Positions 1 to 64,000 of a stretch of 64,000 nt of DNA are shown here, in pieces. This DNA is from Butyrivibrio sp. AE3004 (GTDB taxonomy: Bacteria; Bacillota; Clostridia; Lachnospirales; Lachnospiraceae). How positions within the stretch are numbered: the first letter of the stretch is position 1; every line of letters starts with the position of its first letter. The notes under the pieces were generated by a model. The model made no database searches and had not been told where the DNA came from. It saw only the letters and a list, made by a program, of their open reading frames with translations. Where the stretch lies: positions 3,534,001 to 3,598,000 of the forward strand of contig NZ_JNLQ01000002.1 in assembly GCF_000703165.1 (NCBI RefSeq). The letters are read 5' to 3'. Made by a program: the position numbers and the translations under genes.

Positions 1-299
1 TAAGTAAGGACATTACCTTTACAAGTACCGGTGTAAATAATAAATTACACGGTACATTACAAGGGAAAATAACCATGTATCCAACATACACGATCATGAT
101 AGACGTCTGGATAGAGGATGGGGATACGGATTATCCGCTCACACTCACAATACCTGGTTCTGCCGAGACAGTGAAGGAAGATACACTTGGAACAAAAACA
201 AGTACTGGAGCATACACATCAAAGGATATTAAATATATTTCCTGGTCTAAGAGCGGAATGTATGTAACAAGTAAGAAAAAGGCACAAACAAATCCATAA
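1..299 (+). CDS. Partial hypothetical protein, 3' end only (probable pilin-cluster member)
   Basis: The reading frame is open from base 3 to the stop at 297-299, with no stop before the left edge. The gene therefore starts outside the window and only about 98 C-terminal residues are visible. The fragment is hydrophilic, with beta-type Thr/Ser/Gly content and a Lys-rich end, and shows no membrane segment or known motif. The next gene, a prepilin-like protein, begins 10 bases after its stop, and two more prepilin-type genes follow on the same strand. By context it may be the globular end of another pseudopilin. An internal ATG at 75 exists, but no ribosome binding site precedes it, so I treat it as internal. 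Function is not established. Confidence 0.6.
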   Translation, partial: SKDITFTSTGVNNKLHGTLQGKITMYPTYTIMIDVWIEDGDTDYPLTLTIPGSAETVKEDTLGTKTSTGAYTSKDIKYISWSKSGMYVTSKKKAQTNP

Positions 300-309
300 G
301 GTTATTATT

Positions 310-558
310 ATGATTGAAATAAAGAAATTGAGCAGAGTAAGGAGAAAACTAAATAACAGCTCCGGAGAATCACTGGGGGAAACTTTGGTGGCTCTCCTTA
401 TAGCAGCACTCGCGCTCACAATGCTTCCGGGAGCAATGGCGGCAGCTACAAAGGCTGATATCACCGCAAAGAAAGAATCGGTATATTACGATGATCCGGC
501 AGGAGGCACCGGATACGATAATGGAGTTGAAGTTACTGCATTTACTATAGGTAACTGA
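310..558 (+). CDS. Short type IV prepilin-like protein (82 aa)
   Basis: About 19 mostly basic or polar residues precede Gly-Glu-Ser-Leu-Gly-Glu and a roughly 20-residue hydrophobic stretch (TLVALLIAALALTMLPGAMA). This matches the class III prepilin layout: a prepilin peptidase site after Gly, Glu at mature position +5, then the pilin N-terminal helix. Only about 40 residues follow the helix, which is far shorter than a normal pilin head (usually 100 or more), so this is either a minimal minor pseudopilin or a truncated one. A weak AAGG overlaps the preceding stop codon about 8 bases before the ATG. It lies between two other genes of the apparent pilin operon. The prepilin assignment is from the motif; the role as a minor subunit is inferred. 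Confidence 0.7.
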   Translation: MIEIKKLSRVRRKLNNSSGESLGETLVALLIAALALTMLPGAMAAATKADITAKKESVYYDDPAGGTGYDNGVEVTAFTIGN

Positions 559-571
559 ATATTTTGGGGAA

Positions 572-1144
572 GTGATAGTTATTAAAAATCTGATTAAAAA
601 AATCAAAAAGAAAATAAGGTGTCAGGGCAATAAAGGATTTTCCATAGCTGAAATGCTTTTGGCGATGCTGATTTTACTTCTTGCATCACAGCTTGTTGCA
701 GAATCCATGAGACTTGCTGCGGCACACTATATAGACTATACAAATCATGCGCACGCGCAGATGATAATGTCCACGTTATCTGACTTTGTACGATCTGAGA
801 TCACAACGGCAAGTGAGATAGATGATACGAATGGTATTACGTTTTTAGATGGAAGCGGACTTATCGGTGGACGTTGTAAGATAGTTTGCGATGAGGATAC
901 TGTTTTTTTGCAAAATGTTAAGGACCCAGGTAAAAAGTATTACCCGATAGTGGGACTTGAGGGTGCAACCTCACATGATTATGCTGAGAAACTTAAGGTA
1001 AATGCAACATTTACCAAAAAGCAAAAGCCGACGACAGCTGATCCAAACTGGAAATTTGAACTTACTATTGAAGTGCTTGATAAAAAAGGAAATTCACTTA
1101 CTAAAGGCAAGTACGAGATTAAAATACCTGATAAAGTGAAGTAA
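572..1144 (+). CDS. Type IV prepilin-like protein (minor pseudopilin)
   Basis: A Lys-rich leader ends in Gly followed by Phe-Ser-Ile-Ala-Glu and a hydrophobic helix (MLLAMLILLLASQLV). This is the canonical prepilin N-methylation site with Glu at +5. About 150 residues follow as a head domain of mixed alpha/beta character, a normal size for a minor pilin or pseudopilin processed by PilD-type peptidase. The gene starts only 13 bases after the previous stop. The annotated GTG at 572 has GGGGA just one base upstream, an unusual spacing; an ATT at 581 would have normal spacing, so the exact start is uncertain. The next gene also begins with a prepilin signal, so the products probably assemble in one pilus or pseudopilus. 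Confidence 0.75.
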   Translation: MIVIKNLIKKIKKKIRCQGNKGFSIAEMLLAMLILLLASQLVAESMRLAAAHYIDYTNHAHAQMIMSTLSDFVRSEITTASEIDDTNGITFLDGSGLIGGRCKIVCDEDTVFLQNVKDPGKKYYPIVGLEGATSHDYAEKLKVNATFTKKQKPTTADPNWKFELTIEVLDKKGNSLTKGKYEIKIPDKVK

Positions 1145-1199
1145 AAAAATAAGCTTATATATTTTTATTCGAAATAAATTGTTTTGGGAGATGAGGGGT

Positions 1200-4100
1200 A
1201 TGATAAAAGTAAATACTAAGGGGAATTCTAAGGACAGCCGCAAAAGGGCTGTATCCGGTTTTACTCTCGCAGAAATTCTTATAGCTATAGGAATACTGCT
1301 GATATTGATGGCAGTAGGTGTAATAGCGGCATCCACACTAATTAAAAATACTAGGCAGTCTCACCTTGATAAAAGAGCTGAGGCTGTTTACTATGCTGCT
1401 CAAAGCAGAATGATGGAACTCTTTGTAACTCAGGAAAAGGTTGAAGAAGAGATTACCAGAGATGGAAAGACCATCACTGTTTCGGTAGTCGATGAATTAT
1501 ATAACGGCAATACTTTTAGTTACGGCGGAAAAGATCTTGCATATGTTACTACTGATGATACAGATAGCATCATTTTTAAGGACAACAGCCTTGCAGCAGA
1601 ATTCGGAGGAAGCGCCGGTATCATCGAGTATGACCCTATAAGTCTTGATGTATATGCTGTTATTTTGTGTGACGATCTTACAAAAGCAGGTACTTCTCTT
1701 TCTGCTTTGACACAGCAGCCAAGCGGTGCGCCTGTCAGAGGAAGTGCGCAGGACAGAATAAGCGCTTATAAAAGTTATGTTGGATATTATGCAGAGGGTG
1801 ATTTCGGTAACCTTGGTGCAAAGGTAGATAGTGGTTTATCAGCAGGTGCCTGGATTGTAAACGGACGTGACCTTCTGGGAATAGTGAAGATTACTGTTGA
1901 TGAAGAAACAAAGGGACTGCTGACAGGCCTTTCCTATAAGCTTACTGTCAGAGGTCCTAAGAGCGGTGCGGAAGGAAGCGAGACCTATGCAGAGCTTAAC
2001 ATTACTTCAAGGGATATAATCTGGCAGAACTATGAGGGCGGACCTGATAATAACTACCTTGATATGACAGGTACAGGAACAGGTGCAGGTCAAAGATACA
2101 CAGTAAATGATGGAAAACTGCAACCGACATGGTTTGGAACTGCAGCAAGTGCCGGCGGTACTTATGGCCTGGTTGGTTACATCAAACTCGATTCACTTGA
2201 TAAAGATTATCATTTAAAAGATCTTCTTGCAGCAGGTACTGCAACAGACAATTCAACAGGAACAATAAATCCCGGAAACGATATTAGTATATCAATCAAA
2301 GTATGGGATTCTGCTTCTGAGGATGAATTATCGCAGCAGACAAGAAGTGCAAGTGCTGTTTCTAATATAGAAAACAGCTTGTTTGGCGACTTTGATAAAA
2401 AGGGTAACGTAAGTGTCGCAGAGATTATTTATCCCAGACACCTTCAGAACCTTGACTTTGAGTACGCAGGGGCAACAGCAACAGCAGCAGACGGAGCGGC
2501 TGCAGGTAGCAGCGGAATAGCAGCAGTTCTTGCTGAGGACATTGACTGGAATGAGACAGCAAATCTGTATCAGGGTGCTGTCAGAAACTTTACGCCTATA
2601 TCAAATGAGAACCTCATTTCCTTTACCGGTGAGAGGAAAGAATTAAATACCTCAACTCCATATATCGATCAGCTTGCAACAATAGCAATTGATGCCACTA
2701 ACCTTGTAACTGCATCCAATGCAATCACAGCAGTTGATCCCCAGGATGGAAATGAATTAGATGATCCCAAGGCTAACAAATTCCATGTAATAGAAGGCAT
2801 ACATATAGATACTGAAAACACTACATATCCCATTGTCGGAACAGACAGAAACGTGGGACTTTTTGGTGATCAGTCTGATGCAGTGATCGCAAATCTTGTT
2901 CTCAGAGATTTCGAGCTCAATAATACAGTTGTGTATCAGCCGACAGGTATGCTTGCAGGAAAGCTGACAAACTCTACGGTAAAAAATGTTTTTGCTTACA
3001 ATAAGAAAGATGATGCAGTAGCAAAAACCGTTAACGGAGCAGGCAGCACAGGTGGACTGTTCGGTACTGTTGAAGGCAGCAACACCGATGGCATCGTGAT
3101 TGACGGCTGTGTTGTTAAAAATGTTCTGGTTAAGTCAAACGGTGAAGCCGGTGGACTTGCAGGAACCATGAAAAACCATAAGGTAAAAAATGTCCTTACT
3201 TATGGAGAACAGCACTTTGATGGCTATATTACAACTGTCGGCGCAGCCGCAACAAATGGATTTACCGGAGGCATGTTCGGCTATGTTGAAGGCGGTACTG
3301 TAGATGGATGTATGGTTAAAAACATTGCAGTTACTTCAAATATAGAAGCCGGCGGATTTGCAGGAAAAATGAAAAACACCGCAGTAACGGATGTCCTTGT
3401 CTTCAACGAGGAAGAACAGGATAACAACGTTATTGTTCAGGGTGCCGGAAATGTTGGTGGATTCATTGGATTAACAGATGGCGGAACAATTACCGGATGC
3501 GGAACAGCACTCTATGTTGAAGGTGGTACTTCAGCAGGCGGATTTATCGGAAGTTCTACCAATACAACCATAGCTAAATGCTATGCAGGCGGTCATACAA
3601 TAGACGGCGGAAAATACAGCAGCACTGAGGATCATACAACCCCGGGCAGAATAAATGTTGTGGCAAGCGGAACAGTTGGCGGATTTATTGGAATATCAAA
3701 CGGCAGTGCTATATCCAACAGCTATACAACCTGCTCTGCAAAGGGAGCAACAAGAGGCGGATTTATGGGCAGTTCCTCAGGCGGAAGTGCTTATAACTGC
3801 TATACAACCGGCCAGGTGGTATTTGATGGTGAATCATCTGTTTCGGCAGGTGGATTTATAGGAAGCGGATCCACAACCGCATCTAACGATTACTATTTTG
3901 AAATCCTTAATAAAGTTGATGATAAGTATCTGCTCGGAATAGGCGGTGCTGATGAAAATCCTGATGGAATAAAAGCTCTTGATACTATAAAAGAAGCAGA
4001 GGGCATTATAAACGGAACAGCATTTACCTATAACAACAGTGTCATGGCAGCAGGTGATGTTTTCCAGGACAGAGAGACTCTGACAAAGAAATATGATGGT

Positions 4101-7100
4101 GGGTTACCGAATAAATATCCTATGAAGTTTTCATATGAACTTGCAGGGGAGGACTTTGATCCCACACAGGAAACAGATTATCTCTTCTTTGCTTTCGAAC
4201 ATCATGGTGATTGGCCAAGACCTGAGACAACCATAATTAATAGTCTTAGCAATAATCTTGGAGCATTTAATAAAAAGAACAGCACTAGTACCGTAGATCC
4301 TTTCTCTACTATTACTGTTATGGCTAACGGACTTGGAAGTGATGATTCAATAAGAGCTTTGGCAGAAGCGGTAATTACTGAGCCAATTCCAAAAGAAGAT
4401 ACCACAGAGCTTAAAGAGGTTTCAGAAAATAAAGAAACTACTGCTGAGTCTAATAATGAATCAAGTGAAAAGACAGAAGAAAAAGAAAGTACCGAAACAA
4501 CTCAGAATACCGAAACAACACAGAACACCGAAACAACACAGAACACAGAATCAGTAGAGAATAACGAGACAAAGCAGACTGAAGAAACAGTTCAGGAAAG
4601 CGAAACAACCACTAATAATGAAACTGTAGAAAGCGAAGAGCCTTCAGAAAAAACTGAGGAAACCGAAAGTAACGAGAAAACTCAGGAAGAAAATAAGGAG
4701 ACAGAGAAACAGGCTGAAGGAACAGAGAATACTACTGAAAATACAAATTCTGAGAGTCAGGCTTCAGAAGAACAGCCTAAGACTGAGCCCGGTAAGGAAG
4801 AACAGACAAATGAGACAGCTTCTCCTGAAAATGGCGAACAGAAACCGGCAGAAGCAGTAAATACTCCCGGTGAAGAGAATGCAAAGGATAAGGAAGCTGC
4901 TAAGAAGGCTGAAGAAATGCTTCAGGAAATGACAGCTGAGAGCATCGAAGAAACAGAAAACTTTGGTGAGTTTTCTATCGTCGATGAGGAGAAAGGCATT
5001 GCTATTTATTACAATGCAGATGCAAAGATTCCTGATGGCGCTGAGATAAAGCTTGTTGAAATTGTTGAGGATAGTGAGGATTATGACTATGCCCAGCTTA
5101 CTTCTGATGCAGCAGAAGCTGTGGAAATCGCACCTGAAGAGGTTGCAAGCTTTAAGGCTATGGATATTTCCATCGTAAAAGACGGAGAAGAAATCCAGCC
5201 GGCTGCACCTATACATGTTGAGATTAAGGCTGAGAAGTTTTATGGAAATAATGAGCTGTATGCTGATGATGTTATATCTGCAGTTCATATGAAGGAAAAA
5301 GAGCCTGAGGTTATTGAGGCAACAGTAACAAACGAAACAACCGAAGAAGAACAGACAGAGGAAAATCCTGCAACTACCGAAGCAGCTGAGACAGTAAGCT
5401 TTGAGACAGATGGATTCTCAGTTTACGTGCTTGTACAGTCGCTTTTACAGAAGCAGGTGGTTGCATCGGATGGAAATACATATGACATTACAGTCGATTA
5501 CGATAATGCTTCCGGAATTCCCGCAGGAGCAGAGCTTGTAGTTGAAGAAGTTTCAAATGGTTCTGAAGAATACAAGGGTTATCTTGATGAAAGTATTGGT
5601 GAACTTGATTCCTCAGATGATGATGTATGGTTTGCTCATGCGTTTGATATTTATTTCCTCGATCCCGAGACAGGTGATCACTATCAGCCGTCTAAGGAAG
5701 TTTCTGTATCTGTAAGACTGATGCAGGATGATGTAAATGAAGAAAGAGAAATGTCTGTTGTCCACTTCGGAGACAATACAGAGGTTATAGACTGCCAGGT
5801 TCAGGAAGAAGCAGTGACCTTTGAAGCAAACAGTTTCTCTGTTTATGTAGTAATCGGACATACAGGTGATAATGAAGTTAAAAATCCCCGTGTGGAATTC
5901 CACTTTATAGACGGTGATAACACAAATCTCGGAGGAGGTTTGTTCAGTGCGGCTCCTTATCAATTCGAAAATAAGGCAGGAACCAATCAGACAACTGAAA
6001 TAGTTAAGAATGGTGAGACTCTTGAACCCATTAAGAATCCTCCGAACAAAACTATTGATGACGGAACAGGGAATGCTGTAGAGCAGTATTTCTTTGGCTG
6101 GTATGTTGTTAATTACGATTCAGAAACCGGTGGTCAGATCAAATACTCCTGGACGGATGATCCTGACCAGGTTGTATTTGGTAAGGCTATTTCAATTACG
6201 CCTCCGACAAATGGAAGAGTTGGAGAAAACGTAACCTGGACAGTAAACGGAGCTTCAGGCACAGGCCCTCTTGCTGAGGATGGCTGCTGCCATGTTTACC
6301 TTGCACCTGTTTATGAGGATTACTATTTCATAAACTTCCATATGGGAACTAAGGAAGATACAACCCTTAGAAACAGTATCCTTGTCCGCAGAATGGTTGT
6401 CCTTGGAAATGACGGAAGTGTTACTGTACGCATCGGTGATATCAAGGCATCCAGCACAGATTCAACAAGAAAGGTTTTCGCAGGTTGGGAAACAGCTGAT
6501 TCAAATTATCAGACAGTGAACTGCTATTACTCGGTTGATGCGACAACGGGCGAAGAAGTTAGCAGTCCCGGAAGTACTTCAGGATATTATGTAACTTTCA
6601 ATCAGGCAGACTTTAATGACGAAGCTATTGATCTGTATCCTGTATTCGCAGAGGCAAGATGGATTAATTACAATACAGGTAAGAGCGGAAACAATGCGAC
6701 ATACATTCCTTCTCAGTACATCCTTACCAGTGACTCTGAGAACAGTTATTATGTTACTTCATTGCCGGGAGAAAATGAGGCTAAGAGAAGCGGTTATGCA
6801 TTTATGGGCTGGTATGCTGATGCTACGCTTGATACGGATGGTAATATAACTAACTTAAACAGCGGTGCGGTAAAGATTGCGAATGCAGACGGATCGCTTG
6901 TTTCGGATTATACAAAATATGATACGGATGGAACCACACCACTTTATAAGATAGAGGGAGGAAAACTTTATCTCTATAAGGAACTTGATTCCCTTACTCT
7001 CTATGCTTTGTGGCGTGAGTTTGATGATACTACCTACACGGTAATCATTTGGAAACAGAAGATTACTGATGACAAAAATGCTACTGCAGATCAAAAAGAC

Positions 7101-10100
7101 TACGATTATGAGAATTCATATGTTAACATAGCGGGACGTTCATCAAGCACCTTGGATGAACTGGATATAGCAAGTTATAAAGCATATAACTTTACCGGAT
7201 TCCATTACGCTAGATGTACTATGAGCACAAGTAAGCTTGAAAGTAACGGAACTTCGGTTGTAAATGTGTATTACGATCGTGATCTTATGACGATTATTTT
7301 TAATCCGAATGGACATACTATCAATATACCCGGAGCACAAACTAGCTATACTTATACTCAAACAAACGCAACTTCAGGTACTCTATATGGATATGTAGAC
7401 GGAAATTATTATCAGCTTACCAGAGGCAGTACTTATCAAGCGACAGTTTGGTATTTCAGTGATGTCTATACTCCTTCTAATTATGGGTACTACAAACTTT
7501 ATACACCGACTAAAACATATGCTTTAAATATTTCTGGTAATTACCAAAGCTATAGCAGATCTAACGGAAATGTGACAAATAATGTTTACTCAGGAACAAG
7601 ATATACGCGCAGTGGAGGAAACTATACAAATTATGTATATACTTCAACTACAGGAACTGGTGGAACGCAGTATGGCCTAGATTCGAACGGAGGATATGCA
7701 GAGCTACGATCACAAACAACCACATTGTATAGATGGACTTATGAAGATGATCAGGGACATCCACAAACTTATGAAGGAAACAGATATACAAGAAGTAGTT
7801 CTCAAAGTCTACAGTGGACAGGCTTATATGGCCAGACATTTGAGAAAAATGGTTATCATTGGAGTGATGTTGCAGGATATCAGTGGAATGATACTTCAGG
7901 TTCTTCAGGTGGAACAACGCAGACAATGTTGACTGCATTTACAGAGACAGCCAATCCTTATAATCTTTATTGTCGAGGAAATGCAGGAACAAGAGAAATT
8001 TATCATTACAGACAACAGTTAGACGGAACATATAGTGAGGATGATAAAGAAACTGCGAAATATAGTGCCGGTCAAACCACAACTTTCAATTATTCAAATA
8101 AATTCGATGGTTTTACAGTTGCATCATATTCAACAAATACTGAAGGATTTAGGCCTTCAGGTGGGGGACATGCGGTAGCACCTGGAGGTAGTTCGTCTTT
8201 AACGTCGCCACTTTATGTTTATCATACAAGAAACTCATACACTCTTACTTTGGATGTAAACTATCCGGAAGATATAAATTTGAGTTTCCCTAATGGAGCA
8301 AGTACGAATAAAGAGTATACTGTACTATTTGGTGATACCTTTAGCAGATTTAATGTCAATGGAACGGATTATTATTCACCGAATGTTCCTTATAGTTATC
8401 AATTTGAAGGTTGGTATGAGGATAAACCAGGTGAAGTTCCATTCGATTTCAATCAGACGATGCCTTCGGCTAATAAAATCATATATGCAAAATGGTCAAA
8501 ATTGAAGCACAGAGTAATGGTTGATCCTAATGGGGGAGAAATAGATCATATAGACCATCAATATTATAATGGTTTTTATAAAGGGTATGATGGAATTCGT
8601 CCTTTCAGAAATGATAATACAGGCTACAACAGAAGCCAGGCAACTTATATTAATATAGAATATGGAAAGCTATTAGGGGAATATGACATACATAGGAATT
8701 ACGTTCCTATAAGTGATACCGCAGCAGCTACTTACACAGGCCAAATTTATTACTATTTAAATACTCAGTATAACGAAAATGATGGTAGCGGTTTGCCAAG
8801 TGATTTACGAAATGCTATATATATTACCCCAGAAGAAATAGACGACTATTATAATTTTTATCACGATTTGACACAAGGGGCAATTAATAATGGTGATATT
8901 ACTGGTACTGTTGTATTAGGAAAAGAAGCATGGAAGAGTATCTATATTTCATCACAAAAATATAGGGAAAGATATCCGGGTGAGAACTATGAATTCCTGG
9001 GATGGTATAGACTTGATGCTTCCGGAAATCCGGAAAACATGCCAAATGATTTCTCACAGCCTGTTTCAGGACCATTTAAGATAAGGGCTTACTGGAGACT
9101 TGATGGTGGTTATTCAATAGAATATTTACCTGAAAGCATAGTAGAGAATGGCGGTACAAATGTCGTCATAAACGGTAACCTCTATCAGTGGAGAGATCCT
9201 GCTGTAACAGATTCCAATTATGCAGATGGTGCCGAAACAGAAATACTGCAGCAGCCTACAGGAATTACTGCTAATGGTAATCCTACGGATGAGTTTATCT
9301 TCAGAGGATGGAGACTTGTAACTAAATCAATAGATGGTGGTGGGAATGAAATTTACACACCTCTTGAGAATGATGTTTACTATGATCCAGGAGATGAATT
9401 TATAGTTAAGGCTGATTATGCTGATAGCCAGGGTAAGATTTATATGCAAGCCTATTATGAGGAAAGAGATTCTTCATACAGAAGACCTAACATTGCAAAT
9501 CTTACACTCGATGCAAATACCGGTTACATAACCCTTGATGGAAGTACTGAGCTTGAAACTAATACAGATCTGTCAAGTACATGGGATGGTATAGGAACTG
9601 TTTCAGCAACGGTTACAACTTCTACAGGAGATACCGAACGCATTGAATTTGGTAATATTCAGTCCAGTGCAGAAATAGAGCTATATAAATATGCGACTAC
9701 CCTTGATAAAGATGCTGCTAATAATCCTATAACGGATTCCAAGAACTACTTTGCACATAAAGATGGATATTTTCTTTTAGGATTTGATGACAGTAGTGAT
9801 GAGGGAGATTATATAGCAACCTATCCTGCAGATGCGATGATCGCTGTTCAGAGAACAGATAATAAGACCATATATGCTGTATGGGAGCCACTTGTATATC
9901 TTAACTTTGTAAATAATACAAATGTTGGGGATGTTACATTTGGGCTTAGCTCTACTGACAGTTCAGCACTTCAGGTTATTAATGTAAAGAACGGTATGTA
10001 TGACCGTACCCCTATTACGGATCTGAATAATATTACTGTCGCAAATGGGGAGACATTAAAGCTTGCTATACCTTATGGTGCGGAAAAGAATATAACCATA

Positions 10101-12578
10101 AGCGGAACAAATCACCTCGGTGCCGGAACAATGCTTTTGTGGCAGAGTGATGCGACTAACAATCCATCAAGTGGATTTGCTGAAAATGGAGATGATTATG
10201 CGTTTACAGAAACTCCGATAGTGGATGCTACCGGTATTACAGTAACATTTACTTCCAAGCAGCATGACAGGACGATAGTGCTTCACGATAACTATGGGGA
10301 CGATGAGACCCATGAGGTTTATCTTTCTTATGATGATGAAAGTACAATTCTTCCGACCACAAATACAAGACTTGGATATCAGTTTAAAGGATGGGCTAGT
10401 ACAAGTAATGCCACATCTGCGGAATATACTTCAGCAAATAACTATACAATTAGCAATTTGAATAACTTCTTTGGAACGGCGATTATAAAGGATTTATATG
10501 CTGTTTGGGAAGCACGAGCAGAAGCATCTACAGTATATGTATATAAATCCGTGACGCTACCAGGAGACAGAGATAAATACTTTGACTTTACTGTGTCATT
10601 TGATGGAAGCTGCAAACCAACAAATAATAGTACAAGAATTACTATAGAAAAAAAGTCAGCTACAATGACGCTAAAAAGTGGAGAGTATTTAAAAATATAT
10701 TCAGAGAAATATGTAGGAGAGTATCGTCTATATGGATTACTGGGTGCGCATCCTTATCTAAGAACAACGGTTACAAAGTATAATGACCTTGATGTTCAGG
10801 TTGGAAATTCCCAAGTTCTTTATTGGGAATACAATAGCAATGTGGAAGTAAATTATAATGATGGCGGAATTAACTATATGGTTAAGGAAGCAGATTATAA
10901 TGCAGATTTTTATGATACAAATGTTGCAGTTGCTGCAGAACTTACCCAAGGTTCTATTGTTCCATCGCAGTCTGACAGAAATATCCTATGGCATGATTCA
11001 GACGCCGGTGGTACTGCAATCTTCACAAACTCATTGCAGACAGTGGATATCAAGGTTGAGAAGGAACTCATAAATGACACTGAAACTCCTGTAACCACTA
11101 ACTTTGGATTTACAGCATCGTACATAATTGACAAGGGACTTCCGACAGAAGATGAACAACTTCTGGAAAGCTTTAATGTTACAAGCGGCTCCTATTATAT
11201 GCTGGAGAAAGTGCCGGTAGGTGTTGAGCTTGTGATAAAAGAGATTAAGCAGGATGACTATGATACTGAGGTTTTAGCGAGCTCAGACACGGCCACAATT
11301 GACGGAACTTATGATAAGGATGAAAATTCGTTCCTCTTTGTAGTGCCTAAACAGAACAATATCAAAGTCAAATTTACGAATACTCTTAAGTCCTATAAGG
11401 TGACACTTTACAAGGTGGACGGTAAAGAACAACCCGGTGTTGAGGCACTCTTTACATTGGCACAGGATGCAAGTATATTAGGAACACTTCTTTATCCTAA
11501 CCAGACAACAGGTGTGTTCTATCCTCGTCCGAATTCGACAAAGCCTAAGATGTATGTTGGAGAGTACACACTTACGGAGACCTGGGTAGAGTCCGGATTT
11601 ATGCAGCTGGAAGATCCAATCAAACTGACCATATCCGGAGAGGATAACGGAAAGATTACCTCTGATGACAAGGTGCATGTAAAGGTTAAGGAAGAGATTG
11701 TTAACGGAGAGAAGGAGTTTAAGGTTTACATCATTAACTCCAACGGTGCGGATATTTCCTTCAAGAAGATCGATGGCTACGGAAATCCTTTAAAGAATGA
11801 AGGTACTGATTCAGAAGCATGGTTTGCACTTTACAAGACCTTTGCTGATGCGCAAAATGCAGCCGTCACAGATACTGAAGCAGGAACATCCTTTGATGAG
11901 GATGACACCAAGCTTGAAACTGTAACCATTACCACAGGCACAGGTGCAAATGAGGTTAAGGAGCAGAAGGTATATGCTACTCAGGATGACGAAGGTGAGG
12001 TTAAGTTCGAGATTCCTGCAGGCACATACTTCATGAAGGAAGTAAAGGCTCCTAAGGATTATACCTTTGACAGTACTGAGTATTCCGATTATGGTGTTAC
12101 ACTTCCGCAGGGAACTGATGAACTTCAGTGTATCTACAGAATCGTTGTTGGTACTGAAGCTGCTACTGATGCTGGAGTGACACTCGGTGAAAATGAAGAG
12201 TTCAAGATTCAAAGGATGAAGGATGATACAAATGTTGATGAGGACCTTGATGTCGAGAAGTATGGCATAATGAATATTTCAACAAAGACTGAGAGAATAG
12301 TCCTTAGGAAAGAGGCTACCACAGGATTACCTCTTACCGGAGCTATCTTCGATATAATAAGACCTGACAGATCATATTATAAAAAGAATCTCTCATCAGG
12401 TTCAGCAGGAGGATTCTGCGTGGCTGATCTGCCATACGGATATTACTATCTGTATGAAAGCGCAGCACCTTTAGGATATGCGGGATCAGGAAAATATTAT
12501 AAGCTGACAATCGACGAAAACGGCAAGACGTTATCAAGTCCGGAAAACTCAATTGAAGCATTTGAACCACAACCTTAA
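1200..12578 (+). CDS. Giant surface adhesin with type IV prepilin N-terminus (3,792 aa)
   Basis: The start at ATG 1200 has GGGAG nine bases upstream; a TTG in the same frame at 1179 is less likely. Residues 1-20 form a basic leader ending in Gly20, then Phe21-Thr-Leu-Ala-Glu25 and a hydrophobic helix, a clear prepilin signal. Next come a pilin-like head region, GLUG-type Gly-rich repeats (about 615-890), and a Glu/Thr/Asn-rich linker (about 1066-1244) holding 18-bp repeats near 4491-4550. Two domains ending in FSVYV follow (1254-1557), then many Flg_new/InlB-B type units with FxGWY and LYAxW signatures (about 1560-3107), broken by a Tyr-rich block (about 2031-2337). CnaB/SpaA-like domains (YLYESAAPLGY, FMKEVKAPKDY) fill about 3111 to the end. 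No LPXTG, sorting signal or C-terminal membrane helix is present. Role: probably an adhesin displayed through a pilus-type anchor; this is inferred. Confidence 0.85.
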   Translation: MIKVNTKGNSKDSRKRAVSGFTLAEILIAIGILLILMAVGVIAASTLIKNTRQSHLDKRAEAVYYAAQSRMMELFVTQEKVEEEITRDGKTITVSVVDELYNGNTFSYGGKDLAYVTTDDTDSIIFKDNSLAAEFGGSAGIIEYDPISLDVYAVILCDDLTKAGTSLSALTQQPSGAPVRGSAQDRISAYKSYVGYYAEGDFGNLGAKVDSGLSAGAWIVNGRDLLGIVKITVDEETKGLLTGLSYKLTVRGPKSGAEGSETYAELNITSRDIIWQNYEGGPDNNYLDMTGTGTGAGQRYTVNDGKLQPTWFGTAASAGGTYGLVGYIKLDSLDKDYHLKDLLAAGTATDNSTGTINPGNDISISIKVWDSASEDELSQQTRSASAVSNIENSLFGDFDKKGNVSVAEIIYPRHLQNLDFEYAGATATAADGAAAGSSGIAAVLAEDIDWNETANLYQGAVRNFTPISNENLISFTGERKELNTSTPYIDQLATIAIDATNLVTASNAITAVDPQDGNELDDPKANKFHVIEGIHIDTENTTYPIVGTDRNVGLFGDQSDAVIANLVLRDFELNNTVVYQPTGMLAGKLTNSTVKNVFAYNKKDDAVAKTVNGAGSTGGLFGTVEGSNTDGIVIDGCVVKNVLVKSNGEAGGLAGTMKNHKVKNVLTYGEQHFDGYITTVGAAATNGFTGGMFGYVEGGTVDGCMVKNIAVTSNIEAGGFAGKMKNTAVTDVLVFNEEEQDNNVIVQGAGNVGGFIGLTDGGTITGCGTALYVEGGTSAGGFIGSSTNTTIAKCYAGGHTIDGGKYSSTEDHTTPGRINVVASGTVGGFIGISNGSAISNSYTTCSAKGATRGGFMGSSSGGSAYNCYTTGQVVFDGESSVSAGGFIGSGSTTASNDYYFEILNKVDDKYLLGIGGADENPDGIKALDTIKEAEGIINGTAFTYNNSVMAAGDVFQDRETLTKKYDGGLPNKYPMKFSYELAGEDFDPTQETDYLFFAFEHHGDWPRPETTIINSLSNNLGAFNKKNSTSTVDPFSTITVMANGLGSDDSIRALAEAVITEPIPKEDTTELKEVSENKETTAESNNESSEKTEEKESTETTQNTETTQNTETTQNTESVENNETKQTEETVQESETTTNNETVESEEPSEKTEETESNEKTQEENKETEKQAEGTENTTENTNSESQASEEQPKTEPGKEEQTNETASPENGEQKPAEAVNTPGEENAKDKEAAKKAEEMLQEMTAESIEETENFGEFSIVDEEKGIAIYYNADAKIPDGAEIKLVEIVEDSEDYDYAQLTSDAAEAVEIAPEEVASFKAMDISIVKDGEEIQPAAPIHVEIKAEKFYGNNELYADDVISAVHMKEKEPEVIEATVTNETTEEEQTEENPATTEAAETVSFETDGFSVYVLVQSLLQKQVVASDGNTYDITVDYDNASGIPAGAELVVEEVSNGSEEYKGYLDESIGELDSSDDDVWFAHAFDIYFLDPETGDHYQPSKEVSVSVRLMQDDVNEEREMSVVHFGDNTEVIDCQVQEEAVTFEANSFSVYVVIGHTGDNEVKNPRVEFHFIDGDNTNLGGGLFSAAPYQFENKAGTNQTTEIVKNGETLEPIKNPPNKTIDDGTGNAVEQYFFGWYVVNYDSETGGQIKYSWTDDPDQVVFGKAISITPPTNGRVGENVTWTVNGASGTGPLAEDGCCHVYLAPVYEDYYFINFHMGTKEDTTLRNSILVRRMVVLGNDGSVTVRIGDIKASSTDSTRKVFAGWETADSNYQTVNCYYSVDATTGEEVSSPGSTSGYYVTFNQADFNDEAIDLYPVFAEARWINYNTGKSGNNATYIPSQYILTSDSENSYYVTSLPGENEAKRSGYAFMGWYADATLDTDGNITNLNSGAVKIANADGSLVSDYTKYDTDGTTPLYKIEGGKLYLYKELDSLTLYALWREFDDTTYTVIIWKQKITDDKNATADQKDYDYENSYVNIAGRSSSTLDELDIASYKAYNFTGFHYARCTMSTSKLESNGTSVVNVYYDRDLMTIIFNPNGHTINIPGAQTSYTYTQTNATSGTLYGYVDGNYYQLTRGSTYQATVWYFSDVYTPSNYGYYKLYTPTKTYALNISGNYQSYSRSNGNVTNNVYSGTRYTRSGGNYTNYVYTSTTGTGGTQYGLDSNGGYAELRSQTTTLYRWTYEDDQGHPQTYEGNRYTRSSSQSLQWTGLYGQTFEKNGYHWSDVAGYQWNDTSGSSGGTTQTMLTAFTETANPYNLYCRGNAGTREIYHYRQQLDGTYSEDDKETAKYSAGQTTTFNYSNKFDGFTVASYSTNTEGFRPSGGGHAVAPGGSSSLTSPLYVYHTRNSYTLTLDVNYPEDINLSFPNGASTNKEYTVLFGDTFSRFNVNGTDYYSPNVPYSYQFEGWYEDKPGEVPFDFNQTMPSANKIIYAKWSKLKHRVMVDPNGGEIDHIDHQYYNGFYKGYDGIRPFRNDNTGYNRSQATYINIEYGKLLGEYDIHRNYVPISDTAAATYTGQIYYYLNTQYNENDGSGLPSDLRNAIYITPEEIDDYYNFYHDLTQGAINNGDITGTVVLGKEAWKSIYISSQKYRERYPGENYEFLGWYRLDASGNPENMPNDFSQPVSGPFKIRAYWRLDGGYSIEYLPESIVENGGTNVVINGNLYQWRDPAVTDSNYADGAETEILQQPTGITANGNPTDEFIFRGWRLVTKSIDGGGNEIYTPLENDVYYDPGDEFIVKADYADSQGKIYMQAYYEERDSSYRRPNIANLTLDANTGYITLDGSTELETNTDLSSTWDGIGTVSATVTTSTGDTERIEFGNIQSSAEIELYKYATTLDKDAANNPITDSKNYFAHKDGYFLLGFDDSSDEGDYIATYPADAMIAVQRTDNKTIYAVWEPLVYLNFVNNTNVGDVTFGLSSTDSSALQVINVKNGMYDRTPITDLNNITVANGETLKLAIPYGAEKNITISGTNHLGAGTMLLWQSDATNNPSSGFAENGDDYAFTETPIVDATGITVTFTSKQHDRTIVLHDNYGDDETHEVYLSYDDESTILPTTNTRLGYQFKGWASTSNATSAEYTSANNYTISNLNNFFGTAIIKDLYAVWEARAEASTVYVYKSVTLPGDRDKYFDFTVSFDGSCKPTNNSTRITIEKKSATMTLKSGEYLKIYSEKYVGEYRLYGLLGAHPYLRTTVTKYNDLDVQVGNSQVLYWEYNSNVEVNYNDGGINYMVKEADYNADFYDTNVAVAAELTQGSIVPSQSDRNILWHDSDAGGTAIFTNSLQTVDIKVEKELINDTETPVTTNFGFTASYIIDKGLPTEDEQLLESFNVTSGSYYMLEKVPVGVELVIKEIKQDDYDTEVLASSDTATIDGTYDKDENSFLFVVPKQNNIKVKFTNTLKSYKVTLYKVDGKEQPGVEALFTLAQDASILGTLLYPNQTTGVFYPRPNSTKPKMYVGEYTLTETWVESGFMQLEDPIKLTISGEDNGKITSDDKVHVKVKEEIVNGEKEFKVYIINSNGADISFKKIDGYGNPLKNEGTDSEAWFALYKTFADAQNAAVTDTEAGTSFDEDDTKLETVTITTGTGANEVKEQKVYATQDDEGEVKFEIPAGTYFMKEVKAPKDYTFDSTEYSDYGVTLPQGTDELQCIYRIVVGTEAATDAGVTLGENEEFKIQRMKDDTNVDEDLDVEKYGIMNISTKTERIVLRKEATTGLPLTGAIFDIIRPDRSYYKKNLSSGSAGGFCVADLPYGYYYLYESAAPLGYAGSGKYYKLTIDENGKTLSSPENSIEAFEPQP
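4491..4550 (+). repeat. 18-bp tandem repeats coding Thr-Glu-Thr-Thr-Gln-Asn
   Basis: Three near-identical 18-bp units sit in the Glu/Thr-rich linker of the giant adhesin and encode the hexapeptide TETTQN. They are in frame, so copy-number change would alter linker length without breaking the gene. Confidence 0.7.
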
Positions 12579-12582
12579 ATGT

Positions 12583-12616
12583 AAAAGAGCGAAGCGATCA
12601 CAGCTTCGCTCTTTTT
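12583..12616 (+). terminator. Rho-independent terminator of the pilin/adhesin operon
   Basis: Arms AAAGAGCGAAGC and GCTTCGCTCTTT form a 12-bp stem with a 7-base loop, followed by a T run. It starts 5 bases after the adhesin stop codon. Confidence 0.9.
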
Positions 12617-12635
12617 AAAACCGGGGCAAAAACCA

Positions 12636-12664
12636 TTGTACGGAAATTGAGGTACTGTTATAAT
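12636..12664 (+). promoter_or_regulatory. Predicted sigma-A promoter of the AEC transporter gene
   Basis: TTGTAC at 12636-12641 and TATAAT at 12659-12664 are separated by exactly 17 bases, just after the terminator and 31 bases before the start codon. Confidence 0.65.
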
Positions 12665-12695
12665 TTGCTTTAAATTAAAAAGGCAAGGTGAAGAA

Positions 12696-13616
12696 ATGAT
12701 TTTATTACCACAGATGTTTATGCTTTTTATGCTCATGACTGTAGGAATTATCTGCAGGAAGACAGGGCTTATGGATGACAGGATAAGTAAAGGCATGTCA
12801 GGGATTGTTGTAAATATTGCAAGTCCTGCTTTTATTTTGTCCGCAGGAATTAATAAGGACGAGGTCGTAACCAACAGGCAGCTACTTGCGTGTGTTATTG
12901 CGTCAGTAGTCATATATCTTGGGCTGATTTTGATTTCGATTTTCATACCAAATATATTGAGGTTAAAAAAGAATTATTTCGGAACCTACAGGGTAATGAC
13001 TATTTTTTCAAATATAGGTTTTATGGGGTTTCCGATTGTGTCTGCAACCTACGGAGATGTGGGACTTTTGTATGCGGCATTTTTCCAGTTTCCATTTAAC
13101 CTGCTTATCTATACCTACGGTATTCGTGCCATGAGGAGCGGTACGGACGTGGATTTTGATGAGAGCTTTTCATGGAAAAACATAATTAATGTGGGAGTAA
13201 TATCCGTATTTGTTTCACTACTTCTTTATATGACACATGTGCATATTCCGGAGCCGATAGAGGATGTAGTAAGCAGTCTCAGCGGACTCACTGTGCCGAT
13301 GAGCATGATGGTTATCGGTTATTCACTTGGCGGAATGAAGCTAAAGAGTCTGTTTGAGGATTATAAGCTTATGATCTTCTCTGCCCTGAAGCTTATAGTG
13401 ATTCCCATTATCAGTGTATTACTGATGAAGCTGTTTATTAAGGATCAGATTCTTTTGGGAGTGTGCTTTGTAATGATAGCTACTCCCGTTGCCAGCATGT
13501 CGGCAATGCTTGCCCAGTACTACGGCGGCGATGAGGAAACAGCTTCAAGAGGAGTGGCTCTGACCACGCTCTTATCAGTGCTTACAATCCCTCTTGTAGG
13601 CGCAATTTGTTTATAA
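12696..13616 (+). CDS. AEC-family transporter (auxin efflux carrier/MleP-like permease)
   Basis: A 306-residue, very hydrophobic protein with about ten membrane segments. The N-terminal pattern (membrane helix, then GIICRKTGLMDD and a helix with SPAFILS) and the C-terminal half with PVASMSAMLAQYYGGD fit the auxin-efflux-carrier/malate permease family, which moves organic acids across the cytoplasmic membrane. Length matches the family's usual 300-320 residues. AAGGTGAAGAA precedes the ATG. It appears to be a single-gene unit: a terminator and promoter lie upstream, and the next gene has its own promoter 111 bases downstream. The substrate cannot be told from the sequence. Confidence 0.85.
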   Translation: MILLPQMFMLFMLMTVGIICRKTGLMDDRISKGMSGIVVNIASPAFILSAGINKDEVVTNRQLLACVIASVVIYLGLILISIFIPNILRLKKNYFGTYRVMTIFSNIGFMGFPIVSATYGDVGLLYAAFFQFPFNLLIYTYGIRAMRSGTDVDFDESFSWKNIINVGVISVFVSLLLYMTHVHIPEPIEDVVSSLSGLTVPMSMMVIGYSLGGMKLKSLFEDYKLMIFSALKLIVIPIISVLLMKLFIKDQILLGVCFVMIATPVASMSAMLAQYYGGDEETASRGVALTTLLSVLTIPLVGAICL

Positions 13617-13646
13617 TTTCTTTATGGTTTCTTGCCGTATGCTTCA

Positions 13647-13675
13647 TTGAGTGCCCAATATCTGAATGATAGAAT
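13647..13675 (+). promoter_or_regulatory. Predicted sigma-A promoter of the twin sensor genes
   Basis: TTGAGT at 13647-13652 and TAGAAT at 13670-13675 are 17 bases apart. The start codon at 13728 lies 52 bases downstream and is preceded by GAGGGAG. Confidence 0.55.
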
Positions 13676-13727
13676 TATTGTGTAATATTGCGGAATCATG
13701 GTTATTTGGGTTGAATGAGGGAGAACA

Positions 13728-16700
13728 ATGAACAGGATGAAGCACTGGCAGAGTTATCTTCTGATAATTATCTGTGTTGCGATAAATCTTTGTGGTAGAT
13801 ACCTGGCAAGCCGGGTTGAGATACCCTTCTGGTTTGATTCAATAGGCACATTAATTGCAGCATTTGAGCTGGGGCCTGTGGGCGGTGCTATCACAGGTGC
13901 CCTTGTCAATGTGTGCACTTCTTTTTATGACCTGAAAAATCTTGCTTATATTCTTGTGTCCATAGCAATAGGTGCTTCTGCAGGTCTTATTTTTCCAAAG
14001 AAAAAATTTGATGCTTTTATGATAATTTCGGCAGCAGTCTTTGCGGGCTTCATGGCTGTCATCATATCAACGCCTTTAAACATGATATTCTATGACGGCA
14101 AAACCGGAAATGTCTGGGGAGACAGTCTTATAGATATGCTCTCCCAGAGTATAAATGTTAAGTGGATATGCTCTCTTTTGGGCGAGGCCTTTGTGGATAT
14201 TCCTGACAAGGCGGTAAGCGTTGTTATGGCGGTAGCTTCTGCTACTTTAGTTAAGAGGTTACTAAAAAAGCTTGGTTTAACAGGTAAAAATATCAATAAA
14301 GAATCTCAGGGAATACAGCTGCTTGTGCTGATCCTTCTTCCGATTGAGCTTCTTGTTTTTGGAACAGCAAGAGTAAATGCTGCAGATTTTGGGGCTGATT
14401 ATGCTGCAATAGGTTATGACACAGAGGATGGTCTGGTATCTGAGGAACTTAATGCAGTTGCCCAGACTTCTGATGGCTATATATGGGCAGGTGCGTATTC
14501 GGGACTTTACAGATATGACGGCTACAAATTTGAGCAGGTTCAGCTCGATGAAAGAATTACAAATGTAATGCAGCTTTTTGCGGATTCGGAAGGGAATCTG
14601 TGGATAGGTACTAATGACAGCGGAGTAGCAAGATATAATACCGAGACAGAAAAAATTGATTTTTTCTCGGTTGATGATGGGCTTTCTTCCAACTCAATCC
14701 GTGCAATCTGCGAGGATGCAAAGGGGAATGTATATGTAGGAACAACAGGAAATTTATGCGTCATAGGAACTGACGGACAGGTTACGGAATTTCCGGAGGA
14801 ATTATATTCGGTAAGAACTCTTAGCTTTGACAATATGTCGGATAAAAATCTGATTGTCGGAGTTACTAATGGCGGTGAGCTTTTTTTTATAGAGGATAAT
14901 CAGCTGATTTCCATCTCAGTTATGAATGATGAGTCGGGAGTTTATTACGGTGCTGCGGCAGCAGGGGATGATGATACTTTTCTTGTTGGTACAAGTGCCG
15001 ATTATGCGGTCAGGGTTAAGCTCTTAGATGACGGAACGATCAGGGAAATATCCAGGGTTACTACGAATGAGATTTCTTATTTTAACAGAGTTATGTATTC
15101 GAAAGAAAATGCGGGATATTTCTTTTGCTGCGAAAACGGACTTGGATTCATATCGGATGACGGTACTGTAACAGATATGTCTGCAGAGGATTTCAACAGC
15201 TCTGTCAGTGATGTCATTATGGATTATCAGGGTAATATCTGGTTTGCGTCCAACAAGCAGGGAATTGAGAGATACTCATGGAATCCCTTTGAGGATGTAT
15301 TTGCAAAAGCCGGGATAGAAAGATCCGTTGTTAATGCACTTTTGATAAAGGATACAATTCTATATATAGGAATGGATAACGGACTTGTGGCGCACGACTT
15401 AAAAAATGACAGGGTAATACAGGTTCCGGATCAGCAGGTATTTGACGGTGTCAGGGTAAGGCATCTTATGGCTGATTCAAAAGGTAATATCTGGGTAAGC
15501 ACCTATGGTCAGAACGGGCTTATTGAGATTACGCCTTCAGGTGAGACTGTATTTTTCAATGAGGAAACAGCAGGAACTGTTGGCGGAAGATTCAGGTCAG
15601 CGACAGAGCTGCCTGATGGCAGGATATTTGCAGCAAGCAGTACGGGCCTGAATTATATTGAAGATGGAAAGGTTACCGCTACGCTTTCCGAAGAAGATGG
15701 TATTGGTGCTCAGATTCTTTCTGCTGTGGTTGATGAGAACGGAAGAATCATAGCAGGCTCTGACGGTGATGGTGTTTACATAATCGAGGATGAAAAAATA
15801 ACTTCAAGGATAGGTGAGGAGCAGGGGCTTGGGTCACCTGTAATTTTGAAGGTTGTTCCCTGTGACGGAGGTTATATTTTTGTCACAAGTAATGCGCTTT
15901 ACTATTTTGATGGGGCAAAGGCTTCCAAGTTAAATAAGTTCCCTTACAGTAACAACTATGATGTCTATATAGGAGAAAACGGAGAAGCGTGGGTTAGCTC
16001 CAGCGCAGGTATTTTTGTTGTGGATAAGGATGCGCTTATTCGAAACGAAGATATAAGTTATGCTCTTTTAAACAGGAGTAGAGGTTTCTATACGAGTCTT
16101 ACTGCCAATGCAACAAATGCGGTGATGGATTCTGACATTTACCTTTGCTGTACGGACGGTGTGCGCAAAATATCTCTCACGGACTACAATTCCTTCGACA
16201 ATGATTATCAGATAAGGGTTTCAAGACTCTGGGCAGAGGATGATCTTATTTCGGAAAGGGATGGGAAGTATGTAATTCCAGCTATTTCAGGGCGTGTTCG
16301 CTTTGATATCGCAGTTCTTAATTTTACGCTTTCGAATCCTTTGATCCATGCATTTCTCGACGGAACTTCCGACAGTGGTATCACATGCTATCAAAATGAG
16401 ATGCAGAGTCTTACCTATACAAATCTTCCCTACGGAAAGTACAAGCTTCATGTACAGGTGCTTGATAGCGGAGGAGACGGTGTAATAAGGGAAGAGATTT
16501 TTAATATAGAAAAAGAATCACAGCTTTTTGAGAGGACATATTTCAAGGTATATCTGATTTTTGTTCTCGTGATGTTTACCTTTTTCCTTGGATGGCTGCT
16601 TGGAAGACTAAGGAAAAGTCTTTCAAATATGCAGACCTGGAAAAAAGAGGCTACAACCGATCCCATGACGGGACTTTATAATAAAGCAACGTCTAAGAGG

Positions 16701-17570
16701 GAACTCACCCAGCTTTGCAAAACAAAGAAGGGTATCCTGATGATGATCGATCTTGACAGCTTTAAACTGGTCAATGATCTTTACGGTCACGATATGGGAG
16801 ATAAGGTTCTTATCAGCTTTGCCGATATTATAAGGTCATGTATAAGAGATACGGACCTTGCGGGACGTATGGGCGGTGATGAGTTTATAGCTTTTCTTCA
16901 GGGGACGGATGATGAAAACGCCGTTGCCGAGAAAACAAGATATATTAATGAGCAGATTGTAAAAGTGGCTAAAGAGCTCATGGGAGACGACATGAACATC
17001 CCGCTTGGTGCTTCAATAGGTGCGGTTATTGCGCCTGATGAGGGCACTGATTACGAGGCACTTTTCGGGCTTGCGGATAAAGCCTTGTATAACGTAAAGC
17101 AGAACGGAAAACACGGCTATGCAATGTACAGGAAGGCTAACTCGAAGGTTAATTTCTCCGATGCAACTATGGCAACGGGACTTGCCGGAATACGCAAGAT
17201 CCTGGGAGAAAGAAACATCGCCAAGGGAGCCTATACTGTTGATTTCAACAGACTTCAGGCTATTTACAGAACCTTTGTCAGGATGTCCAAAAGGACGGAT
17301 GTAAGGGTTTCGATAGTCCAATTTGTAATAAACCCTGTTTCCGGAAATGAGATTTCGAAAGATATAGTAGATACATTTTTGGATATTCTTGTTAATACCC
17401 TTAGGGCAAATGATGTAGTTGCGCTTAACGGTAAAAATCAGGCGATAGTAATCCTTACGGATATTAACGATGATTCGGAGAAGGCGCCCATCGGACGTAT
17501 CATGGAAAAATGGGATAACATCCCGGGGCACAATGATTACAGGGTAACTTATGAAATAGAAGCACTTTGA
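13728..17570 (+). CDS. Membrane sensor: ECF S-component-like domain + beta-propeller + Y_Y_Y + diguanylate cyclase
   Basis: 1,280 residues. Residues 1-190 form a multi-helix membrane domain with FDSIGTLIAAFELGPVGGA and repeated Gly-rich helices, resembling ECF-transporter substrate-binding (S) components. A further helix near 200-220 leads to an extracellular beta-propeller (about 222-850) of two-component-regulator type, with recurring DGYIWAGAYSGLYRYDG and GNIWFASNKQGI blades, then a Y_Y_Y-like domain. A membrane helix (about 940-962) precedes a GGDEF domain with intact GGDEF at 1049-1053 and an RxxD inhibition site (RDTD) five residues before it. The last 130 residues look like a second, degenerate GGDEF. 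It probably senses a ligand outside and makes cyclic di-GMP inside. The S-component match is by pattern only. Its paralogue starts 13 bases downstream. Confidence 0.8.
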   Translation: MNRMKHWQSYLLIIICVAINLCGRYLASRVEIPFWFDSIGTLIAAFELGPVGGAITGALVNVCTSFYDLKNLAYILVSIAIGASAGLIFPKKKFDAFMIISAAVFAGFMAVIISTPLNMIFYDGKTGNVWGDSLIDMLSQSINVKWICSLLGEAFVDIPDKAVSVVMAVASATLVKRLLKKLGLTGKNINKESQGIQLLVLILLPIELLVFGTARVNAADFGADYAAIGYDTEDGLVSEELNAVAQTSDGYIWAGAYSGLYRYDGYKFEQVQLDERITNVMQLFADSEGNLWIGTNDSGVARYNTETEKIDFFSVDDGLSSNSIRAICEDAKGNVYVGTTGNLCVIGTDGQVTEFPEELYSVRTLSFDNMSDKNLIVGVTNGGELFFIEDNQLISISVMNDESGVYYGAAAAGDDDTFLVGTSADYAVRVKLLDDGTIREISRVTTNEISYFNRVMYSKENAGYFFCCENGLGFISDDGTVTDMSAEDFNSSVSDVIMDYQGNIWFASNKQGIERYSWNPFEDVFAKAGIERSVVNALLIKDTILYIGMDNGLVAHDLKNDRVIQVPDQQVFDGVRVRHLMADSKGNIWVSTYGQNGLIEITPSGETVFFNEETAGTVGGRFRSATELPDGRIFAASSTGLNYIEDGKVTATLSEEDGIGAQILSAVVDENGRIIAGSDGDGVYIIEDEKITSRIGEEQGLGSPVILKVVPCDGGYIFVTSNALYYFDGAKASKLNKFPYSNNYDVYIGENGEAWVSSSAGIFVVDKDALIRNEDISYALLNRSRGFYTSLTANATNAVMDSDIYLCCTDGVRKISLTDYNSFDNDYQIRVSRLWAEDDLISERDGKYVIPAISGRVRFDIAVLNFTLSNPLIHAFLDGTSDSGITCYQNEMQSLTYTNLPYGKYKLHVQVLDSGGDGVIREEIFNIEKESQLFERTYFKVYLIFVLVMFTFFLGWLLGRLRKSLSNMQTWKKEATTDPMTGLYNKATSKRELTQLCKTKKGILMMIDLDSFKLVNDLYGHDMGDKVLISFADIIRSCIRDTDLAGRMGGDEFIAFLQGTDDENAVAEKTRYINEQIVKVAKELMGDDMNIPLGASIGAVIAPDEGTDYEALFGLADKALYNVKQNGKHGYAMYRKANSKVNFSDATMATGLAGIRKILGERNIAKGAYTVDFNRLQAIYRTFVRMSKRTDVRVSIVQFVINPVSGNEISKDIVDTFLDILVNTLRANDVVALNGKNQAIVILTDINDDSEKAPIGRIMEKWDNIPGHNDYRVTYEIEAL

Positions 17571-17583
17571 TGAGGCGATGATT

Positions 17584-20500
17584 GTGAAAATGAAAAAATG
17601 GCAAACCTGCCTTTTGATAGCAGTTTGCGTTTTTATCAATCTCATAGGAAGAAGTTTTGCTGAGCATTTCCAGCTTCCGTTCTGGCTTGATTCAATAGGG
17701 ACGATTATTACGGCTATTGAGCTTGGTCCTGTCGGAGGTGCTGTTTGCGGTGCTTTTTCAAATATTCTTTTGGGAATAATAACCGTAAACATCAAGACAC
17801 TAGCGTATCTGATAGTGTCTGTATGTATAGGTGTTTCAGTTGGTCTTTTTTATCCAAAGGCAAGTACTCAGACAGCTTTCAAGGTGGCATCAACTGCCGT
17901 TCTTACCGGAATTGTTGCTGTTGCAGTTTCAACTCCCATGAATTTATATTTATATGGTGGAAGAACAGGAAACATCTGGGGAGATGGTCTTATAGACATG
18001 ATAGCAAGGGATGTTAATGTCCCTGTCTTATGCACGTGTCTGGGAGAGGCTTTTGTGGATATTCCGGATAAGGCTCTTAGTGTGCTCTTGGCATCGGGAA
18101 TGATCAAGCTTTATTACATTTTTATAGACAGGAGAAAAAAGAGTACGGCAGATAGTGCTTTGTTGTGGCTTTTGGTGCCTGTAATTGTCATGACGTCCAT
18201 GACATTTTCAATTAATGCAAAAGCTATAGATATGAGCTCCGAATATGCGGCTACTACATATGATACAGACGATGGCCTTGCTACAGTGGAAATAAATGCC
18301 ATTGCTCAGACGAATGACGGTTATATCTGGGCCGGCACTTATGCGGGACTATACCTGTGTGACGGTTACAGGTTTGAGGAAATTGTACTTGATGAGAGAA
18401 TCAGCAGTGTAATGGTACTTTATGTTGATTCTGAAGGTATGCTTTGGATAGGAACCAATGACAGCGGTCTTGCATGCTTTAATCCTACAGACAGGACTAT
18501 CAGGTTTATTACTGAGGAGGACGGACTTCCTTCAGATTCAATAAGGGCTATTTGCGAAGATACTGACGGGTATATGTATGTGGGCACGGCAACCGCCCTT
18601 TGCATGTTTGGAAAAGACGGAAAGATACAGACTTTTGATGATGATGGAATAAAAGTTGTAACGTCACTTACCTGCAATTCGAAGGATGTTGTTGCCGGCG
18701 TAACAATGGCGGGTGAACTGTTTATTATAAAAAATCATGAGTATGTGGATAAGATAGGACTTGATGATGAAAATACCAAGTTTGGAGCAGTTGCTGCAGG
18801 AGAGCGTGACGAGTTTTATGCGGGTTCAACCTCAAACTATGTAATTCAGGTTAATGTTTCAGATGATAAGATAGAGCTTGGAAAAAAATACACCATAGGA
18901 CATTCTGAGTATTTTAACAAGCTATATTATTCACCGCAGAATAACGGATTTTTCTGTGGCCTTGAGAACAGCTGCGGCTTCCTTACAAAAGAAGGCAAGT
19001 TTACCGAAATGACCACCGACAGTTTTAACGGAGCGGTCAAGGATATAATGGTGGATTATCAGGGGAATGTCTGGTTTGCGTCAAACAAACAGGGTATTGT
19101 CAGATATTCCTGGAATCCGTTTACGGATATTTTTGCAAGAGCAGGTGTGAACCCGGAGGTTGTTAATTGTACGCTGATAAAGGATGGCATGCTGTATGTC
19201 GGTACAAATAATGGCCTTGTGACGATCGATCTTAAGACCTTTTATGCTGTTCCCATTGATTTTCCTGAGCTTTTTAAGGACGTGAGAATAAGATATCTCA
19301 TGGAAGACTCAAAGGGGAATTTATGGGTAAGTACATACGGTAAGCATGGTCTTATCGAGATTAAAGCAGATGGCACGATAGATACTTATAATGAAAGAAA
19401 TAAAAATACCAATGGCAGCAGGTTCAGGCTGACCATGGAGCTTGAGGACGGGACCATAATTGCGGCTAGCACCACCGGAATAAATTTTATTAATGGCGGA
19501 GTTGTCACAGGGACAATGGGAGAAAAAGAAGGACTGACAACTCAGGTTCTTAGTATGGTTGACATTGGTCATGGATATGTAGAGCTTGGTACTGATGGCG
19601 AGGGCATAATGATTATCAAGGATGGAGAGATCATTCATCAGTATGGCAAGGATGACGGTATGGGATCGCTGGTAATCATGAAAATAGTGCCTTGCGGAGA
19701 CAACGAGTACCTTTATGTAACAAGTAACGCCCTTTACCACTATAAGGATGAGAAGGTTACAAAGCTTACAAATTTCCCCTATAACAATAATTACGATGTT
19801 TTCTTTACTGAAGACGGCTATGCCTGGATCAGCTCCAGTGCAGGTATTTTCATAGTCAAAAAGAGTGATCTTCTGGAAAACGGTGAGTATAACTATATGC
19901 TTTTAAACAAGGGGCGCGGATTGTATTCGGCGCTTACTGCCAATTCGGAAAACTCTTATTACAATGGTTCTCTTTACTTATGCTGCGCTGACGGTGTAAG
20001 GAGGATTGCCATAGCTGATGAAAATGTTGTGGATACGGATTATACAATAACGATCAGCAAGCTGACTGCAAATAACGAGATAATAGAGCCTGATGAAAAC
20101 GGAAATTATGTTATTCCTGCCATTTCAGGAAGAATAACCTTTGATGTTGCTGCGCTTAATTTTACGTTGTCGGATCCGCTTCTTCATATCTTCCTTGAGG
20201 GAACAGGAGATGACGGAATTACATGCAAACAAAAAGAGATGAAATCCCTTAGTTATATTAATCTTCCTTACGGTGATTATACCCTGAGGGTTCAGGTTTA
20301 TGATTCAGCGGGAAAGGACATTGTCCGTGAGGAAAAATTCCATATAACAAAGGAGTCACAGATTTTTGAGAGGACGTATTTTAAGGCATATCTGATTTTT
20401 GTTTGTACCTTATTTGTAATGTTTATCGGCTGGCTCATCGGTAACATCAGGATGGGTATTACAAATATGGAAAAATTGGAGAAGGAAGCCAGGATAGATC

Positions 20501-21402
20501 CTATGACCGGATTCTGGAACAAGGGATATACACAACTTGCGCTAGAGGAAATCTGTAAAGAGTCGAAGGGTATTCTCATGATGATCGACCTGGATAATTT
20601 TAAGCTGGTCAATGATGTTTTCGGGCATGAGACCGGTGATAAAGTTCTGGCAAAATTTGCAGAGCTTGTCAGGTCCTGCGTAAGGGAAGATGATTTTGTC
20701 GGAAGAATCGGCGGAGATGAGTTCGTTGCTTTTATTCAGGGAACTTCCGAAGAAGGTGCCGTGGCTGAAAAAGAGAGATTTTTAAACGAGGAAATCCTAA
20801 AGAGCGGTGAAGAAATCATGGGACAGGATATGGGTATTCCGCTTGGTGTTTCCATTGGTGCCGTAGCTACCACAGATGAGGGAGATGAATACGCAAATCT
20901 TTTCAGAAAGGCGGATAAAGCGCTGTATAGCGTTAAGCAGAATGGAAAGCACGGATACTTCATGTACAAAAACTCAAGCATCAACGCAGGAGAGGAAGTT
21001 CAGGCAGCAGGAGTTGCAGGAATAAAGATGGTGCTCGAGGAGCGCGGAATACAGAAGGGCGCCTACTTTGTGGATTTTGACAAGCTTCAGATGGCTTATA
21101 GACTGTTTTCCAGAATGGCAAAGAGAACCATAGTAAATATATGGCTTGTTCAGTTTGTGATGACAAGAGATGATGGAGAGGATGTCGATGATAAAGTAAT
21201 GGAGAGGTTTGTTGAGGTTCTTACCGCAAGCCTAAGGAGCAATGATGTCATGGCGATGAACGGCAAAAACAAGGTCATACTGATCCTTACTGTTATCGAT
21301 GCGGAAAACGGACATACTCCCATAGAAAGGATCATCAATCAGTGGAATAGTCTGGAGGGACACGAAGGCTACAGCCTGACATATGAAACGGAAGGGATGT
21401 AA
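17584..21402 (+). CDS. Paralogous membrane sensor diguanylate cyclase with ECF S-component-like N-terminus
   Basis: About 1,272 residues, the same order as the upstream gene: S-component-like membrane domain (FWLDSIGTIITAIELGPVGGA), a helix, a long propeller of DGYIWAGTYAGLYLCDGY-type blades, a Y_Y_Y-like domain, a membrane helix, GGDEF near 1043 with an RxxD I-site (REDD) at the correct distance, and a degenerate GGDEF-like tail. The two proteins align over their whole length, so this is a tandem duplication whose copies have diverged, most visibly in the propeller. The start is ambiguous: ATG 17578 lies two bases from the GAGG element, GTG 17584 has the best spacing (eight bases) and is used here, and ATG 17590 is also possible. 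It is almost certainly co-transcribed with the upstream gene. The ligand may differ between the copies. Confidence 0.8.
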   Translation: MKMKKWQTCLLIAVCVFINLIGRSFAEHFQLPFWLDSIGTIITAIELGPVGGAVCGAFSNILLGIITVNIKTLAYLIVSVCIGVSVGLFYPKASTQTAFKVASTAVLTGIVAVAVSTPMNLYLYGGRTGNIWGDGLIDMIARDVNVPVLCTCLGEAFVDIPDKALSVLLASGMIKLYYIFIDRRKKSTADSALLWLLVPVIVMTSMTFSINAKAIDMSSEYAATTYDTDDGLATVEINAIAQTNDGYIWAGTYAGLYLCDGYRFEEIVLDERISSVMVLYVDSEGMLWIGTNDSGLACFNPTDRTIRFITEEDGLPSDSIRAICEDTDGYMYVGTATALCMFGKDGKIQTFDDDGIKVVTSLTCNSKDVVAGVTMAGELFIIKNHEYVDKIGLDDENTKFGAVAAGERDEFYAGSTSNYVIQVNVSDDKIELGKKYTIGHSEYFNKLYYSPQNNGFFCGLENSCGFLTKEGKFTEMTTDSFNGAVKDIMVDYQGNVWFASNKQGIVRYSWNPFTDIFARAGVNPEVVNCTLIKDGMLYVGTNNGLVTIDLKTFYAVPIDFPELFKDVRIRYLMEDSKGNLWVSTYGKHGLIEIKADGTIDTYNERNKNTNGSRFRLTMELEDGTIIAASTTGINFINGGVVTGTMGEKEGLTTQVLSMVDIGHGYVELGTDGEGIMIIKDGEIIHQYGKDDGMGSLVIMKIVPCGDNEYLYVTSNALYHYKDEKVTKLTNFPYNNNYDVFFTEDGYAWISSSAGIFIVKKSDLLENGEYNYMLLNKGRGLYSALTANSENSYYNGSLYLCCADGVRRIAIADENVVDTDYTITISKLTANNEIIEPDENGNYVIPAISGRITFDVAALNFTLSDPLLHIFLEGTGDDGITCKQKEMKSLSYINLPYGDYTLRVQVYDSAGKDIVREEKFHITKESQIFERTYFKAYLIFVCTLFVMFIGWLIGNIRMGITNMEKLEKEARIDPMTGFWNKGYTQLALEEICKESKGILMMIDLDNFKLVNDVFGHETGDKVLAKFAELVRSCVREDDFVGRIGGDEFVAFIQGTSEEGAVAEKERFLNEEILKSGEEIMGQDMGIPLGVSIGAVATTDEGDEYANLFRKADKALYSVKQNGKHGYFMYKNSSINAGEEVQAAGVAGIKMVLEERGIQKGAYFVDFDKLQMAYRLFSRMAKRTIVNIWLVQFVMTRDDGEDVDDKVMERFVEVLTASLRSNDVMAMNGKNKVILILTVIDAENGHTPIERIINQWNSLEGHEGYSLTYETEGM

Positions 21403-21408
21403 AGTTTT

Positions 21409-21438
21409 TTAACAAAGTCCCGATAATTGTGCTAAAAT
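21409..21438 (+). promoter_or_regulatory. Predicted promoter of aspS
   Basis: TTAACA at 21409-21414 and TAAAAT at 21433-21438 are 18 bases apart and lie 39 bases before the aspS start. The leader is too short for a T-box. Confidence 0.5.
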
Positions 21439-21477
21439 GTTTCTTGATATTCTATAGGTTTTAAGGAGATATTTAAA

Positions 21478-23340
21478 ATGCAGTCACGTACACATACATG
21501 TGGTGAGCTCAGAATTGAGAACGTCGGCAATAAAGTTAAGCTTGTCGGCTGGCTTGAGAATCTTCGTGAAGTCGGAGCTGAGCTTGGCTTTGTTGTTTTA
21601 AGAGATTTTTATGGAACAACTCAGATCGTCATCGAGACTGAAGAGATGATGAAGGTTGTTAAGGGAATTAATAAGGAATCAACTATTTCCGTTGAAGGTA
21701 CCGTAAGGGAGAGAAGCTCAAAGAATCCCAAACTCGCTACCGGTGATATTGAGGTTGTTCCCGATAAGATTGACGTTCTTGGACGCTGCAGATACAACGA
21801 GCTTCCGTTTGAGATCAACAGAAGCCGTGAGGCGGACGAGACAGCACGTCTTAAGTATCGTTATCTTGATCTCAGAAATCCTGAGGTTAAAAAGAATATA
21901 ATTCTTAGAAGCAATGTTATTGCTGCACTCAGAAAGTCAATGATAGAGCATGACTTTATGGAGATTACAACACCTATTCTTACAGTGTCATCTCCCGAGG
22001 GTGCAAGAGACTATCTTGTTCCTGCGAGAAAGCATCCCGGAAAGTTTTATGCACTTCCCCAGGCTCCTCAGCAGTTCAAGCAGCTTCTTATGACATCCGG
22101 AATCGATCGTTATTTCCAGATTGCTCCTTGCTTCCGTGATGAGGATGCAAGAGGCGACAGAAGCCCGGGTGAATTCTATCAGCTTGATATGGAGATGGCA
22201 TTTGCATCACAGGAAGATGTTTTTGAAATCTGTGAGGATGTTCTTCCTCCTATCTTTGCAAAGTACGGTACTTATGACAGAGCTTCAGGTGCTCCTTTTG
22301 CACGTATTCCTTATCGTGAAGCTATGGAGAAGTACGGCACAGATAAGCCTGACCTTCGAATTGATCTGACGGTTCAGGATGCTACAGAGGTTCTTAAGGA
22401 TTGCGGTTTTGGTCCTTTTGCAAGTGTTGTTTCTGAGGAAGCAGCTGCAGCAAGTGCTGAGAAGGCAAAAGAGACAGGTGATGATTCCGCTGTACTTAAG
22501 GCAGGCGATGCGACAGATGTAAGAATCAAGGCTGTAGTCATCTCTGACTTTAAGGAAAGCCGTAAGTTTATAGATAAGACAATTTCCGACGTTGAAGTTC
22601 AGGCAGGTGCTAAGCCTTACTGGTTCAGACTTGATGAGAACTGCGAAATTGTCGGCGGTATTGCAAAGTTTGTTCAGGAAAAGAAGGATGCTGTTATCGA
22701 AGCACTCGGACTTAAGAGCGGTGACCTTGTTGTTCTCGGTTCAGGGAAGCTCGGACAGGCTCAGAAGACAGCCGGTGTTGTTGTTAAGACATTCGGTGCT
22801 GCCGTTCCCGGACACATGGATAAAGAGCAGTATGCTTTCTGCTGGATTGTTGATTTCCCGATGTATGAGATTGGTGAGGAGTCTGGCGAGCTTGAATTCT
22901 GCCACAATCCTTTCTCAATGCCCAGCGGCGGAATGGAGACACTCCTTAAGGCAGAACGAGGAGAGATTGATTCTCTTGATATTATGGCTGATCAGTATGA
23001 CCTTGTATGTAACGGCGTTGAGCTTTCATCAGGTGCCGTTCGTAACCATGATCCGGAGATCATGATCAAGGCATTCGAGATGGTTCGTCTCGGTGAAGAG
23101 GATGTTAAGGCTAAGTTCCCTGCTATGTACAACGCATTCTGCTATGGCGCACCGCCGCACGCAGGAATCGCTCCCGGTGTTGATCGTATGATCATGCTCC
23201 TTTCAGGTGAGAGCACAATCAGAGAGATTATTCCGTTCCCTATGAACAAGAATGCTCAGGATATAATGATGGGTGCTCCCGGGGAAGTTACAGACAAACA
23301 GCTTGAAGAGCTTCACATCAAGACTGTAGTGGAAGAATAA
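21478..23340 (+). CDS. aspS: Aspartate--tRNA ligase
   Basis: 620 residues, slightly longer than the usual 580-600 for the bacterial-type enzyme, which charges tRNA-Asp with aspartate in the cytoplasm. The N-terminal OB-fold anticodon-binding domain (VKLVGWLENLREVG) is followed by the class II core with motif 2 (CFRDEDARGDRSPGEFYQLD). The bacterial GAD insertion lies around residues 310-420, and motif 3 near the C-terminus is GIAPGVDRMIML. AAGGAGA precedes the ATG. It seems to be monocistronic: a promoter sits in the short gap after the sensor gene and a strong terminator follows. The GAD insertion shows it is the bacterial type. Whether it charges only tRNA-Asp or also tRNA-Asn cannot be settled here. 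Confidence 0.95.
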   Translation: MQSRTHTCGELRIENVGNKVKLVGWLENLREVGAELGFVVLRDFYGTTQIVIETEEMMKVVKGINKESTISVEGTVRERSSKNPKLATGDIEVVPDKIDVLGRCRYNELPFEINRSREADETARLKYRYLDLRNPEVKKNIILRSNVIAALRKSMIEHDFMEITTPILTVSSPEGARDYLVPARKHPGKFYALPQAPQQFKQLLMTSGIDRYFQIAPCFRDEDARGDRSPGEFYQLDMEMAFASQEDVFEICEDVLPPIFAKYGTYDRASGAPFARIPYREAMEKYGTDKPDLRIDLTVQDATEVLKDCGFGPFASVVSEEAAAASAEKAKETGDDSAVLKAGDATDVRIKAVVISDFKESRKFIDKTISDVEVQAGAKPYWFRLDENCEIVGGIAKFVQEKKDAVIEALGLKSGDLVVLGSGKLGQAQKTAGVVVKTFGAAVPGHMDKEQYAFCWIVDFPMYEIGEESGELEFCHNPFSMPSGGMETLLKAERGEIDSLDIMADQYDLVCNGVELSSGAVRNHDPEIMIKAFEMVRLGEEDVKAKFPAMYNAFCYGAPPHAGIAPGVDRMIMLLSGESTIREIIPFPMNKNAQDIMMGAPGEVTDKQLEELHIKTVVEE

Positions 23341-23394
23341 AAATTCCGGATTTAATCAAAGAAATATAGTTGAAAAACTATATGAGAAAAATAT

Positions 23395-23450
23395 AAAGAC
23401 TGCCACACTTATTTTGATTTTGATATCATTTTTAGTGTGGCAGTCTTTTT
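23395..23450 (+). terminator. Terminator after aspS
   Basis: AAAGACTGCCACACT pairs with AGTGTGGCAGTCTTT across a 25-base AT-rich loop, followed by T residues. A second partial right arm (TGTGGCAGTCTTTTTA) recurs near 23474-23489, as if the terminator end had been duplicated. Confidence 0.8.
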
Positions 23451-23586
23451 ATGTTTGCCGGTGTATTTTTTGCTGTGGCAGTCTTTTTAGATGATAACGA
23501 TCAATATACCATTATCTTATAAAATGAAATTACACCAATTTCTATGGTTACTTGGTAGCGCTGCTTTTAAATATATTTCTTTGACA

Positions 23587-25638
23587 TCAATGCTCGGAAA
23601 TTCCTGCTGCGAGGGTGCCTTTAGCCAAAATTGCAAGATGACTTGTGGCTCGGGACATTGCGGTATACAGGCAGTGTCTCCCCAGGGTATCATCAGGATA
23701 GCTTTCAGGATCTGCATCTGCAAGTATACAATTGTCAAATTCAAGGCCCTTTGCAAGCTTTAATTCGATAAGGAATGCTCCGCTTTTTGGAAGTGCGTCG
23801 TGTCCTGATACGATTTGAGGTGCATCATCTCCAAGTGAGGTAATGATGTACTCAAGGTTATGCTGATTTCTGCAGATTACTGCAGTCAGGCCTTCACGCT
23901 TTGCGGACTCTTCAATCTGTTTCTTTAATTCTTCGATATATTCGGTATCTGAAGTGCATGCTTTTACAGATACCTTTTCCCCCGGACGTTTTACTGAGGA
24001 AATCATCAGCTTTTGCTTTTCCGGAAGAAGGGATGCAAATATATCGGTAATCTCAGGTGAGCTTCTGTAGCTTGTCATGAGGGGAAGGGTGACGAACTTC
24101 TTGTTGTCTTCTTTTGCCAGTTCTTCAATTTCGCTAAAGCTTATGGTTCCTTCACGGATAGCCTGGAATTCATCTCCAAGCAGCATGAATCTGGCATTCG
24201 GGAAGTACTTTCTAAATATCATAAGCTGAGCCTTGGTGTAATCCTGCACTTCATCTATCATGACATAGCGCATATTGCGGTCACATTCACCTGTAAGTTC
24301 CATTTTTGTATAAAGCCATTCTGCAGCGGTTATGCGTTTTTTACCAAGTATACGTTTTGCTATGCGCATTACATTCACAAAACCGCAGTGTCTGATATTG
24401 CTCAGTGCGCCGCCAAAATCATTTTCGAGTCGGTTATCTTCAGCTGAATCTGAGTTTGCTACGCTACCTGAATCGGAGTCGGAATCTCTGTCGATATTGT
24501 GAAGAGCATTTTTTGCCCGGTGTTCAAGCTCGTCGGATACGGTCTGAATCAAACGTATGCCCATAGGGAATTTACTGAATTTCTTTACAACAGACAGGAT
24601 GTCTTTTTTGGAGAGTACGAGATTTCCTTTTTGTGTAATATCAAGGAAATCTGATAATTCAGGTGTCAGGGTAGGCAGTGTATCCTTGATCTTTTGCAGA
24701 CTGTCAGAAGCTGTGTAATCAAACTCATCGCATGAAAACGGAATGCTTACCATTTCCAAAAATTCCGGCCAGGTCAGGGTAAGAGGATTTGTCTCTCCCA
24801 TGTCAGGCAGAACGTTGTCAATATAATCGCGGAATACAGGGTTAAGTGTCATCAGACAAACCTGATCCGGACGTAGTGTTTCTCTCTTCTGGTAAAACAG
24901 ATAAGCTATTCTCTGCAATAATACAGAGGTTTTTCCGCTTCCTGCGATTCCGTTTACGAGAAGTACCGGAATATCGGGATAGCGGATTACTGTATTCTGT
25001 TCTTTTTGAATGGTTGCAGTTATAGCCTGCATTTTGTCTGTATGAGTGTGGGAAAGTGACTGCAAAAGCAGCGGATCCTCAATTGCTATCTGTGTATCAA
25101 AGTAAGAAATCAGCTTACTTTTTTCCAGATCGAACTGACGACGAAGCTGCAGGTCTACTGAGATTTCCCTGTCTTCTACAGTGTAATGGGTCGGCCCGAA
25201 TTCCTGATTGTAATATAGCTCTGCGATAGGAGATCTCCAATCAAGAATCATCTGCTTAAACTTGTTTTCTGAAACAGCAGCACGGCCGATGTAATAACTC
25301 TCGGGTGCTTCCGATGGGTCAAACTGTACCTGGATTTTTGCAAAGTAAGGAGACTCAAGGAGCTTTTTTACAGTGCCCAGGCGGTTTCCCAGAGAACTGC
25401 TCTGTACGTTGTAGGTATCAATGTATCGATTCCATACCTCCAACTCAGCCAGCGTCTCCATGGTTGTCTCGATATCGGCGTAGTCGAAACGCATATTGTC
25501 GCGCATGTCGTTCTTATCATCAAGCGCCTTCTCATCGAGGGCAGCTATCTGATTCTCCAGATCCTCCTTCATCGCAAGGAGCTTGTTATAGGTTTCCGTT
25601 AAATGATTTTGTTCTATATCAAATATTTCTTTTTCCAT
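23587..25638 (-). CDS. helD: HelD-like UvrD/Rep-family superfamily I helicase
   Basis: 683 residues. The N-terminal third is a long charged helical region (from MEKEIFDIEQNHLTETYNKL) typical of HelD, which uses a coiled coil to reach into RNA polymerase. Walker A (GIAGSGKTSVLLQR) lies near residue 230, Walker B is MIDEVQDYT, a later motif is TSYRSSPEI, and the C-terminal motif is YTAMSRATSHLAIL. In Firmicutes, HelD proteins bind RNA polymerase and release stalled complexes using ATP. The length and the N-terminal helical arm favour HelD over a DNA-repair UvrD. The start at 25638 has AAGGTG six bases upstream; a GTG nine bases further upstream is unlikely. A Ser/Asp-rich stretch (DSDSDSGSVANSDSAED) interrupts the middle and looks like a flexible insertion. 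Confidence 0.8.
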   Translation of the reverse strand: MEKEIFDIEQNHLTETYNKLLAMKEDLENQIAALDEKALDDKNDMRDNMRFDYADIETTMETLAELEVWNRYIDTYNVQSSSLGNRLGTVKKLLESPYFAKIQVQFDPSEAPESYYIGRAAVSENKFKQMILDWRSPIAELYYNQEFGPTHYTVEDREISVDLQLRRQFDLEKSKLISYFDTQIAIEDPLLLQSLSHTHTDKMQAITATIQKEQNTVIRYPDIPVLLVNGIAGSGKTSVLLQRIAYLFYQKRETLRPDQVCLMTLNPVFRDYIDNVLPDMGETNPLTLTWPEFLEMVSIPFSCDEFDYTASDSLQKIKDTLPTLTPELSDFLDITQKGNLVLSKKDILSVVKKFSKFPMGIRLIQTVSDELEHRAKNALHNIDRDSDSDSGSVANSDSAEDNRLENDFGGALSNIRHCGFVNVMRIAKRILGKKRITAAEWLYTKMELTGECDRNMRYVMIDEVQDYTKAQLMIFRKYFPNARFMLLGDEFQAIREGTISFSEIEELAKEDNKKFVTLPLMTSYRSSPEITDIFASLLPEKQKLMISSVKRPGEKVSVKACTSDTEYIEELKKQIEESAKREGLTAVICRNQHNLEYIITSLGDDAPQIVSGHDALPKSGAFLIELKLAKGLEFDNCILADADPESYPDDTLGRHCLYTAMSRATSHLAILAKGTLAAGISEH

Positions 25639-25857
25639 AAATTTCACCTTAATGAATTTGCAGTGCCTCTTTTTAGTATAACATACACGTGACAGTGGAA
25701 TGGGGATTTATATTTTTATGAGAGCTGTGGAAGTGCATAAAAAGGTATTATTTATATTCTTTTTATGCTGTTTTCATGTGCAATTAATAGTAATTGGATA
25801 TCATGAAAATATGGATATTTTGACCTGTAATTAAGTGATGATTTGAGGGGTGTTTGG

Positions 25858-27708
25858 ATGATGAAAAAACAAAACGGAATTATTAGAACTCTTATAATTG
25901 CAGCAATGTGTGTTATTTCTTTGTGCGCTTTCAGGATGGATGCTTCTGCGGAGTATGGTGTAGTGGAAGAAGATGATAAAGTCAGGGGATACGATATGGA
26001 TGGATTCCCGCTTGTGTATACAGGGGATTGGCTTTTTCAAATAAAGGCAAATGAAGCTGTAATAATTGCCTATTTAGGTGATAAAGATAAAATAGAGACA
26101 CCACTAAAAGTAAAGATGGCTAATGAAGAACGCTATTTTGAAGTAAAAGCAATTGGTACAGGTGCGTTCTCACAAAATAGTAATGCTAATTTTTCGAAAG
26201 CTAAGAAAAGAATGGCAAATACCATAGTGGGAAGTATGAACCATGTTTGGAAAATAAAAGAAATAAAGATTAATTCCAAAATAGATACAATCGGAGATAG
26301 CGCTTTTCTGAATAATACAGAAATCAACTATGTTAGATTTGATACTTCAGATTTACTATATTTTGGTTCATCTGCATTTTGCGGATGTACAGGAATTGTT
26401 GAATTTACAATTCCGGAATGTGTTAAAGTGTTGGGATCATCTTGCTTTAAAGGTTGTACAAATCTGCGTGGGACAATTGAGGGATCAACAGGGACAGGAA
26501 CGATGATTATTCCCGCTAGAATAGAGGAAGTCCCGGATAGTTGCTTTGAGAGTTGCATAAGTTTAACAAATGTGAAACTTATGTCAGGGGTTATCAAAAT
26601 TGGAGGAAGGGCCTTTTATGAGTGCGAATCGTTAGTTAACATTAATATGCCGGATAAAATAACAAGTATTGGTTCCAGTGCTTTTGAATATTGCACGGCA
26701 ATTAGAGCTATACATATTCCGACTGGGATTACAACGATAAGCAGTAGAACATTTGCACATTGTAACGTGTTGGAGAATGTCGTTGTTCCCACAAATGTTA
26801 CAAGTATAGGTTCATATGCATTCGCATATAGAGTGTATGGTCTGGAATATGAATTTGATTTTAATGTTCCAAATGAATTTATTAAAGTAAAACCTGTAAT
26901 ACTTAATGAGGGGTTAAAGAGAATAGATAGTAATGCTTTTTATGATATTCCAATTATGAGGATAGTACTGATTCCGTATTCGGTTGAAAATATTGGAACA
27001 AATGCATTTGGATATTATGAGAGTAAGGCGGGAACACGTTCTATTCCTAAGTTTAAGATTCAAGGATATTATGATACAGAAGCTGAAGAGTATGCGCAAA
27101 AGAATAATTTTGAATTTATAGGAAGTGCAAATGTTGGAGCAATTATCGAATCCAATGATGCCCAGTATGTTACTACAGAAACAAAAGGAGAAGTTACTTT
27201 ATCACATATCGATCAAACATCTGCTACATCATATACTGTTCCTAAGACGATTAAAAACGGAAAGAAAACCTACACCGTGACAGCAATAGGAGACAATGCT
27301 TTCAAGGATTGCAAACTCCTTAAGACCGTAACTATCGGTGAAGAAGTAAAGACCATAGGAAAAGGCGCATTTAAAGGATGTCGTGCGTTGGAGTCAGTAA
27401 CTACCGGTGATAAGGTGACCACTATAGGAGATGAAGCCTTTTACGGATGCAAATTACTAAAAGAAGTTACTTTGGAAAAGGGAGTAACTACGATAGGAAA
27501 GAAAGCATTCTTTAATTGTAAGAAGTTGGAGAAGGTTACTATCTTATCCAAGAAGCTTAAAAAGATCGGCTCGAAAGCATTTAAAGGAATATACAAGAAA
27601 GCAGACTTCAAGGTTCCTGGAAAGAAACTAAAAACTTACAAGAAAAAGATAAAGAAAGCAGGCGCACCAAAGTCAGTAAGTTACGGAAAGGTGACTAAGA
27701 CTAAATAG
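25858..27708 (+). CDS. Secreted BspA-like leucine-rich-repeat protein
   Basis: About 616 residues. A signal peptide (basic start, hydrophobic core, then RMDASAEY) indicates export. The body consists of LRR_5/BspA (Treponema pallidum-type) units such as IGDSAFLNNTEINYV and SIGSSAFEYCTAIRAIHIP, with a break around 410-440 and a second block near the end (IGDNAFKDCKLLKTVTIG). The C-terminus is Lys-rich (KKIKKAGAPKSVSYGK) with no LPXTG or membrane anchor, so the protein is probably released or held by charge. Family members bind host or plant surfaces or other bacteria. ATGs at 25858 and 25861 both fit GAGGGG upstream. The 220-base gap to the divergent helicase gene must hold promoters for both, but I see no clear pair of boxes. 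Confidence 0.85.
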   Translation: MMKKQNGIIRTLIIAAMCVISLCAFRMDASAEYGVVEEDDKVRGYDMDGFPLVYTGDWLFQIKANEAVIIAYLGDKDKIETPLKVKMANEERYFEVKAIGTGAFSQNSNANFSKAKKRMANTIVGSMNHVWKIKEIKINSKIDTIGDSAFLNNTEINYVRFDTSDLLYFGSSAFCGCTGIVEFTIPECVKVLGSSCFKGCTNLRGTIEGSTGTGTMIIPARIEEVPDSCFESCISLTNVKLMSGVIKIGGRAFYECESLVNINMPDKITSIGSSAFEYCTAIRAIHIPTGITTISSRTFAHCNVLENVVVPTNVTSIGSYAFAYRVYGLEYEFDFNVPNEFIKVKPVILNEGLKRIDSNAFYDIPIMRIVLIPYSVENIGTNAFGYYESKAGTRSIPKFKIQGYYDTEAEEYAQKNNFEFIGSANVGAIIESNDAQYVTTETKGEVTLSHIDQTSATSYTVPKTIKNGKKTYTVTAIGDNAFKDCKLLKTVTIGEEVKTIGKGAFKGCRALESVTTGDKVTTIGDEAFYGCKLLKEVTLEKGVTTIGKKAFFNCKKLEKVTILSKKLKKIGSKAFKGIYKKADFKVPGKKLKTYKKKIKKAGAPKSVSYGKVTKTK

Positions 27709-27737
27709 ATTCATAAAAAAATAAAGAAAACCATAGT

Positions 27738-27776
27738 AAATCCCGGTTTGATATTTGTAATCAGGCCGGGATTTTT
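27738..27776 (+). terminator. Terminator after the LRR gene
   Basis: AAATCCCGG and CCGGGATTT form a 9-bp stem followed by T residues, 30 bases after the stop codon. Confidence 0.8.
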
Positions 27777-28003
27777 GTGCATGGAAATATCGCTGAGAAT
27801 TAGATACAGTATATGGTTTTAAAAAGTAAAATGTTTGTAAAATTACATATAAACAATTGTTTTTTCTGACTAATACTTGTATTATTGAGATATATGTTGC
27901 GGTATTTCGGATTTTTTTGAATTCTCTGAAATGATATATAAAAATCACGTAAATGCGAGCATATAAATGAAAAATATAAGAGTTATCAATCGGAAAAGCT
28001 CAA

Positions 28004-28282
28004 ATGATAAAAAAGACGACTGATTTTTCAAAATTAATGACACAATTTGCAATGGTGGGACAGCTTGGGTTATCTCTGGTAACCCCTCTTCTCATCTGCA
28101 TTTTTGCGTGCTATATGCTGACAACTAAGGTTGGAGCGCCCGGTTGGATATATATAATCGGATTCTTCTTCGGACTTGGCGGATCCATGATGACAGCCTA
28201 CAAGGTTTACCTTGAAGTGACTAAGAAGAACGAAGGAAAAAAGCGTGACAAGAACGAGGTGTCATTTAATAAGCACATCTGA
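28004..28282 (+). CDS. AtpZ/AtpI-family small membrane protein, first gene of the ATP synthase operon
   Basis: 92 residues with two membrane helices (about 20-40 and 48-68) separated by a short Gly/Pro loop (KVGAPGWIYIIG) and a Lys-rich tail. This is the layout of AtpZ, a small protein often encoded upstream of atpI that is thought to form an Mg/Ca channel with AtpI or to help c-ring assembly. It is followed by atpI and atpB on the same strand, so context supports the call. The ribosome binding site is weak (GGAAAAG). A palindromic repeat lies between it and the next gene. The operon promoter must lie in 27777-28003, an AT-rich stretch of about 225 bases in which I could not pick a convincing pair of boxes. 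Confidence 0.75.
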   Translation: MIKKTTDFSKLMTQFAMVGQLGLSLVTPLLICIFACYMLTTKVGAPGWIYIIGFFFGLGGSMMTAYKVYLEVTKKNEGKKRDKNEVSFNKHI

Positions 28283-28303
28283 ATTTCAAATAAATATCCT
28301 GAA

Positions 28304-28350
28304 TTTCCTCCGAGAAGAGGAAGTCATCAGCTTGGCTGACGGATGAGGTT
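28304..28350 (+). repeat. Palindromic repeat, copy A (degenerate)
   Basis: TTCCTC and GAGGAA form the first hairpin; GTCATCAGC and GCTGAC form the second; the unit ends in GGATGAGG. It is the same two-hairpin design as the better copies at 33685, 35206 and 58922. Confidence 0.65.
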
Positions 28351-28368
28351 AAAGGGAGAAAAAAGTTA

Positions 28369-28803
28369 ATGGTAGTACAGGACGCAGTTAAGAAGGAAAC
28401 CACGTATATTGCTGTGGGGACAGCGGTGGCAAGCCTTATCGTTATAATTCTGTTTTTTGTTTTGCATCAAGTGGTACCGAGTGATGCGCCTTTTGGCTAT
28501 AAGGTACCTTTTGATTATACGATCTTCATAGGGGCGATAGGCGGAACTATCGTTGCTGTGGGTAACTTCTTCTGGATGGGACTTACAGTGCAGAAGATCA
28601 CAGGGATGAGTGAAGAGGAGACGGACAGGGCGAGAAGCACCATGGCTGTGAGTCTGAGATATCGTACAATGATGCAGCTGTTATGGGTCATCCTGTCAAT
28701 CTTCGTTCCGGTTATTAATCTTGTAACCGGCGTGATTCCTCTTTTTATTCCGAGCATTTTAATAAAAATTCGCGGGATACTAACTGCGAGGAAAGGAAGG
28801 TGA
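28369..28803 (+). CDS. atpI: ATP synthase subunit I
   Basis: 144 residues with four predicted membrane helices (about 14-34, 50-70, 97-115 and 118-135) and a short cytoplasmic loop between helices two and three (GMSEEETDRARSTMAVSLRYR). Size, topology and position directly before atpB match AtpI, which assists c-ring assembly and is not part of the finished enzyme. GGGAG lies ten bases before the ATG. The stop is 9 bases from the atpB start, so the two are translationally close. The sequence is poorly conserved, as is usual for AtpI, so the call rests mainly on position and topology. Confidence 0.75.
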   Translation: MVVQDAVKKETTYIAVGTAVASLIVIILFFVLHQVVPSDAPFGYKVPFDYTIFIGAIGGTIVAVGNFFWMGLTVQKITGMSEEETDRARSTMAVSLRYRTMMQLLWVILSIFVPVINLVTGVIPLFIPSILIKIRGILTARKGR

Positions 28804-28812
28804 TTCTAAAGT

Positions 28813-29574
28813 ATGAACTTTGAAGTAGCCGGCAGTAAGATCTATTACACTATCCACACCGGAATACCTGTACTTGGTGATTTCAATATCACGGAGACAT
28901 TGGTAGTCAGCTGGATTGTAATGGCAATCATAACGCTGCTGTGTATCTTCCTGACGAGAAACCTTCAGGTCGAGAATATTTCAAAGCGCCAGGCGGTTGC
29001 AGAGATGATAGTTGAAGCAGCACACAATCTGGTTCGCAGTAATACGGGCGGAACAAAATTTGACTGGCTGATTCCATTGGTTTCAGCGATTTTCGCCACA
29101 AGTATTGTGTCAAACCTGATCTGCCTTGTAGGACTTCGAAGCCCGACAGCTGATCTTTCAACAGAAGCAGCATGGGCCATCGTAGTGTTTGTTATCATCA
29201 CTGCATGTAAGATCAAAGCGGGAGGCTTCCTCGGTTATCTGAAGAGCTTTACAACGCCGATCGCTGTAATGACACCGTTCAATATCCTGTCCGAATTGGC
29301 AACGCCTGTAAGTATGGCTTGCCGTCATTTCGGTAATATCCTTTCGGGTATAGTTATTGACGGACTTATCTATGCAGCACTTGCGATTGCTTCTTCCGCA
29401 TTGTTTGGACTTATCCCGGGCGCTGTGGGCGATGTACTTTCAAATATTCCGATCCTGAGCGTCGGACTCCCGGCTATTCTGGGTGTGTACTTTGACTGGT
29501 TCACAGGATGTATGCAGGCGTTTATTTTCTCAATGCTGACAATCATGTATATAGCAAATGCAGCAGAGGGTTAA
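28813..29574 (+). CDS. atpB: F0F1 ATP synthase subunit a
   Basis: 253 residues with five to six membrane helices. The conserved segment LATPVSMACRHFGNILSG carries the essential stator arginine (Arg171 by my count), which exchanges ions with the c-ring carboxylate. The C-terminal helix region (AFIFSMLTIMYIANA) matches the family. Subunit a provides the two half-channels for the coupling ion. AAGGAAGG is present upstream of the ATG. It is followed by a 101-base gap holding a degenerate palindromic repeat and then atpE. Confidence 0.95.
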   Translation: MNFEVAGSKIYYTIHTGIPVLGDFNITETLVVSWIVMAIITLLCIFLTRNLQVENISKRQAVAEMIVEAAHNLVRSNTGGTKFDWLIPLVSAIFATSIVSNLICLVGLRSPTADLSTEAAWAIVVFVIITACKIKAGGFLGYLKSFTTPIAVMTPFNILSELATPVSMACRHFGNILSGIVIDGLIYAALAIASSALFGLIPGAVGDVLSNIPILSVGLPAILGVYFDWFTGCMQAFIFSMLTIMYIANAAEG

Positions 29575-29584
29575 TCCATCTTGA

Positions 29585-29627
29585 TCTTCCTTTTTGAGGG
29601 AGATGGCACAAAGTGTCGGATGAGGGG
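29585..29627 (+). repeat. Palindromic repeat, copy B (degenerate)
   Basis: TCTTCC...GGGAGA, GGCACAAAGTGTC and the terminal GGATGAGGGG follow the family pattern with several mismatches. It lies between atpB and atpE. Confidence 0.55.
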
Positions 29628-29672
29628 AAAACTTAATAAAGAAAAATCATAATAATAATCTAGGAGGATTAA

Positions 29673-29957
<285 letters not shown>

Positions 29958-29992
29958 GTTACAGGCCTTTTAGAAAATACGGAGGTACACGA

Positions 29993-30496
29993 ATGGGCAC
30001 ACAGGATCTAGTTACTATCGTTCCGTGGACGTTCATAGCACAGATTTGCAACCTCTTCATTCAGCTCTGGCTCATTAAGAAATTCCTTTTCAAACCTATA
30101 AACGAGGTTATTGAGAAGAGAAGACAGCTCACTGAAAATGAGATCAAGGGAGCTCGCGAGGCCAAGGAAAAAGCTGAAGCAATGAAGAAGGAATATGAGA
30201 CAAGCCTTTCTTCCGCACAGGCACAGGCAGCAGACATTGTTGCATCTGCAACCAAGGAAGCTCAGGGCAAGGCTGACACTATTGTTAAGGAAGCTGAGAA
30301 GCAGGCCAAGGGTCTCATGGAGAGAGCAGAAGCTGATATCGAACAGGAAAAGAAAAAAGCCATCAACGAGGCTAAGGACACCATCGGCGGTCTTGCAATG
30401 GATATTGCAGGAAAAGTCGTGGAGAAGGAAATCAACGAGAACGATCATAAGAAACTTATCGATGAATTCATTAACAATGTAGGGGAGGCGTCATGA
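29993..30496 (+). CDS. atpF: F0F1 ATP synthase subunit b
   Basis: 167 residues. One N-terminal membrane helix (about 8-28, WTFIAQICNLFIQLWLIKKF) is followed by a long charged, Ala/Glu/Lys-rich coiled coil, the peripheral stalk that holds F1 still relative to subunit a. GGAGG lies 8 bases before ATG 29993. An in-frame extension reaches back into atpE but has no ribosome binding site. The stop overlaps the atpH start by four bases (ATGA), which implies coupled translation. Confidence 0.93.
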   Translation: MGTQDLVTIVPWTFIAQICNLFIQLWLIKKFLFKPINEVIEKRRQLTENEIKGAREAKEKAEAMKKEYETSLSSAQAQAADIVASATKEAQGKADTIVKEAEKQAKGLMERAEADIEQEKKKAINEAKDTIGGLAMDIAGKVVEKEINENDHKKLIDEFINNVGEAS

Positions 30497-31032
30497 CCAA
30501 GGCTGGAGATTTATACGGACAAAGTCTGTATGATCTGGCGCTTTCGGAAAACCTTACGGATGATATCTTAAGTCAGATGGAGTCGGTAAAAGAGATTTTT
30601 AAAGAAAATCCCGATTACATAACGCTCTTGTCAGAGCCCTCGATTCCAAGAAAAGAGAGACTTAAGCTGGTAGATGAAGCCTTTGACGGGCAGCTGCAGC
30701 CATATCTTTTGAACTTCATAAAAATCCTCATTGAAAGAGGTCTTTTAAGACAGTTTTCAGCATGTGAAAAGAGGTTCAGGAGCAGCTATAACAAGGATCA
30801 CGGTATTGCGGAAGCAATTGTGACAAGTGCTATAACACTTAACGAGTCGCAGGTTAGCGCTCTTAAGTCAAAGCTTGAATCCATCAGCGGCAAGAAGATT
30901 CTTCTGACTCAGAAAACCGATGAAGCTGTTCTCGGTGGAATCCGTGTGGAGATTGAAGGTAAGCTCTATGACGGAACAGTTCAGGGGCGCCTTGATGAGC
31001 TCCGCAAAAAGGTTGACGAGACAGTCCTATAA
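30493..31032 (+). CDS. atpH: F0F1 ATP synthase subunit delta
   Basis: 179 residues. The N-terminal helical domain (YGQSLYDLALSENLTDDILSQM) binds the top of F1, and the C-terminal part (VLGGIRVEIEGKLYDGTVQGRLDELRKK) is the conserved OSCP/delta signature that meets subunit b. Length is normal for the family. The ATG overlaps the atpF stop by four bases, and GGGGAGG lies upstream inside atpF. Confidence 0.93.
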   Translation: MTKAGDLYGQSLYDLALSENLTDDILSQMESVKEIFKENPDYITLLSEPSIPRKERLKLVDEAFDGQLQPYLLNFIKILIERGLLRQFSACEKRFRSSYNKDHGIAEAIVTSAITLNESQVSALKSKLESISGKKILLTQKTDEAVLGGIRVEIEGKLYDGTVQGRLDELRKKVDETVL

Positions 31033-31062
31033 GAAAGAATAAAACCCACGGAGGCTTTTAGA

Positions 31063-32586
31063 ATGGAATTAAAACCAGAAAAAATATCCGAGGTGATTCG
31101 AAGCCAGATCAAAAACTATCAAAATGCGATCATTCAGAATGAGACCGGTACAGTTCTCACCGTTGGTGACGGTATTTCCAGAGTTAGCGGACTTTTGAAT
31201 TGTATGTCGGGTGAGCTGTTGGAGTTCGAGAACGGCACATTCGGAATGGCTCAGAACCTCGAAGAAACAGTAGTATCCGCGGTTCTGTTCGGAGAAGATG
31301 TAGGTATCAGCGAAGGACAGACCGTTAAGCGTACCGGACGCGTTGTTTCCGTTCCGGTAGGTGACGCGATGATAGGCCGTGTAGTTAACGCTATCGGACA
31401 GCCGATTGATGGCGCAGGCCCTATCGAATCAGATGATTACAGACCTGTTGAGATAAAGGCACCGGGTATCATTGAAAGACAGCCCGTTAAAGAGCCTTTA
31501 CAGACCGGTATCAAGGCTATCGACTCCATGATCCCGATCGGACGTGGACAGCGTGAGCTTATTATCGGTGACCGTCAGACAGGTAAAACCACAATTGCAA
31601 TAGATACCATCATCAACCAGAAGGGTAAGGATGTTATTTGTATCTACGTTGCAATAGGACAGAAGAGATCTACAGTTACATCACTTGTGGCTGAACTGCA
31701 GAATGCAGGCGCTATGGAATATTCCATAGTCGTAGCTGCAACGGCTTCAGAGCCCAGTCCTCTGCAGTACATTGCGCCTTACACAGGCTGCACCATGGGT
31801 GAGTACTTCATGAATAAGGGTAAGCATGTGCTTGTTATCTATGATGACCTTTCAAAGCACGCAGTTGCATACAGAGCACTATCACTACTTATCCGCAGAC
31901 CTCCGGGACGTGAGGCATATCCCGGTGACGTATTCTACCTGCATTCAAGACTTCTTGAGAGAGCTGCTAAGCTTTCTGATGAAAACGGAGGAGGATCACT
32001 TACAGCCCTTCCTATCATCGAGACACAGGCGGGTGACGTATCTGCTTACATTCCTACAAACGTTATCTCCATTACTGATGGACAGATATTCCTTGAGACC
32101 GAGCTTTTCCACTCAGGTATCATGCCTGCGGTTAACCCCGGTATCTCGGTATCGCGAGTAGGTGGTAATGCTCAGATCAAAGCCATGAAGAAGGTTGCAG
32201 GTACACTTAAGCTGATTTATTCACAGTATCGTGAGCTGCAGAGCTTTGCTCAGTTCGGTTCAGACCTAGATGAAGACACAAAGTCACGTCTTGCACAGGG
32301 TGAAAGAATCGTGGAAGTTCTTAAACAGGACAAGAGCTCACCGGTTGCTGTTGAAAAGCAGGTTGCCATTTTGTACGCAGTTATCAATAACGTTCTTACA
32401 GAGGTAGCTGTTACCGATATTGCTGAGTATGAGGCAGGTCTTTTTGAGTATCTTGACACAAATCCTGATGGCAGCGACGTTATGAAGACTATTCGCGAGA
32501 CAGGAAAGCTTGAGTCTGATACAGAAGAAAAGATGAAGAGCGTACTTAAGGCATACACGGACAAATTCCTTGCAGGAAAGAAATGA
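31063..32586 (+). CDS. atpA: F0F1 ATP synthase subunit alpha
   Basis: 507 residues, normal length. It has the N-terminal beta-barrel, the nucleotide-binding fold with P-loop GDRQTGKT at 169-176, and the alpha/beta signature [14 protein letters not shown]. Alpha is the non-catalytic nucleotide-binding subunit of the F1 hexamer. GGAGG precedes the ATG. It sits in the conserved order H-A-G, with only 16 bases between its stop and atpG. Confidence 0.97.
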
Positions 32587-32602
32587 TAACGGAGGATGAT
32601 AC

Positions 32603-33460
32603 ATGGCTGCTAATATGAAGGCTGTGAAGCTCCGGATAAAAAGCGTGCAGAGCACAATGCAGATTACAAAGGCGATGCAGCTGGTTGCTGCCAGCAAACT
32701 GCGAAAGGCTAAGGAAAGGGCAGACAATTCCAAGCCGTATCTGAACACTTTGCTCGATACATTGCAGAGCATCGCCAGTGAAAACCATGATTTTCAATCT
32801 CCCTATACTAAGGTCGGGAAAAATGATAAGTGGTTGTACGTTGTAATCGCAGGTGACAGAGGACTTGCAGGTGGATATAACTCAAACCTGTTTAAGTTCA
32901 TGGAGAGCGAGACTAAGGGACGTGATATAGAGGTTCTTCCTATTGGTAAAAAATCAGTGGAGTACTTCAAACACAGAAATGTTCCGATTTTCACCGAGGA
33001 GTTTGCAGAGGTTGCAAAGGTTACTATCTCAGAGTGCTTCTCGGTTGCCAAGATTTTATGTGATGCATATAAGGAAGGCAGATTCGGACATATTTTCCTG
33101 TGTTATACGGATTTTGTATCCATGATGTCACAGGTTCCGAAGGCAAGCCCGATCCTTCCGTTGTCAGATCTGGCATCAGAGGAGGAATCACATAAAAAGG
33201 CGAAATCGCTTATTCTGTACGAGCCGGACAGTGAGACTGTTTTCAACGCAGTCGTTCCGGAGTATTTGGCGGGAGTGCTGTATTCCAGTATCAATATCTC
33301 AGTTGCGAGCGAACTTGCAGCTAGAAGAACTGCGATGGAAGCAGCTACCGACAACGCAGAAGAAATGATTGAAACGTTAAGTCTGTACTATAACAGAGCA
33401 CGACAGGCAAGCATCACGCAGGAGATTACGGAGATTGTTGCCGGTGCCGAAGAACCATAA
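32603..33460 (+). CDS. atpG: F0F1 ATP synthase subunit gamma
   Basis: 285 residues. The N-terminal helix (RIKSVQSTMQITKAMQLVAASKLRKA) and the C-terminal helix (ATDNAEEMIETLSLYYNRARQASITQEITEI) are the two strands of the central shaft coiled coil and are highly conserved. Gamma turns with the c ring and drives conformational change in beta. GGAGG lies upstream. Unlike most atp operons, 300 bases separate it from atpD; this gap is filled with a tandem array and a palindromic repeat. Confidence 0.96.
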   Translation: MAANMKAVKLRIKSVQSTMQITKAMQLVAASKLRKAKERADNSKPYLNTLLDTLQSIASENHDFQSPYTKVGKNDKWLYVVIAGDRGLAGGYNSNLFKFMESETKGRDIEVLPIGKKSVEYFKHRNVPIFTEEFAEVAKVTISECFSVAKILCDAYKEGRFGHIFLCYTDFVSMMSQVPKASPILPLSDLASEEESHKKAKSLILYEPDSETVFNAVVPEYLAGVLYSSINISVASELAARRTAMEAATDNAEEMIETLSLYYNRARQASITQEITEIVAGAEEP

Positions 33461-33483
33461 AAAGTTGTCTTCATAATAGATAA

Positions 33484-33684
33484 AAGTAACTCTTGGCTTC
33501 TTACCAAGTGGAAGACAAAAGTAGTTCTTCCTTACCAAGTGGAAGACAAAAGTAGTTCTTCCTTACCAAGTGGAAGACAAAAGTAGTTCTTCACTTCCAA
33601 GTGGAAGACAAAAGTAGTTCTTCACTTCCAAGTGGAAGACAAAAGTAGTTCTTCACTTCCAAGTGGAAGACAAAAGTAACTCTT
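33484..33684 (+). repeat. 31-bp tandem repeat array between atpG and atpD
   Basis: The motif AAGTGGAAGACAAAAGTA begins at 33506, 33537, 33568, 33599, 33630 and 33661, a fixed 31-base period over six copies. The first three units read CTTACCAAGTGG, the later three CTTCCAAGTGG. Each can form a small CTTCC/GGAAG hairpin with an AAGT loop. AAAAGTAACTCTTG flanks both ends. The array stops exactly where palindromic repeat C begins. There are no variable spacers, so it is not CRISPR. Confidence 0.9.
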
Positions 33685-35155
<1,471 letters not shown>

Positions 35156-35205
35156 TAATACTAAGGGAGTATTCTCAAATAGTTGGAAGAAGTCAGCAAA
35201 ATAAA

Positions 35206-35254
35206 GCCTTCCCCTTGAAAGGGGGAAGGTGTCAGCGAAGCTGACGGATGAGGG
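35206..35254 (+). repeat. Palindromic repeat, copy D
   Basis: GCCTTCCCC...GGGGGAAGG and GTCAGC/GCTGAC hairpins ending in GGATGAGGG. The terminal GAGGG lies about 11 bases before the atpC start and is the only ribosome-binding-like sequence there. Confidence 0.85.
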
Positions 35255-35264
35255 TTGAAAATAT

Positions 35265-35666
35265 ATGGCTACATATCATTTACAGGTCGTATCCCTGGAT
35301 GGATTGGAATATGAGGGCGAGGTCGAGAAGATCATGCTCCGAACGATAGACGGTGATGTCGAGATTTTGGCGAGACATACTAACTACTGCACGGGAATCG
35401 GCATGGGAACAGCTCACGTAACACTTGCCAATGGCACTGAGCGCAAAGCTGCCTGTATAGGCGGAATGCTTTCTGTCATGGAGGGTGAGGTCCGAGTACT
35501 TCCGACAACCTGGGAGTGGAGCGACGAGATAGATGTGGAACGCGCACGCTCAGCCAAAGCCAGGGCAGAGGAAAGGCTGAGGGATGCACAGCTTACCAAG
35601 GAAGCAAGAGTGCGCGCAGAAGCCAAGCTTTATCGTGCACTTGTGAGAATTGGTTCCGCACAGTAA
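35265..35666 (+). CDS. atpC: F0F1 ATP synthase subunit epsilon
   Basis: 133 residues. The N-terminal beta sandwich (LQVVSLDGLEYEGEVEKIMLRTIDGDVEILARH) is typical, as is the C-terminal two-helix part (ARSAKARAEERLRDAQLTKEARVRAEAKLYRALVR). Epsilon couples gamma to the c ring and can inhibit ATP hydrolysis through its C-terminal helices. The usual LPGH-type motif is replaced by ILARHTNYCTGIGMG, a mild deviation. Its start depends on the tail of palindromic repeat D for a Shine-Dalgarno sequence. It is the last gene of the operon; hairpins follow. Confidence 0.93.
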   Translation: MATYHLQVVSLDGLEYEGEVEKIMLRTIDGDVEILARHTNYCTGIGMGTAHVTLANGTERKAACIGGMLSVMEGEVRVLPTTWEWSDEIDVERARSAKARAEERLRDAQLTKEARVRAEAKLYRALVRIGSAQ

Positions 35667-35678
35667 AAAAATAAATAT

Positions 35679-35760
35679 AAAGGCGCCGTGGCTTGCCGAG
35701 GGGGGCTTGCTGTGGCGCTTTTCATTTTTTTAGGCAGGTTTTTTGAGTGAACCCTGCCTC
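35679..35760 (+). terminator. Double terminator of the ATP synthase operon
   Basis: A GC-rich hairpin (GGCGCC...GGCGC followed by TTTTCATTTTTT, 35681-35730) is followed directly by AGGCAGG/CCTGCCT (35732-35759) with a downstream ATTTTA. The first has the better T run. Confidence 0.75.
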
Positions 35761-35809
35761 ATTTTATGTGAATTATATATTTAATATCGTAAGCGACAAA
35801 TAAATGGTG

Positions 35810-35838
35810 TTGAACCATGTATGGATACATGATATGAT
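35810..35838 (+). promoter_or_regulatory. Promoter of the MFS gene with a palindrome in the -35/-10 spacer
   Basis: TTGAAC (35810-35815) and TATGAT (35833-35838) are 17 bases apart. The spacer contains CATGTAT-GG-ATACATG (35816-35831), a perfect 7-bp inverted repeat filling nearly the whole spacer, a likely operator for a dimeric regulator. Confidence 0.6.
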
Positions 35839-35922
35839 TTTTCTTATTAAAAATATAAAACAGAGGTTGCAAAAGATGAGACGTTGATTGTCTGACAAAA
35901 AAGTAAAACAAAAATTATTTTT

Positions 35923-35945
35923 GCCTGCTTGGCAGGCTTGTTTTT
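35923..35945 (+). terminator. First leader hairpin before the MFS gene
   Basis: GCCTGC-TTG-GCAGGC followed by TTGTTTTT lies about 80 bases downstream of the predicted transcription start. It could terminate a short transcript or pair as an antiterminator. Confidence 0.55.
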
Positions 35946-36022
35946 GTACGCTTACAGTCAGATTATCATATACGTTGATGGCCTTAGTTTATTTTATATA
36001 AGGTTTTATTGTGATGGATATG

Positions 36023-36061
36023 ACTGCTTTGCGTACAGGAATGTATGCAAAGCAGTTTTTT
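36023..36061 (+). terminator. Strong leader terminator (attenuator-like) directly before the MFS gene
   Basis: ACTGCTTTGC/GCAAAGCAGT is extended by a G-U pair and TACA/TGTA around a GGAA tetraloop, giving a 15-bp stem followed by six T residues. It ends 40 bases before the MFS start codon and 27 bases before its ribosome binding site. Its position inside the leader suggests conditional termination. An open frame from ATG 36014 (MDMTALRTGMYAKQFF) runs through it. Confidence 0.7.
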
Positions 36062-36100
36062 CGTTACAAATTTTTACTTTTTTGTTGGAGGATCCGTTTG

Positions 36101-37255
36101 ATGAATAAATATAATATAGACAATCTGGAAATTATGTCATTCTTAAGTGGCCTTGTTTTCTTTGCACCGGTAGCACTTTTGGTTAGGACGCGGGCAGGAA
36201 TTGACCTTGATCAATTCTTTATTTTGCAAGCCACTTTGTCACTTGTGATTTTCTTAGGAGAAATTCCTACAGGGAAAATTACTGATTTTGTGGGATATAA
36301 GAACACTATTGTTCTGTCGCAATTCATGTTTTTGATCGCAAGAAGCTTGATGTTAGCTGCTTTTATAACAAAGAACTACTACTTGTTCCTTTCAGAAGCC
36401 ATCATAGAAGGAATTGCAATCAGTTTTACCTCGGGAACTATCAGCGCATATCTTTATCATAAATATGATGAAGGTAAGTATGTTGTGAAAAACGCCAGGG
36501 TAAACAATTTCAGTACTGCCGGTTTTATTGTCAGTACCATTATGTACGCAGGCATTTATCATTTCTTTGGAATTGAAGGATTACTGGTTCTCACTGTTAC
36601 GATGAATGTTATAGCAGTTTATGTAAGCTTTGGTGTAGAAAGGGAGCATCACGGAAAAGACCATACTACTGACACGCAGGTTGCTGAGAAGAATAAGTTA
36701 TTCATTCTAAAATTCAATGCTGAGAATATCGCAATCATGGTAACCCTGGCGCTTGTTAGCATATCCTTTATCCTGATCAACTTCTTTTATGTAGATAAGC
36801 TCAAAATACTTGGAATATCCGAAGAATGGATGACAGCAATTATTCTTGGATATTCTGTGTTCCAGATGGCATCGGAAAAGATTATTGCCATTATTGGAGA
36901 GGAAAACTATTTCAAGGCTTTCATAATCGGCTTCATCGTTTCGGGGATCTGTATGCTTGTTTTCGGGGGTGTGAATTCCAAGCTGATTATTATCCCAATC
37001 ATGCTATTTCTTCCGCTTGTAGTTTCAGTTCCTTCATATATATTTGATGGAATTGAAAATGAAATCGTTGATAAAAATCATCTTGGAGATAGGCGGGCGG
37101 AAGTTCTATCGGCTTACAATATGGGAGTAAGTCTTGTGGAAGTATTATTTCTTTTTGCATCAGCATATGTTTCAGGGCTTGGAATATCTGCATGCTTTAC
37201 CGTGGTTGGAGTGCTAATGCTACTCCTTGCGGGAGCACATGTAGTCTTAAGATAA
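36101..37255 (+). CDS. MFS-type membrane transporter behind an attenuator-like leader
   Basis: 384 residues with 11-12 membrane helices. The loop after helix two (GEIPTGKITDFVGYKNTIVLSQ) matches the major facilitator motif A pattern (GxLxDrxGrkxxl), and a second such loop, weaker, follows helix eight. This favours a multidrug-type exporter, although no substrate can be named. The start is ATG 36101, which has TTGGAGGA nine bases upstream. The frame is open back to 36011, but that part lies over a strong terminator, so I treat it as leader and not protein; if translated it would add about 30 residues. Terminators before the coding region are typical of genes induced by ribosome-targeting drugs or metabolites, which would fit an exporter. 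That link is inference. Confidence 0.8.
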   Translation: MNKYNIDNLEIMSFLSGLVFFAPVALLVRTRAGIDLDQFFILQATLSLVIFLGEIPTGKITDFVGYKNTIVLSQFMFLIARSLMLAAFITKNYYLFLSEAIIEGIAISFTSGTISAYLYHKYDEGKYVVKNARVNNFSTAGFIVSTIMYAGIYHFFGIEGLLVLTVTMNVIAVYVSFGVEREHHGKDHTTDTQVAEKNKLFILKFNAENIAIMVTLALVSISFILINFFYVDKLKILGISEEWMTAIILGYSVFQMASEKIIAIIGEENYFKAFIIGFIVSGICMLVFGGVNSKLIIIPIMLFLPLVVSVPSYIFDGIENEIVDKNHLGDRRAEVLSAYNMGVSLVEVLFLFASAYVSGLGISACFTVVGVLMLLLAGAHVVLR

Positions 37256-37347
37256 AAGGCTTTTTCTGAAGTTTGTAGCAAAATGAACCCCCTTGTTGTT
37301 TGATGCGACCATCATAACAAAAGGGGGGCTGATTTATACAGCACTAT

Positions 37348-37974
37348 TTATTTGCCGGAATATTTTTTCTCCATGGATATAACAATTCCGGTATATGCTT
37401 CAACTTCATAGGTATATTTATATTTTCCGTTTTTAAAAGTCACCTTGAAGAAGGTTACGTCTTCGTCATCATCTTCAGTGGCCTTGGAAACCTTGAGGTT
37501 TTTAAGGAAGGATTTCTTTAAGCGGGCATCTTTCTGAACAGCCTTCTTTACCACATCAACAGTTACGGCTTTTTTTGCGACTTCTTCTTCATCATCATCA
37601 GGTTCCTCATATAAGTCTTTATCGGAAAGGTCCCATTTTGCCTCAAGTATCTGGCCTGAGGTTGCGTGGATTACGTATTCATACTCTTTTGTTTCAGTAG
37701 AAAAGGCGAGTTTGTATTTCGGCTTTTTGCCTTTTTCAAGTTCTGCCTCGTCAAATTCTTCGACAGCGGACTTCTTCAATTTTGCATCTTTGAGGGCGAT
37801 GCTCTCGGCCTTTTTTTCGGTTATGTATTTTTTAGCAGCTTGTACGACTATTACCGATGTCTGCCCAGTTATAGCACCTATAGGTGATGCTCCGGCAAGT
37901 GTACCGATTGCCAGGGCAGCAGCCATGAAAGCGGATGCTGCGGTTTTAAATCTGATAAAAGCTTTTTTGCTCAT
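37348..37974 (-). CDS. Secreted protein with two PepSY domains
   Basis: 208 residues. A signal peptide (basic start, FMAAALAIGTLAGASPIGAI) is followed by two PepSY-like units, each with a helix (ITEKKAESIALKDAKL; VDVVKKAVQKDARL) and a beta part ending in YEYVIHATSGQILEAKWD or YTYEVEAYTGIVISMEKK. An acidic linker (EEPDDDEEEV) joins them. PepSY domains are thought to inhibit or regulate secreted proteases. GAGGAGG lies upstream of the ATG. The gene stands alone, convergent with the MFS gene and divergent from the DUF4867 gene. A hairpin with C/G arms (37289-37327) lies between it and the MFS stop. Confidence 0.85.
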   Translation of the reverse strand: MSKKAFIRFKTAASAFMAAALAIGTLAGASPIGAITGQTSVIVVQAAKKYITEKKAESIALKDAKLKKSAVEEFDEAELEKGKKPKYKLAFSTETKEYEYVIHATSGQILEAKWDLSDKDLYEEPDDDEEEVAKKAVTVDVVKKAVQKDARLKKSFLKNLKVSKATEDDDEDVTFFKVTFKNGKYKYTYEVEAYTGIVISMEKKYSGK

Positions 37975-38162
37975 GTAATTACCTCCTCATTCGATCTAAG
38001 AAACAAGCTGATGCGAAAAGTATCCGTAATTATATGTTACATCATATTCTCATTTATAATTCGAAACATTCTCTAAAGGTTCTCTAAAGCTTACGTGCAT
38101 GGGATGAGCTACAATGTAAAAAGGCCCAAAATATACGGATGAAAATTGTATAGTATTAACCA

Positions 38163-38205
38163 TTGAGGAAAATAGGGGTTTAACATATAATGTGTGTACG
38201 TACAC
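38163..38205 (+). promoter_or_regulatory. Promoter and operator of the DUF4867 gene
   Basis: TTGAGG (38163-38168) and TATAAT (38186-38191) are 17 bases apart. Directly after the -10 lies GTGTACGTACAC (38194-38205), a perfect 12-bp palindrome over the expected start point, well placed for a repressor. A near copy lies in the same position before the isomerase gene at 40277. The rest of 37975-38282 is AT-rich; I see only a doubled TTCTCTAAAG near 38068-38090. Confidence 0.7.
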
Positions 38206-38282
38206 GGATTTCTGATATGTTTTTGGATAAAAGTATTATTCCGGAGGATATCGGAGCCACAGAAAGAGAAGGAGATAAGGCT

Positions 38283-38918
38283 ATGAAGATATTAAGCGTA
38301 ACAGACAAGGAATTTAAAGAATACGGAAGAATTGTTGAGGGATACAGTGTATCAGAGATTCTTAAGACACTTGAGAACGACACACCCTGTCCGGAGGGCG
38401 TTGTTTATGTGGCTGAAGATGAGAAGCTGATGGCAACAAGCGATACTAAGGATCTTGGGACAAGCCTGTTCGGCGGAATGCCTTTTCAGTTTGGATATTG
38501 CAACGGACACAACACAAAGATGAACTGCCTTGAATACCACAGAGACAGTGAGTTCAATCTTGGTACAGAGGATTTCATTTTACTTCTTGCTAAGCTTAGC
38601 GACATAGAGGACGGCAAGCTTGATTCATCAAAGGTTGTAGCTTTCAAGTGCCCTAAGGGAGTGCTTGTAGAAGTATATGCTTCAACACTTCATTATGCAC
38701 CCTGCCATGCAGATGCTTCAAAGGGCTTTAAGGTTCTCATCGCTCTTCCTAAGGGAACAAATGTAGGCACAACAAAGACAGCAGGTAAGAACCTTGATGA
38801 CAGAACACTTTTTGCAACAAACAAGTGGCTTCTTGCGCACAAGGATGCTTCTGAGATTGCTGACGGTGCATACGAAGGCATCACAGGAGAGAACATTGAT
38901 ATTGCTTCACTCATCTGA
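38283..38918 (+). CDS. DUF4867-family cupin-like protein of the sugar module
   Basis: 211 residues from ATG 38283, which has AAGGAG nine bases upstream. A frame extension to 38190 would begin inside the operator and is rejected. The central part has His76, Glu84, His86 and Glu90 in GHNTKMNCLEYHRDSEFN, followed later by TLHYAPCH. This spacing of His and Glu resembles a metal-binding cupin site. In Clostridia the family is found near L-fucose isomerase-like genes, as here. A role in sugar isomerization or mutarotation is possible but unproven. It shares an operator sequence with the isomerase gene. Confidence 0.8.
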   Translation: MKILSVTDKEFKEYGRIVEGYSVSEILKTLENDTPCPEGVVYVAEDEKLMATSDTKDLGTSLFGGMPFQFGYCNGHNTKMNCLEYHRDSEFNLGTEDFILLLAKLSDIEDGKLDSSKVVAFKCPKGVLVEVYASTLHYAPCHADASKGFKVLIALPKGTNVGTTKTAGKNLDDRTLFATNKWLLAHKDASEIADGAYEGITGENIDIASLI

Positions 38919-39011
38919 TGGCAGATAGTACTTATGGGCTATAGCTTTCATGGAAGAAGAAATGAGTCTAAGACACTCATTTTCGATAGAAGGAAAGCGG
39001 ATAAAACTACT

Positions 39012-39056
39012 GGCCTTTCCTTAGGGGAGGTGTCAGCTAAGCTGACGGATGAGGGG
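39012..39056 (+). repeat. Palindromic repeat, copy E
   Basis: GGCCTTTCC...GGGGAGG, GTCAGCTAAGCTGAC and a terminal GGATGAGGGG. The last bases lie three bases before the regulator's start codon and appear to serve as its ribosome binding site. A small hairpin (AATGAGT/ACTCATT) lies upstream at 38961-38981. Confidence 0.8.
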
Positions 39057-39059
39057 AAA

Positions 39060-40088
39060 ATGGCAACGATAACAGAAATAGCGAAGAAAGCCGGAGTCTC
39101 AATAGGCACGGTAGATCGCGTTTTGCACAACAGAGGTTATGTTAAGGCGGAAACAAGAGAGCGTGTCGAGAAAGCGTGTGAAGAGCTTCATTATGAGCCA
39201 AATCGTGTGGCTCAGGGGCTTGCGGTAAGGAAAAAGAAGCTGAGATTTCTTTTCATGATACCCAAGACGCAGTATAGTCCGTTCTTTATTCCTGTAAGGG
39301 AAAGTGCAGAAAAAAAGGCAAAATCACTTGAAGCATATGCTGCGACCACGGACATTATTGAATATCCTGATAGTGAAGACGAAGAGAAAGCACTTTTGCA
39401 GTCGCTAAAAAAGACTCTCGGAGAATATGATGGTGTTTGCATAACCGGAACGGATTCCAGGGTCAACGATCTGATAATTGAAGAGCAGAAAAAGAGGGAA
39501 TTACCTCTTGTTTTTTATAACAGCAGACTGGATGGGGTTGAACATCTTGCTTATGTCGGATGCGATTATATTGCTTCGGGAAGGCTTGCAGCAGGACTGT
39601 CTGCAATGGCAGGCGGTGAAAATGCCAGGATATGCTTTTTTACTGAATATGACAGTATTAAAGAGAGTGCGACGGAGAGAATTCGTGGCTTTTCCAATGA
39701 GATGAATTCACGTTATCCGGACATGGAGCTTCTGGGAAAATGGAGTATTGCCCTTGATCGTGAAGAAAACAGGCGGGCTGTCAGAGAGATGCTGACAAAG
39801 TATCCCGAAACTAATGTGGTGTATGTTATAAATCCCAGGGATTATGACATCTGCAGGCTTATTGCAGCCGAGGATACATCGCATAAGGTGAGGATTATTA
39901 CCAACGACCTTGTGGCTGTCCAGTATGAGATGTTTCACAAGGGAATGATAACTGCAACAATATGTCAGGAACCTGAAAAGCAGGGAAAGCTTTCTTTGGA
40001 AATTTTATTTAACTATCTTGCTTATGGGACAGTTCCCAAGAAGGTGAATTATACGGAGCTTAGCATACATATTGAACAGAATTTGTAG
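39060..40088 (+). CDS. LacI-family transcriptional regulator of the fucose/arabinose isomerase module
   Basis: 342 residues. The N-terminal LacI helix-turn-helix (ITEIAKKAGVSIGTVDRVLHNRGYVKAETRERV) is complete, followed by the hinge (YEPNRVAQGLAVRKKK) and a periplasmic-binding-protein-like sugar-sensing domain. The start is ATG 39060, just after repeat E, which supplies GAGGGG. It lies between two genes that carry the same palindromic operator over their promoters, so it is the obvious candidate to bind it, presumably released by a sugar ligand. This is inferred from position and site symmetry. The gene follows DUF4867 on the same strand and may be co-transcribed, which would give autoregulation. 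Confidence 0.88.
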   Translation: MATITEIAKKAGVSIGTVDRVLHNRGYVKAETRERVEKACEELHYEPNRVAQGLAVRKKKLRFLFMIPKTQYSPFFIPVRESAEKKAKSLEAYAATTDIIEYPDSEDEEKALLQSLKKTLGEYDGVCITGTDSRVNDLIIEEQKKRELPLVFYNSRLDGVEHLAYVGCDYIASGRLAAGLSAMAGGENARICFFTEYDSIKESATERIRGFSNEMNSRYPDMELLGKWSIALDREENRRAVREMLTKYPETNVVYVINPRDYDICRLIAAEDTSHKVRIITNDLVAVQYEMFHKGMITATICQEPEKQGKLSLEILFNYLAYGTVPKKVNYTELSIHIEQNL

Positions 40089-40185
40089 GCCCTCATCCGG
40101 CGCTGCGCGCCACCTGTCTTCACTTCGTTACGGTCCGCGCTAAGCCAACGTTCCCCGGACGCCGAGCGCCAAAGAGGGGGAAGGC
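40089..40185 (-). repeat. Palindromic repeat, copy F, inverted and long variant
   Basis: Read on the minus strand it starts GCCTTCCCCCTC and ends GGCGCGCAGCGCCGGATGAGGGC, so its termini match the family. About 50 extra GC-rich bases separate the two halves. It begins at the base after the regulator's stop codon. Confidence 0.75.
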
Positions 40186-40236
40186 AGGAGGAGTAATTAA
40201 CAAATTTTCGCATTCATTTCTGTGAAATATGTCGTG

Positions 40237-40288
40237 TTGACAAAGAACACTGCAAAACTTATGATTTAGTAGATGCGTGAACGTACAC
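40237..40288 (+). promoter_or_regulatory. Promoter and operator of the isomerase gene
   Basis: TTGACA (40237-40242) and TATGAT (40260-40265) have 17-base spacing. GTGAACGTACAC (40277-40288) lies at about +5 to +16 and matches the DUF4867 operator at 11 of 12 positions. The remaining leader to 40401 shows no riboswitch-like structure to me. Confidence 0.75.
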
Positions 40289-40401
40289 ACATTTTAAAAA
40301 GTTCACATTATCAGATGGCTTATAGCGGTATCGAAAAGCTGAAAACCGCATAAAAACAGCAATTAGAATAATATTTATTTAAGGGTAGGAGGAAAAAAAG
40401 A

Positions 40402-41880
40402 ATGAACAACATTCCCCAGGTTAAAATTGGTCTGGTAGCAGTCAGCCGTGACTGTTTCCCGGCATCACTTGCAATCAATCGTAGAAAGGCATTAGTTGAT
40501 AGCTACAAGAAGCTTTACAACGACGTAGATGTTTATGAGTGCCCTGTCTGCATCATCGAGTCAGAGACTCAGACACTTGAGGCTCTTGAGGATGTTAAGA
40601 AGGCAGGATGTAATGCACTTTGCGTATATCTTGGTAACTTTGGTCCTGAAATTTCTGAGACACTTCTTGCTGAGAAGTTTGATGGTCCTGTAATGTTCTG
40701 CGCAGCTGCAGAGGAGACACAGAACGACCTTATCGATGGCCGTGGTGATGCTTACTGCGGTATGCTTAACGCAAGCTACAACCTTCACCTTAGAGGTGTT
40801 AAGGCTTATATTCCTGAGTATCCTGTTGGAACAGCAGATGAGTGCGCTAAGATGATCAACGAGTTCGTTCCGATCGCAAGAGCACTTTATGGTCTTTCAG
40901 AACTCAAGGTTATCAGCTTCGGCCCTCGTCCGATGAACTTCCTTGCTTGTAACGCTCCTATTCAGCAGATCTACAACATGGGTGCTGAGATTGAAGAGAA
41001 CTCAGAGCTTGATCTTTTCGAGAGCTTCAACAAGCATGCCGGTGATTCAAGAATCGCTGAAGTTGTTGCAGACATGGAGAAGGAACTTGGCGCAGGCAAC
41101 AAGAAGCCTGAAATCCTTGAGAAGCTTGCTCAGTACGAGCTTACACTTCTTGACTGGATCGAAGAGCACAGAGGCGGCAAGAAGTTCGTTTGTATCGCCG
41201 GTAAGTGCTGGCCTGCATTCCAGACACAGTTTGGTTTCGTTCCCTGCTATGTAAACAGCCGTCTTACAGGCCGTGGAATTCCGGTATCCTGTGAAGTAGA
41301 TATCTACGGTGCAATCAGTGAGTTCCTTGGAACATGCATCTCTAACGACGCTGTTACGCTTCTTGATATCAACAACTCTGTACCTGCTGATATGTACGAA
41401 GAGTCCATCAAGGGCAAGTTCGACTACAAGCACACAGATACATTCATGGGCTTCCACTGCGGTAATACATGCACAAGCAAGCTTTCAAGCTGCGAGATGA
41501 AGTTCCAGAGAATTATGGCCAGAAACCTTCCTGAAGAAGTTACACAGGGAACACTTGAAGGTGACATCGCTCCCGGCGAAATCACATTCTACAGACTGCA
41601 GAGCACATCTGATAACCACCTTCGCGCATATGTAGCACAGGGTGAGGTTCTCAATGTTCCTACAAGATCATTCGGTGGTATCGGTGTATTCGCTATTCCG
41701 GAGATGGGACGTTTCTACAGACACGTTCTTATCCAGGGCAACTTCCCTCATCACGGTGCAGTTGCATTTGGTCACTTCGGAAAGGCTCTTTACGAAGTAT
41801 TCAAGTATGTAGGCGCTGAGACAATCGGCTACAACCAGCCTGCATCACTTCCTTATCCTACAGAGAATCCTTTCGCTTAA
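40402..41880 (+). CDS. L-fucose/L-arabinose isomerase-family protein
   Basis: 492 residues. The protein shows the two-domain fold of the fucose/arabinose isomerase superfamily: an N-terminal Rossmann-like half (YECPVCIIESETQTLEALEDVKKAG), a middle part (FGPRPMNFLACNAPIQ), and catalytic-type segments CEVDIYGAISEFL, LLDINN and GFHCGNTC. It is shorter than E. coli FucI (591 residues) and belongs to the shorter clostridial group, so the true substrate may be fucose, arabinose or another sugar. A good AGGAGG precedes the ATG. Expression is probably controlled through the operator over its promoter by the upstream LacI-type regulator. No kinase or aldolase follows, so the rest of the pathway must be elsewhere. 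Confidence 0.85.
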   Translation: MNNIPQVKIGLVAVSRDCFPASLAINRRKALVDSYKKLYNDVDVYECPVCIIESETQTLEALEDVKKAGCNALCVYLGNFGPEISETLLAEKFDGPVMFCAAAEETQNDLIDGRGDAYCGMLNASYNLHLRGVKAYIPEYPVGTADECAKMINEFVPIARALYGLSELKVISFGPRPMNFLACNAPIQQIYNMGAEIEENSELDLFESFNKHAGDSRIAEVVADMEKELGAGNKKPEILEKLAQYELTLLDWIEEHRGGKKFVCIAGKCWPAFQTQFGFVPCYVNSRLTGRGIPVSCEVDIYGAISEFLGTCISNDAVTLLDINNSVPADMYEESIKGKFDYKHTDTFMGFHCGNTCTSKLSSCEMKFQRIMARNLPEEVTQGTLEGDIAPGEITFYRLQSTSDNHLRAYVAQGEVLNVPTRSFGGIGVFAIPEMGRFYRHVLIQGNFPHHGAVAFGHFGKALYEVFKYVGAETIGYNQPASLPYPTENPFA

Positions 41881-41898
41881 TTGAGTGATATGGTTAAA

Positions 41899-41936
41899 TT
41901 AGCGCTTTCGGGTTTTTGCCCGAAGGCGCTTTTTTA
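41899..41936 (+). terminator. Terminator after the isomerase gene
   Basis: AGCGCTTTCGGG and CCCGAAGGCGCT form a stem with a TTTTTG loop and a TTTTTT tail, 19 bases after the stop. Confidence 0.9.
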
Positions 41937-42079
41937 TTTCATACGAGGAAATTGCTCCGCATTCCTATGAAATGTTTAATAATTGTTGTATTATTTTTAA
42001 TAAAAATTATTGCAGTTGTTTTATGATCACTCGATTATATGCTTGCAAAAATGTACCGGGAAGAAAGAGGGCTTATCAA

Positions 42080-43057
42080 ATGAAAATAGTAGCGGCAGAA
42101 ATTGACAGTGTTGGAAATGATATAGATTACAGTGTGCTTTCCAAGGCAGGGGAGGTTTCTTTTTATAAGGATAAGATAACTGTTGAAAACGCAAAGGAGA
42201 GACTCAAGGATGTGGAAATTCTTTGCATCAACAAGTCAAAGATCACAACTGAGATTCTTGACAGAACTCCTGACTTAAAGCTTATCTGCGAGTTTGCGAC
42301 AGGTTTTGACAATGTTGATATTCATGAATGCGCAAAAAGAGGAATTAAGGTTGCTAATGTTGCAGGGTATTCCACAATGTCGGTTGCACAGCACACATTT
42401 GCTCTTTTGTTTTATATCATGGAATCCTTAAAGGATTATGACGAATTTGTAAAAAGCGGTGATTATGCGGCACAGGAGCATTTTTGTAAGCTTGATATAC
42501 CTTTTCATGAACTTGACAAAATGACCTGGGGAATTATTGGAATGGGTAATATCGGAAGGAAGGTTGCTCAGATAGCTACATCATTTGGCGCAAAAGTGAT
42601 TTTTTATTCCGCATCAGGCAGGACTGCACACAACAAAGAGGATGAGGCATATGAGATGGTAAGCTTTGATGAGCTTCTTGAAAAAAGTGATGTTTTGTCT
42701 ATTCATTGCCCGCTCAGTGACAAGACAAGAAACCTTATTGATAAGGAAGCGCTTAAGAAAATGAAAAAGACTGCCATCCTCATAAATGTAGCCAGAGGAC
42801 CGATAGTTAATGAAGAGGACCTGACAGAGGCCCTGTTAAATGATGAAATACAAGGGGCAGGTCTTGATGTTCTTGTGGTTGAGCCTATGAAAAAAGACAG
42901 TCCGCTTCTTAAAATACAGGACAGCAAAAAGCTGTTTATAACACCTCATATGGCATGGGCAAGCGTCGAAGCCAGGACCCGCTGCGTTCATGAGGTATTG
43001 GAAAATATTCTCGCTTTTAAAAGGGGCGAAAACAGGAATGTGATTAATATGTTATAA
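42080..43057 (+). CDS. D-isomer-specific 2-hydroxyacid dehydrogenase
   Basis: 325 residues. The NAD-binding motif GMGNIG is preceded by a helix-loop typical of the family, and the catalytic triad is in place: Arg in NVARGPIVNE, Glu in VVEPM, His in TPHMAWAS. Such enzymes interconvert 2-ketoacids and D-2-hydroxyacids (glycerate, lactate or phosphoglycerate types). ATG 42080 has AGAGG nine bases upstream; 36 extra codons upstream in frame lack a ribosome binding site. The gene stands between a terminator and a convergent regulator and looks monocistronic. Substrate cannot be assigned from the sequence. Confidence 0.88.
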   Translation: MKIVAAEIDSVGNDIDYSVLSKAGEVSFYKDKITVENAKERLKDVEILCINKSKITTEILDRTPDLKLICEFATGFDNVDIHECAKRGIKVANVAGYSTMSVAQHTFALLFYIMESLKDYDEFVKSGDYAAQEHFCKLDIPFHELDKMTWGIIGMGNIGRKVAQIATSFGAKVIFYSASGRTAHNKEDEAYEMVSFDELLEKSDVLSIHCPLSDKTRNLIDKEALKKMKKTAILINVARGPIVNEEDLTEALLNDEIQGAGLDVLVVEPMKKDSPLLKIQDSKKLFITPHMAWASVEARTRCVHEVLENILAFKRGENRNVINML

Positions 43058-43063
43058 ACTATA

Positions 43064-43101
43064 GCTTCTTGAACCTATTTTAGAGATTGAGTTCAAGAAG
43101 C
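43064..43101. terminator. Convergent hairpin between dehydrogenase and XRE genes
   Basis: GCTTCTTGAAC and GTTCAAGAAGC form an 11-bp perfect stem in the 46-base gap between convergent genes. It probably ends transcription from both sides, though T runs are poor. Confidence 0.6.
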
Positions 43102-43103
43102 CA

Positions 43104-43424
43104 TTATTCTGTTAAAAATGCATCGATAACACTATTGACAGCGTTCTTCTGATGATCTGCTAAAAGTACATATTTTGAATTCAATTCGGCTAACTCGGTA
43201 GTAGTCTTACCTGTTTCCAATTGCTCTGAATCAGAGAAAAATTCAATAAGTGTTAAACCAAAGACATCGCAGATTCTTTCAATATTATCAATAGGGGGAT
43301 ATCTATTGAATTTAAAATAAGAATTCAAAGTAGATGAGGGAATATTTGCCTTTTTGGCAACTTGGTTCCTTGACATGTTATGCGATATTATGAGGTCATC
43401 AATTCGACCTAATGCATCAAACAT
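43104..43424 (-). CDS. XRE-family helix-turn-helix regulator
   Basis: 106 residues. The N-terminal 70 residues form a Cro/CI-type HTH (MSRNQVAKKANIPSSTLNSYFKFNRYPPIDNIERICDVFGLTLIEFF). The rest is a short helical tail. GGAGG precedes the ATG. No toxin, phage or partner gene is adjacent, so its targets are unknown. Confidence 0.85.
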   Translation of the reverse strand: MFDALGRIDDLIISHNMSRNQVAKKANIPSSTLNSYFKFNRYPPIDNIERICDVFGLTLIEFFSDSEQLETGKTTTELAELNSKYVLLADHQKNAVNSVIDAFLTE

Positions 43425-43656
43425 TATTGGTGCCTCCGTTTTGTAAAATTTAATTGTGCAATCATTATAATCTAATAAGAAATGGTTGCATATATATTAT
43501 TATAAAACGTAAATACGATAGACAATATGACACAAATGCGCTAAACTATAACGTAGATGCGATATGTTAGATGATAATTTAAGATATTGTCATGTTGTAA
43601 GAGTATTTCATGGGATTATCTCATGTTATATCACTTTTTCTAATCACTTAAGGAAG

Positions 43657-43680
43657 GAGCGGGCATATTGCCCGCTCTTT
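43657..43680 (+). terminator. Isolated terminator hairpin in the 43425-43802 gap
   Basis: GAGCGGGCA-TAT-TGCCCGCTC is followed by TTTCTG. No gene on the plus strand ends just before it. The rest of this 378-base gap is AT-rich with runs of TATATA (43720-43780) and no gene; a short transcript ending at the hairpin is possible. Confidence 0.6.
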
Positions 43681-43802
43681 CTGATGTAAAAATGTTATTT
43701 ACAAAGTGATATTAAATGATATAATAATATATATTATATTATGTGATAGTATATAAAAATGCATATAAGTATATATACAAATAAATTTAAAGGAGCAGCA
43801 TC

Positions 43803-44378
43803 ATGTCAAAAGTAAATCCCAGAACAATATCAGAGTATTATGCATTACCGGGAGAATATAATGTTGAACTGATAGATGGAGTTTTTTATGAAGTCCCTGT
43901 GAAGGGGACGCTTCATCAGGATATAGCATCATATTTTCATATATTGATAGGGGGCTATGTCAGGGAGCAGGGTATAGATTGTAAGGTTTATGAGGGACCG
44001 GTCGGTATCAGGATACTGCAGGATAACTACAACATATTTAAACCTGATCTTTTTGCGGTTTTTAATAAGGTTATTATAGGCAGGGCCGGAATTTGCGGAG
44101 CTCCGGAATTCATAATAGAGATAATTACCGATAAGGCATCAAGGCGTGCAATGAATGCCAAATTTGAGAGGTATTGTGATGCGAAGGTTAAGGAGTTATG
44201 GATAGTTGATGTTCAAGGCAGGAAGCTGGAATCCTACATATACAGCGGCGATAAGTATTTGAAAAAAGTGTATAACCTTGAGGGAGAGATACTGATAGGA
44301 ACATTTAAAGAAAAGCTTAGCATTAACCTTAATGAAATAAATGATATTATTGAAGAATACGAGCTTATGAAGGACTGA
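43803..44378 (+). CDS. Uma2-family putative restriction-like endonuclease
   Basis: 191 residues. The PD-(D/E)xK core pattern of Uma2/DUF820 is visible: VELIDGVFYE, FKPDLFAVF (the catalytic Asp), PEFIIEIITDKASR (the acidic residue plus a nearby Lys) and ELWIVDVQGRKLESY. The family is widespread and its biological role is uncertain. AAAGGAG is six bases before the ATG. It is followed by 239 bases with no convincing gene before the nucleotidyltransferase. Confidence 0.85.
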   Translation: MSKVNPRTISEYYALPGEYNVELIDGVFYEVPVKGTLHQDIASYFHILIGGYVREQGIDCKVYEGPVGIRILQDNYNIFKPDLFAVFNKVIIGRAGICGAPEFIIEIITDKASRRAMNAKFERYCDAKVKELWIVDVQGRKLESYIYSGDKYLKKVYNLEGEILIGTFKEKLSINLNEINDIIEEYELMKD

Positions 44379-44617
44379 CCGAGAGCATGAGGTGCTTTGT
44401 CTGAATTGATTTTCCGATTTGGGCGAAATTGATTTTATTATTGACGAAAATGAATCTAATCTGAAGGCCTGCGGGGATAAACTTTATATGAATAGGACTT
44501 TGACAATCGACAGGAATAAAGAAAATTACAACTCAGATTGTTTTTATGGTTTTTGTGAAGTATCATATAATAGGTTTGAAAAAAGAACTAAAGGTGAAAT
44601 AGTGAAGGAGAATTACT

Positions 44618-45844
44618 ATGACATTAGAAGAAGCAAAGAAGAAACTTGAAGCCAACGGACAGATGCACGTTCTCAAATATTATGACGAGCTTTCAGAGGA
44701 AGAGAAGGCTGCACTCATACAGCAGATAGATGAGACGGACTTCGAAGTTTTGAAAAATGCAAAGAATCTTGGACACGGTTCTGAGAGAGGCAAGTTTGAA
44801 CCTCTTGCATGCATGCAGCTTTCAGAGATTGAAAAGAGAAAAGATGAGTTCAACAAAATCGGTACAGATGCTATTAAGGCAGGTAAGGTAGCTGCATGTC
44901 TTCTTGCCGGCGGTATGGGTACAAGACTTGGATCAGATGATCCTAAGGGAATGTACAATATAGGTCTTACAAAGGAAGTATTCATTTTCCAGCGTATCAT
45001 CGAGAACCTTCTTGATGTGGTTAACGCTACAGGATCATGGATTCATCTCTTCATCATGACAAGTGAGAAGAATCATGAGAAGACAGTGAACTTCCTTACT
45101 GAAAAGAATTTCTTTGGCTATAAAGCTGATAAGGTTACTTTCTTTAAGCAGGATATGGCACCCGCTTCAGACTATGAAGGCAAAGTTTATATGGAAGGAA
45201 AAGGACGTATTTCCACATCACCTAACGGAAATGCAGGATGGTTTTCTTCAATGATCAAGGCCGGTCTTGATAAGACTCTTCATGCTGAGGGTATTGAGTG
45301 GGTTAATATCTTCGCTGTTGACAATGTTCTTCAGAGAATCTGCGATCCCTGCTTTGTTGGTGCGACAATAGATCAGAAGGCTGAGGTAGGAGCTAAGGTT
45401 GTTAAGAAGAATGCTCCCGATGAAGGTGTTGGAGTTATGTGCCTTGAAGATGGCAAGCCTTCTATTGTTGAGTACTATGAGCTTACACAGGATATGATGG
45501 ATGCCAAGGATGAAGCAGGTGATCCCGCTTACAACTATGGTGTTATTCTGAACTATCTCTTCAATGTACCGGCTCTTGAGCGTATTGCGAAGAACGAGCT
45601 TCCTCTTCACGTTGTTGAGAAGAAGATTCCTTATATCAATGAAAACGGTGAGTATATAAAACCTGAGACACCTAACGGATGCAAATTTGAGCAGCTTGTT
45701 CTTGATATGATCCATGAGCTTGACAGCTGCGTACCTTACGAAGTTGTTCGTGAGCATGAGTTTGCTCCTATCAAGAATAAGACAGGTAAAGATTCAGTAG
45801 AGTCAGCAAGAGAGCTCTGCAAGAAGAATGGCATAGAACTGTAA
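44618..45844 (+). CDS. UDPGP-family nucleotide-sugar pyrophosphorylase
   Basis: 408 residues. The pyrophosphorylase motif [23 protein letters not shown] closely follows the eukaryote-type UDP-N-acetylglucosamine pyrophosphorylase signature (GTRLG...PKGMY), unlike bacterial GalU or GlmU. It would make UDP-sugar from UTP and a sugar-1-phosphate. The acceptor (glucose, galactose or GlcNAc phosphate) is not settled by the motif, but the downstream galE points to UDP-glucose/galactose or their N-acetyl forms. AAGGAG lies seven bases before the ATG. The gap to galE is 64 bases and probably co-transcribed. Confidence 0.88.
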
Positions 45845-45908
45845 ACTAAAAAATGCTCCTATGTTTGGAACTGCTTTTATAAATGAGGAGTATAGTGGAG
45901 GAAAAAAT

Positions 45909-46925
45909 ATGGCAATATTGGTAACAGGTGGTGCAGGATATATTGGGAGCCACACAGTAGTAGAACTTCAGAATGCCGGCTATGATGTAGTAGTAATGGA
46001 CAACCTTGCTAATGCAAGTGAGAAAGTTATTGGACGTGTTGAAGCAATAACAGGTAAAAAGGTTCCTTTTTATAAGGCAGATATTCGTGACAGAGAAGGC
46101 CTTGAGGAAATCTTCAATAAAGAGAAGATTGATTCGGTTATCCACTTTGCAGGTCTTAAGGCAGTTGGTGAGTCTGTTCAGAAGCCTTGGGAATACTATG
46201 AAAACAACATAGGCGGAACACTTACTCTTGTAGATGTTATGAGAAAACACGGATGCAAGAACATCATCTTCTCATCATCCGCTACAGTATATGGCAATCC
46301 TGCTTTTATTCCGATCACAGAGGAATGCCCCAAGGGACAGTGCACAAATCCTTATGGCTGGACAAAATCAATGCTTGAGCAGGTTCTTTCCGATATACAG
46401 TATGCCGATCCTGAATGGAATGTAGTTCTCCTTAGATACTTCAATCCTATCGGTGCTCACAAGAGCGGAACTATTGGCGAGAATCCCAATGGTATTCCGA
46501 ACAACCTTATGCCTTATATTACACAGGTAGCAGTAGGAAGACTTCCTAAGCTTAATGTATTCGGTAACGATTATGATACTCCCGATGGCACCGGCGTACG
46601 TGATTATATCCATGTCGTTGACCTTGCTGTTGGACATGTTAAGGCTCTTAAGAAGCTTGAGCCCGGCTGCGGTCTTTCAATCTACAACCTTGGAACAGGT
46701 GTTGGTTACAGTGTTCTTGACATTGTTAAGAATTTTGAAGAAGCCAACGGTGTTAAGATTCCTTATGAGATTCAGCCCAGACGTGCAGGTGATATAGCAA
46801 CATGCTATTCAAATGCTGATAAAGCTGAGAAGGAGCTTGGATGGAAGGCTCAGAACGGAATTCGCGAGATGTGCGAGGACTCATGGAGATGGCAGAGCCA
46901 GAATCCTAACGGTTACGAGGATTAA
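45909..46925 (+). CDS. galE: UDP-glucose 4-epimerase
   Basis: 338 residues, the usual length. The N-terminal GGAGYIGSH binds NAD, and the catalytic pair is Tyr149-x3-Lys153 in NPYGWTKS, preceded by SSSATVYG. It interconverts UDP-glucose and UDP-galactose (some members also act on the N-acetyl forms). GGAGG lies upstream of ATG 45909; an in-frame extension to 45861 lacks a ribosome site. It follows the UDPGP gene in one unit, supplying sugar nucleotides for glycan or exopolysaccharide synthesis. Confidence 0.95.
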
Positions 46926-46938
46926 TTTGATTTTTATA

Positions 46939-46962
46939 AAGGGAAGGTCTCTGGCCTTCCCT
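46939..46962 (+). terminator. Hairpin after galE
   Basis: AAGGGAAGG and CCTTCCCTT pair across a 6-base loop; a short T-rich tail follows. It ends 16 bases before the next start codon, so it may reduce rather than block read-through. Confidence 0.65.
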
Positions 46963-46977
46963 TATTTATGAGGTTTT

Positions 46978-47256
46978 ATGTTTAAACTTTGGGTACGACT
47001 TATTAATGATAATCATCTTTTAAAAGATACTGTAATAGAAGATAATTCTATGGATACCAGAACACATAAGGTAATGAATGCTATTGAGAAGGCATGCTAT
47101 GATCTGGATCTTAGCAAACCGATATGGTTAAAGGCTACAGTACATGATTTTCAGCTTCATAATAAATGCAGATTTACGAAGGATGCGTTTATTGAAGAGA
47201 TTCCGTTTGATTATATGGAAATACAAGTCATAGAAGAGGATGACTTTTATTACTAG
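46978..47256 (+). CDS. Small conserved hypothetical protein (92 aa)
   Basis: 92 residues, soluble, no signal or membrane helix. Recognisable segments are KDTVIEDNSMDTRTHKVMNA and KPIWLKATVHDF, and the C-terminus is acidic and aromatic (EEDDFYY). I believe similar short proteins occur in other Lachnospiraceae, but I cannot name a function. GAGG precedes the ATG by about six bases. It follows galE on the same strand with a hairpin between. Confidence 0.75.
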   Translation: MFKLWVRLINDNHLLKDTVIEDNSMDTRTHKVMNAIEKACYDLDLSKPIWLKATVHDFQLHNKCRFTKDAFIEEIPFDYMEIQVIEEDDFYY

Positions 47257-47288
47257 ACATAGTATGGTTTTTTATACAATCTGAAAAT

Positions 47289-47350
47289 ATTTCCCCAAGC
47301 AGATCGATACTGATATTTAGTTTCGCTTAAGCAAGGGGAAACATTTTTTT
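47289..47350 (+). terminator. Possible terminator before htrA
   Basis: TTTCCCC (after ATA) pairs with GGGGAAA across a long loop, followed by CATTTTTTT. The stem is short for the loop, so it is uncertain. A T-rich, CACAA-containing promoter region follows up to 47400. Confidence 0.45.
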
Positions 47351-47469
47351 GATACTTTTATCACAATTTCGTCACAATCTCTTTCTATACTGAATACGTA
47401 GTAAAGAAATAAAGAAATAAAAAAATAATTTATCAATATTAATCAAGTCAAGGAAAGAGGTAATGGATA

Positions 47470-49392
47470 ATGTTTGATAATGAAAATAATGAACAGAACA
47501 AGATGGAAATTGAAGAAAAAAGAGAAACTGAAGTTAGCTCCACAAGCGGCAATGGTCAGGATATCAAGAGAGAAAATGAAACTCCGACAACAAATAGCAG
47601 TCCTTACGTTGTAGGCAGCCCGAACAATGCATATGGTAGCAACCAGGGAATTACATATGGCACAGGCAGTCAGAACAGCACATATGGCACAGGTAATCAG
47701 AACAGTACTTATGGTACAGGCAGTCAGAATAATACATATGGCAGCAGCAATACCTACGGAACAGGTTCTTATAACCAGAATAGCAATACAGGATCCTATG
47801 GAAATTATAACGGGATGAATAACACAAATAATGGCTATTCACAGAACGGAGGAACCTATGGTAATTACAACTACAATAACCAGGGTACCTACGGCAATTA
47901 TCAATACACATATAATCAGCCGGGCATGAATGGTGGAAACGGTCCTGTGAAAAAGAATAACGGCAAGAAAGTTGCAGCAGTTATTGCGGCTGCTCTTGTT
48001 TTGAGCCTGGGACTTGGTGCAGGCTATTACAGTATGACAAAGATAACACAGATGCCTGCTATTGAACAATCCAAGGATCAGGCTGATGCGGCAGATAAGG
48101 CAAAGGCAGCTGACAAGAACATTGAGGAATCCACTGCAAAGGCTGATTCATCAAGCGCTGCAGAAGTAGATAAGAGCACAACTTCGGACGCTGTAATCGG
48201 AGAAAACGCTGAGGCAGGTATTTCCAAGACTCAGACCGTAGAGAATTCCAAGACAGTAGTTACTGATGTTACACAGGTTGTTGAAGAAGCAATGCCTGCA
48301 ATGGTTTCAATCAACAATAATTACACACAGTCTGCGTCATATTTTGGACAGACTTACAGCCAGGAGCTTACAGCTTCAGGTTCAGGTATCATTGTTGGAA
48401 CAAATGACAGCGAGCTTTTGATTGCTACCAACTATCACGTAATTGAAGGTGCTGATTCTCTTGAAGTACTTTTTGTAGATGAGAATACTGCAAAGGCAGA
48501 GGTTAAAGGTACAGATTCAAATATGGATCTTGCAGTTATAGCAGTACAGCTTTCTGACCTTAGCGCTTCAACAAGAGATGCCATAGCTATTGCAACACTT
48601 GGTGATTCAGATGCGCTTACACTTGGTGAGCCTGCAATCGCAATAGGTAATGCGCTTGGTTATGGACAGTCTGTAACTACAGGTGTTATCAGTGCAGTAA
48701 ACCGTGCTATTGACCTGGACGACAGTAGGAAGGGTACATTCATTCAGACAAGTGCTGCAATCAACCCCGGAAATTCAGGCGGCGCACTTCTTAACATCAG
48801 TGGTGAGGTCATTGGTATCAATTCCAACAAGATTGGTGGAGAAGCAATTGAAGGTATGGGTTATGCTATCCCGATTTCAACAGCAAAGCCTATTATCCAG
48901 CAGCTTATGACAGAAAAGACACGTTCAAAGGTTTCAGAGGAGCAGAGAGGCTATCTTGGAATCTCAGGTGTAAGCGTAACTTCCGATGTATCACAGATGT
49001 ATGGTCTTCCTCTTGGTGTTTATGTAGCAGCCGTATCTGCTGATGGCGGAGCAAAGAGCGCAGGAATCCAGGAAGGCGATATCATTACCACATTTGATGG
49101 AAAAGAGATTTCATCAATGGATGATCTTCAGAACAAGCTTGCATATTATGAAGCAGGTGAAACAGTTACTGTAACTGTTAAGAGACAGGCTTCCGGCGGA
49201 TATCAGGATCAGGAGATTTCCGTAACACTTGGATCAAAGCAGACTGTTCAGTCAGATGCTACTGATGGCAAGACTTATCAGGGAGAGAAAACACCTGATG
49301 CCAATGGTGGAAATGGTCAGGATGAAGGACAGCAGAATGGAATTAATCCTTTTGGAAATCCTTTCGGATTTGGATTTAGTTTTGGAAACTGA
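47470..49392 (+). CDS. htrA: HtrA/DegP-like membrane-anchored serine protease with PDZ domain
   Basis: 640 residues. Residues 1-165 are cytoplasmic, low-complexity and Tyr/Gly/Asn/Gln/Thr-rich with nine-residue repeats (YGTGSQNST). A membrane helix (about 168-190, KVAAVIAAALVLSLGLGAGYYS) follows, then a linker rich in Ala, Asp and Ser. The trypsin-like domain has the triad His323 (ATNYHVIEG), Asp353 (SNMDLAVI) and Ser436 (NPGNSGGALLN). One PDZ domain (GYLGISGVSVTSDV; AGIQEGDIITTFDGKEI) binds misfolded ends, and the tail is Gly/Asn/Phe-rich. It degrades damaged proteins at the outer face of the membrane. GAAAGAGG precedes the ATG. A strong terminator follows. Confidence 0.92.
   Translation: MFDNENNEQNKMEIEEKRETEVSSTSGNGQDIKRENETPTTNSSPYVVGSPNNAYGSNQGITYGTGSQNSTYGTGNQNSTYGTGSQNNTYGSSNTYGTGSYNQNSNTGSYGNYNGMNNTNNGYSQNGGTYGNYNYNNQGTYGNYQYTYNQPGMNGGNGPVKKNNGKKVAAVIAAALVLSLGLGAGYYSMTKITQMPAIEQSKDQADAADKAKAADKNIEESTAKADSSSAAEVDKSTTSDAVIGENAEAGISKTQTVENSKTVVTDVTQVVEEAMPAMVSINNNYTQSASYFGQTYSQELTASGSGIIVGTNDSELLIATNYHVIEGADSLEVLFVDENTAKAEVKGTDSNMDLAVIAVQLSDLSASTRDAIAIATLGDSDALTLGEPAIAIGNALGYGQSVTTGVISAVNRAIDLDDSRKGTFIQTSAAINPGNSGGALLNISGEVIGINSNKIGGEAIEGMGYAIPISTAKPIIQQLMTEKTRSKVSEEQRGYLGISGVSVTSDVSQMYGLPLGVYVAAVSADGGAKSAGIQEGDIITTFDGKEISSMDDLQNKLAYYEAGETVTVTVKRQASGGYQDQEISVTLGSKQTVQSDATDGKTYQGEKTPDANGGNGQDEGQQNGINPFGNPFGFGFSFGN
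47655..47770 (+). repeat. 27-bp in-frame repeats coding YGTG(S/N)QN(S/N)T
   Basis: At least three tandem, slightly diverged 27-bp units encode Tyr-Gly-Thr-Gly-Ser/Asn-Gln-Asn-Ser/Asn-Thr in the cytoplasmic region of HtrA. Silent differences between units suggest older duplication. Confidence 0.75.
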
Positions 49393-49428
49393 TTTATATA
49401 ATCAACAATAATATGTCAGATATGCTTA

Positions 49429-49470
49429 GCTGCCATCGGGGATCACCCGATGGCAGTTTTGTCTTTTTTA
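49429..49470 (+). terminator. Terminator after htrA
   Basis: CTGCCATCGGG and CCCGATGGCAG form a perfect 11-bp stem around a GATCA loop, followed by TTTTGTCTTTTTTA. Confidence 0.9.
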
Positions 49471-49482
49471 TTCTTTCTTAAC

Positions 49483-49511
49483 TTGATAGAGGTGTCAGGT
49501 GTGAATATAAT
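49483..49511 (+). promoter_or_regulatory. Predicted sigma-A promoter of clpX
   Basis: TTGATA (49483-49488) and TATAAT (49506-49511) with 17-base spacing, 47 bases before the start codon. Confidence 0.7.
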
Positions 49512-49558
49512 TAGATTATATGCGAAATAAGAGATTTTAGCCGAGATGGAGATAAAGA

Positions 49559-51100
49559 ATGAGCGATAGATTTGATAATAACGGAAATGATGAATTTGAT
49601 TTCAGAGAAGTTAAAGATTCCGAAGATAGTAGTGACGTAGTATCATCAGATGCAACTAATGATGATAAGAAGGACACTTCAGATAAAAAAGAAAGTGAGT
49701 ATGAGGATGTTTGCTTTATGTGCAGACGTCCTGAGAGCAAGGCGGGGAAGATGTTCCATCTTCCAAACGGCATTTGTGTTTGTGATGATTGTATGCATAA
49801 GACAATGGATACTGTCAGCCAGTTCGATTATCAGAATCTTTTGAATAATCCGAATCTGATGAATGAGCTTAACAAACATAGCGGTATGCCGGGACTTAGT
49901 TTTATGGATTTCGGTGATTTTATGAATACAGGTGGAATTCCCAATTCTCAGAAGATCAAGAAGAAAAAGGAAGAGGATATTAAGGTAAAGCCCGAGTTTA
50001 ATATCGAGAATATGCCTGCACCCCATAAAATAAAGGGCAAGCTTGACGAATTTGTAATAGGCCAGGAGAAGGCTAAGAAGATAATTTCGGTAGCTGTTTA
50101 CAACCACTATAAACGTGTAAAAACAGGTACTATGGATGACATAGAAATAGAGAAGTCAAATATTCTTATGATCGGACCTACCGGAAGCGGTAAGACTTAT
50201 CTTGTAAAAACGCTGGCAAAGCTTCTTGATGTTCCGCTTGCGATTGCTGATGCAACTTCACTTACAGAAGCCGGTTACATCGGTGATGATATAGAAAGCG
50301 TTGTAAGTAAGCTTCTTGCAGCAGCCGGAAATGATATTGACAGAGCCCAGCAGGGAATCATTTTTATTGATGAGATAGATAAAATTGCAAAGAAGAAGAA
50401 TACCACATCGAGAGATGTAAGCGGAGAATCTGTACAGCAGGGTATGCTTAAGCTTCTTGAAGGTGCAGATGTAGAAGTTCCTGTAGGTGCAAGCAGTAAA
50501 AATGCTATGGTTCCGATGGCTACAGTAAATACCAGAAATATCCTGTTTATCTGTGGCGGAGCCTTCCCGGATCTTGAAGAGATTATAAAGCAGAGACTGA
50601 ATAAGCAGACATCAATTGGTTTTGATGCAGACCTCAAGGATAAGTGGGATAAAGACCCTGACCTTATTACCAAGGTTACTGTAGATGACCTTAAGAAGTT
50701 CGGAATGATTCCTGAGTTTTTAGGAAGACTTCCGATTGTATGCACGCTTAAAGGCCTTTCAAAGGAAATGCTCGTGCAGATCCTTAGGGAGCCTAAGAAT
50801 GCTATTTTGAAGCAGTATCAAAAGCTTCTTGCCTTCGATGAGGTTAATCTGGAATTTGACGATGACGCTCTTGATGCTATAGCTGAAAAGGCCATGGAGA
50901 AAGAGACAGGCGCCAGAGCTCTTCGTGCGATCATAGAGGAATTTATGCTTGATATCATGTATGAGATTCCAAAGGATGATAATATCGGAAGTGTTACGAT
51001 AACAGGAGATTATATCAGAGGAAAGGGTGGCCCGAGAATAGAGCTTAGGACTACCGAGGTTCCAAAGGCGATTCCGCTTAAGGATTCCGAGAATAAATAA
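49559..51100 (+). CDS. clpX: ATP-dependent protease ATPase subunit ClpX, long form
   Basis: 513 residues against about 420 for most ClpX. An acidic Ser/Asp-rich extension of about 48 residues precedes a four-cysteine zinc domain (CFMC...CDDC). A longer linker with Asn/Met/Gly residues follows (about 85-140). The AAA+ core has Walker A GPTGSGKT at 206-213, Walker B IIFIDEIDK, sensor-like GRLPIV and GARALR. The IGF loop (353-355) that docks on ClpP is kept, so it should partner ClpP. It unfolds tagged proteins for degradation. It is not next to clpP, tig or lon, so it may be a second or relocated copy. GGAG precedes the ATG; it has its own promoter and terminator. Confidence 0.9.
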   Translation: MSDRFDNNGNDEFDFREVKDSEDSSDVVSSDATNDDKKDTSDKKESEYEDVCFMCRRPESKAGKMFHLPNGICVCDDCMHKTMDTVSQFDYQNLLNNPNLMNELNKHSGMPGLSFMDFGDFMNTGGIPNSQKIKKKKEEDIKVKPEFNIENMPAPHKIKGKLDEFVIGQEKAKKIISVAVYNHYKRVKTGTMDDIEIEKSNILMIGPTGSGKTYLVKTLAKLLDVPLAIADATSLTEAGYIGDDIESVVSKLLAAAGNDIDRAQQGIIFIDEIDKIAKKKNTTSRDVSGESVQQGMLKLLEGADVEVPVGASSKNAMVPMATVNTRNILFICGGAFPDLEEIIKQRLNKQTSIGFDADLKDKWDKDPDLITKVTVDDLKKFGMIPEFLGRLPIVCTLKGLSKEMLVQILREPKNAILKQYQKLLAFDEVNLEFDDDALDAIAEKAMEKETGARALRAIIEEFMLDIMYEIPKDDNIGSVTITGDYIRGKGGPRIELRTTEVPKAIPLKDSENK

Positions 51101-51109
51101 AAGCATTAA

Positions 51110-51150
51110 AAAGCTGACAGAATGTTGAACTCATCTGTCAGCTTTATTAT
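51110..51150 (+). terminator. Terminator after clpX
   Basis: AAAGCTGACAGA and TCTGTCAGCTTT form a perfect 12-bp stem with a 12-base loop and a T-rich tail. Confidence 0.9.
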
Positions 51151-51159
51151 TTGAGCAGA

Positions 51160-51260
51160 GCACTTAGCGAGGTGTTTTCGAGCTTAGTGCGAGCCATGCA
51201 AGTCAACTTGGCGAGGTATTATCGAGCCTAGTTGAGCTTGTTTGAGTAGAGCACGTAGTG
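51160..51260. repeat. Two and a half copies of a 31-base hairpin repeat
   Basis: GCACTTAGCGAGG...TCGAGCTTAGTGC (51160-51190) and CAACTTGGCGAGG...TCGAGCCTAGTTG (51204-51234) share the core GCGAGGT-TT-TCGAGC with matching outer arms. A partial third copy (GAGTAGAGCACGTAGTG) runs to about 51260. The arm differences keep pairing in each copy, so the structure seems preserved. Confidence 0.6.
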
Positions 51261-51272
51261 AAAATCACAGTC

Positions 51273-52208
51273 TCAGGCTGTGATGAATGTGCCGGCTTTT
51301 CCTTTCAGAGCATCTGAAACTTCAGCGAGTGAAGTAATAAGAACGCTTCCTGAAGGCTTTTTCTTTAAATATTCTATAGCTGCTTCAATCTTGGGAAGCA
51401 TGTCTGTTGCGCCAAACTGTCCATCTCTGATGTACTGTTCTGCAGTAGCAACGTTCATGCGCTCGATGGGTGCCTGAGTATCTTTTCCGAAATCTGTATA
51501 TACGTAAGGAACAGAGGTAAGGATGATAAGTCTGTCAACACCGAGGTCGGCTGCAAGCTTTCCTGCAATTGCGTCTTTTTCAATAACTGCTGATGCACCC
51601 TTTAATACGTGATTCTGCTGGATTACCGGGATTCCACCGCCTCCGCATGCGATTACTATCTGACCTGCATCGGAAAGAGCACGTATCGCATCTATTTCAA
51701 CGATATCAATCGGCTTAGGAGCTGCAACGATACGAAGATAGCCTTTTCCGGGAACCTCCTGAACAAAGTTACCTTTTTTTACTTCGTTGTCGGCATCTTC
51801 CTTTGACATGTATCTTCCGATTACTTTGGTCGGTGAATAGAAGGCTTCGTCATATGGATCAACCGTAACCTGTGTGAGAATGGTGCTTACGGGAGTTGAA
51901 ATGCCACGACTGGTCAGTTCGCTCTTAAGGGAGTTCTGAAGGTCATAGCCAACGTAGCCCTGACTCATTGCACTACAAACACTCATGGGAGCGGGAGTGT
52001 AGTCAATATAGATTCGTCTCAGCTCAGTCATGGCTTTGTGGATCATGCTGACCTGAGGACCGTTACTGTGAGTGATGTTTAGCTGGTAGCCGGCTTGTAC
52101 AAGATCTGCAAGAGCCTTGGCTGTAACTCTTACGGCTTCCATTTGTTCCATTGTGGTATATCCAAGTGCCTCATGTCCGAGAGACACCACTGCCTTCTTG
52201 TTTTCCAT
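51273..52208 (-). CDS. arcC: Carbamate kinase-like amino-acid-kinase family protein
   Basis: 311 residues, normal length for carbamate kinase, which makes ATP from carbamoyl phosphate and ADP at the end of arginine or purine breakdown. The middle and C-terminal motifs fit (ACGGGGIPV; VIEKDAIAGKLAADLGVDRL; ILTSVPYVYTDFGK). However, the N-terminal phosphate-binding loop reads SLGHEALG where typical enzymes have ALGGNALG, and the later segment is GATDMLPK where GSMxPK is usual. It could be a divergent carbamate kinase or a related kinase with another substrate. GGAGG precedes the ATG. No arcA or arcB lies nearby. It follows the GH2 gene by 30 bases on the same strand. Confidence 0.75.
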   Translation of the reverse strand: MENKKAVVSLGHEALGYTTMEQMEAVRVTAKALADLVQAGYQLNITHSNGPQVSMIHKAMTELRRIYIDYTPAPMSVCSAMSQGYVGYDLQNSLKSELTSRGISTPVSTILTQVTVDPYDEAFYSPTKVIGRYMSKEDADNEVKKGNFVQEVPGKGYLRIVAAPKPIDIVEIDAIRALSDAGQIVIACGGGGIPVIQQNHVLKGASAVIEKDAIAGKLAADLGVDRLIILTSVPYVYTDFGKDTQAPIERMNVATAEQYIRDGQFGATDMLPKIEAAIEYLKKKPSGSVLITSLAEVSDALKGKAGTFITA

Positions 52209-52238
52209 AACGTAGTCCTCCGTTTTTTTGATGCTTAA

Positions 52239-54203
52239 TTATATCATTTCTAGTTTATTATGTCTGCGGTCATAGGTCATTATGCCGTTAACTTCTTCTT
52301 CGACATCCGAGAGCTGAGTGTAGACAGCACCGGCAAGTCCCTTGGCCTTTAGATTCTCAATGGTTTCGGAAAGCAGTGTATTATATGCCTTCTTGAAGTC
52401 ACCTACAGTGTCAAATTTTTTGTAGCCATAGATCCTGTCAACGCTACTGTGTCCCTTGATATAGCAGGTATACCCACCGTATTCGGAAATCACAAAAGCT
52501 CGTCTTTTTTTATCGGCTATGACATCGAGCGGTCTGAAGTAATTGTGAACGCTCCTGAAGTCACCACCGTTTTCATCAAACCATCCGCTTGCCTGGTCGA
52601 TCAGTCTGTTATCCGCAAACTGTCTGGCAAGAATTGTAGCAGCAGATGCGTTGAACTGTCCCCACCCTTCGTTGAAAAGTACCCATACGGAGATACTCGG
52701 AACGTTTATAAGATGTTGGATAGTTTCTTCCATTTCATTTATCCACTCTTTCCGTCCGTCGGCTGAGTCACGTGAGAACATGTGATAATTTATGGGGCCG
52801 TCCGGCATGTGCCCGAATACACCGGGGAAAAGTGTGGGAAGATAACTGACAACAGGCTTTGCGTAGGAGGAACCTCCGCTTACCATATCCTGCCATACTA
52901 TCATTCCGAGCCTGTCGCAGTGATAATACCATCTGGCTGCTTCGATTTTTATATGCTTTCTGAGCATGTTAAAGCCGAGTTTTTTCATCTCGGTGATGTC
53001 GAAAATCAGAGCTTCGTCACTCGGTGCAGTATAGAGTCCATCAGGCCAGTAGCCCTGATCGAGGACACCGTTAAGGAAATATGGTTCTCCGTTTAAGAAA
53101 AACAGAGGGTGACCGTCCGCATCAAGCTGTCTGGTAAATGAGCGCATGCCAAAATATGTTTCAGCCTTATCATCACCCGCTGTAATTAGAACCTGATAAA
53201 GATAAGGGTCTTCGGGTGACCAGAGGTGCGCTTTGGGAATAGTTATCTTGCAGGAATAAACATATGTGGATGAGTGTTTACTCTCAATATCGGGAGAGAA
53301 GGTGCTAAGCTCATCTGAAGAGTGACTGAAAGAATCATGGAAATCTTCCGATTCAAATCTGTCACGCTTCTTGTCATCTCTGTGAGTGGTATCGCCTTCG
53401 TTTTCGGCGATAAGAACTTCCTTCTTTGAATCAAAAATTTGAATTGAAACGGGGCATTCACCATTTGTAAGGACAGTTACATAGATCACATCCAGGTCTC
53501 TGTCCGGAATAATGCGATAGGCGGTTATGTGGGTTTTTGGAACGATTTCCATCCATACGGTCTGCCAGATTCCGCTCTGAGCAGTGTAGTACATGCCTCC
53601 GCGCTTTAATGTCTGTTTGCCTCTGCTGTGATAAGAGGTATCAGAGTCGTCCTGAACACAAACTGTAAGAGTACCGCAGAGCTTTTTGCAGCTACCTTCT
53701 GATGAATCGTAGAAATTGGAATTGGAGGCATCTGAAGACTCCTTTAATTCATCTGTTATATCAATTGTAAAGGGAAGATATCCGCCTGTATGTGCACCGA
53801 CAGGAGTGCCGTTTATAAAAACAATGGCACGCTGATCGCAAGCACCGAAATGAAGCAGGACCCTGGAATCAGGGGTGGGAAGAGTGATGTTTTCTAATTT
53901 CTTTTTGTACCATAGATATTCGTCCGGCTGCAGCTGCCTCTCAACACCGGAGAGGATGGCTTCGGGAGAAAAAGGAACGAGAATGTTTCCGTCCATCTTT
54001 TTAGGATGCGTGTTGGTTTTTGTGAAAGCATATTCCCAAATACCGTTTAAGTTTATGTAGCTTTCGCGGACGAACTGGGGACGAGGGTATTCCTGAAGAA
54101 CACTGTCGCTTTTAAGAGAATCACCCCATACTGTGGTAAGCCTGTGGAGAACATCATCTTCATGTGTCTTATCAATAGCTTTTATTGCATCAAGTAGATC
54201 CAT
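52239..54203 (-). CDS. Glycoside hydrolase family 2 protein (beta-galactosidase/glucuronidase-like)
   Basis: 654 residues without signal peptide, so cytoplasmic. It has an N-terminal sugar-binding jelly roll (SYINLNGIWEYAF; LHFGACDQRAIVFINGTPVGAHTGGYLPF), an immunoglobulin-like middle, and a TIM barrel with acid/base Glu in VLFNEGWGQF and nucleophile Glu in VISEYGGY. Substrate is unknown; LacZ-type C-terminal domains are missing. Two Ser/Asp-rich insertions interrupt the fold, one near residues 150-170 (SSDASNSNFYDSSEGS) and a longer one near 270-315 (HDSFSHSSDELSTFSPD). AAGGAAGG precedes the ATG. Lies in a minus-strand run with DUF975 and carbamate-kinase-like genes. Confidence 0.88.
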   Translation of the reverse strand: MDLLDAIKAIDKTHEDDVLHRLTTVWGDSLKSDSVLQEYPRPQFVRESYINLNGIWEYAFTKTNTHPKKMDGNILVPFSPEAILSGVERQLQPDEYLWYKKKLENITLPTPDSRVLLHFGACDQRAIVFINGTPVGAHTGGYLPFTIDITDELKESSDASNSNFYDSSEGSCKKLCGTLTVCVQDDSDTSYHSRGKQTLKRGGMYYTAQSGIWQTVWMEIVPKTHITAYRIIPDRDLDVIYVTVLTNGECPVSIQIFDSKKEVLIAENEGDTTHRDDKKRDRFESEDFHDSFSHSSDELSTFSPDIESKHSSTYVYSCKITIPKAHLWSPEDPYLYQVLITAGDDKAETYFGMRSFTRQLDADGHPLFFLNGEPYFLNGVLDQGYWPDGLYTAPSDEALIFDITEMKKLGFNMLRKHIKIEAARWYYHCDRLGMIVWQDMVSGGSSYAKPVVSYLPTLFPGVFGHMPDGPINYHMFSRDSADGRKEWINEMEETIQHLINVPSISVWVLFNEGWGQFNASAATILARQFADNRLIDQASGWFDENGGDFRSVHNYFRPLDVIADKKRRAFVISEYGGYTCYIKGHSSVDRIYGYKKFDTVGDFKKAYNTLLSETIENLKAKGLAGAVYTQLSDVEEEVNGIMTYDRRHNKLEMI

Positions 54204-54218
54204 TTTGTAAGTCCTTCC

Positions 54219-54959
54219 TTAGTTGTTTTGCGAATTTTGAACAAGATCCTGATAAAATGCAGCGTCTGCAGCTGATAAATAAGTTACAACCCAGATAAGC
54301 GGGATGAAGCATGCAAGTGTCCCAAGTATGAACAGCGGAATATAGCTAAGATAAAGCAAAAGCAGTCTGTGCTTGTGGCCCTTCATTAGCTTAATGCTGG
54401 TCTTTAGTATTGAAAAGGCATCTTTATCAGGAAAATCCTGGAGTATGTAATAGGACTGTGAAAACATTAATCTGACGTAAACGTTAACTATGGTAATCAC
54501 AGCTGATACGGCAAGAACAGCAATTGTAATTCTTGGATCTATGATTCCTTCAATCTGTTTGTTCTGAGCAAGGATTACAGAGAACAGCTGTAATGGTATT
54601 ATAGTCAGAGTGTCAATAAGGGCAAGCGGAATCTGAAGTATAATTGCCTTGTCCGGATGATTTTTAAATCCTTGAAAGAGATCTGCGATTGAAACTGACT
54701 GACCGTAGACAACATTCATAAAAAGGTAAGCAAGTCCCGAATCAAATACGCCAAAGAAAAGATTGACAAGAATTGTGGCAGCAAAATATACGAAATATGA
54801 TATAAGGTTATTTGGTATAATTGCACCGACTACTATATTTATAATTATAAAAGTGATGAATCTGTAAAGAATAATGGCTATTGTTGATGTGCCATAGTTT
54901 CCGAGAAGCCGCTCTCTTGCGACAGCTTTTATCTTTGAAGTTCTCTTATTTTGTTTCAT
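54219..54959 (-). CDS. DUF975-family integral membrane protein
   Basis: 246 residues with five to six membrane helices. The N-terminal Lys/Arg-rich start (KIKAVARERLLGNYGTS) and the central VSIADLFQGFKN plus SYYILQDFPDKDAFSILKTSIKLMKGHK segments match DUF975, a Firmicutes membrane family of unknown function. AAGGGG precedes the ATG. The GH2 gene begins only 15 bases after its stop, so both are probably co-transcribed, though no functional link is known. Confidence 0.85.
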   Translation of the reverse strand: MKQNKRTSKIKAVARERLLGNYGTSTIAIILYRFITFIIINIVVGAIIPNNLISYFVYFAATILVNLFFGVFDSGLAYLFMNVVYGQSVSIADLFQGFKNHPDKAIILQIPLALIDTLTIIPLQLFSVILAQNKQIEGIIDPRITIAVLAVSAVITIVNVYVRLMFSQSYYILQDFPDKDAFSILKTSIKLMKGHKHRLLLLYLSYIPLFILGTLACFIPLIWVVTYLSAADAAFYQDLVQNSQNN

Positions 54960-55031
54960 GGTTTCCCCTTGAGTTTATTTTATTTGAAACTACATATACT
55001 GGTATTTGTACGTGTAAGAATATATAGTTTC

Positions 55032-55066
55032 CCAAAAATAAGGCGAAGCACTTGGCCTCACCTTAT
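55032..55066 (-). terminator. Terminator for the minus-strand HExxH gene
   Basis: On the minus strand ATAAGGTGAGG pairs with CTTCGCCTTAT (allowing mismatches), followed by TTTTTGGG. It lies about 80 bases past the stop of the gene at 55148. Confidence 0.55.
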
Positions 55067-55147
55067 AATAAATCGGTTTTTATTGGAAATCCCGGTTATG
55101 CTTAGACATGATGCAGAATCAAATGTTTATAAAAAGTGAAAAACAAA

Positions 55148-55690
55148 TCAGACAGCAGCGTCAAAGCTTGAACCGATAAGTCCGCTTGCAGCATCGGCTG
55201 ATTTGCGGTTTTTCGTATAAGGATTGTTTTCATTTTTGTACATTATTTTTGTGGTTGTAAGACCGCCCGAAACATAAGTCCTTCCGCACTCGGGGCACAC
55301 GGCTGTCTGAATTTTGACAGATGCCTGAAGAACTTTGCCGTTTCCTTCTTCTGCTTTTTTGAAGGCATTGGCAACATGCTCCTGCTCATGCCCGCGCACT
55401 CTAGACGGAGCGGCTTCGGGTGAAATGTGAGCAGCGCTCTTAAAGGAGACATTTTCATTGGAGCCGTCGATATATTTGCGGTTCTTACATGTCTCGCATT
55501 CGGCTGGTGATGAACGCATGCCGGGCTTCTTTTCAACAGATTCGCCTGGATTTAGTGTGACCTTGGTGTCACCTGTTACGGAACCTGCTGCAGCCTCGGA
55601 TACATTCCCGGAGCCGCCGTTATTATAGGCGGGACCAAAAAATCCGGATGCATATGAATTGTTAAATCCTATTCCACTGATTCCACTCAT
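55148..55690 (-). CDS. Putative metalloprotease-like protein with HExxH motif
   Basis: 180 residues from ATG 55690, which has AGAGGA seven bases upstream. The protein carries HEQEHV, an HExxH zinc-binding motif, inside a helix (RVRGHEQEHVANAFKKAEE). Two CxxC pairs flank it (CETCKNRKY and CPECGRTYVSGG). The N-terminus is Gly/Asn/Ser-rich and has no signal peptide. This arrangement resembles SprA-related putative metalloproteases, and I recall similar short proteins in Lachnospiraceae; activity is not shown. The gene upstream (a small membrane protein) stops 12 bases before this start, so they are probably one unit. Confidence 0.7.
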   Translation of the reverse strand: MSGISGIGFNNSYASGFFGPAYNNGGSGNVSEAAAGSVTGDTKVTLNPGESVEKKPGMRSSPAECETCKNRKYIDGSNENVSFKSAAHISPEAAPSRVRGHEQEHVANAFKKAEEGNGKVLQASVKIQTAVCPECGRTYVSGGLTTTKIMYKNENNPYTKNRKSADAASGLIGSSFDAAV

Positions 55691-55702
55691 AAGCACATCC
55701 TC

Positions 55703-56161
55703 TTATTTCATTTCAGGAAGATCAATGCTTATTCCAAGCCCACCGGTTAATTCTTCTAACATATCATCAAAGCTTTCACCGCTTATGGCCTGTGAATACT
55801 GATTGACCATCTTGTGCGCTTCGGGATCGGTGAAAACCGTCACGAAGGATGTAATCATCAGTGCATATCCGCCGACGAATCCGATGAGACCAAAGAATAT
55901 GGCACGTTTTGCCTGCGGATAGAGCTTTCCTGCAGAATCTCTTGACAGCAAAGCCAGTGTTATTGCTATTCCTCCAAGTATGATGGAGAAATAAACGCTA
56001 AGTATCAGCGCTATTGAAATCAAACCCATTATCGAAGCGATGGTTGCCATCGAAACCCGGGGATTAAGCGGGTTGTGGGTCTGATTATACTCAAAACTTT
56101 CATTCATATTTAGTTTTAGCAGAAACTGTAAAAACAGCTCTGTGAATTCCTCCCCTGTCAT
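55703..56161 (-). CDS. Small DUF4190-like membrane protein
   Basis: 152 residues if started at ATG 56161, with two to three membrane helices (about 38-70 and 85-110) and an amphipathic C-terminal tail (SFDDMLEELTGG). The pattern LNPRVSMATIASIMGLISI...ITLALLSRD...AKRAIFFGLIGF fits DUF4190-type small membrane proteins, whose function is unknown. The start is uncertain: no ribosome site lies before 56161, while GGGGAGG lies a few codons inside, which may mean a downstream start near residue 10-19. Confidence 0.65.
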   Translation of the reverse strand: MTGEEFTELFLQFLLKLNMNESFEYNQTHNPLNPRVSMATIASIMGLISIALILSVYFSIILGGIAITLALLSRDSAGKLYPQAKRAIFFGLIGFVGGYALMITSFVTVFTDPEAHKMVNQYSQAISGESFDDMLEELTGGLGISIDLPEMK

Positions 56162-56281
56162 TATAGTGAATTATGTAGAAAAAGATGACAATATTTCAAT
56201 TTAAGTTTACCGCAAAACGAGCGGAAAGTGTATTAAATTTTAGTGAAAATACAGCGTGTAGTAATACCTTTTTTTATGAGA

Positions 56282-56311
56282 TTGAAAAAAGATATTTATT
56301 CATAGTAGAAT
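56282..56311 (+). promoter_or_regulatory. Predicted promoter of tex
   Basis: TTGAAA (56282-56287) and TAGAAT (56306-56311) with 18-base spacing, 91 bases before the start codon. Confidence 0.5.
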
Positions 56312-56402
56312 AGACAATGTGCATGTAGTTTTACGCTTCATGCTATTGCGAAGTAGAATGATAATGCAGAGCTAACATTTTTCAAGGAGTTTTACAGTCA
56401 CT

Positions 56403-58790
56403 ATGGATATTTTACAGAAAATTACAGAAGAACTTAGCGTACAGAAATGGCAGGTAGAGGCAGCAGTCAAGCTGATTGACGAGGGCAATACCATTCCTTT
56501 TATTTCCAGATACCGTAAAGAGGTTACGGGCTCTCTTAATGATGAGCAGCTCAGAACTCTCGGGGAGCGCCTTACATATTTGAGAGGCCTTGAGGAGAAA
56601 AAGGAGCAGGTTCTTTCCAGCATAGAAGAACAGGGAAAACTTACGGACGAACTTAAGGAAAAGATCATCGCAGCTGAGACAATGGTTGCGGTTGAGGATC
56701 TTTACAGACCATACAGACCAAAGAGAAAAACAAGAGCATCGGTTGCTAAAGAGAAAGGACTTGAGGGCCTTGCAGATATAATTCGTGCTCAGGAGACTAC
56801 CAAAACTCTTGTTGAGGAAGCTACTCCTTATGTAAACGAAGAGAAAGAAGTAAAGAATATTCAGGAAGCAATTCAGGGCGCGATGGATATCATTGCTGAG
56901 GAAATCTCAGACAATGCCGATTACCGTACATATATAAGAGAAGAAACCTGGAATCAGGGCTTTGTAGCTTCAACAGCAAAGGATGAAAAGGCTGAGAGCG
57001 TTTATGAGATGTACTATAACTTTGAAGAGCCCGTAAACAAGATTCTCGGACACAGAGTGCTTGCACTTAACAGAGGAGAGGCAGAGAAATTCCTCACAGT
57101 TAAGATAACAGCACCTGAGGAACAGATTCTTCGCTTCCTTGAAAAGAAGACTATTACTAAGGATAATCCGGAGACAACACCGGTGCTTCAGGCTGTGTGC
57201 AAGGATGCCTATGACAGACTTATCGCGCCTGCCATTGAGCGTGACATCAGAAACGAGCTCACCGAGAAGGCTGAGGACAGCGCAATCGGAGTATTCGGTA
57301 AGAACCTTGAGCAGCTCCTTATGCAGCCTCCTATCGCAGGAAAAACAGTTCTTGGCTGGGATCCTGCTTTCAGAACAGGCTGTAAGCTTGCAATAGTTGA
57401 TGCCACAGGAAAAGTTCTTGATACAAAGGTTATCTATCCCACAGCTCCTCAGAACAAGGTTGAGGAAGCTAAGGCAGAACTTAAAAAGCTTATAAAGAAA
57501 TATGACGTTGACCTTATTTCAGTTGGTAACGGTACTGCATCACGTGAATCAGAGCAGGTAATTGTTGAGCTTATTAAGGAGCTTGATAAGCCGGTTCAGT
57601 ATGTAATCGTTAATGAGGCCGGTGCATCTGTTTATTCAGCAAGTAAGCTTGCAACAGAGGAATTCCCTCAGTTTGATGTAGGTCAGAGAAGTGCTGCTTC
57701 CATTGCAAGACGTCTCCAGGATCCTCTTGCAGAGCTTGTAAAAATCGACCCTCAGAGTATCGGTGTAGGTCAGTATCAGCATGACATGAACCAGAAAAAG
57801 CTTGGAGAAGCCCTTTCAGGCGTTGTAGAGGACTGTGTTAACAAGGTCGGTGTTGACCTTAATACCGCTTCAGCACCGCTTCTTACTTATATATCAGGTA
57901 TCAGCAAGGTGATTGCCAAGAATATTGTTGATTATCGTGAAGAGAACGGTAAGTTTGAGAGCAGAGACCAGCTCCTTAAGGTTCCAAAGCTCGGGCCCAA
58001 AGCATTTGAGCAGTGTGCGGGATTTTTAAGAATCCATGACGGAAAAAATCCTCTTGATGATACAAGTGTGCATCCTGAGTCATATGAGGCAGCAGAGAAG
58101 CTTATGGACAAGCTTGGCCTCACAATGGAGGATGTAAGAGAAGCGCAGAAGAAGACAGCTAAGGATATTAATTCTGCAAAGAAGTCTGAGAATGAAGGAA
58201 AACAGAAGCCTGCTAAGAAGAAAAAGGAGCAGAAGGTTTTCATAAAAAATACAAATACAGCTATGGGTGCGGCGCTTGCGGCTGCGCTTAACGGAACAAG
58301 CCTTGGGGGCTCTGATGAAGGAAACGCATCAGGAGCTGACAGCAAGGGCAACGGAAAAGATGCTACAGATAACGCAAAGGCAGCAGTTGGAGGAAGCCTT
58401 CTTAAGAGAGTTGGCGATAAAAAGAAACTTGCTGAGGAGCTTGGCGTAGGTGAGATAACTCTTACAGACATTCTGTCAGAGCTTGAGAAGCCTTCACGTG
58501 ACCCCAGAGAGAGCATGCCTGCGCCTATTCTTCGAAGCGATGTCATGGATATGAAGGACTTAAAACCGGGAATGATTCTTAAAGGAACTGTCAGAAACAT
58601 CGTAGACTTCGGTGCTTTTGTAGATATAGGTGTTCATCAGGACGGACTTGTTCATATCTCACAGATAACAGACCGCTATATCAAGCATCCGCTTGACGCA
58701 GTAAGTGTCGGTGATATCGTTGATGTTCAGGTTATTGAAGTAGATGTGAAGAAACAGAGAATCGGACTTACGATGAAGATTAAGAAGTAA
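56403..58790 (+). CDS. tex: Tex-family RNA-binding protein
   Basis: 795 residues. The N-terminal Tex domain (VQKWQVEAAVKLIDEGNTIPFISRYRKE) is followed by a YqgF/RNase H-like fold (GWDPAFRTGCKLAIVD), a helix-hairpin-helix pair (LLTYISGISKVIAKNIVDYRE; LLKVPKLGPKAFEQCAGFLR) and a C-terminal S1 domain (GMILKGTVRNIVDFGAFVDIG). Between HhH and S1 lies an unusual 100-residue Lys/Ala/Gly-rich linker (about 585-690). Tex proteins bind RNA and affect transcription and ribosome-linked processes. CAAGGAG lies about 15 bases before the ATG. The last codons and stop are tandemly repeated downstream. Confidence 0.93.
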   Translation: MDILQKITEELSVQKWQVEAAVKLIDEGNTIPFISRYRKEVTGSLNDEQLRTLGERLTYLRGLEEKKEQVLSSIEEQGKLTDELKEKIIAAETMVAVEDLYRPYRPKRKTRASVAKEKGLEGLADIIRAQETTKTLVEEATPYVNEEKEVKNIQEAIQGAMDIIAEEISDNADYRTYIREETWNQGFVASTAKDEKAESVYEMYYNFEEPVNKILGHRVLALNRGEAEKFLTVKITAPEEQILRFLEKKTITKDNPETTPVLQAVCKDAYDRLIAPAIERDIRNELTEKAEDSAIGVFGKNLEQLLMQPPIAGKTVLGWDPAFRTGCKLAIVDATGKVLDTKVIYPTAPQNKVEEAKAELKKLIKKYDVDLISVGNGTASRESEQVIVELIKELDKPVQYVIVNEAGASVYSASKLATEEFPQFDVGQRSAASIARRLQDPLAELVKIDPQSIGVGQYQHDMNQKKLGEALSGVVEDCVNKVGVDLNTASAPLLTYISGISKVIAKNIVDYREENGKFESRDQLLKVPKLGPKAFEQCAGFLRIHDGKNPLDDTSVHPESYEAAEKLMDKLGLTMEDVREAQKKTAKDINSAKKSENEGKQKPAKKKKEQKVFIKNTNTAMGAALAAALNGTSLGGSDEGNASGADSKGNGKDATDNAKAAVGGSLLKRVGDKKKLAEELGVGEITLTDILSELEKPSRDPRESMPAPILRSDVMDMKDLKPGMILKGTVRNIVDFGAFVDIGVHQDGLVHISQITDRYIKHPLDAVSVGDIVDVQVIEVDVKKQRIGLTMKIKK

Positions 58791-58931
58791 GAAAGCCTTC
58801 CCCTCGGACTTACGATGAAGATTAAGAAGTAAGAAAGCCTTCCCCTCGGACTTACGATGAAGATTAAGAAGTAAGAAAGCCTTCCCCCTCGGACTTACGA
58901 TGAAGATTAAGAAATAAGAAAGCCTTCCCCC
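58762..58931 (+). repeat. 42-bp tandem duplication of the tex 3' end plus repeat arm
   Basis: The unit starts TCGGACTTACGATGAAG, contains the last tex codons (GLTMKIKK) and stop, and ends in GCCTTCCCC. Copies begin at 58762, 58804, 58846 and 58889 (periods 42, 42, 43). Only the first belongs to the gene. The array ends at palindromic repeat G. Confidence 0.92.
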
Positions 58932-58968
58932 ATTGGGGGAAGGTGTCAGCGAAGCTGACGGATGAGGG
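58922..58968 (+). repeat. Palindromic repeat, copy G
   Basis: GCCTTCCCCCATTGGGGGAAGG and GTCAGCGAAGCTGAC hairpins ending in GGATGAGGG, almost identical to copy D. It follows the 42-bp array without a gap. Confidence 0.88.
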
Positions 58969-58973
58969 AAAAA

Positions 58974-59000
58974 AAGAACCGCACTTGCGGTTCTTTTTTT
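58974..59000. terminator. Bidirectional terminator between tex and the YczE-like gene
   Basis: AAGAACCGCA and TGCGGTTCTT form a stem with A-run before and T-run after, so it can stop transcripts from both the plus-strand tex unit and the minus-strand gene at 59008. Confidence 0.88.
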
Positions 59001-59007
59001 GAGTTTA

Positions 59008-59694
59008 TTACTTTTTTCCGTATCTTATCGGCCTTGCAACATGAACATTGAAGAACTCAATAAGAGGTCCCATGAAAAATGCAGTGATAATCGTTCCGAT
59101 TCCCGGAAGAACTCCCATTACAAAGCCAAGTCCTGTGCAGATGAGGTCGGTTGTGATTCTTACAAATCTAAAATCCCATCCTTTTTTCTCAGAGAGCGTA
59201 AGTGCAATCGCATCATAGGTTGATACACCAAGATCACTGGTAAAATACAGCGCTGATGCAAAACACATTATGATGATCGCTACAATGAGGAAAATAATCC
59301 TGATAATAAAAGTAGGCTCAGGAATGAGCTTTATCCAAATTCCATAGGAGAAGTCCACAACATATCCTACAAGGAACAGGTTTATAAAAGTGGCGATGCC
59401 TATTTTCTTTTTATCAAGAAAAAAGTCTGCAATAAGAAGAACCATGTTGATTATCATGTAGATAAGGCCGTAGCCTATAGCAGGGTGCTTGGGATCAAAT
59501 TCCGTAAACAACTTGATCGAACCACTTGTCATAATATGCTGTACCTGTGACCATATTCCATGCGCAAATACCTGAAAGGGATCCATTCCAAGCACTGAGA
59601 ACTGGAACATTCCAACAGAAAAGCCTGCAATCACAACACCGCCAAGGGTCATGGCGAGACGTCTTTTCATTTCAGCGTCAATCTTTTTTAACAT
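59008..59694 (-). CDS. YczE/YyaS/YitT-like integral membrane protein
   Basis: 228 residues with five membrane helices. The segments AGFSVGMFQFSVLGMDPFQVFAHG, FTSDLGVSTYDAIALTLSEK and RITTDLICTGLGFVMG correspond to the repeated short motifs of the YczE-type family (a Gly-rich helix followed by MDPF/STYDA). Function is unknown. GGAGG precedes the ATG. It lies 99 bases downstream of the MATE gene on the same strand and may be read from it. Confidence 0.78.
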   Translation of the reverse strand: MLKKIDAEMKRRLAMTLGGVVIAGFSVGMFQFSVLGMDPFQVFAHGIWSQVQHIMTSGSIKLFTEFDPKHPAIGYGLIYMIINMVLLIADFFLDKKKIGIATFINLFLVGYVVDFSYGIWIKLIPEPTFIIRIIFLIVAIIIMCFASALYFTSDLGVSTYDAIALTLSEKKGWDFRFVRITTDLICTGLGFVMGVLPGIGTIITAFFMGPLIEFFNVHVARPIRYGKK

Positions 59695-59793
59695 AGATAA
59701 AATCCTCCGGAGAAGAATTTAACAGAGAGTTTCCTGCGCAGCAATGTCATTTTGTGACATGTATTCGTATAATTGTGTGGTTTATGAACTATA

Positions 59794-61158
59794 TCATTCA
59801 GATAGTAGATGGTCTGCATTCTTCTTTTTCCACTTCAACTTGTAGTAGAGAAGCTCTACAACGCAGCAGCACATCCAGCCCACCGGATATCCGAAACCAA
59901 CCCATTTGGGGTCATTAACAATGTAATGTGTCAGCACGAAAAGGTATATCTGCCTTATTACAACAAAGGTCGCGATCATGATGACCATGGGGCCTCTTGA
60001 ATCACCGCGGCCTCGGAGGGCAGCAGCGAGAGTGTGGTTTACGCAGTTTGCGATGAGGAAGAACACATTGGTCTGAATGAAAAGTGCTCCGAATTCAATA
60101 ACCGACTCATCTGATGAAAAGAGTCTGATGGCGGGTCTTGCAAAAATGTAAAGCATAAGTGCAATAACAAAAGTAACAAAGGTTGAGAGTAGAATGGCGG
60201 TTCTGGTACCGCTTTCTGCTCTCTTTTCTTTTCCTGCACCGATGTTCTGACTGACAAAGGTGGTGGCAGCCATAGCTAAGCTGGACATAGGCAGCATGAT
60301 GAAGGTGTCGAGTTTGTTGTAGCTACTCCAGCCAGCCATACAGCTTGAACCGAAGTGATTTATATAGGATTGAACGAATACATTTGAAAAGGCTGTGATA
60401 ACAGACTGAATACCGGCGGGTAAGCCTACCATAAATATACTTTTCAGGATAGCCTTATCAAGCGTCAGATCTTTCCAAACAAGCTTGTAGATATCGTTTG
60501 TCCTTGTGAGGAGCATGAGTGTCAAAATGGCAGAAATAAACTGAGAAATGATGGTCGCATAGGCGACACCTGCAATCCCTGTGTGGAGACCTATTACGAA
60601 AACAAGGTCAAGCACGATGTTCATAAGGCTTGTCAGAATGAGGAACATAAGAGGCCTTGTGGTGTCTCCTACAGCTCTAAGTATTCCGCTTCCCATGTTG
60701 TAGATGAGAAGCCCTGAAAAACCAAGGAAGTATATTCTAAGGTAGGTGGTGGCTTCGGGCATTACATCATCGGGAGTTGCCATGAATTTCAGCATCGGAA
60801 CGACACCTGCGCTTCCTATTATTGTAAATAGGACACAGAATACAAGGGTGGTAGTTATTGTGGTTTCGATTGCAAGATGTAGGCCTTTTAAGTCTTTGCC
60901 TCCAAAATATCTGGAGATCAAAACTCCCGCTCCGATTGAGAAGCCGTTAAAAAAGAACACCAGCATATTTACGATCATGGTGGTGGAGCCGACTGCCGCA
61001 AGGGCCTCTTTCCCTACAAAATTCCCCACCACGATTGAATCCACGGTGTTATATAACATTTGAAAAATATTACCGAACATAAGCGGCATGGAAAATGCGA
61101 TGATCTGCATTAGTATGGAACCGCTTGTCATATCTCTTGTTGTAGTTTTCTGTGCCAT
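59794..61158 (-). CDS. MATE-family efflux transporter
   Basis: 454 residues with twelve membrane helices in two homologous halves. The N-terminal MTSGSILMQIIAFSMPLMFGNIFQMLYNTVDSIVVGNFVGKEALAAVG segment is the classic MATE start, and ISRYFGGKD and VSQNIGAGKEKRAESG are the two pseudo-repeat loops. MATE pumps exchange Na+ or H+ for drugs or metabolites. Length is normal. The ribosome site (AAGGAT) is weak. Between 61159 and 61299 I see only AT-rich sequence. Confidence 0.93.
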   Translation of the reverse strand: MAQKTTTRDMTSGSILMQIIAFSMPLMFGNIFQMLYNTVDSIVVGNFVGKEALAAVGSTTMIVNMLVFFFNGFSIGAGVLISRYFGGKDLKGLHLAIETTITTTLVFCVLFTIIGSAGVVPMLKFMATPDDVMPEATTYLRIYFLGFSGLLIYNMGSGILRAVGDTTRPLMFLILTSLMNIVLDLVFVIGLHTGIAGVAYATIISQFISAILTLMLLTRTNDIYKLVWKDLTLDKAILKSIFMVGLPAGIQSVITAFSNVFVQSYINHFGSSCMAGWSSYNKLDTFIMLPMSSLAMAATTFVSQNIGAGKEKRAESGTRTAILLSTFVTFVIALMLYIFARPAIRLFSSDESVIEFGALFIQTNVFFLIANCVNHTLAAALRGRGDSRGPMVIMIATFVVIRQIYLFVLTHYIVNDPKWVGFGYPVGWMCCCVVELLYYKLKWKKKNADHLLSE

Positions 61159-61299
61159 CTTTAATATCCTTAATGCTGCTTTAAATTATTGAAAATCTGA
61201 GAATAATGTTTATTGCATAATACATATAAAGTGTAGCATAAAGGGATGGCATATTGTTGTACCAAAATTTGTTTCTTTAGGTTCCTTTTTATATAAGAT

Positions 61300-61323
61300 A
61301 AGGGCTGCCTATCGGCAACCCTT
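61300..61323 (-). terminator. Hairpin after the FN3 gene
   Basis: AAGGGCTGCC pairs with GGCAACCCTT (one G-U), 11 bases past the minus-strand stop at 61334. The following sequence on the minus strand is AT-rich but lacks a clean T run. Confidence 0.6.
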
Positions 61324-61333
61324 AACTAAAAAT

Positions 61334-62191
61334 CTATTTTTTGTTAATTTTGATAGTTGATAACAAATCTCTAATTTGCTCCATTTTTCTCTCTGGATGC
61401 GTTGCGTTATCTGGTACAGAATAGCATATCTCTAATATTTCATCATTATCATTATAGAGTAGTGTTGTATTGTTTTTTCCATAACTAGTGTTTGTGGCAT
61501 ATAAAACAGCGAATGTTTTTCCATCAATTTTTCTATTTGCTAATCTCTTATATTTGTGCGAATGTATGTTGGAATTATCATATTTAATGTACCATGCAAC
61601 ATATTTATCTAAGCCTTTTCCTTTTACATTATAAGCTGGCTCGACAGTATCAATATATAAGTAACCTCTATCGAGATAACGGCTATCTTTTGTGTGAAGA
61701 GAGATTTGATTTAAATTGGAATATACTTCTTCGGGTTTCCATTGGGATGAATTCCAACTGATACTAAATTTTTTACAACTAAAATGACCTTTGACTAAAC
61801 CAAATTCTGTTTTAGCATTTTTTGATGGACTCGAAGCACTAAACGTATTTTTTTCTTTTCCCTTCTTATAAGCTTTTACCTTAAGTTTGTATTTTGTACC
61901 ACTTTTAAGGCCTTTGATTTTATAACTGGTTACATTAGGATCATTAACAGTAGCAATACATTTATCTTTTGATTTGTTATCAGAAATATAGATTTTATAG
62001 CCGGTTGCATCCTCAACCTGTGACCATTCAACTGTTATAGAGTTCTTTGTTTTAGTGATATCTGTAATCTGAGGTTTACGTAACTTGAAATTTGAAGCTG
62101 CTAAGGAAGTTGTATTACAGGATAATATAAGTAGAATAACGACTGATAATAAAAATAGTAATTTTGGTAGACTTTTCTTAATATTCTTCAT
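61334..62191 (-). CDS. Secreted fibronectin type III domain protein
   Basis: 285 residues. A signal peptide (LPKLLFLLSVVILLILSCNTTSLAAS) is followed by one fibronectin type III domain (about 38-128; ITVEWSQVEDATGYKIYISD, then LKSGTKYKLKVKAYKK). The C-terminal 150 residues form an unassigned domain starting FSCKKFSISWNSSQW. The Cys near the signal end could be a lipoprotein site, but LILSCN is a weak lipobox. TAGGAG precedes the ATG. It follows the putative hydrolase gene by 19 bases on the same strand, so they are likely an operon. Confidence 0.82.
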   Translation of the reverse strand: MKNIKKSLPKLLFLLSVVILLILSCNTTSLAASNFKLRKPQITDITKTKNSITVEWSQVEDATGYKIYISDNKSKDKCIATVNDPNVTSYKIKGLKSGTKYKLKVKAYKKGKEKNTFSASSPSKNAKTEFGLVKGHFSCKKFSISWNSSQWKPEEVYSNLNQISLHTKDSRYLDRGYLYIDTVEPAYNVKGKGLDKYVAWYIKYDNSNIHSHKYKRLANRKIDGKTFAVLYATNTSYGKNNTTLLYNDNDEILEICYSVPDNATHPERKMEQIRDLLSTIKINKK

Positions 62192-62210
62192 GCGTTTGCT
62201 CCTATATTAT

Positions 62211-63194
62211 TCACCTGTATGAATCAAATTTGTCTAATGTGATTCCATCAGCTGCGTTTCTTTTCAGATAATCTGCCTGAAAAATAGACCCATTTCTTAC
62301 ATAATTACTAATGAATTTCTTGGCACTAGCTCTACTGTACTTATACCTATTGGGTAAAAACGCTGTATTATCTTCATATAACATATTATTGCCAGGATTA
62401 TTCATGTATACGTCGATGTTGGAACAGTGGATTTCGCCATTGCGAACCTTAGTTATAAATTCGTCATATCGTTTGCTGAAGTCGCTTTTTTTCATTGTAC
62501 CGTCTTTTATGGCCTGCTTATACAGTTGGAGAGTTAGTACTGTTCTGTGCGCATAAATATCACCAATTAGGTGAAGGGCAAGTCCTAATACCAAATATTG
62601 TTTTTCGAAATTTGTTGGATTATTTCCGTTTTTTTGTTTGTAAAGTTTGTATATTTCAGGAATTGTTTGAAGCAGGATATCTATATCACGTCTTTCATTC
62701 TGGTTTTTCATGGGTAGCTCATTTACAATTTGTGCTCTGCAATTTGCATCTGTCTGGTTGGAGATAGATATTTTTCTTGCATATAGCCATAAAGCATTAA
62801 GGCTAAGAATATAATTTTTGAAACCATGCAGTTGAACTTTGTCCACTTCTTTGTTATGGAGTAATGCATTATCAGCATTTTCAGATCCAAAGAGTAAGCA
62901 TTTCTGGATTAGCGCCTGGTTTTTGCTGGAATGATTGCTAAAATACTCCATGACATATGGTGCGAAAGTGCTATGTCCCCTTCCAGTGGCGTCTTTGTTT
63001 GCCCACAGAGATGCTCCGATTAAATCATCCTCACCAGCTTGTTCAGATGATTCACCGTTGAGTTCATTCTCATTGCCTGAGGAGATTAGTTCATCCTCCA
63101 GATTCCGTTCCCCGCTAGATGCGGCATGTACTGTTGCCATCGGAGTTGAAACAGTAATAATACTCGCCATCAATAATGCTACTACTTTTTTCAT
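62211..63194 (-). CDS. Secreted protein with HxxGDxxxH-type motif, possible metal-dependent hydrolase
   Basis: 327 residues. A signal peptide ends near HAASSG, followed by an acidic Glu/Asn-rich spacer (residues 30-60) and a helical domain. The segment LALHLIGDIYAHRTV (around residue 217) gives H-x3-D-x3-H, close to the H-x-x-G-D core of zinc-dependent phospholipase C and S1/P1 nucleases, and further His residues occur in RGHSTFAPYV and NALLHNKE. The last histidine spacing differs from classic enzymes, so the fold and activity are unsure. A good AGAGAGG precedes the ATG. Its neighbours are secreted or membrane proteins. Confidence 0.65.
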   Translation of the reverse strand: MKKVVALLMASIITVSTPMATVHAASSGERNLEDELISSGNENELNGESSEQAGEDDLIGASLWANKDATGRGHSTFAPYVMEYFSNHSSKNQALIQKCLLFGSENADNALLHNKEVDKVQLHGFKNYILSLNALWLYARKISISNQTDANCRAQIVNELPMKNQNERRDIDILLQTIPEIYKLYKQKNGNNPTNFEKQYLVLGLALHLIGDIYAHRTVLTLQLYKQAIKDGTMKKSDFSKRYDEFITKVRNGEIHCSNIDVYMNNPGNNMLYEDNTAFLPNRYKYSRASAKKFISNYVRNGSIFQADYLKRNAADGITLDKFDSYR

Positions 63195-63268
63195 AATAAA
63201 TACCTCTCTTTATTTTTTCTTGAATCAGAAGAATGATTCATGTATTTATTATAGATATCTAAAATCTA

Positions 63269-63311
63269 AATATCAATACTGTTATCAATAAAAGATAACA
63301 GTATTGATATT
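63269..63311 (-). terminator. Perfect 18-bp inverted repeat downstream of the small secreted protein gene
   Basis: AATATCAATACTGTTATC and GATAACAGTATTGATATT are exact complements around a 7-base AATAAAA loop. It lies 8 bases past the stop of the minus-strand gene at 63319 and 75 bases before the next minus-strand start. AT-rich; it may be a terminator or a protein-binding palindrome. Confidence 0.6.
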
Positions 63312-63318
63312 CGTTTCG

Positions 63319-63549
63319 TTAGTCATCAATCCAATGAGGATCCACCCATTTATGATTTAGGCTATCCCACCTTCTATGTTGCTTTTTTCCATGATACACT
63401 CTAGTTTTAGTTACTATGGCTTTGGCTCTTGTAATAGAATCTGCAATTACTGTATTTGGACACATCGATTTGGCAACCATGCCCTGATTATTTCCACAAA
63501 ATATGAAGCATATTCCCATAAGAATTAAATATTTTTTTGCTTTTTTCAT
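63319..63549 (-). CDS. Small secreted protein (76 aa)
   Basis: 76 residues. A Lys-rich start and hydrophobic stretch (KKYLILMGICFIFCGNNQG) form a signal peptide. The mature part is basic and ends in RVYHGKKQHRRWDSLNHKWV followed by DPHWIDD, rich in His, Arg and Trp. The ATG overlaps the stop of the upstream gene by four bases (ATGA), which suggests translational coupling. I recall similar RRW...VDP-ending small proteins in Lachnospiraceae, but no function is known to me. Confidence 0.7.
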   Translation of the reverse strand: MKKAKKYLILMGICFIFCGNNQGMVAKSMCPNTVIADSITRAKAIVTKTRVYHGKKQHRRWDSLNHKWVDPHWIDD

Positions 63550-64000
63550 TTATATATCACCTTTCCACCATATTTAATAAACCACTCAATATCGTCATCT
63601 GTTGCGGATATCGTTGTCCCGTCTTTTAAGAATATTGTGGCATTTCCACTTTCTGAAACAGCAATATAGTCAGTAGTCATGTCGATTTCATAGCAATCAG
63701 AATCTTCAATAATATCTTCTATTGGAGGATTATAATTGGGTTGAAGAATAAATATATAAGAACAAAAAACAATGGATGTTACCAGGATTGGAATAAAAAT
63801 GATTGCTTTTTGAAAATGTGTATCGGAATAATCTTTTATTGTTTCGAATCTCTCCTTTATATATATGGATTCATTTGATACAAAGTTTAAAGCTGGTTCA
63901 CATGAAGTAATACATATATGTTCTGAATTTTTATTCTTTAATACGGTCAGTAAAGTTGTTAGATAATCTTCCCTTGCCTTTGAAGACATATTTGAAAGAA
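63546..64000 (-). CDS. Partial C-terminus of a probable BlaR1/M56-family membrane protein
   Basis: The frame is open to the right edge: upstream of the ATG at 63989 are sense codons and no ribosome binding site, so this is the end of a longer gene. The visible 150 residues start SSKAREDYLTTLLTVLKNKN, continue with IYIKERFETIKDY, then a membrane helix (AIIFIPILVTSIVFCSYIFIL) and an extracellular tail (FLKDGTTISATDDDIEWF). This follows the region after the HExxH helix in M56/BlaR1-type peptidases (a YxxTLL segment, an IKER segment, then the last membrane helix). The HExxH itself would lie outside the window, so the call is tentative. The gene overlaps the next by four bases. Confidence 0.55.
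   Translation of the reverse strand, partial: LSNMSSKAREDYLTTLLTVLKNKNSEHICITSCEPALNFVSNESIYIKERFETIKDYSDTHFQKAIIFIPILVTSIVFCSYIFILQPNYNPPIEDIIEDSDCYEIDMTTDYIAVSESGNATIFLKDGTTISATDDDIEWFIKYGGKVIYK

Follow-up and report, generated by a model that had tools for sequence, protein, structure and literature searches.

The window analysed here, a stretch of 64,000 nucleotides from Butyrivibrio sp. AE3004, contains a single intact open reading frame of 3,792 codons (1200..12578, plus strand, ATG to stop, without internal stop codon) whose product begins as a type IV prepilin and continues into repeats of the surface-protein type. The question raised by this locus is whether so large a protein could be part of a pilus, and in which position, or whether it is a conventional adhesin with a misleading start. 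Lachnospiraceae are common in gut and rumen communities, and a swappable giant pilus tip would, if true, be a candidate answer to how they choose their attachment targets. A subunit of 414 kDa, with relatives up to twice as long, also tests the tolerance of pilus assembly, retraction and cell-wall passage; the crossing of the monoderm wall by type IV pili is described as an open question in two reports (PMC6916266, PMC13192262).

The giant gene and its pilus operon

The assembly has six contigs and 4.47 Mb, and the window belongs to contig 2. From the ORF translation and the N_methyl match, the first 20 residues of the giant (1200..1259, plus strand) were read as a basic leader ending in Gly20, MIKVNTKGNSKDSRKRAVSG, followed directly by FTLAE. 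The complete prepilin signal claimed in the initial annotation was confirmed: the class III signal peptide comprises the charged leader to Gly, the site G20/F21TLAE25 with Glu at +5, and a hydrophobic stretch, predicted by AlphaFold2 as a helix over residues 23-77. N_methyl (PF07963) matched this start with 24.4 bits in the whole-genome scan, over the cut-off of 21.2, and with 18.6 bits, under that cut-off, in the protein scan. The predicted mature form comprises 3,772 residues (414 kDa).

Locus L005, which spans 18 kb upstream of the window, was found to contain pilus genes in one orientation from its base 7034. Encoded in order are a pilA-like prepilin of 128 aa (GFTLAE), a sulfatase-family protein of 800 aa, a protein of 121 aa, PilB (T2SSE, MshEN), a second, PilT-like T2SSE ATPase, PilC (T2SSF), PilD (A24_N, A24), PilM, a T2SSM/PilO-like protein (below cut-off) and lastly three minor prepilin-like proteins (223, 82 and 190 aa); 55 bases separate the last of their genes from the giant. 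PilD, PilB, PilC, PilM and the second T2SSE ATPase were matched over Pfam cut-offs, which provides a prepilin peptidase, an assembly ATPase and a platform protein. Homologues of pilD, pilB and pilC, whose absence would have counted against the initial annotation, were thus present in the same orientation as the giant, with pilT-like, pilM and pilO-like genes in addition. The giant is the last gene of this type IV pilus operon, which starts upstream of the window. The operon probably ends at a terminator-like hairpin of 5 pairs followed by a T run (12593..12610, plus strand). The hairpin search covered 400 bases and returned two sites, one per strand at 12593..12610, where shuffles expected 0.3.

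The two smaller prepilin-like genes reported directly upstream in the initial annotation were located at 310-558 and 572-1144, and a third precedes them. The latter, read by eye, encodes a K-like minor prepilin of 223 aa with the site RG/ASLVVALVIF, without Glu5 (L005:17628-18299, plus strand; its 3' part is window 1..299). The second (310..558, plus strand) encodes an I-like protein of 82 aa, G followed by ESLGETLVALLIA, assigned from sequence pattern and gene order only. The last (572..1144, plus strand) encodes a J-like protein of 190 aa, G followed by FSIAEMLLAMLIL, with N_methyl and ComGF matches below cut-off. We take K to be the prepilin without Glu5, I the short GETLVEVLVA type and J the third; these labels were given by pattern and gene order. 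No Pfam match was obtained for the K-like protein and no Pfam or NCBIfam match for the I-like protein, and the curated family models identified none of the three over cut-off. By eye, with the giant included, four minor pilin genes stand together in the operon, one of them (K) without Glu5.

Several further features of the locus were recorded. The 800-aa sulfatase-family gene between pilA and pilB (L005:7478-9880), whose product we presume to be LTA-synthase-like, was absent from this place in the two Butyrivibrio loci that reach pilA (L080, L081). Two tandem large sensor proteins with Reg_prop propeller, Y_Y_Y and GGDEF domains are encoded just downstream of the giant (13728-17570 and 17578-21402), the first also with an ECF-transporter-like membrane part, below cut-off. 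MshEN is a domain family that binds cyclic-di-GMP, and cyclic-di-GMP control of the pilus is possible because the operon's PilB carries MshEN; no Rfam match at gathering score, and hence no cyclic-di-GMP riboswitch, was seen in the window and L005. Isolated prepilin genes occur elsewhere in the genome (L002:1483-2064, 193 aa; L004:1462-1812, 116 aa), and no pilus genes were seen by eye near either within 3-kb loci.

A conserved pilin module with a variable distal arm

The mature protein begins with a conserved pilin module (residues 21-208; 1260..1823, plus strand), in which, by alignment and predicted structure, the helix is followed by a beta-rich head. This predicted arrangement, a long N-terminal helix on a beta-sheet head, is that of a type IV pilin. 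The N-terminal parts of nine giants, that of AE3004 included, aligned as one module with 14-22% pairwise identity to that of AE3004. G20, F21, T22, L23, E25, A60, E143, G195, Y196 and L226 were invariant in this alignment; E25, A60, E143, R186 and G195 were conserved in the AE3004 module. Such a module is a simple sequence handle for finding and sorting these candidate tips in genomes. Foldseek returned no match at E<=0.001 with either model, the top rows being unrelated proteins; pilins surfaced only with a second-look structure aligner, and the predicted fold of the module resembles pseudopilins. When 43 modules were tested for membership of the GspH/FimU family, only weak matches were obtained (GspH 7, GspG 8, ComGE 7). 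The AE3004 module matched ComGE only, with 23.1 bits against a cut-off of 49.

Downstream of the module, predicted strands and matched folds indicated an Ig-like beta domain (about residues 209-335; 1824..2204, plus strand), and a sequence pattern marked an RHLxN segment (residues 413-417; 2436..2450, plus strand). These are followed by a GLUG-type GGxxG repeat region delimited by motif counts (about residues 431-1010; 2490..4229, plus strand), which is probably a beta-solenoid, and by an acidic, Tyr-free linker recognised by composition, 26% D+E (about residues 1011-1260; 4230..4979, plus strand). By profile matches, Flg_new/List_Bact (InlB-B-like) repeats occupy 6060..10049 (plus strand, outer limits approximate; best stretch residues 2389-2431), and SpaA (CnaB-like) domains extend to the C-terminus (10800..12578, plus strand, outer limits approximate; best stretch 3703-3778), where profile matches and hydropathy revealed no sorting signal. 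Both SpaA and Flg_new exceeded the whole-protein cut-off, with three stretches each at E<=0.1 and two each at 0.001. The Flg_new/InlB-B and CnaB-like repeats of the initial annotation were therefore borne out, and its GLUG repeats in part: Pfam gave no GLUG match in the AE3004 giant at E<=0.1, and GG[FL]xG occurred in 7 copies at residues 618-884 (mean 0.07, maximum 2 in 1,000 shuffles). The Pfam Glug domain was detected in 10 of 32 giants scanned, and R[HY][LIM]xN at the corresponding place in 31 of 32 compared. The giants share the pilin module, and nearly all of the 32 also have GGxxG (GLUG-like) repeats and a segment of the RHLxN type; their distal parts are different.

The C-terminus was inspected for wall or membrane anchoring. 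No membrane helix was found there by hydropathy, the maximum past residue 100 being 1.27, as the initial annotation had stated; its statement that LPXTG is absent needs amendment, since the strings LPTTN and LPLTG both occur. LPLTG lies 83 residues before the end, within the last SpaA match. Neither string is followed by a helix or charged tail, so neither looks like a sorting signal, and the C-terminal combination of LPXTG-type motif, hydrophobic helix and charged tail that defines sortase-anchored adhesins was not found. Hydropathy gave no second candidate for a membrane helix, which leaves the pilin helix as the one visible anchor.

Named close relatives of the N-terminal 344 residues were all from Butyrivibrio, of the family Lachnospiraceae (6 of 6 loci): LC3010 (78%), INlla16 (70%), VCD2006 (67%), AC2005 (54%), XPD2002 (51%) and one MAG (34%). 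Compared with LC3010, identity was 72-84% up to residue 500 and 59% over the 100 residues that follow; beyond these it fell to 22-46%, apart from two blocks of 56-61% at residues 1301-1500. Compared with VCD2006, AC2005 and XPD2002 it also dropped distally, more gradually, and compared with INlla16 it was 40-83% throughout, mostly about 70%. For LC3010, INlla16 and VCD2006 the locus ends within the protein, and this truncation may have lowered the identities of the last blocks. Such a drop is expected if a distal effector is exchanged or diverges quickly. Distal domains in relatives include F5/8C and M26_N. One giant of 7,658 aa with a prepilin start (G179; L106:81-20000 plus L107:1-3066) carries C-terminal NlpC/P60 (4.3e-15) and SleB-type hydrolase (1.2e-13) domains. 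The wall hydrolase LytF promotes extrusion of the competence pilus in S. sanguinis (PMC13192262), and for this reason a hydrolase fused to a candidate pilus tip is of interest.

Distribution of the giants and their minor-pilin neighbours

N_methyl was matched in 92 of 200 Lachnospiraceae genomes, several very long frames being among the matches listed. A module profile was built from the N-terminal parts of the nine giants and matched 167 of 397 genomes of the family, many matches comprising the pilin helix only. Matches were listed to about E 2e-12 and were considered module-length if they reached model position 159 or beyond, a limit set after the list had been seen. Among the matches listed, at least 56 proteins in at least 52 family genomes were module-length. 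Frames of at least 1,000 codons were present as at least 47 proteins in at least 44 of the 397 genomes (1,435-7,664 codons, median 3,039), and in 43 of these genomes the match began at the prepilin site. The nine source genomes are within the at least 44, leaving at least 35 that were new. Within the genus, matches in frames of 1,000 codons or more were present in 13 of 61 genomes; for three of the 13 (G400, G424, G446) the match covered only the first 82 profile positions. Outside the family, module-length giants were found in at least four of 291 genomes of the class, from three other families (G611, G550, G689, G539). The search for prepilin-start proteins of more than 1,500 residues, proposed in the initial annotation, thus yielded dozens. 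The giant observation is real, conserved and coherent.

Giant prepilin genes also occur in tandem (L098:5003-20000 in G184; L017 in G120; L024 in G160). In G120 and G160, one of the tandem giants starts like a major pilin, and its match to the module covers the first part only.

The neighbourhoods of 55 giants were surveyed; that of AE3004 was left out, as L005 reaches only its start. At least two other prepilins were present within 5 kb on the same strand for 41 of the 55, a prepilin without Glu5 within 5 kb for 42, and at least one PilB/T/C/D/M/O match in the surrounding stretch for 40. As a control, 66 ORFs from non-pilus regions of the AE3004 genome were run through the prepilin caller, which made one call, a prepilin with Glu5. 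Of the 14 giants without two neighbouring prepilins, those at L017 (2), L024 (2), L098 (2), L107 and L112 are cut at the stretch edge, or are one of a pair of which a member is cut. The remainder (L081, L110, L113, L116, L125, L145) are not accounted for in this way, and L081 and L125 have a neighbour without Glu5.

In a few genomes the module occurs alone, in the same place, as an ordinary-size protein of 190-226 residues. In G152 and G626 the protein has about 190-200 aa and its gene is followed by K-, I- and J-like genes, and in G686 the same ordinary-size protein is encoded on a short contig with K- and I-like genes after it; the K-like genes of G626 and G686 escaped the caller and were recognised by eye. 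In a tree of 51 modules, the ordinary-size versions fell in three places among the giants, with support given for one joint only (G626/G686, 0.994). In G172 (L141), a shorter module protein, which may be a truncated remnant of a giant, ends before the conserved GYY motif beside K/I/J-like genes.

Because K, I and J are already accounted for by neighbours, the giant would by elimination hold the H place of the minor pilin set. The ordinary-size module occupies the same K-I-J place in other genomes, so the most fitting reading of the giant is a minor pilin onto which an arm has been grafted. The 'base or tip' location offered in the initial annotation would accordingly be narrowed to the tip by the neighbouring minor pilins.

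A proposed mechanism, its alternatives and known systems

We consider it likely that the AE3004 giant is a modular minor pilin of a retractable type IV pilus, borne at the tip, with distal surface-binding domains. The proposal draws on the operon, the signal, the homology and predicted fold of the module, the neighbours and the variable distal part, all of them sequence evidence; from these we infer cleavage of the giant, its H place and tip position, adhesion and retraction under load. The first helix would direct insertion through Sec, and PilD would cleave after Gly20. Within the membrane, the pilin module would then take the H-type (FimU/GspH) place alongside the K-, I- and J-like minor pilins and help to prime the filament. 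PilB and PilC would extrude the filament tip-first, with one giant at or next to the tip. The Ig-like and GLUG parts would form a stalk, the distal Flg_new and SpaA domains would bind a surface, and the PilT-like ATPase would retract the pilus. The pilin module would be kept while the distal part changes among strains and lineages.

A wider proposal is held tentatively, at less than even confidence: that the Lachnospiraceae giant tip pilins form a distinct class, in which an ordinary H-type pilin bears, on a conserved Ig/GLUG stalk, an exchangeable effector arm that brings the whole protein to as many as about 7,660 residues, with one giant per retractable pilus. The arm of at least one member ends in NlpC/P60 and SleB-type peptidoglycan hydrolases, so that such a pilus tip could open a passage for itself through the cell wall or attack neighbours.

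Glu5 is needed for packing in the filament. The presence of this residue in the giant, the frequent K-I-J neighbourhood and the ordinary-size homologues in the same place, which point to the tip set, make it unlikely that the PilD-processed giant acts along the shaft or stays membrane-bound near the pilus base with its helix only an anchor, although its tip location is deduced, the helix is its only visible membrane anchor and a location of modular pilins in the pilus body is not excluded by Raynaud et al. (PMC8179133).

A PilT-like ATPase and PilM are typical of retractable T4aP. Both are present in the operon, and the distal domains are of the surface-protein type (SpaA and Flg_new, with F5/8C and M26_N in relatives). 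There is accordingly only a slim chance that the operon encodes a secretion pseudopilus (T2SS-like) or DNA-uptake pilus with the giant as a secretion or DNA-capture tip and not a cell-attachment device, as might be argued from the pseudopilin-like predicted fold and from weak module matches, all under cut-off, to competence ComGE and, among relatives, GspG/GspH. Wall-anchored proteins commonly carry SpaA and Flg_new domains, and both are present here, in a genome with six sortase matches (five over cut-off), but a conventional wall-anchored adhesin with a chance signal-like start or gene fusion artefact is scarcely credible: an alignable prepilin module starts giants in at least 44 of 397 family genomes, most inspected ones beside pilus genes, and sortase anchoring was rejected because no sorting signal was seen, the C-terminus lacking helix and charged tail and LPLTG falling inside a SpaA match.

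Sortase-anchored Gram-positive adhesins and SpaA-type pilins are long surface proteins with SpaA/CnaB-like and Flg_new/InlB-B-type repeats. They share these repeat types with the giant, which in contrast has no sorting signal and has the pilin helix as its only membrane segment.

Modular pilins are already known. They were defined in S. sanguinis, and a count in InterPro exceeded 1,200; 860 residues are given for the most extreme multi-domain example (PMC8179133). The ordinary S. sanguinis pilins have masses of 14-17 kDa, the modular PilB and PilC 50.5 and 52.8 kDa (PMC8179133, PMC9934059). PilABC is described as a proposed tip complex, to which PilA, without Glu5, is added first (PMC9934059). 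PilB and PilC resemble the giant in their prepilin start with Glu5, pilin module, grafted effector and minor-pilin gene neighbours. The giant likewise has extra domains, SpaA and Flg_new, behind its pilin module. PilB and PilC carry one added domain at 50.5 and 52.8 kDa, whereas the AE3004 giant reaches 414 kDa and a relative about 7,660 residues, and the giants, unlike PilB and PilC, have a common family core (pilin module, Ig-like, RHLxN, GLUG-like). No description of a kilo-residue giant pilin was found in the literature searched, which covered few subscription papers, and the size class and shared core of the giants were not found there. ComZ of Thermus thermophilus is described as a minor pilin whose head has a beta-solenoid inserted within its sheet (PMC8179133). 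The giant would likewise combine a minor pilin with a beta-solenoid, a probable one, but the solenoid of ComZ lies inside the head, whereas the repeats of the giant come after the module and the protein extends to thousands of residues.

In diderms, the HIJK operon is described as comprising four minor pilins, K without Glu5, and a very large adhesive tip protein (PMC9934059, PMC10191384). The system described here is alike in its four minor-pilin operon, Glu5-less K and very large protein. PilY1, the diderm protein, is not a pilin but a protein in its own right, with a propeller at its C-terminus (PMC8179133), whereas here the large effector is fused to a minor pilin. The PilC beta-propeller Pfam domain was absent from the AE3004 giant at E<=0.1 and from 32 giants, that of AE3004 included, at 0.001, and the giant was therefore rejected as a PilY1; monoderms are reported to lack PilY1 (PMC9934059). 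By analogy, the best reading is that the giant would do in a monoderm what minor pilins and PilY1 together do in diderms.
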